A stretch of DNA of 64,000 nt. It comes from Argopecten irradians (Eukaryota > Mollusca > Bivalvia > Pectinida > Pectinidae). Shown piece after piece: positions 1 to 64,000 of the stretch. The stretch lies in contig NC_091138.1 of NCBI RefSeq assembly GCF_041381155.1, forward strand, positions 16,927,255 to 16,991,254, read 5' to 3'. The notes beneath the pieces were generated by a model that made no database searches, was not told the origin of the DNA, and worked only from the letters and a program-made list of their open reading frames with translations. Numbering within the stretch: position 1 is the first letter of the stretch; every line of letters starts with the position of its first letter. A program made the translations under genes and the position numbers.

Positions 1-869
1 AAAATAAGAAATATTGCAATGTGTGTAGATTTACAAACATGGAACAGTACACAAATGTGATATTACGGTATAGCACTTTAAATTCGCGGGGTCAAATTTT
101 CACGGTTTCCAAAACGGAGAATATTCGCGGAAGTTCAATTTTTACGGTTCGGAAATTTCTATATATTTTGAAATATTGTTCCAAGGTACGTCATGGAATT
201 TTTTAATGTTTCGCTGGTGTTTAGCATTCGCAGATTAAAGTGCAAACGTGAATATAGCGAGAATAAACCACCCGCAAATTTCAACCGCTAAACCGTATGC
301 AAAAGAATATTCATATGAAGTGTGAAACTTACAGCAGTGTTTCTGATCTGGTCCACACCAACCCACCGTAAAACGTCTACCATAGCCATTGCTGTCTTGT
401 TAGCTGTAATGAAAATGGACTTTCATAGATATTAAGGATTTTGCATTAAAATTGCTTTCAACAAAATATACATTCAGTTAAACCCATATTAGCTTCTTTT
501 ATTATCATTTTAGAGCAGGTCAATTTAATACCTCAATTATAAATTAATTTAAAAAAAAAAGAAGAAAAAAAAGTTAAATAGAAAGTCTTATTTCTGCAAA
601 AACGGAATTAAAACCATATTCTTGATGCTGTGAATGTGTAACGGTATTTATGAAGCAATGTTTGAGTTTGGAGTAAGGAGGGAATCATACTAAAATAGTA
701 GTTACATTTGAAGACGGTGAGATCTGACTCTAGTTCTCCCATGGTAACACTAGCACCTATACGTATCTCCGAGGAGCTGATTTGCACGCCGTGAAGTTCA
801 GGTATGTTGGTACAGCATATGATGAACTTTTAGAGTTGAAATCCCCTTGACGAAGTAGGTAACCTTCAT

Positions 870-967
870 AGACACATACATAATACATGTATATCGTTTT
901 ACAAAGATATTGTCATTCGTAGACACATACATAATACATGTATATCGTTTTACTAGGATATTGTCAA
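870..967. repeat. Two-copy direct repeat, about 51-bp unit
   Basis: The stretch beginning GACACATACATAATACATG occurs twice in tandem, followed each time by a GATATTGTCA-like end. It lies in the intron between XDH-like exons 7 (1494-1635) and 8 (706-845), next to exon 8. Confidence 0.8.
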
Positions 968-1227
968 ACGTGTTGTTTATTTCCTAGCTTCATCTTCAAC
1001 ACAAAGTCTTTTACACTTCAAAACCGTTTAAAAAGGGACAACTTCCCATCTATTTATATTTATTATTGTATATATTCGTATATACATGTACGCATCATGG
1101 GTCTTTCGTAAAAGTTCTATCAATAAAGTTCAAGGTAATTAAGAAAATATGTTACAATAATAAGAAAAGAAACGCATGTGGGGATATTACATATCTACTG
1201 AAAATCTGCAATATGACCATTTTCGAG

Positions 1228-1350
1228 TGATCAGATGGTGTAGTGGTTAAGCCACTCGCCTTCCACCTAGCCGGTTGGGGTTATGATCCCTGACTTGAAA
1301 AATTCAGTGATCACCTGCCTTAACACGGTACGTCTACGGGAACTCCGGTT
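1228..1350 (+). repeat. tRNA-derived SINE head
   Basis: The sequence TGGTGTAGTGGTTAAG resembles an RNA polymerase III A box. About 35 bp downstream GGTTATGATCCC resembles a B box. The anticodon-arm region cannot fold as a normal tRNA, so this is a SINE derived from a tRNA (Gly-like wording), not a tRNA gene. It runs into a poly-C stretch at 1358-1382 and lies in the intron between XDH-like exons 7 and 8. Confidence 0.65.
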
Positions 1351-4180
1351 TTAACTCCCCCCCCCTCCCCCCCCCCCCACCCACTGTTCCATACAGATTT
1401 GTGATTTGTATAAGTTTATGACTTGTTTCGCAATCAATGTAAAATAAACAAAGTTTAAGTTTGTTAGATATATTGTCGCATTACAGTTCTTACCGATTGT
1501 GTTACACCCGGATACTAGTTGAGCGTCTGGGAATTTGTTGTAGAGATTCAGGAGTTCCTCGAGAGTGATTGGTCGATACCAAGTATACTTAGCACTCCTA
1601 AACTTGACCATTCTATTGTGGTATTCTGGATTCAACTGAAATTCACAGTACAAATTATTCAAATCAATAAAGATCGAACTATACAGTGTATCAATTTCTT
1701 CCAGCGAGTACTTAATCTTTATTTTCAATACTTTAGTTTGGTATTAAATTAACGTCCAATCACCGGTATCGATCTCTGTGAAATTGTATTTATATCGGTA
1801 AAAAAGTTGCTGTGAACATAAAATTATGCTAAATAGTACCCTCTCCCTCCTGTTGTGGAAAAAAAATCATGAAACTTTGACATGCGCAAAAAATGTGCAA
1901 TTACCTAATTAAATCAATATATTTTTTCGTTTTTCGGGTACAACTTTTCGCATAATATCGAAAGCAATTCTAACTCGAACGTGAACGAAAGTATTTCGGT
2001 AATAATTCTGGAAAACGTTTGTATTAATGCATGGTTGTCAGTCTTAGGTCGGGAATTTATGTATTCGTTAATATGTTAACAAAAATGGTTACGTGAACTG
2101 TTGTGTACGAGTACAGTATGTAATTGTGATATTACATACATGTAATAGAAGAGTACAATATTATCGATATGTAACACCTGGTATTTGACGAGTCAGACAC
2201 CTTATGCTTCTTTAATTTAGGAGGGGACATAGAAAAATAAAAAAAAACTACAATACAAAAGAAAAATATCCAACAAACATCTATATCGTCAATTTTTTTT
2301 TACATAAATTATTTATAACGAAAAGAATTTCAATAAGGGAAATCTGCATGCGACATCTTTTTGTTAATATACGTAGTGTTCTGTATATCATAAAAAGTCT
2401 TTGAAATATGCAAGCAGATATTTAAAAACGAGTCACAAACACATGTGACACATGTATATTATTTCAGTTTTTTGTTTATTATCTTTGTTAAATGAATTGC
2501 AAATTCAGACATTAATTTGTCTGTTTTTTATCATCATCCAATATGTTATCCGAAAGTGAGCATAATGTCGTCTAACTTCTTTGTAGTTTTTGATGCATGA
2601 TACTTAACATATTTTGCGCTCTTTTGGAATGTTCTGTTAAAATATTCTGTATATTTTTTTTATATCGATTTAGTCCTTATTTCTGAATAGTAAATAAATG
2701 GATTGTTTTCTTTTTAAATTAATTTCTTAGTCAAGAAATATTTCAACGAAACCGCATATTAGACATAAAATATCTGTATAATGCAGCTAACATACTGTAA
2801 AAGTACATTTTAAGAAAAATAACAAATATCTTTCCTAGATAATAAATACTTCATTAATATTAAAAGAGTGCATTTACCTGTAATTCTGGAGGGAATATGA
2901 CATCTTGTGTCGACACATTTCCTTCGTTTGGTTTTTTAGATTCTGTTTGCACTGTTGTGTCAGATGTCTCCAAACAAAATCCTAATCCACAGGGACATTT
3001 CTGCATTAACAAACACACTGGATGAACTGATAATAATAATGATTGCAAACTCATGTAGTTTGAAATTTGACTAATTAATTTATTTACTGTGTTTGCGCAG
3101 AATCGTCACATAGCATCAACACATAAGAATTAATTCACAGAAATAAACCGATCAATTTTATCTTCATTAGTGGTGCTAGTGTTTGCACAATCGCTGCCCA
3201 ATTCTCTTTCAAAACTTACCTTCTCAAATCACAAACAACACTGAAGATGGATCTTACAGTCGATAGATATGCAGATCATGCACTTTTAAATGAGCATTAC
3301 ATGTGAAATCCTACAATGTTTTAACTTGTAGCAATACGTAACCTCTTTAGGCCGATTTGAAAGCATTCCACAATGGGTCTATACCCTGTACATCTACAGA
3401 GGTTTCCTGAAAATTAGTTAATCAATAATGTGATTTCTAAAGTTCAAACGCCTATAATGTCTGATTTCAAAATAGATATTCTTTTATGAAATCCATAATA
3501 AACAGTGAAAAGAAATTTGACAAGATTCAAATTTAGTGTTCAAAATTTTAATTTAGATCGTAAAAGGGACATCAGAATGTTTTCCCTTCGCGGTAAAAAT
3601 ACACCTCAATTTCTAATGATGAGCAACTAGACTATACTTGTATTCTTTAGATCGTTTAAAACACCTTTTGATCAAGCTTTTACCTCCGCTATTGCGTCAT
3701 ATCAAAGTCCCTAAAGATAGCCATATTTACCGAGCAGTTAAGGTGTTTTACACGTATTGCTATCAAATCCTCTACCTCTGGATTGTAACTTCGAAATCAA
3801 TGTTTGTCAGTTTACAAAAAGTTTCAGAATATAAAGAAAACATCACTATAATACTGTGAAAATTGTAGATTACAACCAACGAAAAGAATAGCAGAATACT
3901 GTGTAAAGAATAGTGAGATACAGAGGGAAAATTGTAATATCACTTTTGCATAGCCAACATATCTTATCCTCTTCTAAATATATCCTTACTTCTATTCCTT
4001 ACTGATACCAACCTTCCAGAACTCTTTCCATTTGATCATTGTGTGGGTTCTGGAATGTTCCTAAATAGTGTATACATGGTCATCACCAAACCAGGGGTAC
4101 AAAATCCACACTGAAGGCCGTGGGACTCCACAAGGCTTTTCTAGGGTTTTAGAAATCAAATTTTAATAGTATTAAACTAA

Positions 4181-7041
4181 ACAAGATGCCTAGAGGGCCT
4201 GTATCGCTCACCTGTTTTTTTTTCTTTGAGTAATTCTGATTTTAGTAACAAGTGATTCAAATATCACAAAGACAAATTGACCCCACGATTTGTTTAATTT
4301 TGAATCCCAATATGATGATATAGATACCAAACGAATATGCTATCCAATACATAGTTTCGGAGAGGAAGTAATTTACATGATTATCATAAAACTAAGAACT
4401 GGGAGAATTATAAGTATTGGAGGAACCGTACAAGTGCGCTGATTTAAAATCTAAAAAAGATCTTTTAAAAATCCTATCATTAAAAACAAGCCAAGCGCAT
4501 TATTATGGAATCATCTTAAATGTATGTCTAAATGTAAGAATCATAAAATTATTCCTAATCAACTGAAATGGTGTGATTATTTCGGATCAACAAGAGATTC
4601 TAGACAAAATAAATGCACAATTTGTAAATGTTTCAAATCTAGTTGAATACAAAGAATTTGATTTATAATGATCATGTGCAAATGAAAGAACATGCATCAA
4701 GGCTGATATCCTCTCAGAATCCTTTCTGCATTCCTTACATAAAATTAGAGGAAGTTGAATCATACATTAAAAAGCTTGATGAAACAAAATCAACTGGTAT
4801 CGATGGAATAGGTCCAAGGGTTATAAAATCATGTAACGTTATTATTTCTCCCTATTTGACTTACATTATAAATTTAAGTTTATCAAAGTCTCGTTTTCCA
4901 TCGTCTCTTAAAGAGGCAAGAGTGACACCATTACATAAGGGTGGCGAAAAAGACAATCTTGATAATTACAGACCTATATCTATATTACCAACTTTTTCAA
5001 AAATATTTGAAAAACATGTTATAAATCATCTTTATAAATATCTTGTAAAATACAAACTTTTACATGCTGCACAGTCAGGTTTTAGGGCAAAACATTCATG
5101 TCAGACAGCTCTAGCCTATCTGATTGATAGATGGATTGATTGCATAGATAAAAACGAAATGATAGGAGCAATATTTATAGATTTTAGGAAGGATTTTGAC
5201 TTAGTAGATCATAATATACTTCTTCACAAGTTAAAATGTTTAAATATTTCACCGTCAAGTATTAGTTGGTTTGCTTCATACTTATGTGGCAGAGTTCAAA
5301 AAGTTCAGTATAGAAATAGCTCCTCATCACCTGAATTCATAAAATCGGGAGTTCCACAAGGATCAATACTGGGTCCTTTATTGTTTATAATTTATGTAAA
5401 TGATATGCCGCAATATGTGAAAAAATTGTCAAATAGATATGTATGCAGATGACAGTACTATGCATGTAAAGGGTATTGACTATACTAGTGTTACATGTCA
5501 ACTACAAGAAAACTTGAATCAAATTGTAAAATGGTGTACATATAATAACATGAAACTAAATCAACGGAAGACCAAATCTATGTTAGTTTCCAGTAAACAA
5601 AAGTCGGGTGATCATATGCCCATGGTATTATATGCAGATAATGAGGAAATACATTCTACCTCATTTCAAAAGCTTTGGGTGTACACATCAATAAAAACCT
5701 CACTTGGGTAGAACAAGTAAAACAAGTTTTATCAAAATTTGAATGTCGATGCCAAAAAAGTTTATTACAATGCATATATTCTCCCAATAATGGACTATGC
5801 TGCTGTTGTATGGGGAATGGCTTGACCCAAGAACAAAAAACTGCAATTACTAAAATTCAAAAACGAGCACTTAGAGTTATTTTGAGCAAATGAACTTTGA
5901 CTCCAAGCAAAGAGCTGTTTAAAGATACTGATGCTCTTCCTTTCGAATATAGAATTATGTATCATACATGTATACTAGTTTATAGGTCATTAAATGATCT
6001 GGCACCTGAATATTTAAAAACTGGTTTTATTTCTTGCAATGAAATGTATCAATATGGGTTAAGATAAACGACACGAAATAAATTAATTCTACCTAGAACA
6101 CACTCTGAATTGTTAAAAAAATCCCATTCCATTACAAAGGAGTTAAGCTATGGAATAACTTACCAGCGAGTTTAAAAACTGTGCCATCACTATTTGCCTT
6201 CAAAAAGAATCTTAAAACTTATTTTTAACAATGTATTTATCAAACTTAAATTCCTTTGCATTCTCGTTTACATGTAATTTTTATCTATATACATGTATAT
6301 TATTAACACCACATAGGCTGCTGTCTCCCTAATATAATAGCTAGTAGATACAATATCGTGTTTTAGTTTTTGTAAATGATTGATAAATCATTTTTATGTT
6401 TCAATGCAATGGAAATACCGGGCATGTTTGGTATTAAATCAACAAAAGTTTATATTGTTTCAAAACAAAATCTGTGTTTGAATAAATGTGAATTTGAGTG
6501 AAAAAAAAATTGACTAAAAGTTTACAATATAATAATGTTAAATTCCTGTCAATATGAATGTATTACATCATGTTTGTTCTTGTTTTCGTCGTATTGTTGT
6601 GAGGGCCATATGTAAGATTAGTACTGTACTAAATATGTAACCCTCGTGAAATAAAGTTTTTATTATTATTATATGAAAAAAGTAGCCTAATAAACCTTTT
6701 TGGCCCCCCGCGCCTAAGGCCCAAGGGGGGTCAGCCCTATCATTTTTTACAATTTTGAATCCCCACCTTATACTGATGCTACCATTGCATAATGAGTGCT
6801 CTCCCATAATCAGTTGCAGAGAAGAAGTCATTAATATGGAAATAGCCAAATTGACCCCTTTTGACCAACGCCCCTCAGTCTGTGACCCATAAGGATGCTA
6901 TCAATCAAATTTTGATGAATTCCGACGAGCGGTTATGGAGAAGTCGATTGTTGACGGACGGACGACGGACGCGGACGCCGGACGACGGACGCCACGATAT
7001 GGCATAAGCTCACCTTGGTCCTTCTGACCAGGTGAGCTTAT
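4181..7041. mobile_element. Dispersed foldback element split by a LINE
   Basis: The left end carries GAGGGCCTGTATCGCTCACC, and the right end runs through a (GACGGACGACGGACGC)-type tract into a perfect hairpin, ATAAGCTCACC (7004-7014) against GGTGAGCTTAT (7031-7041). I recognise this end pair as a common dispersed repeat type in bivalve DNA; no transposase is present. The body holds diverged internal repeats: the stretch around 4285-4380 resembles 6740-6840 (both contain AATTTTGAATCCC and an AGAAGAAGTCAT-like tail). A LINE occupies roughly 4430-6675 inside it. It lies in the XDH-like gene's third intron. Superfamily not determined. Confidence 0.6.
4430..6675 (+). mobile_element. Non-LTR retrotransposon (CR1/L2/Jockey-type LINE), 5'-truncated and decayed
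   Basis: Reverse transcriptase motifs appear in order: NYRPISILP (about 4960), FIDFRKDFDLVDH (5180), GVPQGSILGPLLFIIYVND (5350) and YADD (5442). A C-terminal tail follows (IQKRALRVI at 5855, then LNDLAPEYL near 5995 and a final KNLKTYF near 6220). The frame changes near 5440 and 5685, and stop codons break the tail, so it is not functional as read. The endonuclease domain is absent, which fits 5' truncation. The 3' UTR ends in GTGAAATAAAG followed by an ATT microsatellite near 6660-6673, as is usual for CR1/L2 relatives. The left border is uncertain. It is antisense to the XDH-like gene and nested in the foldback element. Confidence 0.85.
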
Positions 7042-7887
7042 GATTATCAACGTACAGTTGGTTTAAAAACAGGAAAAAAACTTTGATTTACTGTTTTGAA
7101 GAAGAAAATATGTTTACAAAAAAAAAAACCACACACACAAAAACAACTGAAGATCTTGTCTGGCAAGGATTTTTATACAATTGTTCTGGACGTTTTCATC
7201 AATGATCTGATCATATCTATGTATGTTAGATTTACTGTACTGAAGAGGGGCAATACAAAGTTATTTTACAAACAGAAAACAAATCCGCTAAATGCTAAGT
7301 ACTCCAATAAGGAAATCTATTGTACTGAAAAGACAAAGCGAACACTGAACATTTTACCTGATAAGGATAACATTCAACTGACCTGGACCGGATGGAGTCC
7401 ATTGCGAGTACTGCCTATCCCCTCTACTGTGGTCACCGGGCCATTCCGTGTAGGTAACATATCGGTACCAGGCAAGCGTTCACTGTGATGTGCCTTCAAT
7501 ATCAACAAGTAAATATCTAGCAAGTTATTTCTTTGCATATTACAGAGTTATCCCCCTTTCGAGTTCTTATCGATTGTGACGTCATTACTCAATGAGGAAA
7601 AAAAAGTAGTTTTTTTCATGAAAATTATGACATTTCATAAAAAACATGATTTAACAATCAGTGCCTCGCGTGGGAAGATAACAATGAGTATGCAAATGTG
7701 TGGAATGTGTGTAGTCTAACCTTATTGCCTTTGTGTTGATATTGACGTAAGAAACCATCACTGTACAGGCCCCACAAGCCCCTTGTCCGCATGCCTGTTT
7801 GGTACCTGTTAGGTATACTTCTCCACACATCAAGGACAAATAGGATTTCAATGGAAAATAAACATAATTACACAACATGAATTTATA

Positions 7888-8013
7888 TTTGACTATCTTT
7901 CTCTTTTATTTACACTAGTAAAATAGCTATTTGACTATCTTTCTCTTTTATTTACACTAGTAAAAGAGCTATTTGACTATCTTTCTCTTTTATTTACACT
8001 AGTAAAATAGCTA
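7888..8013. repeat. Three-copy 42-bp tandem repeat
   Basis: The unit starting TTTGACTATCTTTCTC and ending GTAAAATAGCTA is repeated three times almost perfectly. It lies in the intron between XDH-like exons 1 and 2. Confidence 0.9.
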
Positions 8014-8449
8014 TTTGATAGATGCATTTTGTTTTCAAAAATTACAAAGGTCAATTAAGCCGTTGACACAACATAATGGAAACATTATACATAACGTAAA
8101 TTGCATGTAAATTATGTAAATAAGGATACAGGATCTTCGTAAGTACTGCAAAAGGGTCGTTTTCCGGATCCGGTTCCCCAATTCGAACCTGAAGGAAAGA
8201 GAGGAAAGGTGATGAATCATTAGATTGCAGCCCGGATTTTGTAAAGTATGGCTGGAAGAAAGTGTGTTATAAAGATACCAGAAACGTGGAAAAATAATTG
8301 CTCACATATCAACACACATGAATAGGATGGTCATTGCCCGCTGCTTCGGTAACAGACATAAAAGAAATTAAATTGAGATGAAGATATTAATCATTTTTAA
8401 AATGACTAGAGATTAGATGGCTGGATGGTTATGCTTAACAGATTAACAG

Positions 8450-8800
8450 CAGCGCTCGAAATTAACGCCTGTCCGTCTGCCTGTGACCGGCAGCTTTTTA
8501 GTCGGGCAGACAATTATTGCCATGTCGCTGGTCCTTTGACCCGCAACTTTTGGTCTAGATAGAGAATATACAAAACAAAAATCCGAATATGCGAATAGAT
8601 TTTACTAATTAGTAAAACTATTACTTAGCTGTTACATTTTTGGTAATTATATAAACTACAAGGATGAAGGATAAATTGTAACTTTTTTAAGGACTAGTAA
8701 CTTTCAGCCAGAACCAGTATTTTTTACGGTTAGCCGCTCCTTAGGACTAGCAGGGGAAAATCCTTAAAGGTGACAAACATAGAAATCTGAAATCATATAT
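8450..8800. other. Intergenic region between the XDH-like and P2X7C-like genes
   Basis: No exon recognised. It contains a GC-richer stretch near 8450-8545 (GCGCTCGAAATTAACGCC, GTCGGGCAGAC) that looks like a decayed dispersed repeat. The missing first exon of the XDH-like gene would be expected at or beyond this region but was not found. Confidence 0.4.
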
Positions 8801-8944
8801 TAACTGCAAATATATATACATTATGTATTTTTCTAAGATAAATTACGACTTAAAAAAATTAAGGTCGACGAAAATTGCCGAAATTCAAATAAAACTGGCG
8901 AAGTGTCTTTGTATCTCAGAGAAAATCTGTACGGGTTACCTCCC

Positions 8945-9030
8945 CTTGAACCGGAAGCGCTGTGACGTCATCTGAGCCAAACAGCACACACTACCGGTTT
9001 ATACACTACATAGAAAAACTCAAGCTAACT
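8945..9030 (+). promoter_or_regulatory. CRE/ETS-containing promoter region
   Basis: A perfect palindromic CRE, TGACGTCA, lies at 8963-8970, just after an ETS-like CCGGAAG (8951-8957). Both sit within 80 bp of the ATG of the P2X7C-like gene at 9031, and no TATA box is seen. The pairing is typical of TATA-less promoters; the regulatory role is inferred. Confidence 0.45.
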
Positions 9031-10916
9031 ATGGAGTTATCCGATAATGATCAGAGCGATTACGACGATATTCCAGAAGTATCGTTTAGTTTAGATATTT
9101 GTCCATATATGTATGAACCTGTAGCACAAACAGACACACAGAATGACTGTAGTTCGCCAGAATTAAGCGAAGACAGCGACGATTCCAGTCAGGACGACGG
9201 CGGCAGTACAGAATGGTTAGTTTACTACACCATGCTATTTACATTTTTTGCATGTCTTCCGCTGTTCTGTGTGTAGTCTGAAGTCAGAACCGCTATTTAC
9301 AGTTTTGAAACTGTTCAAATTTCTGCCCAGTGATACTATGTCATTCCAATCATTTGATTGACATCACCAGAAGATTGTATTTAGTTTGATTATCTGATCA
9401 GCTGATGCCAGTGATGGGGGTAGCCGGATCATGTTTTCACTCGACGTAGCCTAATGAACGTCTAAAAATGTCGTGTAGTATTAAACCCTGACATTGAAAT
9501 TTGTTGCATTGCAGTACCACTCATGCAAAGCAACAAAATAATAATAATTTATTATAATCAGCTGCCCCCCCTTTTTTTTTACAATAGTCACGTGCACTTA
9601 TAGATTGAACTTCAATTTTAATAAAAAAAAGCCGATGAAAATAATACATATTGTGCACGTCTACATTACTTCCTGTTAGTGCTAGATATAAACCACTTCA
9701 TTTCAGTGAAAACACAATGAAAAACAATAGTTAAATTTCATTGTTTATTTATAATTTATCATTTTGAAACACTAACACACACATATATATACAATGTACT
9801 GAATTAATTTAATTGTTGCAAATAAACCAGGCAGTCATATGGATGTTATGATGACTGCTGATGATTCCAAAAATAACTTACAAATAATAAATCTGCAACA
9901 TCCTGTTGAATCTGGCATTCTTATTTAGCTGTTTCAGCAATTATATCAATATAAATTGTTTATTTTTTATATTTATAGCACTTCCTGAAGTCAATAATTC
10001 TTAAGCAAGAGTGTACTTGCCAACAAATATCTGAAACTATATACATACTGTATTAAATTGAAACAGTTAATTCAAACTACAAAATCAGTTATTGATTTTG
10101 GTCATTAAAAACACACAAGAGAGACTCAAAAATATCCCAACAATACTGATACTAAACATTCATCGTGAGTTGTTCTCAAACAACCAAAACAGTATTAACT
10201 TTAATGGTAATCTTAATTGAATAAAAAAATTTCCTTGAACAGGTGTTCTTGTAGTTTTTGCACCCCTATGCCCACAAGTGAGGAGCGAAAATGTTGCCAC
10301 GATATGGACATTTTACAGGAGAAACTAGAAGGCATTAAATGTATAACTCAGCATGAAGGATTTGCAGCAAACTGCTTAAACATCCATGTTCTGGAAACAT
10401 CCTTCTACGAATATGCAGAAGAAAACGATGTTTCACAAGAAAACATCCACAGGTACTTGATCAGATCTACATTATAGTTTCTTTAATCATTGATTATCGC
10501 TGGACTAATTTCATTTTATGATCAAAGATATTTATAGCATAAATGATATAGCATATATAGGGGCCACGGTGGCCGAGTGGGTAAGATGTCTCTATCTATA
10601 GCACAATTATAAAGATTTTGGCACATATTATGTTAATTAATTTATACCTACATATAAAAGGGTAAATTTGTTAGAAGGTTAAGCATTTATAACTTGTGTC
10701 TGTCAACTTTATGCAATTACATTATGTACATTGCTTTGTTTTCTCTCTCTTTAATTTAGAACCTACAGACATGTTGCATATAGAAGGTTCATAAGATGGA
10801 CGTGGAAAGTTCTAGGCAAGAGAAATCGTAAAGTAATACCATCTTGTGCTGTCTCTGCTATTAGAAGAACTTTTCCATCAGAACAGTTCACAGGGTTTCT
10901 CTATCCTCGTTTCTAA
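9031..10916 (+). CDS. P2X7 C-terminal (ballast) domain-like protein
   Basis: Three exons join in frame: 9031-9215, 10243-10452 and 10760-10916, giving 183 residues. All borders are GT-AG and the phases close. Residues 1-60 are acidic and disordered-looking (DNDQSDYDDIPE, SEDSDDSSQDD), with the PYMYEP motif usual in this family. The second exon has a Cys/His cluster, CSCSFCTPM then RKCCHDMD, matching the zinc-binding part of the P2X7 ballast domain. The third gives RTYRHVAYRRFIRW, IPSCAVSAIRRTFP and a final TGFLYPRF, the family's C-terminal signature. There are no P2X membrane segments, so it is a stand-alone cytosolic or nuclear domain protein. In vertebrate P2X7 the domain binds zinc and guanine nucleotide; the function of solitary copies is unknown. 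An in-frame GTG at 8962 is not needed; the ATG at 9031 is chosen. Its 3' end faces a transposase-like gene 75 bp away. Confidence 0.88.
10560..10592 (+). repeat. Truncated tRNA-derived SINE head
   Basis: GGTGGCCGAGTGGGTAAGA resembles the A-box half of a Ser/Leu-type tRNA-derived SINE. No B box follows, so only the first about 33 bp remain. It lies in the second intron of the P2X7C-like gene. Confidence 0.55.
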
Positions 10917-10991
10917 CTGAAAAGTTAGGGTTTTGTATATAGAGGAACATTTTCCATAGGGACAGTTCACTGTGTTTATCAGCCGTCATTT

Positions 10992-13900
10992 CTAACATGG
11001 ATAAGAGTTAAATCTCCTGCAAGTGTTTTGTATAACAGTGTCTCTGTCATAGTTGGTGATCACTGCTCTCCGTTGTCCAGAGATGGATGGTGGAGCAGGA
11101 TCAATCTCTTGAATTAGTGCTCTCTGGGCCTGGCCATAGCTGCTAAACATCTCTCTCCTGACTACCACTTCCTCCATAAGCTCTTGGATGTAATCTGTCA
11201 ATTAAAGAAAGATACCATTATCAGTGTAAAAATGTATCTGTCATTTGTCTTTATATTAATCACCTTGTGAAAATGGTCGGATTATAAAATAATACAGGGA
11301 TCAAATAAGAGTATATTACATAATGATAAGACTATCAATGATTTTCTTACTCAATAACTTCAGGGGCGTACCTTTTCGATTGGGAAAACCCTACATTGCA
11401 TCTTTCTTGAAACTGTTTAAGAGTTTTTTTTCTTTATTTGGTAAAATATTTATATAAACTTAGAAAAATACAGCAAAAAAATCTCTATTTGGCCTTAAAT
11501 GTACCTTAAAGAAATCTCAGGACTACTATTGACCAGTTGTGAGGAATTTACAGAAGAATAGTTAAAGGATGTAGCAAAATCAATATAAATTAATTTTATT
11601 TACCAAAGTTCTGCTTGACTTTAACTTCTTTTGCCACTGGATCACCTTTCCTACTCTTAGGAAATGACACTCTGTATTGCCCTTTTCCATCCTTCATTGC
11701 CTGTGATCTTGATGAATTAGCATTGAAGTGAAGTGCCGCAAGGCAGACTCTGTGAAATAAAAAGAAAATTTTAGAAAAGGTGAAAGATTCCAAGAGCAAT
11801 AACAAAACAATTAGTTATTAAATTTTGAACATGTTATGTTGTTGATTGAATATATATTCATGTGTTTGTTTTGATTCAGTCAACATTTTGTTATCTTGTG
11901 CTATGGACTTATATATATGTTAGTTTAGAAAGTTATAACTACAACAATGAACTATCATTCACTACCTGGCTTTCATCTGGTTGTAAAAGTAGTGTGTTGA
12001 CTTTGGTGCAAAGAAGTTCACAATGTTGTGGTAAGATTCGAGGCTTGACGTCTGTTCTGCTGGAGACAGTTTACCAATGTCCTTCAGAAGCAGTTTACTG
12101 TGGACAATCTTTTTCACTTCTCCCAAAGCCTTGCTACCTGAAATGATAATACAATGTAAAATTAGTGTTTCCTTACACTGACACAGTACACCCATCAGCT
12201 AACAATGTATCACAATTAAAAAGTTAAATAATTAAAAAAAAATCTTGCTGTAATTATATTATATAGTCTTTATAACATTAATAAACTTTTGGAACCTAGC
12301 CATGTCAAGGTTATGGATTTTTAACAAAGTGGTCTTAATAGCGGGGTGGTCTTAATACCGAGGTGCATCGGATTGACTTCTAATCAGTAAGAACCGTAAC
12401 TCTGTACATTATAATTAAAAATAGTATATATACTTGTACTGTACATGTATATACAATGTATATGTATACTATTCAAGCAAACAGCAGGTCAACTTTCTTT
12501 ATCTCATTTCAATTTTGTTATTGTGAAATTAAGAAGTAGCAACATTTCAGTCTGTTTGATGTAATCAAAAGTTAAAGTTATTCACTTCAACAAACTTCTG
12601 TCTTCTTCACAGCATAATTAGTAATTTCGTCAAAAATTACCTGGTATGTCTGTTTCCAATAATGTTTGAAATAATGTGGTTGTACTATGAGTTAATTCTT
12701 AGTTATACCTGGCTTAAACCATATCCTGTCAAGATTTCCATGCTGGCAGCTCTGAAATTTGTCACCATGACTCTCGTGGATGTTAGCTATGTGATTAGTG
12801 ATGCTAGTCCACTTTTGGCGTACGAGTTCCCCATCACCATCACTGCTGGCAGCACACCAATACACATGGTTGCCTATGGATCTTGCCCATTGTCCGACCA
12901 ATGCATATTTCTTTGTCTTGCCAAGAGCTTCCAACTTTTTGTAGACACCTGAATACCAGAAAATATTAGATTAATGACAAGGTCAGAAGATAAATAATTG
13001 ATGCAAGGCAAATGTATGGCCATTGATCTGGATAAGACTTAATTATTAATATATAGTTTCATAGAAACTCAAGTAAATTATATATTCAAATAGCAGTCAC
13101 AACATAATCATAAAATGTTGTACTGCTATATATTCAATTATAAATGTCAGTTAAAGAACTACAGGTAAATATAAGTTATAACCTTTTGAGAACTTAACAC
13201 TATGTGACTGTATAATAAAGTGGTAGAATGCAGGGACTGGTGTACATAAGTTATGCATAACAATTAATTAGCTAAAAGAAGAAAGTACTATTTATTTAAT
13301 TACTCTTTTGAAATATATGAGATTGAAATTTAAACACTTGCCTTTAGCAACATGCCACACGTCAAACCAATGGTTGATACTGGGACATTCTGTTCTCATG
13401 AACTTTTTCACCTGACTGTGTCTATCTGTAACTAAGTCTGATATAGTCATGCCTTCTTCCTGGAGATGATGTAGTGCACGTTTCAGCCCTTCAAGTTCCA
13501 TACCGTAGGAGTTTTTCACTTCATTTGACTGTAAAATTGATATATATTATCATATATACACACACACAAATTATTTCACTTATTGATTTGCCAATTGATT
13601 CAGACTTTTATATGTTCTGCAGATCTCACAATGTATTACATTCTTGATCCATCATGTGTTTTATGTGTATAAATATTATTAAAATATCTAAAACAACAAG
13701 AAAGTTTAAAAATAACTATAACAATGTCACAAATACTTTATATTACACTTACCTGAACAAGTTGTACGTCAATGACTTTTGAAGTCTGTGCATCCATTAA
13801 GGTGTAACTCCCATATTTGGCAGTATGGCCTGGTGAAGAGCATCGAGCATCACCCCCAAGTTTAAGTTTTTGACCACTATTTCGCAGTTGTTCAAACATA

Positions 13901-16361
13901 GTTGACTGCTGAAACTGCCAGCAGGACAAAGTGGAAGGAACTATGTAAGTCCGTTGCAGCATATTGTAGGATGTACAACACAGTCTGGAAATGCCTGCAT
14001 GGTGCATAAAATTTAAAGTCTTAACTGGACTATTTCCACTGAAAAATATTGCACTGGCAATAATGATATTTCCCCAAGGCATAGATTTTGAAAATGGCTG
14101 ACTACACCACTGCCGTGTAAAACCACACATACATCTTGAAGAAAAACACACACATGTCCCTATAATAGTTCTTACATGTTGCAAACTTGTTCTCATACAA
14201 TCTGGACAGGAATCTAAAAGTTCCATCAGACACTGTTCAAACACCACATACTTCTTGGCCTTGTCCGGTTCAGTTTCCTGAGTATCCATGTTAACTTGTT
14301 GATTATCAGCAGTTTCATCATTATCGTCCTCAGTCTCACACGTCGGCACCCAGTCAGGATCATGTGTTGATGAATCAACCTCCTCCTGATAATCATCCAG
14401 ACTCTGGTCTGTTCCAGTTTCCACTACCTGTACACATTTTTTATATCTGGTACACTGTGTCGATGTGTTTTCCATCATACAAGTCGCTTGAACACCACAT
14501 GAAGATTTTGGTCTAGCTGAAGTCACCTGCAGCGACACATGCCGTCGTTGCTGTAAGAGAAAATTAAACAGATATAATTTATTAAAACCTTCATTGAAAA
14601 AAAAAAATCAAGATAAAAGTACTTCAAAAGGTAATTCCATTCAACAAGTTAAGTTTTCTTAATGATCATTAAAATTAAAGTAAGATATTTCCCATCCACA
14701 ATACTCCAGGGGTTACTATCACTGATGTTATAATCACCCCTGGACCATCCTCGATATTCCAGGGGTTCCGATCACTTACGATCTCTACACCCCTGGACTA
14801 TCTCATAGTGAAATTGAAGGCAGCTCAGCGGAAAACATTTGACCAATCACAGGCTAGCAAAGATTTCCTTTGAAGACTACAGAGAGAGCGACTAACATCA
14901 AAGCCACACAGTCAACCACAGTGTACCATTATATGGCTCTTTTGATGTACATCAAATGACTAAATTACCTGTTCTATTCTGTTGCCTCTAGTTTTACTAT
15001 GAGATAGTCCAGGGGTGTAGAGATCGTAAGTGATTGGAACCCCTGGAATATCGAGGATGCCCCTGGACTATCTCATAGTAAAACTGGAGGCAATTGAGGA
15101 GAAAAAAAATGATCCAATCAGTCAATCACAGGCCTCCAGAAACTTCCTTTGAAGATTTCAAAGAGTGATGCCCCACTTCAAAGCCAACACAGTGTAAATA
15201 TACCATTCCTTTGATGTACATCAAGGATTATTACCAGTTTTACTACATGTATGAGATAGTCTAGGGGTGGATAGATATATATAACCTCCATTAATTACAG
15301 TAACCCCTGGAGTATGAGGAGCATATTTCCTCATCAAGGTGTTTTCAAAACATTCATTTACAAATATTTACATATTCTAAATGATGAAAAAGTATTAAAT
15401 ACTTTTCCTTTCTTACAGGTACATATGATATATACTTCTGGTAATGTTAAAGAAATATAATATATCAAATCTTGTAATAAGATGTATTTAAAATTGTAGA
15501 ATTGTACAATTATATTTGACTCTGTATAACATACCACTATATTGTAGGAAGTCTGACATCCAACAGAAAATCTCCCTGTATCCAGATCATCTGTCCCAAC
15601 ACATTTGTCCCTGGAGCCTGGTATTTCTGTCTGTGTCTCAATATGGCACTGGTCTGGTCTGTAGTGCACACTGTCATATTCATTCTCATCCTGATGCATG
15701 TCAGTGATATCAGCTAACATCTAACAATAAATATTTTTGTCTATTAGAATTTATTTCAAGGATATATATTATCAACATTTGCTTTTTTGTACATGTTAAT
15801 GATGCAATATTTCAATACAGTTAGGTTTTTTTTCTTCAATATAGCCTAGCTACTGTTTTAGCAGAAAAAATACATTTGTACACCTTCTGACTTGTGTACC
15901 TTGATAACCTGGTAGCCATATTGGAACCCATGTTACTGCACATGTTTGGCCTATGTTTTTAACTTTTGTTGATTTTTTTAACATGGTATAGATATATAAT
16001 ACTCGCACAATGAAATTATTTTTCGTTAAAAATCCGTTTTCACACATAAAAAACGAATGTTTACTTAAAATGCATAACATACCTCAAATCTTCGTCTTTT
16101 CTGTATCGCACGACTGTAACGACTCCTTGATGTTGACCGTTTCCTGCTTGGTGTTTCATGATAAACAGAGGGGGTTCGATCCCTATTTGCTCTTTCACTA
16201 TCGACATCTCTAGATGTAGGCGAAGAAAAGTTAAAAATGGTGGGGACAGCATCCGGCTTCAGTCTTAAGGACTTAGGGTCATATCTGATGGAGCTCACAA
16301 TGCGGGGATCTTTGGTAAAAGATCGACGGTAAATAGTGTTTTGATCACGTCGTTTTGGTAT
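10992..16361 (-). CDS. THAP-associated DDE transposase-like protein (Kolobok-type candidate)
   Basis: Eight exons are read on the minus strand: 16361-16083, 15720-15535, 14550-13753, 13528-13342, 12948-12709, 12137-11966, 11749-11604 and 11194-10992. They total 2211 nt (736 residues plus stop), and every phase closes. The first visible exon ends a THAP-type domain with LKPDAVPTIFNF; it has no Met, so an upstream exon with the zinc-binding half is missing. Then come a Cys-rich segment (CPDC, CMCGFTRQWCSQPF) and an RNase-H-like core: GGDARCSSPGHTAKYGSYT (first Asp), LVTDRHSQVKKF (second Asp), FDVWHVAKG and QTSSLESYH (Glu). The order fits a D-D-E transposase. Kolobok assignment is from recall of the family and is tentative. 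Intron 4 has a GC donor (AAAG then GCAAGT). Seven introns in an intact frame suggest domestication or a recently active intron-bearing element. Confidence 0.82.
14693..15321. mobile_element. Older inverted-repeat element interrupted by a younger relative
   Basis: The outer ends are CATCCACAATACTCCAGGGG (left) and CCCCTGGAGTATGAGGAG (right). Flanks are GATATTTCC on the left (14684-14692) and CATATTTCC on the right (15322-15330), a near-identical 9-bp duplication. The body between 15068 and 15321 resembles the younger family (CAATCACAGGC, TTTGATGTACATCAA). It lies in an intron of the transposase-like gene. No coding capacity. Confidence 0.7.
14746..15059. mobile_element. Non-autonomous DNA transposon with long TIRs and 9-bp TSD, copy 1
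   Basis: The termini are CATCCTCGATATTCC and GGAATATCGAGGATG, and the inverted similarity extends about 60 bp inward (CTACACCCCTGGACTATC). It is flanked on both sides by the 9-bp CCCCTGGAC (14737-14745, 15060-15068), which is part of the older element it entered. It is 314 bp with no ORF. A 9-bp duplication with long TIRs fits Mutator-like or Merlin-like elements; the choice is open. Confidence 0.88.
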
Positions 16362-16385
16362 CTGTAAACTAGGCTGATTTGAGCC

Positions 16386-16612
16386 ATTTCATCTTTTCGT
16401 CAGACGAAATTTAATAAACCTTAAATTTCGTCTTTTCGGGTTTTTAAAAAAAAATTTTGTAGCCCCGAAAAGACTGGCAAATTTCGTGTTTTCGGGGCGA
16501 AAAGACGAAACGGCGAAAATTAAGGTTTTTTAATTTTCGATTTTTCGCCCCGAAAAGACGAAGTTTAAGATTTGTTTATTTTCGTCTTTTTCGGGCAATG
16601 AGACGAAAGGGC
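16386..16612. repeat. Foldback sequence of TTTCGTCTTTTCG-type arms
   Basis: CGAAAAGACGAAA and its reverse complement recur several times. CGAAAATTAA faces TTAATTTTCG across a short loop near 16515-16540, inside longer arms containing GGGGCGAAAA and TTTTCGCCCC. It would form a strong hairpin. It lies just 5' of the first visible exon of the transposase-like gene. It could be a foldback or MITE remnant. Confidence 0.65.
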
Positions 16613-18266
16613 GCAAAAACGAAATGGCATAAATCAGCCAGCGAAAAGTTTACGCTCATTGGACGCTCGAGTATGGATCATTTCCTCGTAAATCGGACTC
16701 GCGTCTTTGTTATAACTAGCTATGATAAAACTTTCATAATACACCCTAATGCAATCATGGCAAATATTAAAGATTTTGTGCTAGGAAGAATGATTATAAA
16801 ATGCCGCGCAGTTATTAATAATGAATTACGTCATGTTTTAAACGAAATCAAATTTGACATGAAATATGGTTCCACACTGCGAACAGATTTCTCTCCAGTG
16901 CAAAAGTATTTAAATATTCATTAGAATTATTATCAACTGTCAATCTGTGGCGGCAGTTAATTTCTCTGCTATTGAATATTGAATATCCAGCACTATATTA
17001 TTCTCTCACGTAGAGTTATTTCAGGATTTGTATATATATATGCAAACAAAGCTGCTATGATATACGATAATATACATTGTGCAAATCCTGAAATATGTCT
17101 GGCATGGTAGAATGTATCTAAATATATACATAATGTATTACATGTTATATTTTTATTATAACATTACTTTTCCCTACTATATGGAAGACAGAAAGTTATC
17201 CACACAAGATTATTGTTCCAATATGGATCTATCAAAACAAGCATTCTATCTTATTACAAAATAGAGCATCGTCTTAATTGAGCCAAACTATCTACGTAAC
17301 GTTTTTGGAATGGCTTTGGGACACTGGGACATTCGATACACGCGTTATATTTACTCTCGCTAGCTTCAATATGAAGATATACCCATGTTTATTATGATGA
17401 CAAGCGTTCACATTGCATGAAGATCATAACATTGGGGCAAGGGAGATAACGCCCATTCCAAATGCACGTACTAGACCACAAAATTTGTTGTCTTCGAATA
17501 AGCTACATTCCAACAGCTGGAATTGGGCATTTCTTTTAACACGAGAAGAAATTAACATGATGAAGTCTTATTCAAATTTTAGCATTTTTCAAAACAGAAC
17601 ACCGAAGCAAACTACTGGGAACCACTTTACGGGGTTACACGTGTGTATTGTGAAGTACATATGTATATATTAATGTAGTTGTAATTCCTTCAAGTGATTC
17701 GAATTATACAATAAAATAGATGAATGAATTCGGGATGTAATGAAAATGGATATCATAGAATGCATTTGTCTTTTTACAATAGAAACGAATATTTTTAGAA
17801 TATAAATGCGACATATACAACACAAATGATTCAAATTATGGAATACAAATGATTTTTATGATACAAATGCGAAATATTGAAATCAGAATGTAAATGCTAT
17901 AATGTTGAATATAAATGCAAATAAAAAAACCGAGATGGAGGGGGTCGAGGTAACTGCAGGGAAAATAACATCGGCCTACGTGTTTTACATGACAACCTGT
18001 CTAACGTGAATTCTGAAACTGCGAGCCAAGGTAAGGTTGTGTATGATGGTAAGTGCGCTCTTATTAACAGCCAGGGTCATGTAATGGCGGCCTCCTATGT
18101 ATGCGGGATGCAGTGCATGTTTTGGGAGACTGCGGTATATTCGTGTTATGTTTTCTTATGTATAGTGAACTATTGCCTCTTTCATAGTGCCATGCTGCCG
18201 GAGACACCGAGCAACACATCCCACCCTGTCACATTATACTGACAACGGGCGAACGAGTATGCTAAG
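16613..18266. other. Intergenic, no gene recognised
   Basis: Short open frames here show no recognisable domain or splice-supported extension. I searched the minus strand for the missing THAP zinc-half exon and did not find it. The stretch 17760-17925 holds a loose, degenerate repetition of ATAAATGC/ACAAATGA. Confidence 0.5.
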
Positions 18267-18640
18267 CAGTGGCGTAGGAAGATGAAACGTAATAGGGGGC
18301 AAAGGTCCTCAATATTTCGTAACACCCCCCCTCGGGCGCCCCGCACCCACAGAAGGTAATTGATATACTTGTTTCATATATCATAACATATAATCCTTGT
18401 ACACTTCTATAGACAGTGGGCTCGCTAACAGGAAATTAATGAATATGCAAATAAAAGGTATTCCCTGGAAAATAGTATGATAAAGAATGACTGAGATGAG
18501 TTTTACGGTGAAATTTGATGATTTTGTGAGCGCCGAAGGCGCGAGATTTTGGTGATTTGGGGGTCCGAGGGTCTCCCCCGGGAAAAAAGACATGTTTGTC
18601 CCCACCCACCACCCCCACACCCCCGCTTCCTACGCCCCTG
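18267..18640. mobile_element. hAT-like MITE
   Basis: The left end, CAGTGGCGTAGGAAG, matches the right end, CTTCCTACGCCCCTG, as an imperfect 15-bp inverted repeat with the CAG...CTG ends usual for hAT elements. GCTAAGC sequences flank both sides, overlapping the tips, so the exact target duplication is ambiguous. It is about 374 bp with no transposase ORF. Confidence 0.7.
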
Positions 18641-18644
18641 CTAA

Positions 18645-19800
18645 GCGCTAAGCAGGAATAGAAATTACCACTTTTTTTCATAGACTTTGGTGTTTCTCGG
18701 CCAAGGGACAGAACCCAGAGCCTACCTCACATAGGCGAGTATTCAGCAGAAGGCAAAAAGTGAGGTATTGTCATGAGAGATATTAGGAAGAACAAATTTA
18801 GTTAAAGAAGAAGAGAAAATATAAGATCATCTTGCAAAATCATGTAATAGTGAGCTAGTTTAAAAAGGAAACAAAACCTAACAGGATCTTTTAGTTTTTA
18901 GTATTTCAGGTACTACCAATTAACATTCAGGACATTTAATCCTTGAAATATGAAACATTGGTGATGTGCGTCAAGAAAATCTTGGTGTTGAATTACTATC
19001 ATGTAGTACGAAACGGCGATTATATTTTTAACAGGGAGAAATTATTACTGCAATCAATTAATTCGGCCCATTATCGGCGATTTATTTTGGGATATATTTA
19101 CATACATAATATGGGACCGCGATGCCTGTGTTGTAATGTATTACAACTTGCCCCCAACTCTGGGTCTCGAGTTCGATTACCATGTGGGACAGTTGCCAGG
19201 TACTGACCTAATCATAAAAGATTCTTTTTCTCTCATATTATAACGAGAAATTGTGGAAATTCAGTCGACATGAACGTCGCTGTGCGTAAAAATGGTCATT
19301 GCATATATTGATGACGTCACTGTCTAGCGCGTGTGAGCTGTCTTTTCCCTAGCAACCGCGGGATAACCCTGTCAAGTATGGGAGAATTAACAGTACGGAA
19401 TCACTGAGACAAAGCCTTAATTATTGGCGGTTACCTGCGTCCTTATCTATACACATTAACATAAATTACTACAGGGAAGTTATAACCGATGCGTTCCTCT
19501 CTCGATATATCACGTGGAATACGAATACTAATTTTGAGATCTATGAACATATCTATAACGCGAGAAATCTAATGAGATGTACATACAAAGTATATGGCGT
19601 TACATCTATATGTCTGACGTCCGTCGTCTGTGGCCTTTCATCAGTCTATCAACAATTAAAAAATAAACTTTCTACAAAAATACTGGTCGTAAATTGACCA
19701 AATGATGGCTGACGACATCTAATGACGTGGTGAAATGGTTGGGCTCATTAACTGAGGGCCCAAAGAGTTGGAAGAAAAAGCGGTCTTGATATCGTAATAG
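18645..19800. other. Intergenic with a SINE remnant
   Basis: No gene recognised. At about 19140-19205 a B-box-like GAGTTCGATTACC followed by GGTACTGACC resembles the middle of the mollusc SINE better preserved at 41.6 kb. Confidence 0.45.
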
Positions 19801-19802
19801 TG

Positions 19803-21826
19803 ACAGTGATTTCTACTGTGTTGTGGTGTATGGAGTAACTTGTGACAGTGATTTCCAATGTGTAGTGGTGTATGGAGTAACTTGTGACAGTGATTTCCAC
19901 TGTGTTGTGGTGTATGGAGTAACATGTGACAGTGATTTCCAATGTGTTGTGGTGTATGACGATACGTGTTACAGTGATTTCCAATGTGTTGTGGTGTATG
20001 GAGTAACATGTGACAGTGATTTCCAATGTGTTGTGGTGTATGGAGTAACATGTGACAGTGATTTCCACTGTGTTGTGGTGTATGGAGTAACTTGTGACAG
20101 TGATTTCCAATGTGTAGTGGTGTATGGAGTAACTTGTGACAGTGATTTCCACTGTGTTGTGGTGTATGGAGTAACATGTGACAGTGATTTCCAATGTGTT
20201 GTGGTGTATGACGATACGTGTGACAGTGATTTCCAATGTGTTGTGGTGTATGGAGTAACATGTGACAGTGATTTCCAATGTGTTGTGGTGTATGGAGTAA
20301 CTTGTGACAGTGATTTCCACTGTGTTGTGGTGTATGACGTTACGTGCGACAGTGATTTCCAATGTGTTGTGGTGTATGGAGTAACTTGTGACAGTGATTT
20401 CCAATGTGTTGTGGTGTATGGAGTAACTTGTGACAGTGATTTCCACTGTGTTGTGGTGTATGACGTTACGTGTGACAGTGATTTCCACTGTGTTGTGGTG
20501 TATGGAGTAACTTGTGACAGTGATTTCCAATGTGTTGTGGTGTATGGAGTAACTTGTGACAGTGATTTCCAATGTGTAGTGGTGTATGGAGTAACTTGTG
20601 ACAGTGATTTCCACTGTGTTGTGGTGTATGGAGTAACATGTGACAGTGATTTCCAATGTGTTGTGGTGTATGACGTTACGTGTGACAGTGATTTCCAATG
20701 TGTTGTGGTGTATGGAGTAACTTGTGACAGTGATTTCCAATGTGTGTTGTGGTGTATGGAGTAACTTGTGATAGTGATTTCCACTGTGTTGTGGTGTATG
20801 ACGTTACGTGCGACAGTGATTTCCAATGTGTTGTGGTGTATGGAGTAACTTGTGACAGTGATTTCCAATGTGTTGTGGTGTATGGAGTAACTTGTGACAG
20901 TGATTTCCACTGTGTTGTGGTGTATGACGTTACGTGTGACAGTGATTTCCACTGTGTTGTGGTGTATGGAGTAACTTGTGACAGTGATTTCCACTGTGTT
21001 GTGGTGTATGGAGTAACATGTGACAGTGGTTTCCAATGTGTTGTGGTGTATGACGTTACGTGTGACAGTGATTTCCAATGTGTTGTGGTGTATGGAGTAA
21101 CTTGTGACAGTGATTTCCACTGTGTTGTGGTGTATGGAGTAACATGTGACAGTGGTTTCCAATGTGTTGTGGTGTATGACGTTCCGTGTGACAGTGATTT
21201 CCACTGTGTTGTGGTGTATGGAGTAACTTGTGACAGTGGTTTCCAATGTGTTGTGGTGTATGACGTTCCGTTTGACAGTGATTTCCACTGTGTTGTGGTG
21301 TATGACGTTACGTGTGACAGTGATTTCCACTGTGTTGTGGTGTTTGGAGTAACTTGTGACAGTGATTTCCAATGTGTTGTGGTGTATGGAGTAACTTGTG
21401 ACAGTGATTTCCAATGTGTTGTGGTGTATGGAGTAACTTGTGACAGTGATTTCCAATGATTTCCAATGTGTTGTGGTGTTTGGAGTAACTTGTGACATTG
21501 ATTTCCAATGTGTGTGTGGTGTATGGAGTAACTTGTGACAGTGATTTCCAATGTGTTGTGGTGTATGACGTTACGTGTGACAGTGATTTCCACTGTGTTG
21601 TGGTGTATGACGTTCCGTGTGACAGTGATTTCCACTGTGTTGTGGTGTATGACGTTCCGTGTGACAGTGATTTCCACTGTGTTGTGGTGTATGACGTTCC
21701 GTGTGACAGTGATTTCCACTGTGTTGTGGTGTATGACGTTCCGTGTGACAGTGATTTCCTCTGTGTTGTGGTGTATGCCGTTACGTGTGACAGTGGTTTC
21801 CACTGTGTGGTGGTGTATGACGTTAA
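19803..21826. repeat. 42-bp minisatellite array, about 48 copies
   Basis: A 42-bp unit containing TGTGACAGTGATTTCCA and GTTGTGGTGTATG repeats head to tail. Because 42 is a multiple of three and the unit has few stops, long frames stay open on both strands (14-residue repeats such as YGVTCDSDF). Two main variants alternate: GGAGTAACTTG and GACGTTACGTG/GACGTTCCGTG. The last copies, about 21600-21760, are a homogeneous GACGTTCCGTG block. A local slip with two partial units occurs near 21455-21530. I treat the frames as repeat artefacts, not genes. Confidence 0.95.
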
Positions 21827-21884
21827 GGAAGCGCTTAGTTTTAATTGTCATATAAAGCTCACACGAATAGGTGATATAGTCTGA

Positions 21885-22285
21885 TTACTATATTATACAA
21901 GGAGAGGTTGCCATGGATACATTTAATTTGGATTTACATGTGTAATGTACTATTGTATTTGACACTTGTCAGATAGACAGATACATATATATATATTACC
22001 TTAGTGGGGGATAAATATTTTCGATTTAACCTCACGGAGAGTGAGACATAGCCATACAAACATCTCTTTATCGATGTAGTCCCTAAATCCTGTTCTATGT
22101 GTATCATTTATTACATATACGGGATGCTATATCATATATAATCAACATAGGACACCATATCACAACAAACATAGAACGTCATTCATAAGTCATAAATAAA
22201 TAAATGACAAATCAATAAAAATACCATGAAAAAAAATTAAGTTTAATTAACGAACAACATTCCGTAAATATTACAATTCCAGAAA
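21885..22285. other. Spacer between two minisatellites
   Basis: AT-rich, no gene or repeat of note apart from short AT runs (about 21980-22000). Confidence 0.5.
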
Positions 22286-22289
22286 ACAT

Positions 22290-25200
22290 CGATCACCTCC
22301 AACATAGAATACCGCCAACATACAACACCACCGAATATATACAACAACACCAATATAGAACACCACCAACAAATAATACCACCAACATACAACACCACCA
22401 ATATACAACACCACCAACATACAACACCACCAACATACAACACCACCAACATACAACACCACCAAAATACAACACCACCAATATACAACACCACCAAAAT
22501 ATAAATTCACCAACGTACAACACTACCAATGTACAACATCGCCAAAATATAATACCACCAACACACAACACCACCCTCATACAACACACCACCAATATAC
22601 AACACCACCAATATACAACACCACCAACATACAACACCACCAACATACAACACCACCAATATACAACACCACCAACATACAACACCACCAACATACAACA
22701 CCACCAATATACAACACCACCAACATACAACACCACCAACATACAACACCACCAACATACAACACCACCAATATACAACACCACCAACATACAACACCAC
22801 CAATATACAACACCACCCAACATACAACACCACCAATATACAACACCACCAATATACAACACCACCAACATACAACACAACCAACATACAACACCACCAA
22901 CATACAACACCACCAACATACAACACCACCAACATACAACACCACCAACATACAACACCACCAATATACAACACCACCAACATACAACACCACCAATATA
23001 CAACACCACCAACATACAACACCACCAACATACAACACCACCAACATACAACACCACCAACATACAACACCACCAACATACAACACCACCAACATACAAC
23101 ACCACCAACATACAACACCACCAACATACAAACCACCAATATACAACACCACCAACATACAACACCACCAACATACAACACCACCAACATACAAACACCA
23201 AATAAACCAACATATACAACACCAACATACAACACACATACAACACCACCAACATACAACACCACCAACATACAACACCACCACAATACAACACCACCAC
23301 ACAATACAACCCACCAAATACAACACCACCAAAATACAACACCACCAACATACAACACCACCAACATACAACACCACCAACATACAACACCACCAACATA
23401 CAACACCACCACATACAACAACCACCAAACAAACCACCAACATACAACACCACCAAATACAACACCACCAACATACAACACCACCAACATACAACACCAC
23501 CAATATACAACACCACCAAATATACAACACCACCAACATACAACACCACCAACATACAACACCACCAACATACAACACCACCAACATACAACACCACCAA
23601 TATACAACACCACCAACATACAACACCACCAATATACAACACCACCAAAATACAACACCACCAATATACAACACCACCAATATACAACACCACCAATATA
23701 CAACACCACCAATATACAACACCACCAACATACAACACCACCAATATACAACACCACCAAAATACAACACCACCAATATACAACACCACCAACATACAAC
23801 ACCACCAATATACAACACCACCAACATACAACACCACCAATATACAACACCACCAACATACAACACCACCAACATACAACACCACCAACATACAACACCA
23901 CCAACATACAACACCACCAACATACAACACCGCCAAAATATAATACCACCAACATACAACACCACCAATATACAATATAAACCAACAACACCACCAAATA
24001 CAACACCACCAAACATACAACACCACCAACATACAACACCACCAATATACAACACCACCAACATACAACACCACCAAAATACAATACCACCAACATACAA
24101 CACCACCAATATACAACACCACCAACATACAACACCCACCAATATACAACACCACCAATATACAACACCACCAATATACAACACCACCAATATACAACAC
24201 CACCAATATACAACACCACCAATATACAACACCACCAACATACAACACCACCAACATACAACACCACCAACATACAACACCACCAATATACAACACCACC
24301 AACATACAACACCACCAACATACAACACCACCAACATACAACACCACCAACATACAACACCACCAACATACAACACCACCAACATACAACACCACCAACA
24401 TACAACACCACCAATATACAACACCACCAACATACAACACCACCAATATACAACACCACCAACATACAACACCACCAACATACAACACCACCAATATACA
24501 ACACCACCAACATACAACACCACCAATATACAACACCACCAACATACAACACCACCAACATACAACACACCACAAATACAATACCACCAACATACAACAC
24601 CACCAAATACAACACCATCCCCCAAATACAACACCACCACAACAATACACAAACACCACCAATATACAACACCACCAATATACAACCACATACAACACCA
24701 CCAATATACAACACCACCAACATACAACACCACCAAATACAATACCACCAACATACAACACCACCACATACAACACCACCAACATAAACACCACAAATAC
24801 ACACCACCACACAACATACAACACCACCAATATACAACACCACCAAATACAACCACCAATATACAAACCACCACAAATACAATACCACCAATATACAACA
24901 CCACCAATATACAACACCACCAACATACAACACCACCAAATAAACACCACCAAATACAACACCCAACAACATACAACACCACCAATATACAACACCACCA
25001 ATATACAACACCACCAACATACAACACCACCAATATACAACACCACCAACATACAACACCACCAATATACAACACCACCAACATACAACACCACCAATAT
25101 ACAACACCACCAAAATACAACACCGCCAATATACAACACCACCAACATACAACACCACCAATATACAACACCACCAACATACAACACCACCAACATACAA

Positions 25201-26445
25201 CACCACCAATATACAACACCACCAAAATACAACACCACCAACATACAACACCACCAACATACAACACCACCAACATACAACACCACCAACATACAACACC
25301 ACCAACATACAACACCACCACATACAACACCACCAAAACAACACCACCAACATACAACACCACCAACATACAACACCACCAACATACACACCACCAACAT
25401 ACAAAACACCAACATACAACACCACCAAATACAACACCACCAATATACAACACCACCAACATACAACACCACCAATATACAACACCACCAACATATACAA
25501 CACCACCAATATACAACACCACCAACATACAACACCACCAAATACAACACCACCAACATACAACACCACCAATATACAACACCACCAACATACAACACCA
25601 CCAACATACAACACCACCAAACCACCAACATACAACACCACCAACATACAACACCACCAACATACAACACCACCAAATACAACCACCAACATACAACACC
25701 ACCAATATACAACACCACCAACATACAACACCACCAAATACAACACCACCAACATACAACACACCAACATACAACACCACCAACATACAACACCACCAAC
25801 ATACAACACCACCAATATAAACACAACCAAATACAACACCACACATACAACACCACCAACATACAACACCACCAACATACAACACCACCAACATAACAAC
25901 ACCACCAACATACAACACCACCAACATACAACACCACCAACATACAACACCACCAACATACAACACCGCCCAATATACAACCACCAACATACAACACCAC
26001 CAACATACAACACCACCAACATACAACACCACCAACATACAACACCACCAACATACAACACCACCAACATACAACACCACCAACATACAACACCACCAAC
26101 ATACAACACCACCAACATACAACACCACCAACATACAACACCACCAACATACAACACCACCAAATACAACACACCAACAACACAACAATACAACACCACC
26201 AACATACAATACACCAACATACAACACCACCAAAATACAACACCGCCAACATACAACACCACCAACATACAACACCACCAACATACAACACCACCAACAT
26301 ACAACACCACCAACATACAACACCGCCAACATACAACACCACGCCAACATACAACACCACCAACATACAACACCGCAAAAATACAACACCACCAACATAC
26401 AACACCGCCAACATAATACAACACCGCCAACATACAACACCGCCA
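22290..26445. repeat. 16-bp minisatellite array, almost G-free on the plus strand, about 250 copies
   Basis: The unit is ACCACCAACATACAAC, with common variants that replace CAACAT by CAATAT or CAAAAT. The plus strand consists almost wholly of A, C and T for over 4 kb. Since 16 is not a multiple of three, all three minus frames cycle through the same sequence and stay open for 1300 or more codons, giving Val/Cys/Trp/Leu-rich peptides that are not genes. Clusters of small deletions occur near 23130-23460, 24560-24960, 25320-25440, 25810-25990 and 26160-26220. Confidence 0.97.
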
Positions 26446-26779
26446 GGATCAGAATTTGCACCTCCCCTAAACTAAACTAATTGGTTCTTTTTTTCTTTGT
26501 ATCGTTTTTTAATTAACAGAAACTTACTGAAAAGAACCATTTGTCATGATTATTTATACTTTTCCGTTATCCATTAGGAACTGATACCGACTATAACACG
26601 TCATATTCAGTAACGTGTTCATTTAGTTTATATTTAATGGAATGTCTGATATCCTCGTATAATATCATACAATTATGTATTTATAGTAACACGGTCTGTA
26701 TTCCGAGTACATGTCTGGAAGTAACAAATAATTCAATAGGGTTCATTGCACTCTGCTATTGTTGGAAAACATCTCACCG

Positions 26780-27029
26780 AAAAGTCTTCTTTAGTAACAG
26801 AATGCGTGGCTCCGCCTCTTCCGTTTTACTGACCAATCAGAGCGACCGCTATAGATAGTTGTGTGAATCACACACAGAACCTATTTGTAAACAGACCTTT
26901 GTATTAGCCGATCCTAACCCCGACAACACAGATTTACAACAATGTGAAGTCTTCTCCGATCGGAAGGAGGCATTTTACAACTGTTTATAACCGAGGATCT
27001 ACTTCTATCGACTCTCCATATCGAATCCG
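26780..27029 (+). promoter_or_regulatory. Putative promoter and non-coding leader exon
   Basis: A CCAAT box (GACCAATCAGAGCG, about 26830) precedes a TATA-like GCTATAGATA, and a strong 5' splice donor, CCG followed by GTAAGTTAG, lies at 27029/27030. This fits a transcription start near 26870 and a 5' UTR exon ending at 27029. A likely receiver is the acceptor at 32773, just before the coding exon at 32791. Inferred, no transcript evidence. Confidence 0.45.
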
Positions 27030-28450
27030 GTAAGTTAGAACTAGTTATAAAGTTTATACCTACTCTCTCTGACCTACATGTACACCTGGTTTACCTGTCT
27101 ATACACCTGCACGGTGAACCAGTATATATATACATGTAGTTACTGCGTGGTCGGAAGTAGCACACGGTATTTACAAAATATGTAGGTGTCTGGAATGATG
27201 GTGACTGTCGCCATTTCAAATGAGATTAAAAAAGTAGCGGTCATATAATGTGGTGAGGTGGTTCGACTGAAGAGACTCGTGAACAGTTGTTACGACAGAG
27301 AAGTCTAACCAATGGCTAACATGTGGAGTATCTTTATGGTCTGATGTAATACCGTCACTACGTACAGGTAAATCCGAACACTTTGACAATCATCAAACCA
27401 ACATACGTAATTTACATGTATATCTGATAAGGATCATTGTATAAACGTTCCGGTATGTATGAATGGGGATGGGGAGGGTGAGAATCTAGCTACAATGTAT
27501 ATATGTATACGTGCGACTGTATCAAATTTCAGCCTCAGGTCTAACGATATGATATGCTTGGCATTTATTAAGTGGATGATGGAATGAAGTGGTCCATTGT
27601 GCTGGACGCGGATAAGATATATACATGTACCTATACACGTACATGTCTCTATGTATATATTACACGGGCTTTGTACATACGCTGTTGTTCAGATCAATTT
27701 AATTACATGTATAAAGTTTGATAGCAGACATCTGGCGAGGTGATGCAGGTTTGTAGTTTATTCAGCTATATGTATACATATGCCTCGCCTTTATTTGTCG
27801 GTTGATAAGTTACTGGGTCAGACATATACCCAGCTATTATAAGGCCCCCGATACTGACAGGCACCAGATGTCGAGTAAGCTCGATTTATAGTTACCGTCC
27901 CGTACCGGAAGAATTCAATGGCAGCATCGATACCCTTACTTCTAGTAAATAAAGTACATCATTGTTATAGATAAGGAGAACATAGATTATTGATACCCAA
28001 AGAATGTCTAAAGTAAATCACAATACTAGATTTCTTTACCTAGCCCCAAACATAACTGTAAATGTCTCAGATCAAATCACCATAGTAGTAAGCATATTTT
28101 TACAGCTAACTAGGGATAGCTCGACCGTATCCAACACACATGGAACGTCTTTAGAGCGATTCCTTCACTAGAAGGAACATAAAGAACTTAAAGCTCCTGA
28201 AACATACTTTTGGTGTAGTAATTGAGAGTTGATGGCTGTTTTGCACGCGAGGATGCCTCTATTTCAACAGAGTTATGCTTTACGTCTCTTGCTATTCATG
28301 TTTGTAGTTAAATTGTAGCAATATATTTATTCGCAGACTAAATATATATAATACACAAGGGATATATATTCAGTAAAACTTGTCTTGATTAAAGACCTCC
28401 CAAGAGGCAGTTAAGACTGGTATTTAAAGCCAAAAATTATTTATGCACAT
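27030..28450. other. Probable intron, no gene recognised
   Basis: No coding exon recognised. The sequence is rich in ACATGTA and ATATAC motifs. Confidence 0.5.
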
Positions 28451-28455
28451 GTCAA

Positions 28456-29645
28456 ATTGTGTTGAGTAAGCACGTTTCTTTAAAACTCGGCGTTAAGACA
28501 CTTCTATAAGTAAGCGCGTATCTTTAAAACTCTGCGTTAAGACACTTCTATAAGTAAGCGCGTATCTTTAAAACTCTGCGGGTTAAGACACTTCTATAAG
28601 TTAAAACGTATCTATTAAACTCGGCGTTAAGACACTTGTATAAATTAACACGTATCTATAAAACTCTGGGTTAAGACACTTTTATAAGTTAACACGTATC
28701 TATAAAACTCGGCGTTACGACACTTCTATAAGTTACCACGTATCTATAAAACTCGGCGTTAAGACACTTCTCTTAATTAACACTTATCTATAAAACTCTG
28801 CGTTAAGACACTTCTATACGTTAAAACGTATCTATAAAACTCGGAGTTAATACCCTTCTATCAGTTAACACGTATGTTTAAAACTCTGGGTTAAGACACT
28901 TCTATAAGTTACCACGTATCTAAAAAAAATCGGCGTTAAGACACTTCCATAGGTCAACACGTATCTATAAAACTCGGCGTTAAGACACTTCTATAAGTTA
29001 ACACGTATCGGTAAAACCAGGGGTTGAGACACTTCTATAAATTAACACGTATCTATAAAACTCTGGGTTAAGACTCTGTATAAGTTACCACGTATCTATA
29101 AAACTCGGCGTGAAGACACTTCTTTAGGTCAACACGTATCTATAAAACTCTGAGTCAAGACTCTTCTATAGGTTAACACGTATCTATAAAATCAGGGGTA
29201 ATGCACTTTCTATAAGTAAGCGCGTATCTTTAAAACTCTGCGGGTTAAGACACTTCTATAAGTTTAAACGTATCTATTAAACTCGGCGTTAAGACACTTC
29301 TATAAGTTAACACTTATCTACAAAACTCGGATGTAAGACACTTCTATAAGTTTACACGTATCTATAAAACTCGGCGTTAAGACTCTTCTTTAGGTTAACA
29401 AGTATCTATAAAACCAGGGGTAAGGCACTTCTATAAGTTAGCACGTTTCTTTATAAACTCTGCGTTAAGACACTTCTATAAGTTTCCATGTATCTTTAAA
29501 ACTTTGGATTAAGACACTTCAATATTTTAACGCTGATATAAAACTCGAGGTAAATACATTTCTATAAGTTAACACGTATCTATAAAACCAGGGGTTGAGA
29601 CACTTCTATAAATTAACACGTATCTATAAAACTCGACGTTAAAGA
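28456..29645. repeat. 44-bp minisatellite array, diverged, about 27 copies
   Basis: The unit contains CACGTATCTATAAAACTC followed by GTTAAGACACTTCTATAAG. Copies differ at many positions, so the array is older or less homogenised than the 42-, 16- and 46-bp arrays nearby. An isolated related unit seems to lie near 31300-31320 (CTATAAAACCCGGGGTTAAG). Confidence 0.92.
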
Positions 29646-29828
29646 TATATGTGCCGTAACTGGCCGAAAATTTGGACATGTTACTTTTTCTTCAATTATC
29701 TATTTAAAACCATAAGTTTTAATGAATAAAGCTGTGAAAATCATACGAATGGACAGACAAACATATATAATGCCTTATAAACGTTAGTTAAGAACAAATA
29801 GGTTATGCACTGTTAAATTCTTGTTTTT

Positions 29829-30590
29829 AGCTCGCCTATTCGGCGTCGGCGTCAGCGTTGGCGTCCCATTTCACCTTAAAGTTTTTGAGCAAGTTTCTGT
29901 TTCGTCAATTGTTTAAGCTTAAGTCATCATAAATGTTAATGATTTCATTTTCCTAATGTGTATAAATGCTGAACGTGATAATACAACCAATTTGAGACCC
30001 TTTAGGGGTTTTTTAGTCTGTTAATTTGTCATATTTCCATGTTAAAGTTTTTGAGCAAGTTTCTATTTTGTCTATTGTACAAGCTTAAGTCATCATAAAT
30101 GTTTATGGTTTTATTTTCCTAATGTTTATGGATGCTGAACGTGATAATACAACCAATTTGGGGCCCTTTAGGGGGTTTTTGAGTCTGTTAATTTGTCATA
30201 TTTCCATGTTAAAGTTTTTGAGCAAGTTTCTATTTTGTCTATTGTTTAAGCTTAAGTCATCATAAATGTTTATGGTTTTATTTTCCTAATGTTTATGGAT
30301 GCTGAACGTGATAATACAACCAATTCGGGGGCCTTTAGGTTTTTTTTGAGTCTGTTAATTTGTCATATTTCCATGTTAAAGTTTTTGAGCAAGTTTCTAT
30401 TTTGTCAATTGTTTAAGCATAAGTCATCATAAATGTTTATGATTTTATTTTCCTAATGTGTATGAATGCTGAACGTGATAATACAACCAATTCGGGTCCC
30501 TTTAGGTTTTTTTTGAGTCTGTTAATTTGTCATATTTCCATATTTAAATAGTAAATACTTGAACATCAACTTCCTCTGAATAGGCGAGCT
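29829..30590. mobile_element. TIR element with internal roughly 160-bp tandem repeat
   Basis: AGCTCGCCTATTC at the left (29829) matches GAATAGGCGAGCT at the right (30578-30590) as a perfect 13-bp inverted repeat. The inside holds a CGTCGGCGTC tract and then about four tandem units of roughly 160 bp with TTTTTGAGCAAGTTTCT, AAGTCATCATAAATG and GCTGAACGTGATAATACAA. There is no ORF of note. It is a non-autonomous element whose interior has expanded as a minisatellite. Confidence 0.8.
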
Positions 30591-30879
30591 TTGCTGTTCT
30601 CCAACAGCTCTTGTTATGCCTTATACATATTTAGATGGAAACATACCTTCAGAAATCATTTATGATACTGTAAAAATGTACAATGAAATTGGGAACAACA
30701 ATATGGCTTCATGGTCTGACCGTATGTATTCATTTCACTACACTGAAGATGTTAATATAATGATTTTTGGCAGTACTGCCAAAAATAATTTTCAACTCTT
30801 TTTTGTAGTTGTAAAATTAAAACCAATGCATCGAAAGTATTGTAATTCTCAAAATGTTGGTAACTTTTGGAGTTGAATA

Positions 30880-31297
30880 ACATATTAAAAGCTCTTCTTG
30901 ATTCGTGACTATGAAAAATACGGCACATAAGCTTTAAGACACTTCCATAATTTAAAGATGATAACCAACATATTAAAAGCTCTTCTTGATTCGTTGTTTG
31001 ATCGTGTATATATGTCTAATTAACAAACAAAAAATCATTTTAATAATTTATTTTGATTTCGGTGCATTCGCAATCAATACTGCATTCCATATAATGATAT
31101 AGTGCCACGAATTTTTTTTCGGGATGCAATTAGTTATTTTTAATATTTTTTATCTTGAAGTAAATTTGGAAGCTCAAACTTTTCAATGATTGTAATGGTG
31201 AAAAGTAAGTAACTTTTGTAACTGAAGAAAAATACTAAATCGCCTGATCCTGTTTTTGATAGAGAAAAATTACCATTTGTCAGTGGTGGAGCATCAT
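30880..31297. repeat. Partial copy of the 56.6-kb inverted-repeat element, with a short direct duplication
   Basis: From about 30998 to 31297 the sequence follows the element at 56572-56936 (shared GGAAGCTCAAACTTTTCAAT-like and AATACTAAATCG stretches) and ends with GTGGTGGAGCATC. The left terminus is missing. Just upstream, ACATATTAAAAGCTCTTC occurs twice (about 30880 and 30970). Confidence 0.7.
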
Positions 31298-32773
31298 TAA
31301 CACTATCTATAAAACCCGGGGTTAAGTCACTGCGCTATTGATGTGTCTATGAAACCTGTCAAACCCAGGTAAGAGTCTGTGAGGTGGACATGGATCCATT
31401 AAACCACGGTATAACCACACAAATGGCACATTTTAATTGAGTTCTTACGCTGTAGACCACAAATAGAACTGTTCATTTAATTGACAGATACAGGGATCGT
31501 GCAATTTAAAAATCTTGTCTTTTGAAATTAGATATCATACGGCATAGATTAATAGTCAAGATATCATTTTCCATTCCTCAAAGTAATGTGTAAGTGTGTA
31601 TGTTTTCGTCCTCGATATTCCAGGGATTACTATCACTGCCCTTGGTAAATCGAGGATGGTTATAAGTTTCCTGTAGCCACATATCCTCGCCATTTTGTTC
31701 TGTTGGCGTGTTAGCTCTACTGCAATGTCATTGTCTTATGAAAGGCCTCAATGTTGGTGAACCATGAATCCCCGACTGTTTTATAATTAACCTATCACAG
31801 TTTACGTGGCTTCTACGTGAAGTTCATTTAAGAGTACTTCTCCATTTCCGCTGGAAGTTCTGTTAAACCGTTCCGTTCCCATGGGTACGGTTCCATCAGC
31901 TGCCGCTAGTATTACAAGGCTGATTTTAAATGCGTTAGTTTTGGTATTCACGAAACTTGCCTTCAGATGCTCCATCGACCTCGGCTTTATGTGTAACATA
32001 CGATTAAAATGCTTGTTATATGTCATCCTTTCGGTACATACAAATATAGGGTATAATTAAAGGCTTCTTTCATATACGAATCAGCCACATCAGTTATGAT
32101 AAAGTAATGCTGCTTTCATAGCTCTGGGATACTGGCTCGTTAGTAAGACTAGAGTAATTAAATCACGACATACAACTATATAGCTAGTATGTAATTACTG
32201 CACACGTGTTGTTGTGATGATTTATTATGTTTGATCATTACCGGACAGAAATTTAGTGCTATATAAGTGTTCTTCAGGGATCAAAGGTCATGGCGTTAGT
32301 ACGTCAAATGTTAGTGCTTCTGACAAGTTGGGACCATTTTATCTTAGATATAATTGCATGCTTCATTTTGATTTAATGGCATTTGAGCTGTTGCATGGAA
32401 TTGATGGCTGTAGGCATGCGTTATGTAATACCTTTAATTAATAGATCACTATGTATATGGGTGCATGTATGTTACCACAGCAACAGTCACCATGTGCGCA
32501 CAGGATACAGTAGAAGATTTTGGCACGCACGTTCACCAGTTAAATCACAGAAATAAGACCCATTTTTCTAAACCAGAACATTTTGTTATAAATTTGAAAT
32601 ACGACACTAGAATGCTTAAATAAACACGACGGATCTGTTATCATCAGTATCAGAATAAAAAATATCTATCAAGTGTATAAAAATGTTAGACACGGCAGCA
32701 GTCGTGTTTCCGCCATTCCGTATAGTTGTACCGGAAATACGTGCTGATACCAGTTTGATTTGTATCTCTGCAG
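31298..32773. other. Non-coding, probable intron or upstream region
   Basis: No gene recognised. At about 31613-31666 CCTCGATATTCCAGGG and ATCGAGGATG lie only about 35 bp apart. This appears to be an internally deleted copy of the 9-bp-TSD transposon family. Confidence 0.5.
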
Positions 32774-32790
32774 GGTGACTGTTGCTGAAG

Positions 32791-33300
32791 ATGTTTGGTT
32801 TGGGGAAAATGTTACAAAGCTGTGGCAGCGGGTGTCGACTGTTATGGAACGACCCGGGGAAACAGACCGAGGGATACGGAACTGTGAGTAAGGACGATGG
32901 TGGACAGGAATCGGACGATCCGTTTGAGTTTGATGACGAGCCAGATTTAATATTCACTCAGCCCTACCCAAAGACAATTTGGTCGGATAACACCATGCAC
33001 TCGCCAATCGTGAAAAATGTTACCGTGTCGGCGAATGGGTCAACTTCTACAGCTGCCAGCAGTATGTTTAATTCACCTATCGTCAAAAAATCGGTCCCTG
33101 TGGTCAAAGACATTTCACCCAGTGAAACCCGAGTCCACACTTCCTCCCAAAAACACTCGCCCATCGTGCAAAATTCTATCGAACGACCTTCACCTAATGT
33201 GGGTGTCCACTCGTCCGTATACACAAAGAAATCCTCGCCAGAACCGAGACGAAAATCAAAGACAGACGAGGCAGTCATACAGATGGTGTCGGTCGTGTGA
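32791..33300 (+). CDS. Unrecognised small protein with SPIV repeats
   Basis: A single coding exon of 169 residues starts at the ATG at 32791. A good splice acceptor (TTGTATCTCTGCAG, ending 32773) lies 17 nt upstream, so a 5' UTR intron is likely; the leader exon at 26.9-27.0 kb is a candidate partner. The start is cysteine-containing (MLQSCGSGCRLLW), then acidic (ESDDPFEFDDEPDL). The rest is Ser/Thr/Pro-rich with three related motifs, HSPIVKN, NSPIVKK and HSPIVQN, at roughly residues 70-135, each a possible proline-directed kinase site. A basic stretch, EPRRKSK, lies near the end. There is no signal peptide or membrane span, and I do not recognise the family. Reality is supported by the acceptor, codon-like composition and internal motif repetition, not by homology. 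Confidence 0.55.
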   Translation: MFGLGKMLQSCGSGCRLLWNDPGKQTEGYGTVSKDDGGQESDDPFEFDDEPDLIFTQPYPKTIWSDNTMHSPIVKNVTVSANGSTSTAASSMFNSPIVKKSVPVVKDISPSETRVHTSSQKHSPIVQNSIERPSPNVGVHSSVYTKKSSPEPRRKSKTDEAVIQMVSVV

Positions 33301-35390
33301 CGGACGAACATTTTCTATCAACACAAACGCCATTCCGAATTGACCACTTCCGGTACATGTAAGATTACTTCCGGTTATAACACTCGAGTAAATTGTGACA
33401 AAATCTCGCCATTTATCGTTGATAAAGTTTTTGTCCAATGGCAGTTGTGAAAAAGAAGATACTATTGTGCGTCCAATTCCCTCGAGCATTCGTTCTGCTA
33501 TCAAAGTCTTTCGATTTAGCGTCGTGACGATTGTAAATATTGGTCACATGCGCAGAATACTCATTGGTGATGTGTGCGAAGGTTAATCAGCAAACTTATA
33601 TTATTGGCTATTGTATAAATTTTAATGCCCAATATAACTTGAGAATTTTATTATAACTCCAGTTTTAAATGTTCTAGTATCTAGTGTGTAAGTGCCTTAT
33701 GGGTAATTTGGGTCACATGGACTTGGGAATACGAGGGTGTCGATATACTAAAACGACGTGAACCAAGTACAAATTAATCCCACCTTCCGGCGTTTGCCAA
33801 AATGTCGCGTTACAATCACCGAAAGGTGTGACTTTTTGACATGAATCGTACGTCATCAACGTCGTTTTGGTATACGGAAATCTTTGTACTATGGCAGTTA
33901 TTGTCGATGTGTATTTGAATCAAAGGGAATCTGAATGTAACATGTTTTACGTTTTGAGGGCATAATTCAGATTGCATACAAATACAATGACGCCTTATTA
34001 CTTAGTAATGAGTACATTGGCGTATCATTTTTATCGAATTTCAGTATCTTGTTACTCAAAACATCTGAAAATGTTTCATGTGGTTCAAAACCACATTGAC
34101 TGCTTCAATGCAATTCTTAAGTTCATGAAAGGAGAGTCAGCTAAGCAATTCGTTATCTTTCCAAATTAACTAACTCTCATGTCTATGTAAATAGGGTCAG
34201 TAGCGTTTTGTGTTGTTCAAATCGCCTTTTATATACAAGATAGATGTTGACATAATATTTGCTATAATATTTCTCCAGATAACGGTTAAATATCACCGTG
34301 TTCTTTTTATTTATGTTTTTATCTAAAGTCATCATAAAAAACACACATTGGAAGCTTTGACGCATCACAACAAAATGATCTGACCAAGTCTAAAATGTGG
34401 TTGTTGGACTAGAGATACACCCGTCTGTTGAGAATATTATTAGGATGGGCTATAATACTGTAGAGCTTAACAATACGTCTGTATAGAATGGTTAAAGAAT
34501 ATATCAAGATGTAGAACTATACATACTGTCCATGGTCATATGGTGGTATACCATGATATCTAGTAATCCATGGGATAATTGTCCTGTACCATAGCATGTA
34601 ATGTTTTCTCTGAACTTGTTTGGTCTGAAATTCGCAATGCATTGGTATAAGTAGGTTTATCGCAAGAGAAAACTAATTGTGAAAAACAATCTTGTAGGAA
34701 AACAATGTTGTAAATGTGATATAGGTCTGTAACAGTTTAATGTACTGTTTGGTGAAATCAGCTTTGTTAAACATTCCTTACTCATTCATTGTCATTAGTT
34801 GGAGCATGGTACAATAGTCAGTCATTGTCTCTTACAGAGTTATCTGCTCTTACTAGTTGGTAGCAGGTGTGACGTTATTAGATTTATGAGTAAAAAATAC
34901 GTCTTTTTTTATCTGAAAAAAAAAAAATGACGTTATATCATACACATGTTCACATGTAAAAATAGCCCACATGGGCAGATAACTCTGTTAGATACAGGTA
35001 CAGAATCATAAAACTTTGATGTGGTATATGCAATTGTGAACTTTTTAGCAGGTTTGCTTTTCTGTGAAATATGGTTATACAATTTTATTGGTGCTTGCTT
35101 TTCTGACTTTAAGTGTGAGTGTACAGATTTAGCTTTGACAGTTAAATTGGTGCTAGAAAAAAAATGATAAAGACAAGCGCTTATCTTACACTAAATAATT
35201 TACAAAATGGACGTCAGACAGACACAACGAGTTTTTAATACACTGATATTTTTACCATAAAATGCAACAAGAGACACATGTTTTACATAAGTCATTTTAA
35301 AGGAAGCAAACAGACGTCGATTCTATATTTTTAATGTTATTATTAAACGATGCCAAAAAATCACACTGATTTTGTTCAACAGTACTAATA
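33301..35390. other. Non-coding region
   Basis: No gene recognised. It probably begins with the 3' UTR of the preceding exon. From about 35170 on, weakly related precursors of the 46-bp satellite unit can be seen (TTACACTAAATAATT, GACGTCAGACAGAC). Confidence 0.5.
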
Positions 35391-38135
35391 GATCACTAAA
35401 ATGGACGCTAAACGGACGCTTTGACTTTATTCTACAGTACTAATAGATCACTAAAATGGACGCTAAACGGACGCTTTGACTTTATTCTACACTGTAGTAT
35501 TTTCAGGACGGCAAACAGACATGATCACTTTATTCTAAATCACATGACTATAAAAGGACATCATACACTTATTACATGTTCGTGTCCCACTTATTTTATT
35601 ATAAAAGGACAATAATGAGACACGTTGGTCTTTTTATACACTAAATAATTCAAATGACGTCAAACAAACACACTTATTGTGTTACACTAGATAATTATCA
35701 AACGACGTTTAACAGACACTTATTGTGTAACACTAGATAATTATCAAACGACGTTTAACAGACACTTATTGTGTAACACTAGATAATTATCAAACGACGT
35801 TTAACAGACACTTATTGTGTAACACTAGATAATTATCAAACGACGTAACAGACACTTATTGTGTACACTAGATAATTATCAAACGACGTTTAACAGACAC
35901 TTATTGTGTAACACTAGATAATTATCAAACGACGTTTAACAGACATTTATTGTGTAACACTAGATAATTATCAAACGACGTTTAACAGACACTTATTGTG
36001 TTACACTAGATAATTATCAAACGACATTTAACAGACACTTATTGTGTAACACTAGATAATTATCAAACGACGTTTAACAGACACTTATTGTGTAACACTA
36101 GATAATTATCAAACGATTACATTAAGGTTTAACAGCACTTTGTGTACATAGATAATTATCAAACGACGTTAACAGACACTTATTGTGTAACACTAGATAA
36201 TTATCAAACGACGTTTAACAGACACTTTTGTGTAACACTAGATAATTATCAAACGACGTTTAACAGACACTTATTGTGTAACACTAGATAATTATCAAAC
36301 GACGTTTAACAGACACTTATTGTGTAACACTAGATAATTATCAAACGACGTTTAACAGACACTTATTGTGTAACACTAGATAATTATCAAACGACGTTTA
36401 ACAGACACTTATTGTGTTACACTAGATAATTATCAAACGACGTTTAACAGACACTTATTGTGTAACACTAGATAATTATCAAACGACGTTTAACAGACAC
36501 TTATTGTGTAACACTAGATAATTATCAAACGACGTTTAACAGACACTTATTGTGTAACACTAGATAATTATCAAACGACGTTTAACAGACACTTATTGTG
36601 TAACACTAGATAATTATCAAACGACGTTTAACAGACACTTATTGTGTAACACTAGATAATTATCAAACGACGTTTAACAGACACTTATTGTGTAACACTA
36701 GATAATTATCAAACGACGTGTAACAGACACTTATTGTGTAACACTAGATAATTATCAAACGACGTTTAACAGACACTTATTGTGTAACACTAGATAATTA
36801 TCAAACGACATGTAACAGACACTTATTGTGTAACACTAGATAATTATCAAACGACGTTTAACAGACACTTATTGTGTAACACTAGATAATTATCAAACGA
36901 CGTTTAACAGACACTTATTGTGTAACACTAGATAATTATCAAACGACGTTTAACAGACACTTATTGTGTAACACTAGATAATTATCAAACGACGTTTAAC
37001 AGACACTTATTGTGTAACACTAGATAATTATCAAACGACGTTTAACAGACACTTGTTGTGTAACACTAGATAATTATCAAACGACGTTTAACAGACACTT
37101 ATTGTGTAACACTAGATAATTATCAAACGACGTTTAACAGACACTTATTGTGTAACACTAGATAATTATCAAACGACGTTTAACAGACACTTATTGTAAC
37201 AGACACTTATTGTGTAACACTAGATAATTATCAAACGACGTTTAACAGACACTTATTGTGTAACACTAGATAATTATCAAACGACGTTTAACAGACACTT
37301 ATTGTGTAACACTAGATAATTATCAAACGACATTTATTGTGTAACACTAGACAATTATCAAACGACATGTAACAGACACTTATTGTGTAACACAGACAAT
37401 TATCAAACGACGTTTAACAGACACTTATTGTGTAACACTAGATAATTATCAAACGACGTTTAACAGACACTTATTGTGTTACACTAGATAATTATCAAAC
37501 GACGTTTAACAGACACTTATTGTGTAACACTAGATAATTATCAAACGACGTTTAACAGACACTTATTGTGTAACACTAGATAATTATCAAACGACGTTTA
37601 ACAGACACTTATTGTGTAACACTAGATAATTATCAAACGACGTTTAACAGACACACTAGATAATTATCAACGACTTAACAGACATTTTGTGTAACACTAG
37701 ATAATTATCAAACGACGTTTAACAGACATTTATTGTGTAACACTAGTTGATAATTATCAAACGACGTTTAACAGACACTTATTGTGTAACACTAGATAAT
37801 TATCAACGATTAACAGACATTATTGTGTAACACTAGATAATTATCAAACGACGTTTTAACAGACACTTATTGTGTAACACTAGACAATTATCAAACGACA
37901 TGTAACAGACATTTATTGTGTAACACTAGATAATTATCAAACGACGTTTAACAGACACTTATTGTGTAACACTAGACAATTATCAAACGACATGTAACAG
38001 ACACTTATTGTGTAACACTAGACAATTATCAAACGACATGTAACAGACATTTATTGTGTAACACTAGATAATTATCAAACGACGTTTAACAGACACTTAT
38101 TGTGTAACACTAGACAATTATCAAATGACGTCAAG
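35390..38135. repeat. 46-bp satellite array, about 53 copies, with diverged edges
   Basis: The core (about 35680-38130) repeats a 46-bp unit with AACACTAGATAATTATCAAA and CGACGTTTAACAGACACTTA. Most core copies are nearly identical. The left edge (35390-35680) has longer diverged units, including a 54-bp duplication with AATGGACGCTAAACGGACGC. The right edge carries GACAATTATC and GACATGTAAC variants, and related GACGTCAAGCAAACAC remnants reach to about 38250. Indel-rich patches occur near 36115-36165, 37310-37400 and 37650-37860. Confidence 0.96.
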
Positions 38136-38409
38136 CAAACACACTAATCTAAATAACAATAAGGATGACGAAGCAGACACATTTATTGTATATGAAATGA
38201 CGTCAAACATATATTGATTTTGTCCTACGAGAGATAATAAATTTAAAGGACGGTAAGCAGATTAGGTTGTTTATAAAATGGACGTCTGATAGTGTTCAAG
38301 GGCTATTTGAGTGGTCGATACGGGCAAGGTTAAGGTATATTTATTTGCCTCCTTTTTTGCAATTTCCAAATTCTCGTCGTGCAGTAGCAATGTACTGTAG
38401 GTCGATTAT

Positions 38410-38513
38410 TTTTCTCAGAGGACTCCGGCTGACATTTGCATCTAATTCATGTGCATGACACGTCCTGAAGGACCCTGTCTCTTATCAGAACGTACAGTAA
38501 AACAAACCAAACC
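38410..38513 (+). repeat. 3' half of a mollusc tRNA-derived SINE
   Basis: TTTCTCAGAGGACTCCGGCT, GACACGTCCT, then a tail TACAGTAAAACAAACCAAACC match the 3' part of the SINE family also found at 41561. The tRNA-like head is absent, so the copy is 5'-truncated. Confidence 0.6.
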
Positions 38514-38540
38514 AATCGGATTATATTCTACGCTCTGTGA

Positions 38541-38600
38541 TATATATATAATTGACGCCAGTGATATATATAATTGACGCAAGTGATATATAATTGACGC
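38541..38600. repeat. Short tandem repeat, about 22-bp unit
   Basis: GTGATATATATAATTGACGC occurs about three times in tandem with varying AT length. Confidence 0.8.
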
Positions 38601-41560
38601 CAAAAGAGTAACGCTCTCTATAGATGACCTGTACATAGTGACGGATATCAATGCGACCTGGACTCATTATATTAAACACAACAAAGTTCATTGTCATAAA
38701 ATTTTGATAAAATGCATTGTAAAGCGGATTGTGTAAGGGCTATTAAACCATACAGGGTGGCTATGATGGGAACTGTATTTAGCTTTAATGTAAATTGTTT
38801 TCGCATTTATAAAGTGTCAGTGAAGCTGTGTATAATCTCCGGACAGTAGGGTGGTAGTGTTTTAAACGTAACAGCAGCTGGGAGATTACCTTAGCATGAT
38901 ACATATACTACATGTATTTGTGGATATATAAAAATATATGTTTATAAAATCCTCTAAGAGAATTTGCGTAGCATACCAAATTGACGTTAATGTGCTTTAA
39001 TATTGTCATTCTCGTTTTAATATTCATTCATAAGAATTTTAACATCCAGCTTTCTTTTATTCATCATATATATATTTTAAATATCTATGTTTTACCTGTT
39101 TTAAAATTGTGTAAGTTATGTGTTTTCCAATCAATATGCCAAAGGCCATAATTAATCTTGTCAACTTAGATGTATTGATCAACTCATTTATCAAAAGAGA
39201 TTTTATCGATCACACGTTGTATATATGTTATACCGCCATACATTCCTTATTGATATACTTTATAATCTTAATATACAGCTGGATTGGCCTGGAGTTCAAG
39301 GTTAGCATACAGGATGTGGTGGGACGTCTGTCGTCAGTCCGTCCCTACGTCCGTCTGCCCAACAACTTCTCACTGTCGCTAACCAAATTGGGCAATAGTC
39401 ATACTTTGCCAATAAATTCCCCAGAAAAAGCCTTATCAAATTAAAAAAAGTAATGGTTTGACTTACATCGCAAGGTCAAGTTGGTTTAAATGTTTTAAAA
39501 TCTTTATTTGGTAGATGTCAGGAAAAGACGAGAAAACCTCCCTGTAGATAAAGGGAGATTATTCAGATTAAGTGAATCATTTTACCAGGTGATCGATATG
39601 AGTCCGACTAAAGCTATTTTATTTTGTAGAGACAGACTTAGTATCTTTCTTAAAATGAACCTGGTGTCTTTTCAATTTTGTTATGTTCATTAAAAGACCA
39701 AGCATTAGCATATCAATATACTAAAAATAGAATCGGCTCATTATAAGAGACTAGCTTTTCCGTCGATTGTACTTTTGTATGTGATTATTGCAGATTGACA
39801 AATCGGTTTTACTACCAGTCAAGGTTAAAGCATGTTTAGGTGGAATTAGGCCAGGCTGTATTGTCAGATAAGCATTGCTATGAGGAATAAATATACTGTT
39901 TTATCATGTGTATGTATGTTTTTTGTCATGTATATTTTACAGACTAGCTATATATACTGAATGACACGATATATACATTTACGTTATTTATATATAAGCT
40001 AATAGTAAATCAATAGCAATTTCTTATAGACAAAATAAAAACCAAATAAAACCTAGAATATATATATATATTTACAGACATTCTTTATTTCCTCCTTCAA
40101 GGAGATTCTGTGTCATTTTACATAATAATAGTAACATTATATTAGAGTGTGAAACTATAACATACAATATTATAATATACAATATATTTTCCAAATGCAT
40201 CTCTTATTAAGCCTATCCATTATGTTTTACATTGATAGAATACATATATAAATAATAATAATATACAAATACACATTACTTATTTGTTTACACAAATTAC
40301 AACACTTGTATAAAGTATTATAATATAGTTTCCAAACGCATCTCATATTCAGCTAATTCATTATTTAACTATAATAATTCACTTATTTAAACAATAGTTG
40401 AATAAAAAACAAATACATTTTACTTGTTATTTTATACAAATTACAAGTAATACAATATAAACAATATGAAAATGTTAAGATGTTAAATTTATAATTATTT
40501 ATTAATAAGTAAGATTATTTTCTAATGTACGATGGTTGACAAATGAAGTTTAAGCCATATTTGTTATAAAACAATTTGTATTTAGCGTAAGAATGATAAG
40601 TCAAAAGTCAAACGAGACTTTTCATTCGATAGGGCACCGTGAAGGGAGGTTCCTGACTTATTGCACATATGTACATCACGCAAGTATAAAGTGGGGAGTT
40701 GCTCCCGTCTGTGATCCATTTATATTTACCTACTTTCCCAATTCGCGCATGGAATTCGTTTGTGTTCGCTTCACCTACGTTTTTGACCCAACATTTTGTT
40801 CAGATCAATTTAATTTGAGCATTGTGGGAGGTCACTAAAGTTCAACACTACTATACTGTCGTTACAAAATTCGACCGGGCCGGTTCAAAATACAGAAAGA
40901 TGGAATTTCCATTATAATTATTTTATTTGACACATTTGCACAATAACTGATTTATATATATTACTTAGTAAGGTATCTGACACGTCTTAAATATGTATTT
41001 TACTCAAATTTACATGGTTTATTTAGGTTCATGTCCCTTTAATAAAAAAACTTTTAAGCAAATACAGATACATATAAGACATTTTTCAGAAATACAAAAC
41101 AATACAAGCGATTTTCAGCATAAAAATATCCATCCACCATTTTTGTATGTATCTATAGATACATATTAGATATTTAAGCACTTATAAATGTAAATACAAT
41201 ATTGATTGATTGATTGATTGATGTACAGATCCATGGGGATCATTTGTAGCATGCTGACACTAATAGAAGATTACTGAATACGGATTCATTTAAATATTAT
41301 ACCGCCAATTTCAATGAAGTTTTGCAGAATTTCCTCCTATCTTGGACGATCAAATATCTTTCCTCTCCAAGGAGCTCCAGGGTTAGTGCTAATTCATTTC
41401 TTTTAAGTTTTGTCATAATGCGCGTCTTGCGAGGGATGTCGAGTTCGCGGAGTCTTAAAAAGTTAAAAAAAATTCAGTAAGAATTTCAATAAGTTACAAA
41501 TTCGCACTCAGATCGTCAGGTCTAAATGATTAAATCAGCTCGATGTTTCCCTCTGGGAGT
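38601..41560. other. AT-rich non-coding region
   Basis: No gene recognised. A stretch near 39270-39480 with CTGTCGTCAGTCCGTCCC and AACTTCTCACTGTCGCTA looks like a fragment of a dispersed foldback repeat. A GATT microsatellite lies at about 41195-41222. Confidence 0.45.
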
Positions 41561-41767
41561 AGGCGCGGTGGTCGGGTGCTTGGTTAGTTGAGCGACATAT
41601 TACCAATAGCCTCCCACCTCTGTGGTTCGAGTTCGAATCCCATATGGATTACTTATGATCATGTACTGACCATAGGTATGATGCCTTTCTCCGGCTACTC
41701 TGTCTTTCTTCCACCCCATAAACATGACAAGACTGGCTGTTGACCGGGCACAAAATACAAACAAAAT
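41561..41767 (+). repeat. tRNA-derived SINE, near full length
   Basis: An A-box-like GCGCGGTGGTCGGGTGCTTG is followed about 60 bp later by a good B box, GTTCGAGTTCGAATCCC. A conserved middle follows (CATGTACTGACCATAGGT, TTTCTCCGGCTACTC, TTCTTCCACC) and a tail, CACAAAATACAAACAAAA. The order matches the common mollusc tRNA-derived SINE architecture. It is not a functional tRNA gene. Confidence 0.75.
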
Positions 41768-42861
41768 GATTGGTGCTCAGATCCCAAGAAATAATTAGTT
41801 TACAAGGCGAATATGGTCACACTCAGTTGTTCGTATAAGCATATACAGTGAAAAGATGAATGGAAAGGGCAAAATGCCATTTGGTCTAGAATGAATAACG
41901 TTGTGTTGTGGCGAGAATGTCGTCGGAGTTATCGCCCTTCATACGGAAACGATAGACAAATATTTATATTTATCGCAACATTTTGAACTGATCTTTGAAG
42001 AGCGTTTTGCTTTATTTTATATCGTTTAAATGATATTTAGGGGTCAGACTTGGCATTTTTCTTAAAGTTGTTCAAATACTTTACGATCCAATGCACAGTT
42101 TGTTTTGATGTGATTCTGATGATCATGATAACTTTAAAAAAATCAGCTACAAATTGAAAAAAACTTTCTGGAGATCGGAGTCGTTATCAAAGTCTCGCGA
42201 TTTTGTGAAGTACATGGTCATAGTGTCATCGACATTTGAACCACAGATATGATATTCTTAACTATAGGAGTCTCGAGTCACACACTATCATACACGTGTC
42301 CTACAAACTTGATGTCGGAGAACTTGCGACTGAGAAATCAAGGCTTTATATACAACTGTAATGAGGGTTTTGATTCACTTTTTTCCTATTGGGGTCTGGA
42401 GTTTGTGTTATTGTCAACTGAGACTAAGACTTGACAAAACTGAAGACTGGACAAGAGAAAAAATGAGTCAAATGAGGCTCGAGCACAGACCACAGGTCAC
42501 GTGTGACTAAACCAACATTAAAATGTAGATATAATTGATCTAAGTACTATTGTCTTAGTAAATATGTCAAATTGTTATTTGCATATAAATTAATGAATTG
42601 TACATGATACATTTTTGTAAAAATAATTTTAGTTCCATTCATGTTTGGATAGAATTAACACGTTTGTCCGGTTTTGCCCATCCTCGATGACGTATACAGG
42701 ATGCCAGTCATTCATTTACATATACTACCATATAAGTATTGTAATACGTCTAATGTGTCAAAACTGTCGGGATGTTAATATTATCTATGAGATTACGTCA
42801 GAGCCATGCGGGACATAATCACTTGTTTACCACCGTAGACTGTAGTTAATATAAAAAGTAT
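41768..42861. other. Non-coding region
   Basis: No gene or repeat recognised. Confidence 0.45.
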
Positions 42862-42870
42862 CAGTAGTTC

Positions 42871-43187
42871 CATCCTCGATATTCCAGGGGTTCCGATCAC
42901 TTACGATCTCTACACCCCTGGACTATCTCATAGTAAAACTGGAGGCAACAGAATAGAACAGGTAACTTAGTCATTTGATGTACATCAAAAGAGCCGTATA
43001 ACGGTACACTGTGGTTGACTGTGTGGCTTTGATGTTAGGCGTCGCTCTCTCTGTAGTCTTCAAATGAAATATTTGCTAGCCTGTGATTGGTCAAATGTTT
43101 TCCGCTGAGCTGCCTTCAATTTCACTGTGAGATAGTCCAGGGGTGTAGAGATCGTAAGTGATCGGAAGCCCTGGAGTATCGAGGATG
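42871..43187. mobile_element. Non-autonomous DNA transposon with long TIRs and 9-bp TSD, copy 2
   Basis: Same family as 14746-15059 but opposite internal orientation: both tips read CATCCTCGATATTCC / GTATCGAGGATG, and the middle is the reverse complement of copy 1. The element is 317 bp. It is flanked by a perfect 9-bp duplication, CAGTAGTTC (42862-42870 and 43188-43196). The high identity between copies indicates recent activity of the family. Confidence 0.9.
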
Positions 43188-43196
43188 CAGTAGTTC

Positions 43197-44598
43197 AAAA
43201 GGTGTCTTTATAACCAAGGGGAGTTACTCAGTGCAACTAAATTAAAGGTTCACTGACAAAGTCATTCACAATACAATTAAATGTAGATCGATGATACTGT
43301 TACACCCACTTAACATGGATAAGCAAAATAGACAAATTGTACTGGCTCTTTTGTTGATATAGTTCTTCTAGTTCTAATGCAAAAAAAATACAGTATGCTT
43401 GTATTATTTCATTCCTTAGTGTATTCTTATTATGGTTGTTTTTTCATTGACCTATTTAAAAGGAGAAAAAAAACCCACGAAGACTAAGTTGATGTCAATG
43501 GCTCTTCACTTTTAAAGTGATAAGATGAGACCTATTCACACACACGCATATAACAACCTTCACTGATATTACAGAATAAAGTTACCATTGATAAAACAAC
43601 CCATGTCAGCTGATAAGGTCTAGATGCGAATAGTATCTGCCGCCTCTTGGTCAATTTACTCGCCATGTTTTTTTCTGACTGTCCTTGTCTGGACAATAGG
43701 CCGTAAATGACATGTCAGAGACCCGATAACAAAGAGGGCACAAGTTCCTGTCTGACACCCTATACGTAATGATCAGTGTGGCGCAACGTGCTTCTAAGGC
43801 TTATTGGTCGAATGCTTTAAACAATTTCCTGTTTTTGGAATCCAGTGTCTGTCATTGATCACAAACTGTGGTTATTACTGATGTGTGGGGCTAAACGAAG
43901 CTGTGTCTGTCTACAAAACAATGATCTGTGTTTTGTCTATGTTAGTGCCGGCATCTTTACACAAAAAAAAACCCAACATATTTACAAGATTAATTTAAAT
44001 ACGTCATTTTTCTTACCTTTTTCGTTGTTAGGTTGAAGATGCATGTCTGTGGTAGTAAATGTGCTATCATTGAAAAAGCGGTCATTTCGTGACTGAATTA
44101 AATGTTAATATTATCAAGTAAGGCCTTTTCAGTTGTGTGTCCCTTATATACGATTTTTAGATCAACTTCAGGTTTTTGAACCACTGATCTTGCCTGACAT
44201 TTTGTCTGTTCCTCATGACGATACCGTTATGTTGGTGCTGCTACAGACTTTCTCACGTTGACTACCATAGTTTAAACTACTTCTTAAGAAATACTATATT
44301 ATAACATATACTACTGCTGACTGTAGTATGCTAATCTTATGAGAACGCCCTCAAAATGTCATTGGTTGTTCCGTATTATATATCACGATTCCATGTATAC
44401 CACCCTTGTAAACCTGATGGCATTGACCGTGCCAGTTGTCGTATGAATTACTACAAAATTCAATTGTATTTTTCCTACCAGGTGTAAGATACTGTCGTAT
44501 CACAACCCTCTTTAGCCATTGTCACCTATCCTAAAATAATTTCCATCAATGATGTGCTTGTATCTAGAATTAAAAACTGGTTTGTTTATTTTTGCAGG
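43197..44598. other. Upstream non-coding region of the 44.6-kb gene
   Basis: No coding exon recognised. A likely 3' splice site (TTTATTTTTGCAG) ends at 44597, so part of this is probably a 5' UTR intron. Confidence 0.45.
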
Positions 44599-44627
44599 TA
44601 CTGGATGCGTGACAAAAGAGCGGAGAA

Positions 44628-46382
44628 ATGAGGTAAATGACTACTTATTGTTTCGAGATCAAATGTAGTCAAACACCGGTAGAAAACAATATGATCGTCA
44701 ATAAAATTAAGGGAAACCGTTTGATCTATTCAAATGAGAAAATATACTCTATATTATCATATACATATATTATGTATACCTAGACATTTAGTGTCACCAC
44801 ATATCCCTGACATGATTCGAAGAGCTAATAAAAAGATAATATTCTACATATTTGATCTTTTCTTTACAGCATCTGTCGGCAGATTTGCCGGAAGGCGTTG
44901 CGCGGCTGTCTAAGAGTCCCCGGATGTAAGCCGGTGTGCTACAGGTGCCTTCGGCCTGTTTGTTACGGAGTATCTGACAGCGAGGACGATGACGACGGTA
45001 GTGAAAAGGAAGATGGTCATTTTTTCAGCAACATACACCACACCGAAGGAGCTCCATTCGAAGAGGTTCCTCTGAGAGAACAAGCTTCCACGGAAACATC
45101 AGCAGTCGTTGAATACTACAATGACGTCAGCTTTTTAACTCCGCCTCCATGGCAAGTTGATAAATCTCAAGTTAAGAATGAACCCCGTGATTATGCAAAT
45201 GTTTTAAGTACAGACGACATGCAAGCACTCCCGAGCATATCGAATGAAGAGTATACGTTGTGCTTTTCTGAAGAACGTCAATGTTTAACTTCCCATGACT
45301 ATGTAAATATGGCGGCTGAGCGTTACATCGACGTCACAGGTGTTGAACCGGACGTTCCGACAACTTCCGCTCATCAGTATCACAATATTGATCAGGTTCA
45401 GATAACGTCGAAGACTGGGGTGGACCGAAGTCACGTGGATGCTTTGTTGAATCAGAACCAGGGATTCCCAATACAGGACAGCGTTAATTGTCCTGATCTG
45501 GTCATTTCAAACGAACCAGTCTGTAATGGAACCTGTGTCAAGAGAACTGAAGCTCTAGACACAACTAGTTTTCAAAGTTGCAAGGAAGAAGCTAAAACAG
45601 CGATTTCGAATGACCTCGAGACGGGTCTTTATGATGAACAATGCTCTAATGAAGCTAGTCACATGTCTAATATAGAACAGGATGAGTTGGCTAAGAGTAA
45701 TAATTCATTGGTGGTCAAAGAAATGTCAGATGATAAAAAGTGTGAGTCACTGGTGAAAGAGAACTGTACGGATGATAAGAAATGCGAGATTAGCGAAGAT
45801 AGTAAGAAATGTGAGTCATTGGTTACCATAAATGACTCAAACGTCAAGACAAGCGAGTCATTGGTGAATTTGGAAAGCAATGATTGTAAGAACAGCGAGT
45901 CATTGGTGGTTGCGGGAAGCAAGGATTGTAAGAACAGCGAGTCATTGGTGGTTGCGGGAAGCAAGGATTGTAAGACATGTGAGTCACTTGTTGACCTGAA
46001 CAGCATTAATAATAATACAACATGTGAGTCTTTAGAGGTCAACAGTAACAAGGATACTAGTACATGTGAATCATCGGTGACCTTGGACGGTGGGGACGAT
46101 GAAATCGACTGTTCAGACAACTCGTCAGTGGGTCGAGAGGAGGAAGTGTCTCCTGTTTCGTTATGTAATGATGATCACATTGTGGAGAATGGCTGCGAGT
46201 CTACAACAGTGACACGTCCGGATGACAGGGGTTGTAAGTTAATAAGCAGCGATGTGACTGTTGAAGAAATAGGCAACGATGATAATTCCTCGTCCTCTAG
46301 TGATGCTAGTGTCAGATTCACAAACGAGGATATTTCCTCGGATAAATCACAGACATTGATCATGTTAGAAACCGATGTGTAG
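44628..46382 (+). CDS. Unrecognised acidic protein with Cys-rich N-terminus and ESLV repeats
   Basis: Two exons join in frame: 44628-44632 (ATGAG, followed by donor GTAAATG) and 44870-46382 (after TTTTCTTTACAG), giving 505 residues. A TTG further inside was set aside because the splice supplies a proper Met. The N-terminus is strikingly Cys- and Arg-rich (ICRQICRKALRGC, PGCKPVCYRCLRPVCYG), suitable for palmitoylation or metal binding. An acidic run, SDSEDDDDGSEKED, follows. The long body is hydrophilic and probably disordered. Residues about 288-405 hold some eight diverged copies of a short motif, [KT][CS]ESLV preceded by DxK/DCK, including two near-identical copies of SKDCKNSESLVVAG. The C-terminal part is Asp/Ser-rich (DDNSSSSSDAS). 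There is no signal peptide or membrane span. The family is unknown to me; the ORF length and exact splice fit make a real gene likely. Confidence 0.75.
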
Positions 46383-49300
46383 CCATATCAGACAGGATTA
46401 ATTAACCATTAATTAATTTATCAATACATTATCATATCAGCATTAGTGGTTCGATGTATTATATATTTCACAAATTAATATATTACTTGTAAAATATGAA
46501 AAAAATATTTGTAGACATATCAAATATGTATTTTTAAGCGAAACATATACAATATGAAACGCATAATTATATAGGTATTATAGGTTGTAACATAGGTACA
46601 TATAGTACCGTTCCATGTGTTCAGTGATTTTTATTATTTTATTTTACACCGTATACCAATGCTTAAAATCGCCTTTAGTAGCCAGTCAGATAACTGCTTT
46701 GTCTTGAGCTAGAGTGTTCATTTTTGTCCTTTAGTTTTCTAGCATAATATTGCCGGTGGTCCATATCTACTCATTGTTAATCAGACAATCATATGTTATT
46801 GATAATTTACATTGTATATAATTTATGCTTACTTCCTTAATTGAAATATGATTTCATCGTATTTGAAGGTGATGATGTCTTAGAGATGGATATTTTTGGC
46901 ATCGGATTTTGCTATTTTATAAATGTTTTCAGGTTAATTGAGACACAGTTCTCTTTTGTTTTGGACCTATGTTAAGGCCATAGTTCTGGGCTTGTTGTTC
47001 TATTTTAACTTTTTTTTATAATTTTTGAAACATATAAGTGAGCAAGGGGAAAAACCACACAAGAAAATAAACACTGGACGCTTCGGCATAGATCTAAAGA
47101 TTGCCAAGCATTCAAATACGTGGTAGATACAGGGTATGTATATTGTTCTCGGGATACAAAACCTTCCAGCATGTGGATTCACAACAGAAAAAAAATTAAC
47201 TATGACCTAATTATCATTAACTATGACCTAATTATCATTAAGTTTTATCTCCTTCTCCACGCAACTTTTCAAGACCAATATTTAGGAAAGATTGTGAAAA
47301 ATAGGACCCAATAGGTCTTCGAGTTTAAATTGACTATTCTTTAATATACTTTTAATGCTTGAGTTAAGAATTAACAGTACATTGTAGAAACATATTGTCA
47401 ATGTTTTGATGCAATGTACACCTCACCTTTGCCTCAATATGTCTTTGATAAAGGAGTGAATAGCATTAATACTTGAACAATCGATTATCCACACCGTAAG
47501 ACGTATTTCTTTGTCCTATATTTATCATTTTAAGTACAAGTTATTCGTGTCCTGCAAATAAAGGTTTTAAAAACAGTGTTACCTGGAATATATCTATTGA
47601 CATAGCGTCTATAACTCTCTCCTTTACTTATATTACGGAAGCATCAATTTTTGAAGACAAAATCAGTATACAATATACGACCGAAATCTGAAATATTGTT
47701 TTTTAGCAATTTACCGTTTTAGCATTTCCTATTTGTTCCTTAGTGTCAATCAGGGCCAACAAGACCAAATCATTAAACTCACATCTCTTACTGATTATTA
47801 TGTCATTTATATGGTAAGTTTTCACCACTGAGTAACTGTGATGTGACTTCTGTCTATAAGATTTATATGAAGCCTTAAGGTCATTATGTCTGTTAGAGAA
47901 ATAGACACCATGTATATGACGATTGTCACTGGGCGGCTATTTTTAACTTTTTATGAAACGTTATTGAAAATCATCTACTTTTTTATCGTTCAAAATAATG
48001 AAGCTAGTGTCACCCTGGTCTTGTGCATTATGCCTGAACTCGAGGGGATAATCATGAGATTGAGGGAGACTGCATGTTTCTGCCTTATGGACACATTTTC
48101 ACCAGATGTTTGCGAGATAATTATGATTTGAAAACTTTAATATTTCTGTCGATAGACAATTCAACTTTGATACGATTATTTGGTGCGTAGCGCAAAGAAT
48201 TTTAAACTTGTTTTCAGTCGAGATGATTAATTTCCTTTTATCATAATTGTCAATGGGACTTAATTGTTAGCTCAGAGGTGATTTGTAAAATATTGACCGA
48301 CTATCTACATGTATACATGTATACGTTTGGTGCCTATGTACGCTTTTGCTTTAAGTCATTAAAGTGCAGTTTATACTTTATTGTGAATATTTTGTGCAAT
48401 ACATGCGATCGACATAAGATAAGATTAATGAAATATATATTCTTCATTTCTAGGCGAGGTTGCTTTCATTAATATCAAAATTTACGTATTGAAAATAATT
48501 TTTAATTTAATAAATAGCAATATGTTTTTAAGGTTAGTGAAGATATAAACATATGGTTGTGTATACTGCAGTATTTATAAATGTATATATGAAATTTGAG
48601 GGATGAAATTACATCTCCACACGTTTTCTTATGTATCATCATAACATCGAGCTACATTAGTAGTCGAGTGAACTAGAGAATTTTTGAATAAAGAACAGGT
48701 CGTATGGCATTTTACTATGGTAATGTATAGTGTTTATTTTACAATGTGTTTTCTATGAGATAATTTCTTTATACCTCCCAGGGCTTCTGAATCTGATTCC
48801 ATACCTTGCGTGCTATTTTCTGGGAAGCTATTATAAGAATGTTATCATCAAATCCTATAAATGGTATGTCTTTCGAGTTTTAAAGCTCGAGTATATATCA
48901 TCAAGAGAATCGGAAAGCAAAACAGCGACAGTTCTATCACACCCAGAACGTGGAAGATATTTTTCAATAAAAATAACCATAAATATATCTTTCATCAAAA
49001 TTTCGAATGTCCCTTGTGAAACATTTTAAAAATGCTTCATGCATTGTACATCAGAATGATTATCAACTTGTTATCCTGGTTTTCGACAAAACAAATTATT
49101 TGTTATTTCTGAAATCTACGTTATTGATTTGATCGAGAGACTGGATTTGAGTTTGTTCTGACTTTTACCCCCGAAAGTTTTTCATTACGATTATTATTGA
49201 TTAGAAATGTTAAATTAAAACAAGATTACGTGATTTTATTTGCCGTAGTTTCTAGTGCTGAAATTAATTTTACCAGAACTTGCCATAATACTCGTATAGG

Positions 49301-51050
49301 AATCGGTAAGGATTTGCAAAAAACTTTAGATTACTGCTTATTTACTTTTTATATACCATTTCATCAAATGCCTTATGGATACGGATTTGTTCTGGACTGT
49401 CCTATACATGTCAATAACACATGGGAGTGTTGCTACAAAAAGCTTGTATGTCTCCTCTGTGGTATCGATCTGATGCCTTATCGATATTCCTTTATAAAAG
49501 TAAAAGACAAAGAGACCTTCGTTATTAAAATAATATTGTGATCAGTAACACACGAACAAGTACAGTCGTGTAGGCTGATAACAGAATCGTGGTATGTTAT
49601 TTCCACCCGACTGTTCAGAACATGAGTCTAATCTTTCATACCAACGGGATACGTGTTGGAAATTAATTGACTTTTGCAAAAAAAACGTGCCACCTTTTTT
49701 CAAATTAAATATATTGCGAGTGATGTAAGTCCATTTAGAAAAAAAAACGTGTTTGTAGAACAAGCGGAGAGGTGACCTGCTGAGCCAACACGAACTCTAT
49801 TTGATATTAATTGATATACTTTGACCTAATTCTTTCTAGTCCTGAGTTTGATGACAGATTTATGACTATGTCATTAAGTACGGAATGTAAAGACTACGTT
49901 TTGTGAAATCAAATTCTCTAGATACACTACCTTACGTTGACTTTACCATTATCTTATCTAGTTCGTTTGAAGCGTACACCGATATCACATTTGTCATTCA
50001 AAAATAATGCAATTCGTCATGCAATCAGTTATAATGTGTTGTCAATGGACCACACAACCAATACTTCGTTATCTCTTTCATGTGACTAAATCTTGTGTTC
50101 CGTTTCACAAAGGATAGTATATGCTTCGTGTACAAATGTACCTTGGTGTAACCAATATCACTCTAATCAAACGTTTCACCCACATTCTGATTTATCGAAG
50201 TTACTCCCCTCCGTTTCTCTTCATTGACCTAGTGAAACGGAGTGAGGTAAATCTGAGAAATCAAAATGACCACCCAAACCTTAATGTAGATTCAAGTAGT
50301 CTTTTGTGTCATGCTATCTGAAAATATGATCTTCAAATGGGAGTGCAACATATCGCATGTTCCGATGATTAGAGATGCAGGCCGCCCTTTGGATATTGTT
50401 TTACCGACATACATACAAGATGTACATCACCAGGCATAAACTTATCAAGCATCGCGATCATGGTATTTCTGACAGACTCATCTACGCCGTATCAGCGATT
50501 CTTCCATGAACGCATTACGTGTATTTGAGCATGACAAAAAATAATTATTTTCATTTTTCTGATTCAAAATCTAAACTTCACGTTGTTTTTATTCTCAACG
50601 GATTCAGCGCAATTTCAATTTGAAGTATAATTAATTTCCATAAACGTATCTGAGGATATTAGAGAACTGACTAATTAGGTATTAGCACACTCTGTGGTTT
50701 TATATTGAGTTTACGTCACATCAAGTCAAGGTAGCGATTTTCACGCAGGACTCCTTGTTAAAAACATAATTACTCCAAGACGTTTGTCCCAAGGGGCTCT
50801 GTTTAAAGCTAATACACCCATCAAACACCAGTTTGATTACTAAGGATCAAGGCTGAATGGATTGATATAGAGATATGTTCTAAGTCTATTAATCACTTAT
50901 CTGGTACAGTTACACCGGATACCTTCGATGGGTTTTAATAGGTATTTTATTCATTTACGTTATTATATATCTTGGTGTAGGCATGTAATTGGCTAAGCTG
51001 TAAATGTTCGCAAATCATATGTAAAAACTCATTCAGATCAAGTATATTAC
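46383..51050. other. Non-coding region downstream of the 44.6-kb gene
   Basis: No gene recognised. A polyadenylation-like AATAAA occurs near 47558. AACTATGACCTAATTATCATT-type sequence is duplicated at 47200-47240. Short open frames here have no recognisable domain. Confidence 0.45.
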
Positions 51051-51055
51051 AGTTT

Positions 51056-51800
51056 TTTATCACCCGCGAAACGTGTTAGCGGGGGATATTGTTTTGGGCT
51101 CCGTCCGTCCGTCCGAGATCCTTTTCCGGACTATAACTCAAAAACCGTTCAACGCTACTTCTTGAAACTTTCTGTATACATCAGACAAAGTTGTGCCTTT
51201 TGGTATTGAGGACCTTCCAATTTGGAAATGTGTTCGTTACCATGGAAACTTTGTCAAAAATACTAAATTACTATTTCCTTTTGTTTCCGGACTATAACTA
51301 AAAAATCGTTCAACGCTGCTTCGTGAAACTTTCTGTTTACATCAAACAAGTGCCATTGTTGTGTCTTTTGCTATTGCGGACCTTCCATTTTATGATTTTT
51401 TCCGTTACCAAAGAAACTTAGTAAAAAAAACCAAATGACTATTTCCTTTTGTTTTCGGACTATAACTCCAAAACTGTTCAACGCTGCTCCTTGAAACTTT
51501 GTGTATATATCAGACAAATGCCATTGTTGTGTCTTTTGCTATTGCGGATCTTCCATTTTTGGAATATTTTCCGTTAACATGGAATTATTTATTCAAAAAT
51601 ACCAAATTACTGTTTCTTTTTGTTTCCGGACTATAACTCCAAAAGCGTTCAACGCAGCTGCATGAACCTTTCTGAATATATCAGACAAGTGCCCTAGTTG
51701 TGTCTTTTGCTGTTTGGAACTTCAATTTTTGGATTTTTTTTCAGATACCATGAAAAATCAGATAAAAAAATACCAAATTACAGTTTCTTTTTGTTACCTG
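51056..51800. repeat. Dispersed repeat with about four tandem units of roughly 170 bp
   Basis: It begins with CACCCGCGAAACGTGTTAGC and a CCGTCCGTCCG tract. About four units follow with TTCCGGACTATAACTC, GTTCAACGCTGC, TGAAACTTTCTGTATA and TGTGTCTTTTGCTATTGCGG. The layout (GC-rich head, CCGTCC tract, tandem body) resembles the elements at 4181-7041 and 29829-30590. The right end is uncertain; it may extend to about 51940, where a GCGGGGCGCGGGGAATAATG stretch occurs. Confidence 0.75.
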
Positions 51801-51940
51801 CTGATTTTTTTTCCAGTTTTACAATACTCGCATACAATTAAAGTTATACTTGAATAATTGTTACTTTGACCTAGATGTATTTGGGTTTTATTCCAACTGC
51901 GGGGCGCGGGGAATAATGCCACGCTTTGCGGCTCCTTGTT

Positions 51941-54900
51941 TAGATTCAAAATCAAATTTCGAAATTCACAGGCTATTACATAAGTGTCCTCACACAAGAA
52001 ATTTCAACACACATTTAACACATAACTATATTTTGAACATTTGTTTCTTTAAGTAGACATGCATTCTTTGTACACCTATACAGAATCAATCTAATATACC
52101 TCTCAACTACAGAATGAAAGTAAACTGGCTGGTGAGATTTGCCTCACCTAACCTATTGATTGCATTTCTCTTAGTGATGAAATGTAATTAGATTACATTA
52201 AATAATCATGATGTTATGATACCTAGAGCGGATGGCGGATAGTTTCACTATTTGTGTATTAGTTATTGTTTGGATTTAAATGGTATCATTTAATCTTGAC
52301 ATACAAATGGATATTTCTATGAGCATGAAGTCTACTATCAAATGCTATTGAATTGAAACAATATGAAGAGAATAAGGAAAAATATTATCAAGATGAAAAT
52401 ACTGTTGTTTAATTTTACAGGGTAATTTTTTTCGGTTTCTTCATTGATACCAAGTCTCAGTGATTTAATTTCACGTATTAGTCTATTTTAAACATTAACA
52501 AGCTATTCTTATCATTGGTTCCGTTATTATAATGTACTGAAATAATTTTTGATCGTTTTGTATGCCAATTCTGTTTTCAAGGCCAAACAAAGGTAAACGT
52601 TTATGCCTTTATGAAGTCAAATTTGGCCAAACAAATGATGTCTGCATTTCTCTTTTTTCAGTCTCTCTCGGTCCAACATTAATGGAAAGCCTCACGGTTT
52701 GTTTAAGGATTAACTTGAATAGATGTTTCAAAATTTTCAAATTAATCCTTATAATTCATTCACTAATAAAAAGATAATCTCATTCATAATCTCATTCAAA
52801 ATTCATTCTGGGACTCTTTTGTCTATTAATCATTACGCCGTCATCTCAGCCAATCAGAAGCAACGTCACGAACGGCGACGCCATTTTTTTCCTTTATGGG
52901 CTGATAAAGTAAATTTTTAAGCCAATGAATATGTTCTTAACAAGCAATATTGAATTATAGTGATATATCGTAGAAATATAACAACAGAAGTGATTTGAAA
53001 GCGTAACAAACTACATAATTTCTGTAACTTATTCTGATGTATTGTGACCCGCTGGTACATATCTTTTGATTTGGAACCTCCTATGAATTGACCGAAGTGT
53101 GCTCGGACAGGAAATACCGGCCGCGACCTTTCACCTTCCCCAACTTATTTCCTTTCACACTACTTCATACGTCACAATAAACCTCACACCAGCCATTATT
53201 TTTATCCACATCCTTCTCAAACATCTGTGTCAACACCTCCTACATCTGATTGTACTATAAGTCCTCGTTTTCCTGACCACCAATGATTTAGATCGTGTTC
53301 TCCATACCACCATATCTCTAGGTCTTCCTGGTTCTTGTCCCCATTATGTGACTTCCTGCGACATAATCTTAGTCATATTATTGTTCATTATAATGCAGTG
53401 TTATAACATTATTGTAAAACAGTATGATTCAATCTTAGTGTTGCAGTATGGTAAAGTGTCTAAGGCACTGTTAGGATATTTGGTTTGATTTGATTAGTTT
53501 AACGTCCTTTTGAAAGCATACCGACCTACCATAGATAAGGTTTAGAGTAGTAGATTCTGTTACTTTAGATTGGAGATACAAATTTAGTCCGATAAAATGA
53601 TGATAACGTTATCGTACAGATCACTAATCAGTATCCACGCTTCCAAGAGTTTACATCTTACCAAATTACATCTATCCTTATTGGTTTTACAAAAAATGCA
53701 CTGTGAAATTAACGCAGGACTCGGCAATTTCCTCGATACATGTCTATGTCGACACCTGATTTGCCTAGAAATACTTTTTTTGTATGTGAAGTGTACAGTT
53801 TTATCACAGCTGATGTGTACTTCCCATTATGACTGCCATGCATATTTATGTGCATATGGTTCTTACATTGTGCAGATGAATATAATGCGTTATAGACTTC
53901 ATAATAAACATAATGATTCCAAACAAAATTATTTTCTCATTTTGTTTCTTTATATCATCTATGCACGTGACGAAGAGCACTTCTGTCGTAAGTCTCTAAG
54001 GGAAGTGATCTGCACTTTTATCTCTTCACAACGTGTCCGAGGTCCATGAAATATTCATTGACAACACGTAAGGCTTGACTAACGATAATCCTAGCATTAG
54101 TGTAGTGTCTGCTTGGTGACATTAATCAACTGTCAGCACTCTTTTCACTTGGTTTAAAAAATGTCAAATGTACAAAGTCCATAGAGTTTATTCATTCACA
54201 TGGACAAATCACATCAATAACAGATGAAGTTCCTCTGAATCCATTTGACATACAAAATCTAATATTTCAATTCTCACTGAAGTTGGACTTAATAAAACTA
54301 CTTAAGATATCCTGTTTCATTTGCTCATGATTTTTGGTACCTTAGCATCGGTCTTTAATAAGTTGCTATCAAAACAGAAAGTAATCATTAGAAATCATCG
54401 ACTACAGATAATATCGCTCTCTTATCAATATTTAAAAAGAACATGATTTATTCATTTTAAGATAGGCAAGATCGTTTGATTCATCAGGGTTAAGGAGACC
54501 ATGTTTTACTAATTAAAAAACCGATCGTGGTCAGATAAACAGCTTGACGTATATCTTAGACGTTTCCATTTGATATATATGTATTCCCTTTCCCTATTCT
54601 ACATGTGTGTAATATTGGATTTATAAATGTTACTTATGGATCTGTGCTGTATGAATCGACTAAATGGCTAATTTTGGTAAAGATAGGGTTTATTTGCGTG
54701 TACTTTATACATTAAATCCCGAGAAACACTATTTCTTAAAGTGTTTGTTCAGCTTTAAAATTATGCAATGCCTGTTAATATAAGGCAGCTGATACAACAC
54801 AACTATCAGAAATGTCCTTCGGCCTTCTGTGAAATATAAAATTTAAGCGGACTTTATCATGAAACAAAACTATCTATTGCAACAAACCAATAAAGTGTTT

Positions 54901-55000
54901 TGTCATTTTGCAGATTTTGTTTAGCTAGAGAATATTGACATAGAAAACAAATAGAAAAAACAACAACTTATATTTAATTATTATATGTGATATCCGTCTT
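51941..55000. other. Non-coding region with a SINE tail on the minus strand
   Basis: No gene recognised. At 53477-53520 TTTGGTTTGATTTGATTAG followed by TTAACGTCCTTTTGA is the reverse complement of a mollusc SINE 3' tail. A CpG-containing stretch with a CCAAT box (CAGCCAATCAGAAGC) lies near 52850-52885, but no leader exon could be assigned. Confidence 0.45.
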
Positions 55001-55002
55001 TT

Positions 55003-55325
55003 TATCCTTGGTATTCATGGGTTACTATCACTGTCGTTATATTCATTACCTGGACTCCGCCATAGAAATAACTACAGGGAATTATAAGAAAAACTGACCA
55101 ATTACAAGCCTACAGAGAGTTCCTTTGAAGATTACAGAGAACGAACCCAAACTACATAACCATGATGTGCACCGTTAATCGAATTATTTTATGTATCGTT
55201 TTATCAAAAAGATTAAATTACCTGTCTCATCTGTTGTAGCACACATACTCTTCAGTTTTGTTATGACATAGCCCATGGTTTGACATGACGAGAGTGATAG
55301 TAACCCCTGTAATATCCACGATGTC
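55003..55325. mobile_element. Old diverged member of the 9-bp-TSD inverted-repeat family
   Basis: The left end (ATCCTTGGTATTCATGGG, TTACTATCACTG) and right end (GAGAGTGATAGTAACCCCTG, ATATCCACGATG) form degenerate inverted repeats. The interior shares TTCCTTTGAAGATTACAGAGA with the copy at 14.8 kb. No clear target duplication remains. Confidence 0.65.
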
Positions 55326-56571
55326 GTTCTCATAACCTCGATGGACTAAAGGTCGTGGATGTACCAGTGTTTGACCCTATGGAAACTCCTTGAATCTGAA
55401 TCCGCTGTTATCTTTCCCAATGTATTGAAATATCCGACGAATTGTCACTTTGTTTTTACCAGTTATTGCGAAATATAGGACCACTTCGTCTCCGTGAACA
55501 ACTCAATCTTGCTTCTTATAAACATTAAAACAAGTATTAATTTCACGATGTGTGCATTACAGATAGAATTACATCAGTCATATAATTTTATTTCCAAACC
55601 AATGAGGGTCCAAGACGCACAAAATCAGACTGTACACTAAATATACCGCCCGTTATAAACAGTTTCATGATATCTTCTAAGTTTTGCTGATCCATTTTTA
55701 TTAAAAGTCGTGAACAAATATCAAGTGATCTTTACCTCACAAGGACAATCTCACACCAAATCACCTTGTTTATTTCAGTATTATATGTTGTTCACAGTTT
55801 ATGTGTAATCTAAATTGGTATGTCCACTGATATACAACCTTCGTTTGCTATTGACGTGTTAGATAAGTTTGTTTTTCACTCTAATTAACACAACCCAAAG
55901 ACATCTGCAGACACCTGCGACATTCGGGCCGCTCCTGGCTGCATGTGGGAGAGCGAGATTCTGAATCCTAGAAATCTAGTCATATGCTAGTAACGTCTAT
56001 TTAAACTGCTTTTACATATCACAATAACCTTTATTATATTTTCAAACGTTTCACTTGTGATTGACTGAAATAAGTACCTTGCCAAAGAAATTTGCACAAA
56101 TAAAATCATGATATAGCTCAATAAGATGAATAGAATGTACTTTATTTTTAAAAGATCAACTTAGCATTGTAGGTTTTTTTTTTATTCCATAGGTCAATAA
56201 ACATGAAAATATGAATGAAGGTAAAATGCGCAAAAATGTGATGTCTCAAGTAATCGTTTATCAAATAATTTTAACGTTGATTAAAATGTGTTTTATCTGT
56301 TTCAGTAAGCAAAGTCTCCAAACTAAACTAAAAGCTCAGATAACAATATCCTATATTATACTGATAAGCAATGCAAGTTGGCAACATGAAGAGGCTGAAA
56401 TTTTAGTTATAAGAGATCTATGAAAGAAAACATATTGCCAACAAGAGCTTGTAAAATTTAAATTTCGTTACGCCAGAGTCTCTCTCAGTACGGTATTTCA
56501 AAGACTGGAAACGTTTATTTTGTACGTTAAAAATAGTGATATAACGATAAGTCAAAATGCGATAAACGCTG
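55326..56571. other. Non-coding region
   Basis: No gene recognised; AT-rich with no strong repeat. Confidence 0.45.
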
Positions 56572-56936
56572 AAAGATGCTCCACCGCCAACAGAGCATAA
56601 ATGGTATTCATCATTTGAACAATAATTAGTGTTTAATCGTGTTTATGTATGTCTAATTGACACAAAAAAAATAATAGAAAATAATTCATTTTGGTTTTGG
56701 TGCATGCGCAATCAGTACTCATTCCATATAGGATATAGTTTCAGGAAATTGTTTCGGGATGCAATTTATTATTTTTTTTTAATTTTCAATTTGAAGTAAA
56801 ATTTGAAGCTCAAACTTTTCAATGGTGGTTATGGTATAAAATAAGTAACTTTTGTAACTGACGAAAAAATACTAAATCGTCTGCTCCTGTTTTTGATAGT
56901 GAAACAAATACCATTCGCCAGCGGTGGAGCATCTTT
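56572..56936. mobile_element. Non-autonomous TIR element, second family
   Basis: AAAGATGCTCCACCGC at the left is a perfect inverted match to GCGGTGGAGCATCTTT at the right. It is 365 bp with no ORF of note. A partial copy lies at about 30998-31297. No clean target duplication was seen. Confidence 0.8.
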
Positions 56937-57735
56937 AAAGTAAGGAAAATAATAGTATGATAAAATCATTTAGACATACGGGCTAAGTTCGATATTTTTA
57001 TTCACTTTATCATATGAATGTTTTTACCTTTTTTAATGACGAAGTCCACAAGATGCAATTTTATCCTCCCATTTTTAGTAAAACACCATCATTCATTAAT
57101 AACTTTAAGAACCTCTTTTATTTGTGCATGTAAACTAGTAACATTTTCAGATTAGTCAAAGAGTAAATATACACATGGATAATTACACTTTAATCAATAC
57201 ATTTAGGGTAGCATATAATTACTGCAGTATGAGCTTTCGACGGCTTTGATAATTGGTATGTCGTCATTTGAAAATTTGGCTTTAGTTTATTTTCTTCCTC
57301 TGAAACATGATATCATTATCGGCATTGAAAATATCTTGAAGATGTTTCGAACTGAATGTTTGCATGACAATTATACAGTTACTGCTAATCAACTTAAATA
57401 CATAATACGTCGCATAATATACTTTAAGTGTAGAAGAGATAGAAAATTTCTTATACATTACTAGCCGTAAAATACACATTGTAATATCCTTTAGTCAATA
57501 CAAAACATTAAAGTAAAATGAAAATTGGAAACATTCTATTTTGCTGCAGGCTTTGAAGATTCATTATTAGTATCCATAAAGAATGAGTTCCATTCACCAA
57601 ATGTTCATTTGCAAAAATACAATATCAATATAAACAGTAACCGATGTTTGTAGTCAATTGCCATATAACATGCAAAAATATACACAAAAAACATCGAATA
57701 AAGAATACCCTCCTATTTCATGGACACGTACAAGT

Positions 57736-59230
57736 CTATGGGGACCCGGACGGCGCATGTGCCGTGACTGATGTCCTTCCGATGCCACTTCGAGTTGACA
57801 ACACGCTGTAACGTTTTTCTGTCTTGATGCTGTTATGGTGTTGGATGGAGTTCATTGTATACTGAGAGTTAAGGCGGACATTGCGTGGCGGTACACTCCT
57901 CTTGAGGCAGCATACCAATAGTCTAAGGAAGCCATATCTAAATTTCTTGTTCATCCAGAAATAAATAACTGGATTACAGCAGGCGTGAACGAGAGCAAGC
58001 CAGAGGATAAAGTTCCAAAGTAGGTGAGAGTTGGGGATGTGATCGTAGATGGTTGGGTCGAGATCCGTATAGAGCTGGAGGGTGTGCAGAGGAAGCCAAC
58101 ACAGAGCATACAGCAGCACAACTACGATCATCATCTTCACCATCTGTGAATAGTTTTAATGCCTTCAATTAATTCATGGATAAACGATGCTCATTTGCCC
58201 CTCAATCAAAATTGATGAGTAACAGAGACCTATTTACAAACAACACCAACCCGATCGTTTTACAAATCAATAAAAAATACAAATGAATACAAATTAGATG
58301 CCTTCTTTCTAAATATTTATTGTTGTTATTTATTATCTGAAATTGTTGATGGATATTTTCTAAATTTTTGAAATCTTTGTCATATGAAAATAAATTGGTG
58401 ATATTTGAACTTCATATAATATAACTTACCTTCCGTTTAGAGGAAGCGAAGCGTTCGTCCCGTTGCCTGACAGCTTCCCCTGGAGTGCGCCGTACCCAGA
58501 TGATGACACCAATCCGAGTATAAGTGAGGGCCAGGACCACTAAAGGGATACCATATTGTAATGTCATTATCAATAGACTGTACACTGACCTCTGAGACTC
58601 GTTCGACCAGTTCTCCAGACAGTGCACCTTTTTAGTGTAACAAGCATGGCTGTCTGAGGCGTTGGAGATGTCAGGGATATGCAAGCCCGCACTGAGTGCT
58701 GTAGGAATGGGCATGGCGAAGGCCAATAACCATACCATGAGAAGTGTCAGGGCGACACCGTTATAGGTGAGTTTAGGACGAAGAGGATGGACAATGGCCA
58801 TGTATCTGTCCACACTCATAGCTACCATTGTAAAAGCACTAGCGAACACCACAACAATCTCTATGTAGGCTACGAACGGGCACAGGAATGCTGCAAAAGG
58901 CCAGTATCTAAATATCAAGTTGACCATCAGTGAAAAAGGAATACCAGTGAATGCTTTAGCAATATCCGCCACCGCTAAATTCACTAAGAAGACATTTGTT
59001 ATTGTCCTTAGTTGTCTTTCCGAGAGGATTAGATAAACGACGATCCCATTACCGGTAATGTCAACAATTATCACAATGGCGTAGAGCACGATAAGTACCC
59101 ACTCAGCTAGACCCAAATCAGCAACACAGATTTCGTCCCCGGTGAGCAGCAAAGGGGACCCGAAGGTTGTCGTCTCTGTCACTGTTCGATTGCTGAGAGA
59201 TGCGTTGACGAGGTAGCGATTCACCACCAT
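57736..59230 (-). CDS. Class A (rhodopsin-type) neuropeptide G-protein-coupled receptor
   Basis: Two exons, 59230-58430 and 58143-57736, join in frame with GT-AG borders and give 402 residues. The start is the ATG at 59230; an acceptor (CTTTTGCAG) 7 nt upstream implies a 5' UTR intron. Seven membrane segments carry the class hallmarks: GNGIVVYL (TM1), NLAVADI (TM2), a Cys before TM3 (FLCPF), VDRYMAIVHP (DRY at the end of TM3), CWLPLHTLQL (TM6) and CNPVIYFW (NPxxY, TM7). The extracellular start has sequons NAS and NRT. The cytoplasmic tail has CC (possible palmitoylation) and Ser/Thr sites. It signals from the plasma membrane through G proteins to a peptide ligand. The wording of TM2, TM3 and TM6 is closest in my reading to the RYamide/luqin, NPY and tachykinin receptor group; the ligand cannot be fixed. 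The intron falls between TM5 and TM6. It looks intact. Confidence 0.93.
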
Positions 59231-59237
59231 GATGAAT

Positions 59238-62200
59238 CTGCAAAAGAAATCGAGCAGTTAGTTGATGTTAATTTTATATCAGCGGGCTCTGTTGTCAAAC
59301 GCTTAATGATGAATGAATGATGTACGCAGTCTGTTTAAAATGAATCTTCAGTAACAAGCACTAACAACAGGCGACACACTTGAAACAGAAAGTGTGTAAA
59401 ACAAACGCTGAATGACTGATAGGTAGTTAGTGTGATATAGTCTATTAATGCCTTGAGGTAACCATCATCAAAGTATAGTAGACCGAAGAAGAAGACTATT
59501 CTAGTGTTGAACATTTAACATACTAGGGATATAGACATATTTTCCATATGTTTTGATTTCCTATGTATATCTCTATGTTGTAATGTAAGACGAACGTTTT
59601 TCATGATTGTTTGTTGCGGTATACTGTTTTGTATTTGTTGAAATTGTTAAAAGCGTGCCGTTTAACTGGATCATGCAGTCAGACATTTTAGTAGTCATCA
59701 GGTTACAATTAACAATAACGACCTGACCAATCTCCAAATCCAGGAATGAGTACTACGCATGTCTTGCAACTGCTGTTTAAAGAAACCTTCATATTTCTGG
59801 TCCAAACGCGCAATGTCTAAACTGTTCTTAAGAAGATGTAAGAGTTCTTACAGAACCAACGTCGACAGAGAGTGAAAAATAGGTAAGAAAATATTACCAT
59901 ACAAAGAAAAGTGCCGCGTATTTCACAATTAGAATTTCGGGTTTATGTATTGTCTTGTACAGGTTTGGGTATTGTTTACAGTTGGAAATCAAACAATTAT
60001 CTCGCTTATTTTTACTCTCAGTTATTTCAGTATTATCCCTGGTAAAGGTAAGCCTTGCAATGTAATCTCAAATTTGTCTTTCCTATTAGGAATTCTGATC
60101 GTCTTTGTTCTGAAAGATAACTTCTCTCACTTGCTTCTTAGCGCTCCGAGATATATTGATATGGTATATTTGTATGATCTCTCAGCTGTACATTCCGCTC
60201 CGCAGTTCGCACCAGTTATATCCAATGAACAATACATGTATAAGGTATGCATTATAGCCACACACTATAGTCATTCTCGATTCAAGCTTTGAAGATAACG
60301 ATCAACAAAAAGAATATTATTTACAGTATAAGGTCCTAGTAGTATCGCTAGTGTTAATTTATATTCACAATAATATTAAAATATAGCTCATTATTCAAAT
60401 AAGATCAATTATTATACACCATGATGTAATTTGATTCTTGAAATATTAATTTCTATTCAAAAATGTCCTATTTGTATTCGGAAACAATGTTATACATAGG
60501 CTTCAAATTTTGCAACGATAACCAGATGTTACGTCGATTTTGACTGGTTGATATGATTGTGTGTGGATGGAGATGATGGGACTACTGCATTCGTAACTAA
60601 AATCGGTTCATATTCTACTATTTACTTGTATATGCATGAACCATTATTACTCATTTTTAGTATTCATTGTAATGAATGTCCTACCAAAAGCATTTAATAA
60701 ATGGTATTTCATCGCAACTGGTTTCAATCAAATAAAATAGTGGAATACTGAATGTTTTTTTATGCTAAATATTGGGATACATAGACAGACGAGAACAAAA
60801 GCAATCTTGTATTGTAAACTATATACTTATTATCGAAGATAGCTGGAGAAAAATCGATATTTGGATCAAATCTTGAGCTTTAATTTGCCCACAGATTCGC
60901 CATGTCAGAAACACCCATGTTATAGTGTATAGTAAACTGTCATATCAATAAGTGACTACATATGGTCGTGTCTGTAAAAGGTCGACTGAGAACTTATATG
61001 CCCAGTTACCACAATACTGAACGCCAATAGTCAAAATAAGCAATAATTTCCTGTGTCGGCCAAAACTACGTAAAGCTGCATATATTAAGGAAAATATTTT
61101 CTAGCAAACAATTATACCCAAATGTACGCAGAAGAACTGATACTACTCCAGAGCGAACAGAAAAGATTGGACATATCAATAGCGTCCTGTACTTAGTTAT
61201 CTATAATGACCATTCTATGTTCGACAGAACATAACACGGTATCCATGGTTACCTTGACAATGGATTCAACATCACATTTTATCATCTTTTCTTTTATATT
61301 TCATTTATTATTACTCCTACAACAGCAGAAACGTTTCCGTTTACAGAATAAAAACACTACCAAACAGGTACTGTTATTAATTGTGTTGTAAATTTTATCT
61401 CATTGGGGTTCTCAATTTAGGTTTGTGGGTTTTAAATTATATTATGGAATCAAATATTACACACTTTTTACGGAAATGCATATAAAATAACACATGTCTA
61501 TTAATTATTATGAAATACGTGTAATGAACTATAGAAAAAAAATTATTGCGTCTACTAGTGAAATGTAAACTCTACATAAATTAGTAGGAAACTAAATGCA
61601 AGTCACGCATAATGAGTTAAACTCTAAACGTCATATGTGTGAAGCAGCAAAATAAATGTGAGAATAGTTTTTTTTCAAATCAGAACTCAACCCAGAATAT
61701 ATAGCAATGAAGCCTTGGTTAAGCCCAATGAACCCAATTTCGTACATATTTTTCACAATTCAATCAAATGAAGCGTGTTTTTTTTAAAGATCTCATATTA
61801 AACTGTGGCTAACTACATGTATGAAATGTTGCCATTTTCATCCCGTCACAAGCGGAAATGTTTGGTGTTTTTTTCTGATGATACCTTTTTAGAGATCAGA
61901 CTTTTATATTCGCCTTGCTGCAAATTACCGAAGTCTTACTTAATTTTATTCACGCAAAAATGTGTCCAGGTAAATTTGACTATAATATTACCGGTATATA
62001 TCCCAATGAGTCCGACAATAGGTCGATTCCTTAGAGCTGATAACCATGTCTAATTAAATGTTAAAGTTCATTCCTCTCAAACTCTATCTTTGTGTATCCT
62101 CGAGGAAATATCAGTGTCAATGTATGCAGATCAATCAATTTGATCTTCAGGAATTTTCTTGTTGCAAAATCGAGAAATGGATTGTTGCCTGCATACATTT

Positions 62201-64000
62201 AGATTTCAGATTCCTTGAAATGCTTGAACAAAGAATCAAATTGTTTTCTTATTTCTGATACACAAGCATGTACACTTGGAATATTTAAATAATCTTCCAT
62301 CATTCCTATTCTGGATATGCATTCTGCATTTATGTAAAATTGTAACATACTAGACCATCATCAAATCAAACAGGGATGATTGCTCTCGGTTCCTATGTTG
62401 CCGGTTATAATAACCCCTTCTTTCAATCCCATATCGTCCCGTGTAATCTATTCGGCTAATAATATTGCAGATATCTACGTAACCTCATTTGCATATAAAT
62501 TACCTTATCCGTCACCCTAAATCTTTTCTATGTATTCCAGGTCTTACTGTATTCGTATATGCTCAATTATTTGTTTAGCATTTCAAATGAATGTCTATGG
62601 CTTAAATACATGTAACAAACCGATATAATTGAAAATAACCGACAAGACACGATACTTTATGACGAGATGCAGTCTCGGTACAACGATGTATTATAGGCGG
62701 TGTGAGTACTGTTATTTAATAAATGAAAAAATAGACTGCAGTCCGGCGAAATCAATATTATTTTATGCATTTAAATATTCCACACAATACCAATGGAACA
62801 AAGCAAATATGGAAATCGAAATGATTTACTCTGCAAGAGAGTTTTGAGACATGTGATGACATAAACCAGCAAAATAGAATTATGAGCTGTATCTACAAGT
62901 AACGACGCACTCTTACTGATTTACAGTTTCCAATGAGTCGTACTTTTCCATTCATGAATCATATATTTATAGCATATTAATACATTATTATCTTTCTAAG
63001 GATTGAACATGTCTCAATACAGTTTTATGAACAAATGATCAAACCAAAGAATAATCGTTTTAACAATGTCGTGGGAATCCTAATTAGACACAATGACAGC
63101 AATGAACATCATCGACTTGACAAATCTGTGGCAGTCAAATGAGCATAGATTAGCTAAAGTCGACAGTATGGGGGCAATGAACATGATATATTTTAACGTT
63201 TCCCTGTACTATTAGTCGCCAATCAGTCGCTCAGAATGACATTCCATCGCAATAATGTATAATCCATCGTTATCATAGGTATAATTCTCAATTCTCGTAA
63301 CAAATGTAAGAAAATTTTATAACCACACCCGGACAAGCTGTATAGGAATATACTTTTCTATAATATAGGTAGAACAAAAGATTCACGAGAGCGTTCCGAC
63401 AGAACACCTGAGAGCGAAAATAAAGATTCTTTGTCATTAAATAGCCTATTGGCTAATTTGATAACGCAGTTTTATTGTTCACATCAGATTTCCTAAAGGT
63501 ACAAGACAAAATGACTAACAAGATTAAAAACCGGTTAAAGAGAATAATAAAATTTCGTTTTTACATACTAAGGTAAATCCCGGGTTAATCGCAAGAAAAT
63601 TGGCACACTTAAATAATTCGCCCTGTCGATTAAAATGTAAGTCCAAGCTAGGAATTTTGATTCGAGGATCGATAGTCTACGTCTGTAGTACATGGAGCGA
63701 TGAATACAGCGCATTCTGTGATCTTTGTACAACATCATTCTTTGAAACCAATGTTAATGAACTAATTTAGGTTATGCTCTAAAGTTTAGCATAACGACAA
63801 ACTGTCGTGTTCGCAAACGATGTGATATATTTGAAATAGAATAATTGCAGTCACATCTTAGTGCAAAGTTTTCTGAGTGAAAAGAGATAATATAAATTCA
63901 ACATTGCTGCCAGCGTTATAGAGTGTAATTGTCATCACTTTATGCTTACTACCCTCAGATCTAATAACTTCCATACTTATTTACTTTGGTTATTCCAATT
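59238..64000. other. Non-coding region upstream of the GPCR
   Basis: No gene recognised on either strand. The GPCR's 5' UTR exon and promoter should lie here or beyond the right edge. Short open frames lack domains. Confidence 0.45.

Follow-up and report, generated by a model that had tools for sequence, protein, structure and literature searches.

A solitary P2X7 ballast-domain gene paired tail to tail with a transposase gene in an end-truncated Kolobok-superfamily transposon of Argopecten irradians

Results

A two-gene segment of the 64,000-nucleotide stretch of DNA analysed here (hereafter the window) is best read as an end-truncated copy of a Kolobok-superfamily cut-and-paste DNA transposon, with a THAP-DDE transposase gene on the minus strand and, on the plus strand, a gene predicted to encode KolX, a solitary ballast-domain protein. 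We put the probability of this reading at about 0.93. Its copies have common borders, TTAA and 18-bp inverted repeats delimit the element, an empty site was found, convergent gene pairs are numerous, and the ballast domain is homologous to that of P2X7. A sequence-only reading of the same DNA had proposed that the ballast domain is the second gene of a transposon, and the proposal was borne out: the same unit occurs at five other places in this genome (C743, C6, C597, C1 and C13), hence six with the window, and the copy on C6 provided both the ends and the empty site.

Comparison with the other genomic copies places the element copy at positions 8768–16323 of the window, with one end missing. 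The annotated features, and the basis for each, are as follows.

8764..8767, no strand: TTAA target site, left end (shared borders of the copies)
8768..8785, plus strand: left terminal inverted repeat, AGGTGACAAACATAGAAA (shared borders, end comparisons)
8959..8979, plus strand: subterminal 21-bp block with TGACGTCA, 5' of the KolX ATG (comparison of copies)
9031..9215, plus strand: KolX exon 1 (splice model)
10243..10452, plus strand: KolX exon 2, with the bulk of the Zn-ligand cysteines (splice model, alignment)
10760..10916, plus strand: KolX exon 3, with the RHxAYR, PSC and IR motifs and the stop at 10914-10916 (splice model, alignment)
10992..11195, minus strand: last transposase exon, with the stop codon (exon model)
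11605..11748, minus strand: transposase exon (exon model)
11965..12138, minus strand: transposase exon with the third acidic residue, LESYH (exon model; motif by eye)
12327..12464, no strand: 138-bp stretch missing from all five other copies (copy comparison)
12710..12949, minus strand: transposase exon with a Cys/His stretch (exon model)
13343..13528, minus strand: transposase exon with the second Asp (VTDRH) and the DVWH motif (exon model, alignment)
13753..14550, minus strand: transposase exon with the first Asp, GDARCSSPG (exon model, alignment; acceptor by eye)
14745..15062, no strand: short intronic repeat, missing from the C1 and C13 copies (genome search, copy comparison)
15535..15720, minus strand: transposase exon (exon model)
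16083..16323, minus strand: rest of the first transposase exon (THAP end, AVPTIF box), broken off at 16323 (copy comparison, profile)

The ballast gene has three exons on the plus strand, as first read, and encodes 183 amino acids, but the end of its first exon had to be corrected to 9215. An end at 9213 was dropped after the donor and acceptor had been checked, and the end at 9215 brings back a Trp common to the P2X7 chains (WCxC). The Pfam profile P2RX7_C matches the protein with an E-value of 7.9e-21 and is its sole Pfam domain, with no P2X channel domain joined to it; against P2X7 chains the best E-value was 2.5e-8, obtained with a splice version of the query short of one Trp. Between the window and C1 copies of KolX, dN/dS is 0.49, which, on 12 changes, is weak evidence of constraint. 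The KolX stop (TAA, 10914–10916) and the transposase stop (TAG on the minus strand, 10992–10994) are 75 bp apart, in agreement with the tail-to-tail layout and spacing originally noted.

The transposase gene runs on the minus strand from 10992 to 16323. The sequence-only reading held both genes to be intact and multi-exon; both are multi-exon, but the transposase gene is broken off at 16323, where homology to the other copies ends, and lacks most of its THAP domain. Of the THAP profile, just the final 17 positions are matched in the window (E = 0.039, below the cut-off), whereas the C743 exon gives a full-length match (E = 8.6e-17); other copies retain both the THAP exon and the element's right end, which are lost here. 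Because most of the THAP domain and one end are missing, the window copy is probably not autonomous. In alignments inspected by eye, the transposase has the DDE triad of the Kolobok superfamily, with a C/DxxH motif between the second D and the E (GDxR, VTDxH, DVWH, LESYH), and, as in the Kol0 lineage, it has no CCHC finger after the first D. Pfam returned only weak matches to ISL3 and MULE, both under their cut-offs.

The sequence-only reading had found no terminal inverted repeats around the gene pair. At the left end, the 18-bp repeat directly follows the TTAA; its partner was lost together with the right end. In the window copy, TTAA is found at the left end only. A paralogous stretch on C4 has the same left flank as far as three bases beyond the TTAA, where it diverges; the right flank as on C4 was looked for in the window and not recovered. 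In all five other copies the 21-bp block recurs in inverted orientation 5' of the transposase gene, close to the right end. In other lineages, TGACGTCA itself has one match in L054 (3856, inside the element) and none in L052, L053 or L055. The intronic repeat at 14745..15062 is also found at at least 29 other places, with 92–97% identity among the matches listed.

Genome-wide, 37 of 56 ballast loci have a tail-to-tail transposase match, against 0.03 expected, and two more transposase queries raised the number with such a match within 10 kb to 38. This is the repeated co-occurrence that the sequence-only reading had proposed to look for. Ballast copies beside unrelated genes, named there as counter-evidence, are not the rule: no transposase match was detected within 10 kb at 18 of the 56 loci, and L055, the single locus among them to be read, is decayed, with an in-frame stop and the His replaced. 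We consider it possible, if on the unlikely side, that some of these 18 loci are domesticated host genes using the ballast domain in a cell function, comparable to zebrafish Nanor, which has been proposed to be a domesticated ballast-domain gene (PMC9587614). Open frames of up to 181 amino acids among them would fit this, for instance C10:39093976, which covers profile positions 65–189 in one frame; the broken state of L055 argues against it.

Other associations of the ballast domain were also considered. piggyBac transposases, which are associated with it in a few families (PMC9587614), have 123 PF13843 matches in this genome, yet none lies within 10 kb of any of the 56 ballast loci and the closest is 65 kb away. 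Fusion to a P2X channel was not seen in this genome, where the PF00864 matches are confined to C9:9.12 Mb, at a distance from the ballast loci. As for viral carriage, one scan of viral contigs with one peptide pattern matched 30 stretches, of which none was confirmed.

The window proteins are 54% (KolX) and 52% (transposase) identical to those of L054, and 39% and 33% identical to those of L053; judged by these identities, KolX and the transposase have diverged together. Two or more distantly related transposase lineages of this genome carry the convergent pair in the same layout. This recurrence, together with the published report that KolX characterises the Kol0 lineage across diverse animals (PMC9587614), makes it rather improbable that the ballast gene is a host gene riding along without contributing to transposition, a view favoured by the 18 loci without a detected transposase and by our literature search, which returned no functional study of KolX. 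In alignments of KolX with P2X7, the seven Zn-ligand cysteines of the P2X7 ballast are invariant columns. As for the GDP site, R546, H547 and R578 are present in KolX, R574 and K583 are absent, and the Arg-His pair is invariant between the aligned KolX copies and P2X7. P2X7 is apparently nearer to one of the two distant KolX/transposase lineages, the one with L001, L053 and L008.

Identity of the copies to the window is 91–100% in pieces of at least 600 bp and goes down to 81% in shorter ones. Past the equivalent of 16323, C743, C6, C597 and C1 continue for ~455–470 bp, and C13 for ~1.3 kb because of an insert. The element borders are identical among copies despite unlike flanks, and outside them the copies have only short repeats in common (up to 3.5 kb compared per side). 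The C6 copy has TTAA at both ends and matching 18-bp terminal inverted repeats, measures 7,956 bp including both TTAA, and has the termini AGG...CCT, that is, 5'-RR and YY-3'. Among the six copies read, it alone preserves TTAA and the repeat intact on the left and on the right; both of its genes are interrupted by stops or frame breaks. When joined, its flanks match C6:40232679-40233514 uninterrupted (97% identity, query 1–842 of 844), an empty site, as judged by alignment, that lies 48 kb from the copy. The shared borders and target duplication that had been suggested as a check were recovered in this genome. A search for an empty site of the C743 copy found none.

A genome search with the end pattern gave 11 exact ends. 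With up to two mismatches it gave 19 matches, against 26 for the reversed control pattern, and we therefore counted only the exact ones. A simple scan of the available stretches of L052, L053 and L054 did not find TTAA-flanked inverted ends, perhaps because these stretches do not reach far enough or the ends have degenerated too much. Nor did it pick up C743, C1 and C13, which have altered or missing ends; the pair it returned for C597 looks like a chance match. A chance pair of neighbouring host genes, multiplied by ordinary segmental or tandem duplication, is a highly implausible alternative: this genome does duplicate segments, as the doubled left flank on C4 and the position of the empty site 48 kb from the C6 copy indicate, but unshared flanks, borders made of TTAA and inverted repeats, and the empty site itself all speak against it.

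Discussion

In the transposon reading, the THAP domain of the transposase would bind the element ends and the transposase would move the element into TTAA. KolX may act as an accessory zinc protein of transposition, a role suggested by its linkage to the transposase, and would owe its retention to a benefit for the element. The P2X7 tail would then have been gained by capture of a KolX, perhaps from the second lineage; such a move from mobile element to receptor, for which PMC9587614 and the homology argue, is consistent with our alignments. A more speculative and quite doubtful extension is that KolX serves the Kolobok transposition complex as its guanine-nucleotide subunit, the P2X7 GDP site being a relic of its cofactor pocket. 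In the P element, a GTP-binding domain lies within the THAP-DDE transposase itself, and Kol0 would carry the same function as a separate ballast protein, with the pocket built round the invariant Arg-His pair.

The idea of a transposon origin for the ballast domain is not new. Kojima & Bao (2022; PMC9587614) named the ballast protein KolX and put it forward as the source of the P2X7 ballast, with Kol0 hosts that include vertebrates, annelids, cnidarians and sponges. Added here are another family, a within-genome tally, two distant KolX/transposase lineages and the Arg-His pair conserved in the aligned copies. The result shows independently, in the raw sequence of a single genome, that most solitary ballast-domain genes belong to transposons; such carriage would explain why these proteins are numerous and scattered. 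It lends support to the transposon origin published for the P2X7 tail, and it suggests one of the two KolX lineages as the nearer to the donor. Possibly, joint travel of transposon genes also accounts for the association of ballast genes with two markers that PMC7016195 describes as 'ancestral synteny'.

Among known systems, the element resembles Kol0 Kolobok, represented by Kolobok-1_XT as described in PMC9587614, in its TTAA target, RR/YY termini, DDE transposase and ballast-domain second gene; it differs in being another family, of 7.9 kb and with several exons per gene. The N-terminal THAP domain reported for Xenopus Kolobok transposases (PMC6004289) is seen here in the C743 relative of the window copy and is mostly lost in the window copy. 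Like KolobokP, as portrayed in PMC9587614, the element combines a Kolobok transposase with a second gene on the opposite strand, but the C6 copy does not have the long terminal direct repeats of that group (no direct match above 18 bp links its left and right 900 bp), and KolX takes the place of the His-Me nuclease. The P element and THAP9 (PMC7776569) likewise combine a THAP domain with a DDE-type transposase, although the target duplication there is 8 bp and not TTAA. Finally, KolX shares with the C-terminal ballast of P2X7 (9e3m_A, 6u9v_A) the seven zinc-ligand cysteines, Arg546-His547, Tyr550 and Arg578 (residue numbers as in PMC7016195), and differs from it in having neither the P2X channel nor the GDP-site residues Arg574 and Lys583.

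The gene pair and the element that carries it

The ballast-domain gene of the window, KolX, comprises three exons with GT-AG introns, encodes a 183-aa product and matches the P2RX7_C profile with an E-value of 7.9e-21, which bears out the ballast gene claimed by the sequence-only reading. The THAP-DDE transposase gene lies tail to tail with it, and the proposed spacing of 75 bp between the two stop codons is confirmed in the sequence:

9031-9215, + strand, KolX exon 1
10243-10452, + strand, KolX exon 2
10760-10916, + strand, KolX exon 3
between 10992 and 16323, - strand, transposase gene exons

Both genes had been described as intact; this holds for KolX and fails for the transposase, whose first exon is cut off at 16323 in the window, with most of the THAP domain lost. 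Against PDB P2X7 chains, the best match of KolX had an E-value of 2.5e-8, using for this comparison and for the residue alignment a splice version with exon 1 two bases shorter and one Trp absent. Elsewhere in the window, a 269-aa open frame (4643-5449) resembles by eye part of a reverse transcriptase, and large tandem arrays occupy 19800-21819 (42-bp unit), 22294-26445 (16 bp), 28471-29642 (44-bp unit) and 35670-38131 (46 bp).

A DNA search with window 8400-17400 found long matches at five other places in the genome, on contigs C743, C6, C597, C1 and C13, with 91-100% identity in pieces of at least 600 bp and down to 81% in shorter ones. In pairwise comparisons, the match starts at window 8761-8772 in C743, C6 and C1 and later in C597 (9740) and C13 (9364), and it ends at 16323 in all five. 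Within up to 3.5 kb per side, no flank similarity between copies was found, apart from short repeats common to C597 and the window. About 455-470 bases past 16323 are common to the five other copies (an insert interrupts them in C13) and missing from the window, whose copy is truncated at the right; the first transposase exon, with a complete THAP domain, sits in these bases, as read in C743. The right end reads ...TTTCTATGTTTGTCACCT, with TTAA after it in C6, C597 and C1; C13 has an altered site at this position, and C743 altered sequence. On the left, the window, C743 and C6 have TTAA plus AGGTGACAAACATAGAAA, which is changed in C1; the left ends of the C597 and C13 copies were not found. 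The pair recurs in the same genome in five further copies with shared borders and, in some of them, TTAA at one or both ends. Of the terminal inverted repeats that the sequence-only reading did not find, the left one is present in the window, and its partner was lost with the right end.

An automatic scan for TTAA-flanked ends detected both ends in the C6 copy alone. An exact 22-base genome search gave 11 ends, including both at C6:40177298-40185253; only exact matches were counted, because at up to two mismatches the reversed control outnumbered the real pattern (26 vs 19). Two pairs of exact ends lie 1.1 kb apart (C13:7175766-7176869 and C13:7265697-7266802), with perfect TTAA and inverted ends of this family; they are probably shortened versions of the element, mobilised by its transposase.

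Joined together, the sequences flanking the C6 copy align without a break to C6:40232679-40233514 (97%, positions 1-842 of 844); judging by the match, this stretch is another version of the site that lacks the element. A paralogue of the window's left flank on contig C4 agrees through TTAA and three further bases and then diverges, for the left side only. A search for an empty site of the C743 copy found none.

The left flank (window 1-8773) is duplicated on C4 as two partial copies, in pieces 86-98% identical, one of which extends as far as the TTAA at which the element is inserted. Just past the truncation point, at 16372-16639, is a fold-back sequence whose 28-bp inverted ends are imperfect (82%); related repeats adjoin the C597 copy at its broken left end. 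A short repeat at 14745-15062, with at least 29 other places 92-97% identical, lies within one of the introns of the transposase gene in the window, C743, C6 and C597 copies and is absent from C1 and C13.

Linkage across the genome

A profile search of the genome returned 68 P2RX7_C exon matches, grouped into 56 ballast loci. Transposase searches with the window query (123 rows) and that of another ballast locus, L053 (121 rows), provided 212 rows that formed 85 clusters; for a few of these the supporting rows reach just 23-25% identity, and such clusters may belong to other transposases. A cluster was found within 10 kb downstream on the opposite strand at 37 of the 56 ballast loci, against 0.03 expected by chance, and 48 of the 85 clusters had no such partner. 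With transposase queries from loci L054 and L052 added, the number rose to 38/56, the extra locus being on C337, so that the tail-to-tail pairing predicted for a single transposon does recur in this genome. These counts are lower bounds, because the search scores best candidates only. Among the partnerless clusters are those of the window's own family on C1, C597 and C13, for which the P2RX7_C search listed no ballast exons. The one other arrangement within 12 kb of ballast loci was a neighbour pair in a tandem on C544, and none of the 56 loci had a piggyBac match within 10 kb. No transposase was found for 18 of the 56; the only one of these read, L055, is broken. A ballast match at C10:39093976-39094359 (profile positions 65-189, single 181-aa open frame), with no transposase found near it, is possibly an intronless or domesticated copy.

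Two lineages and P2X7

The tail-to-tail pair is present in L052, L053 and L054. L054 is 54% identical to the window in KolX and 52% in transposase, and L053 is farther in both genes (39% and 33%). An unrooted tree built from seven sequences, small and subject to a long-branch warning, splits the window and L054 from L053, two further ballast loci (L001 and L008) and two P2X7 rows with support 99/97. P2X7 identities overlap (34-45% to L001/L053/L008; 29-36% to window/L054), whereas alignment scores do not (176-248 vs 99-136); P2X7 therefore looks nearer to the L001/L053/L008 lineage, as a lead rather than proof.

Function and constraint

Kolobok elements make TTAA-specific duplications (Kojima & Bao 2022, PMC9587614), and the transposase would be expected to cut and paste the element into TTAA. 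Upstream of KolX, the window and C743 have a 21-bp block with TGACGTCA, which in C6 carries one extra base; the block recurs, inverted, upstream of the transposase gene in all five other copies (C743, C6, C597, C1 and C13), and it may be a shared control or binding site. Between the window and C1, dN/dS was 0.49 for KolX, from 4 silent and 8 replacement changes, and 0.68 for the transposase, from 17.2 silent and 44.8 replacement changes, by simple counting over aligned exon blocks, leaving out parts not aligned in frame and retaining, in C1, a block that contains an internal stop plus a few frame-edge residues; these values hint weakly at constraint. The KolX start codon is changed in C1. Since the P element transposase, likewise THAP-DDE, requires GTP (PMC7776569), KolX could by analogy be a guanine-nucleotide subunit of the Kolobok transposition complex, although we consider this improbable. 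A literature search of open-licence papers found no experimental work on KolX.

Comparison with known ballast proteins

The KolX products of the window, L053, L001 and L008 were aligned with the ballast stretches of P2X7 chains 9e3m_A and 6u9v_A, which we take to be human and rat. All seven zinc-ligand cysteines are unchanged throughout, as are the motifs Arg-His-x-Ala-Tyr-Arg, Pro-Ser-Cys and Ile-Arg; L054 has Pro-Ala-Cys in place of Pro-Ser-Cys. Of the residues of the P2X7 GDP site, R546, H547 and R578 are among the invariant ones, and R574 and K583 are not conserved (numbering of PMC7016195).

Kojima & Bao 2022 (PMC9587614) assign ballast proteins to Kolobok elements, describe a ballast fold for KolX of the Kol0 lineage and derive P2X7 from a P2X4-like gene plus KolX. 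As the KolX-Kolobok link is in print, the window element is a new family within a known kind, the two-gene Kolobok with KolX. Rump et al. 2020 (PMC7016195) report solitary ballast proteins across Metazoa, including oyster and limpet, and draw no transposon link. One passage of theirs reports no H547 among invertebrates; another has it retained in sea urchin and acorn worm and not beyond deuterostomes. H547 is present here in the KolX of the window, L053, L001, L008 and L054, its equivalent being lost in the broken L055.
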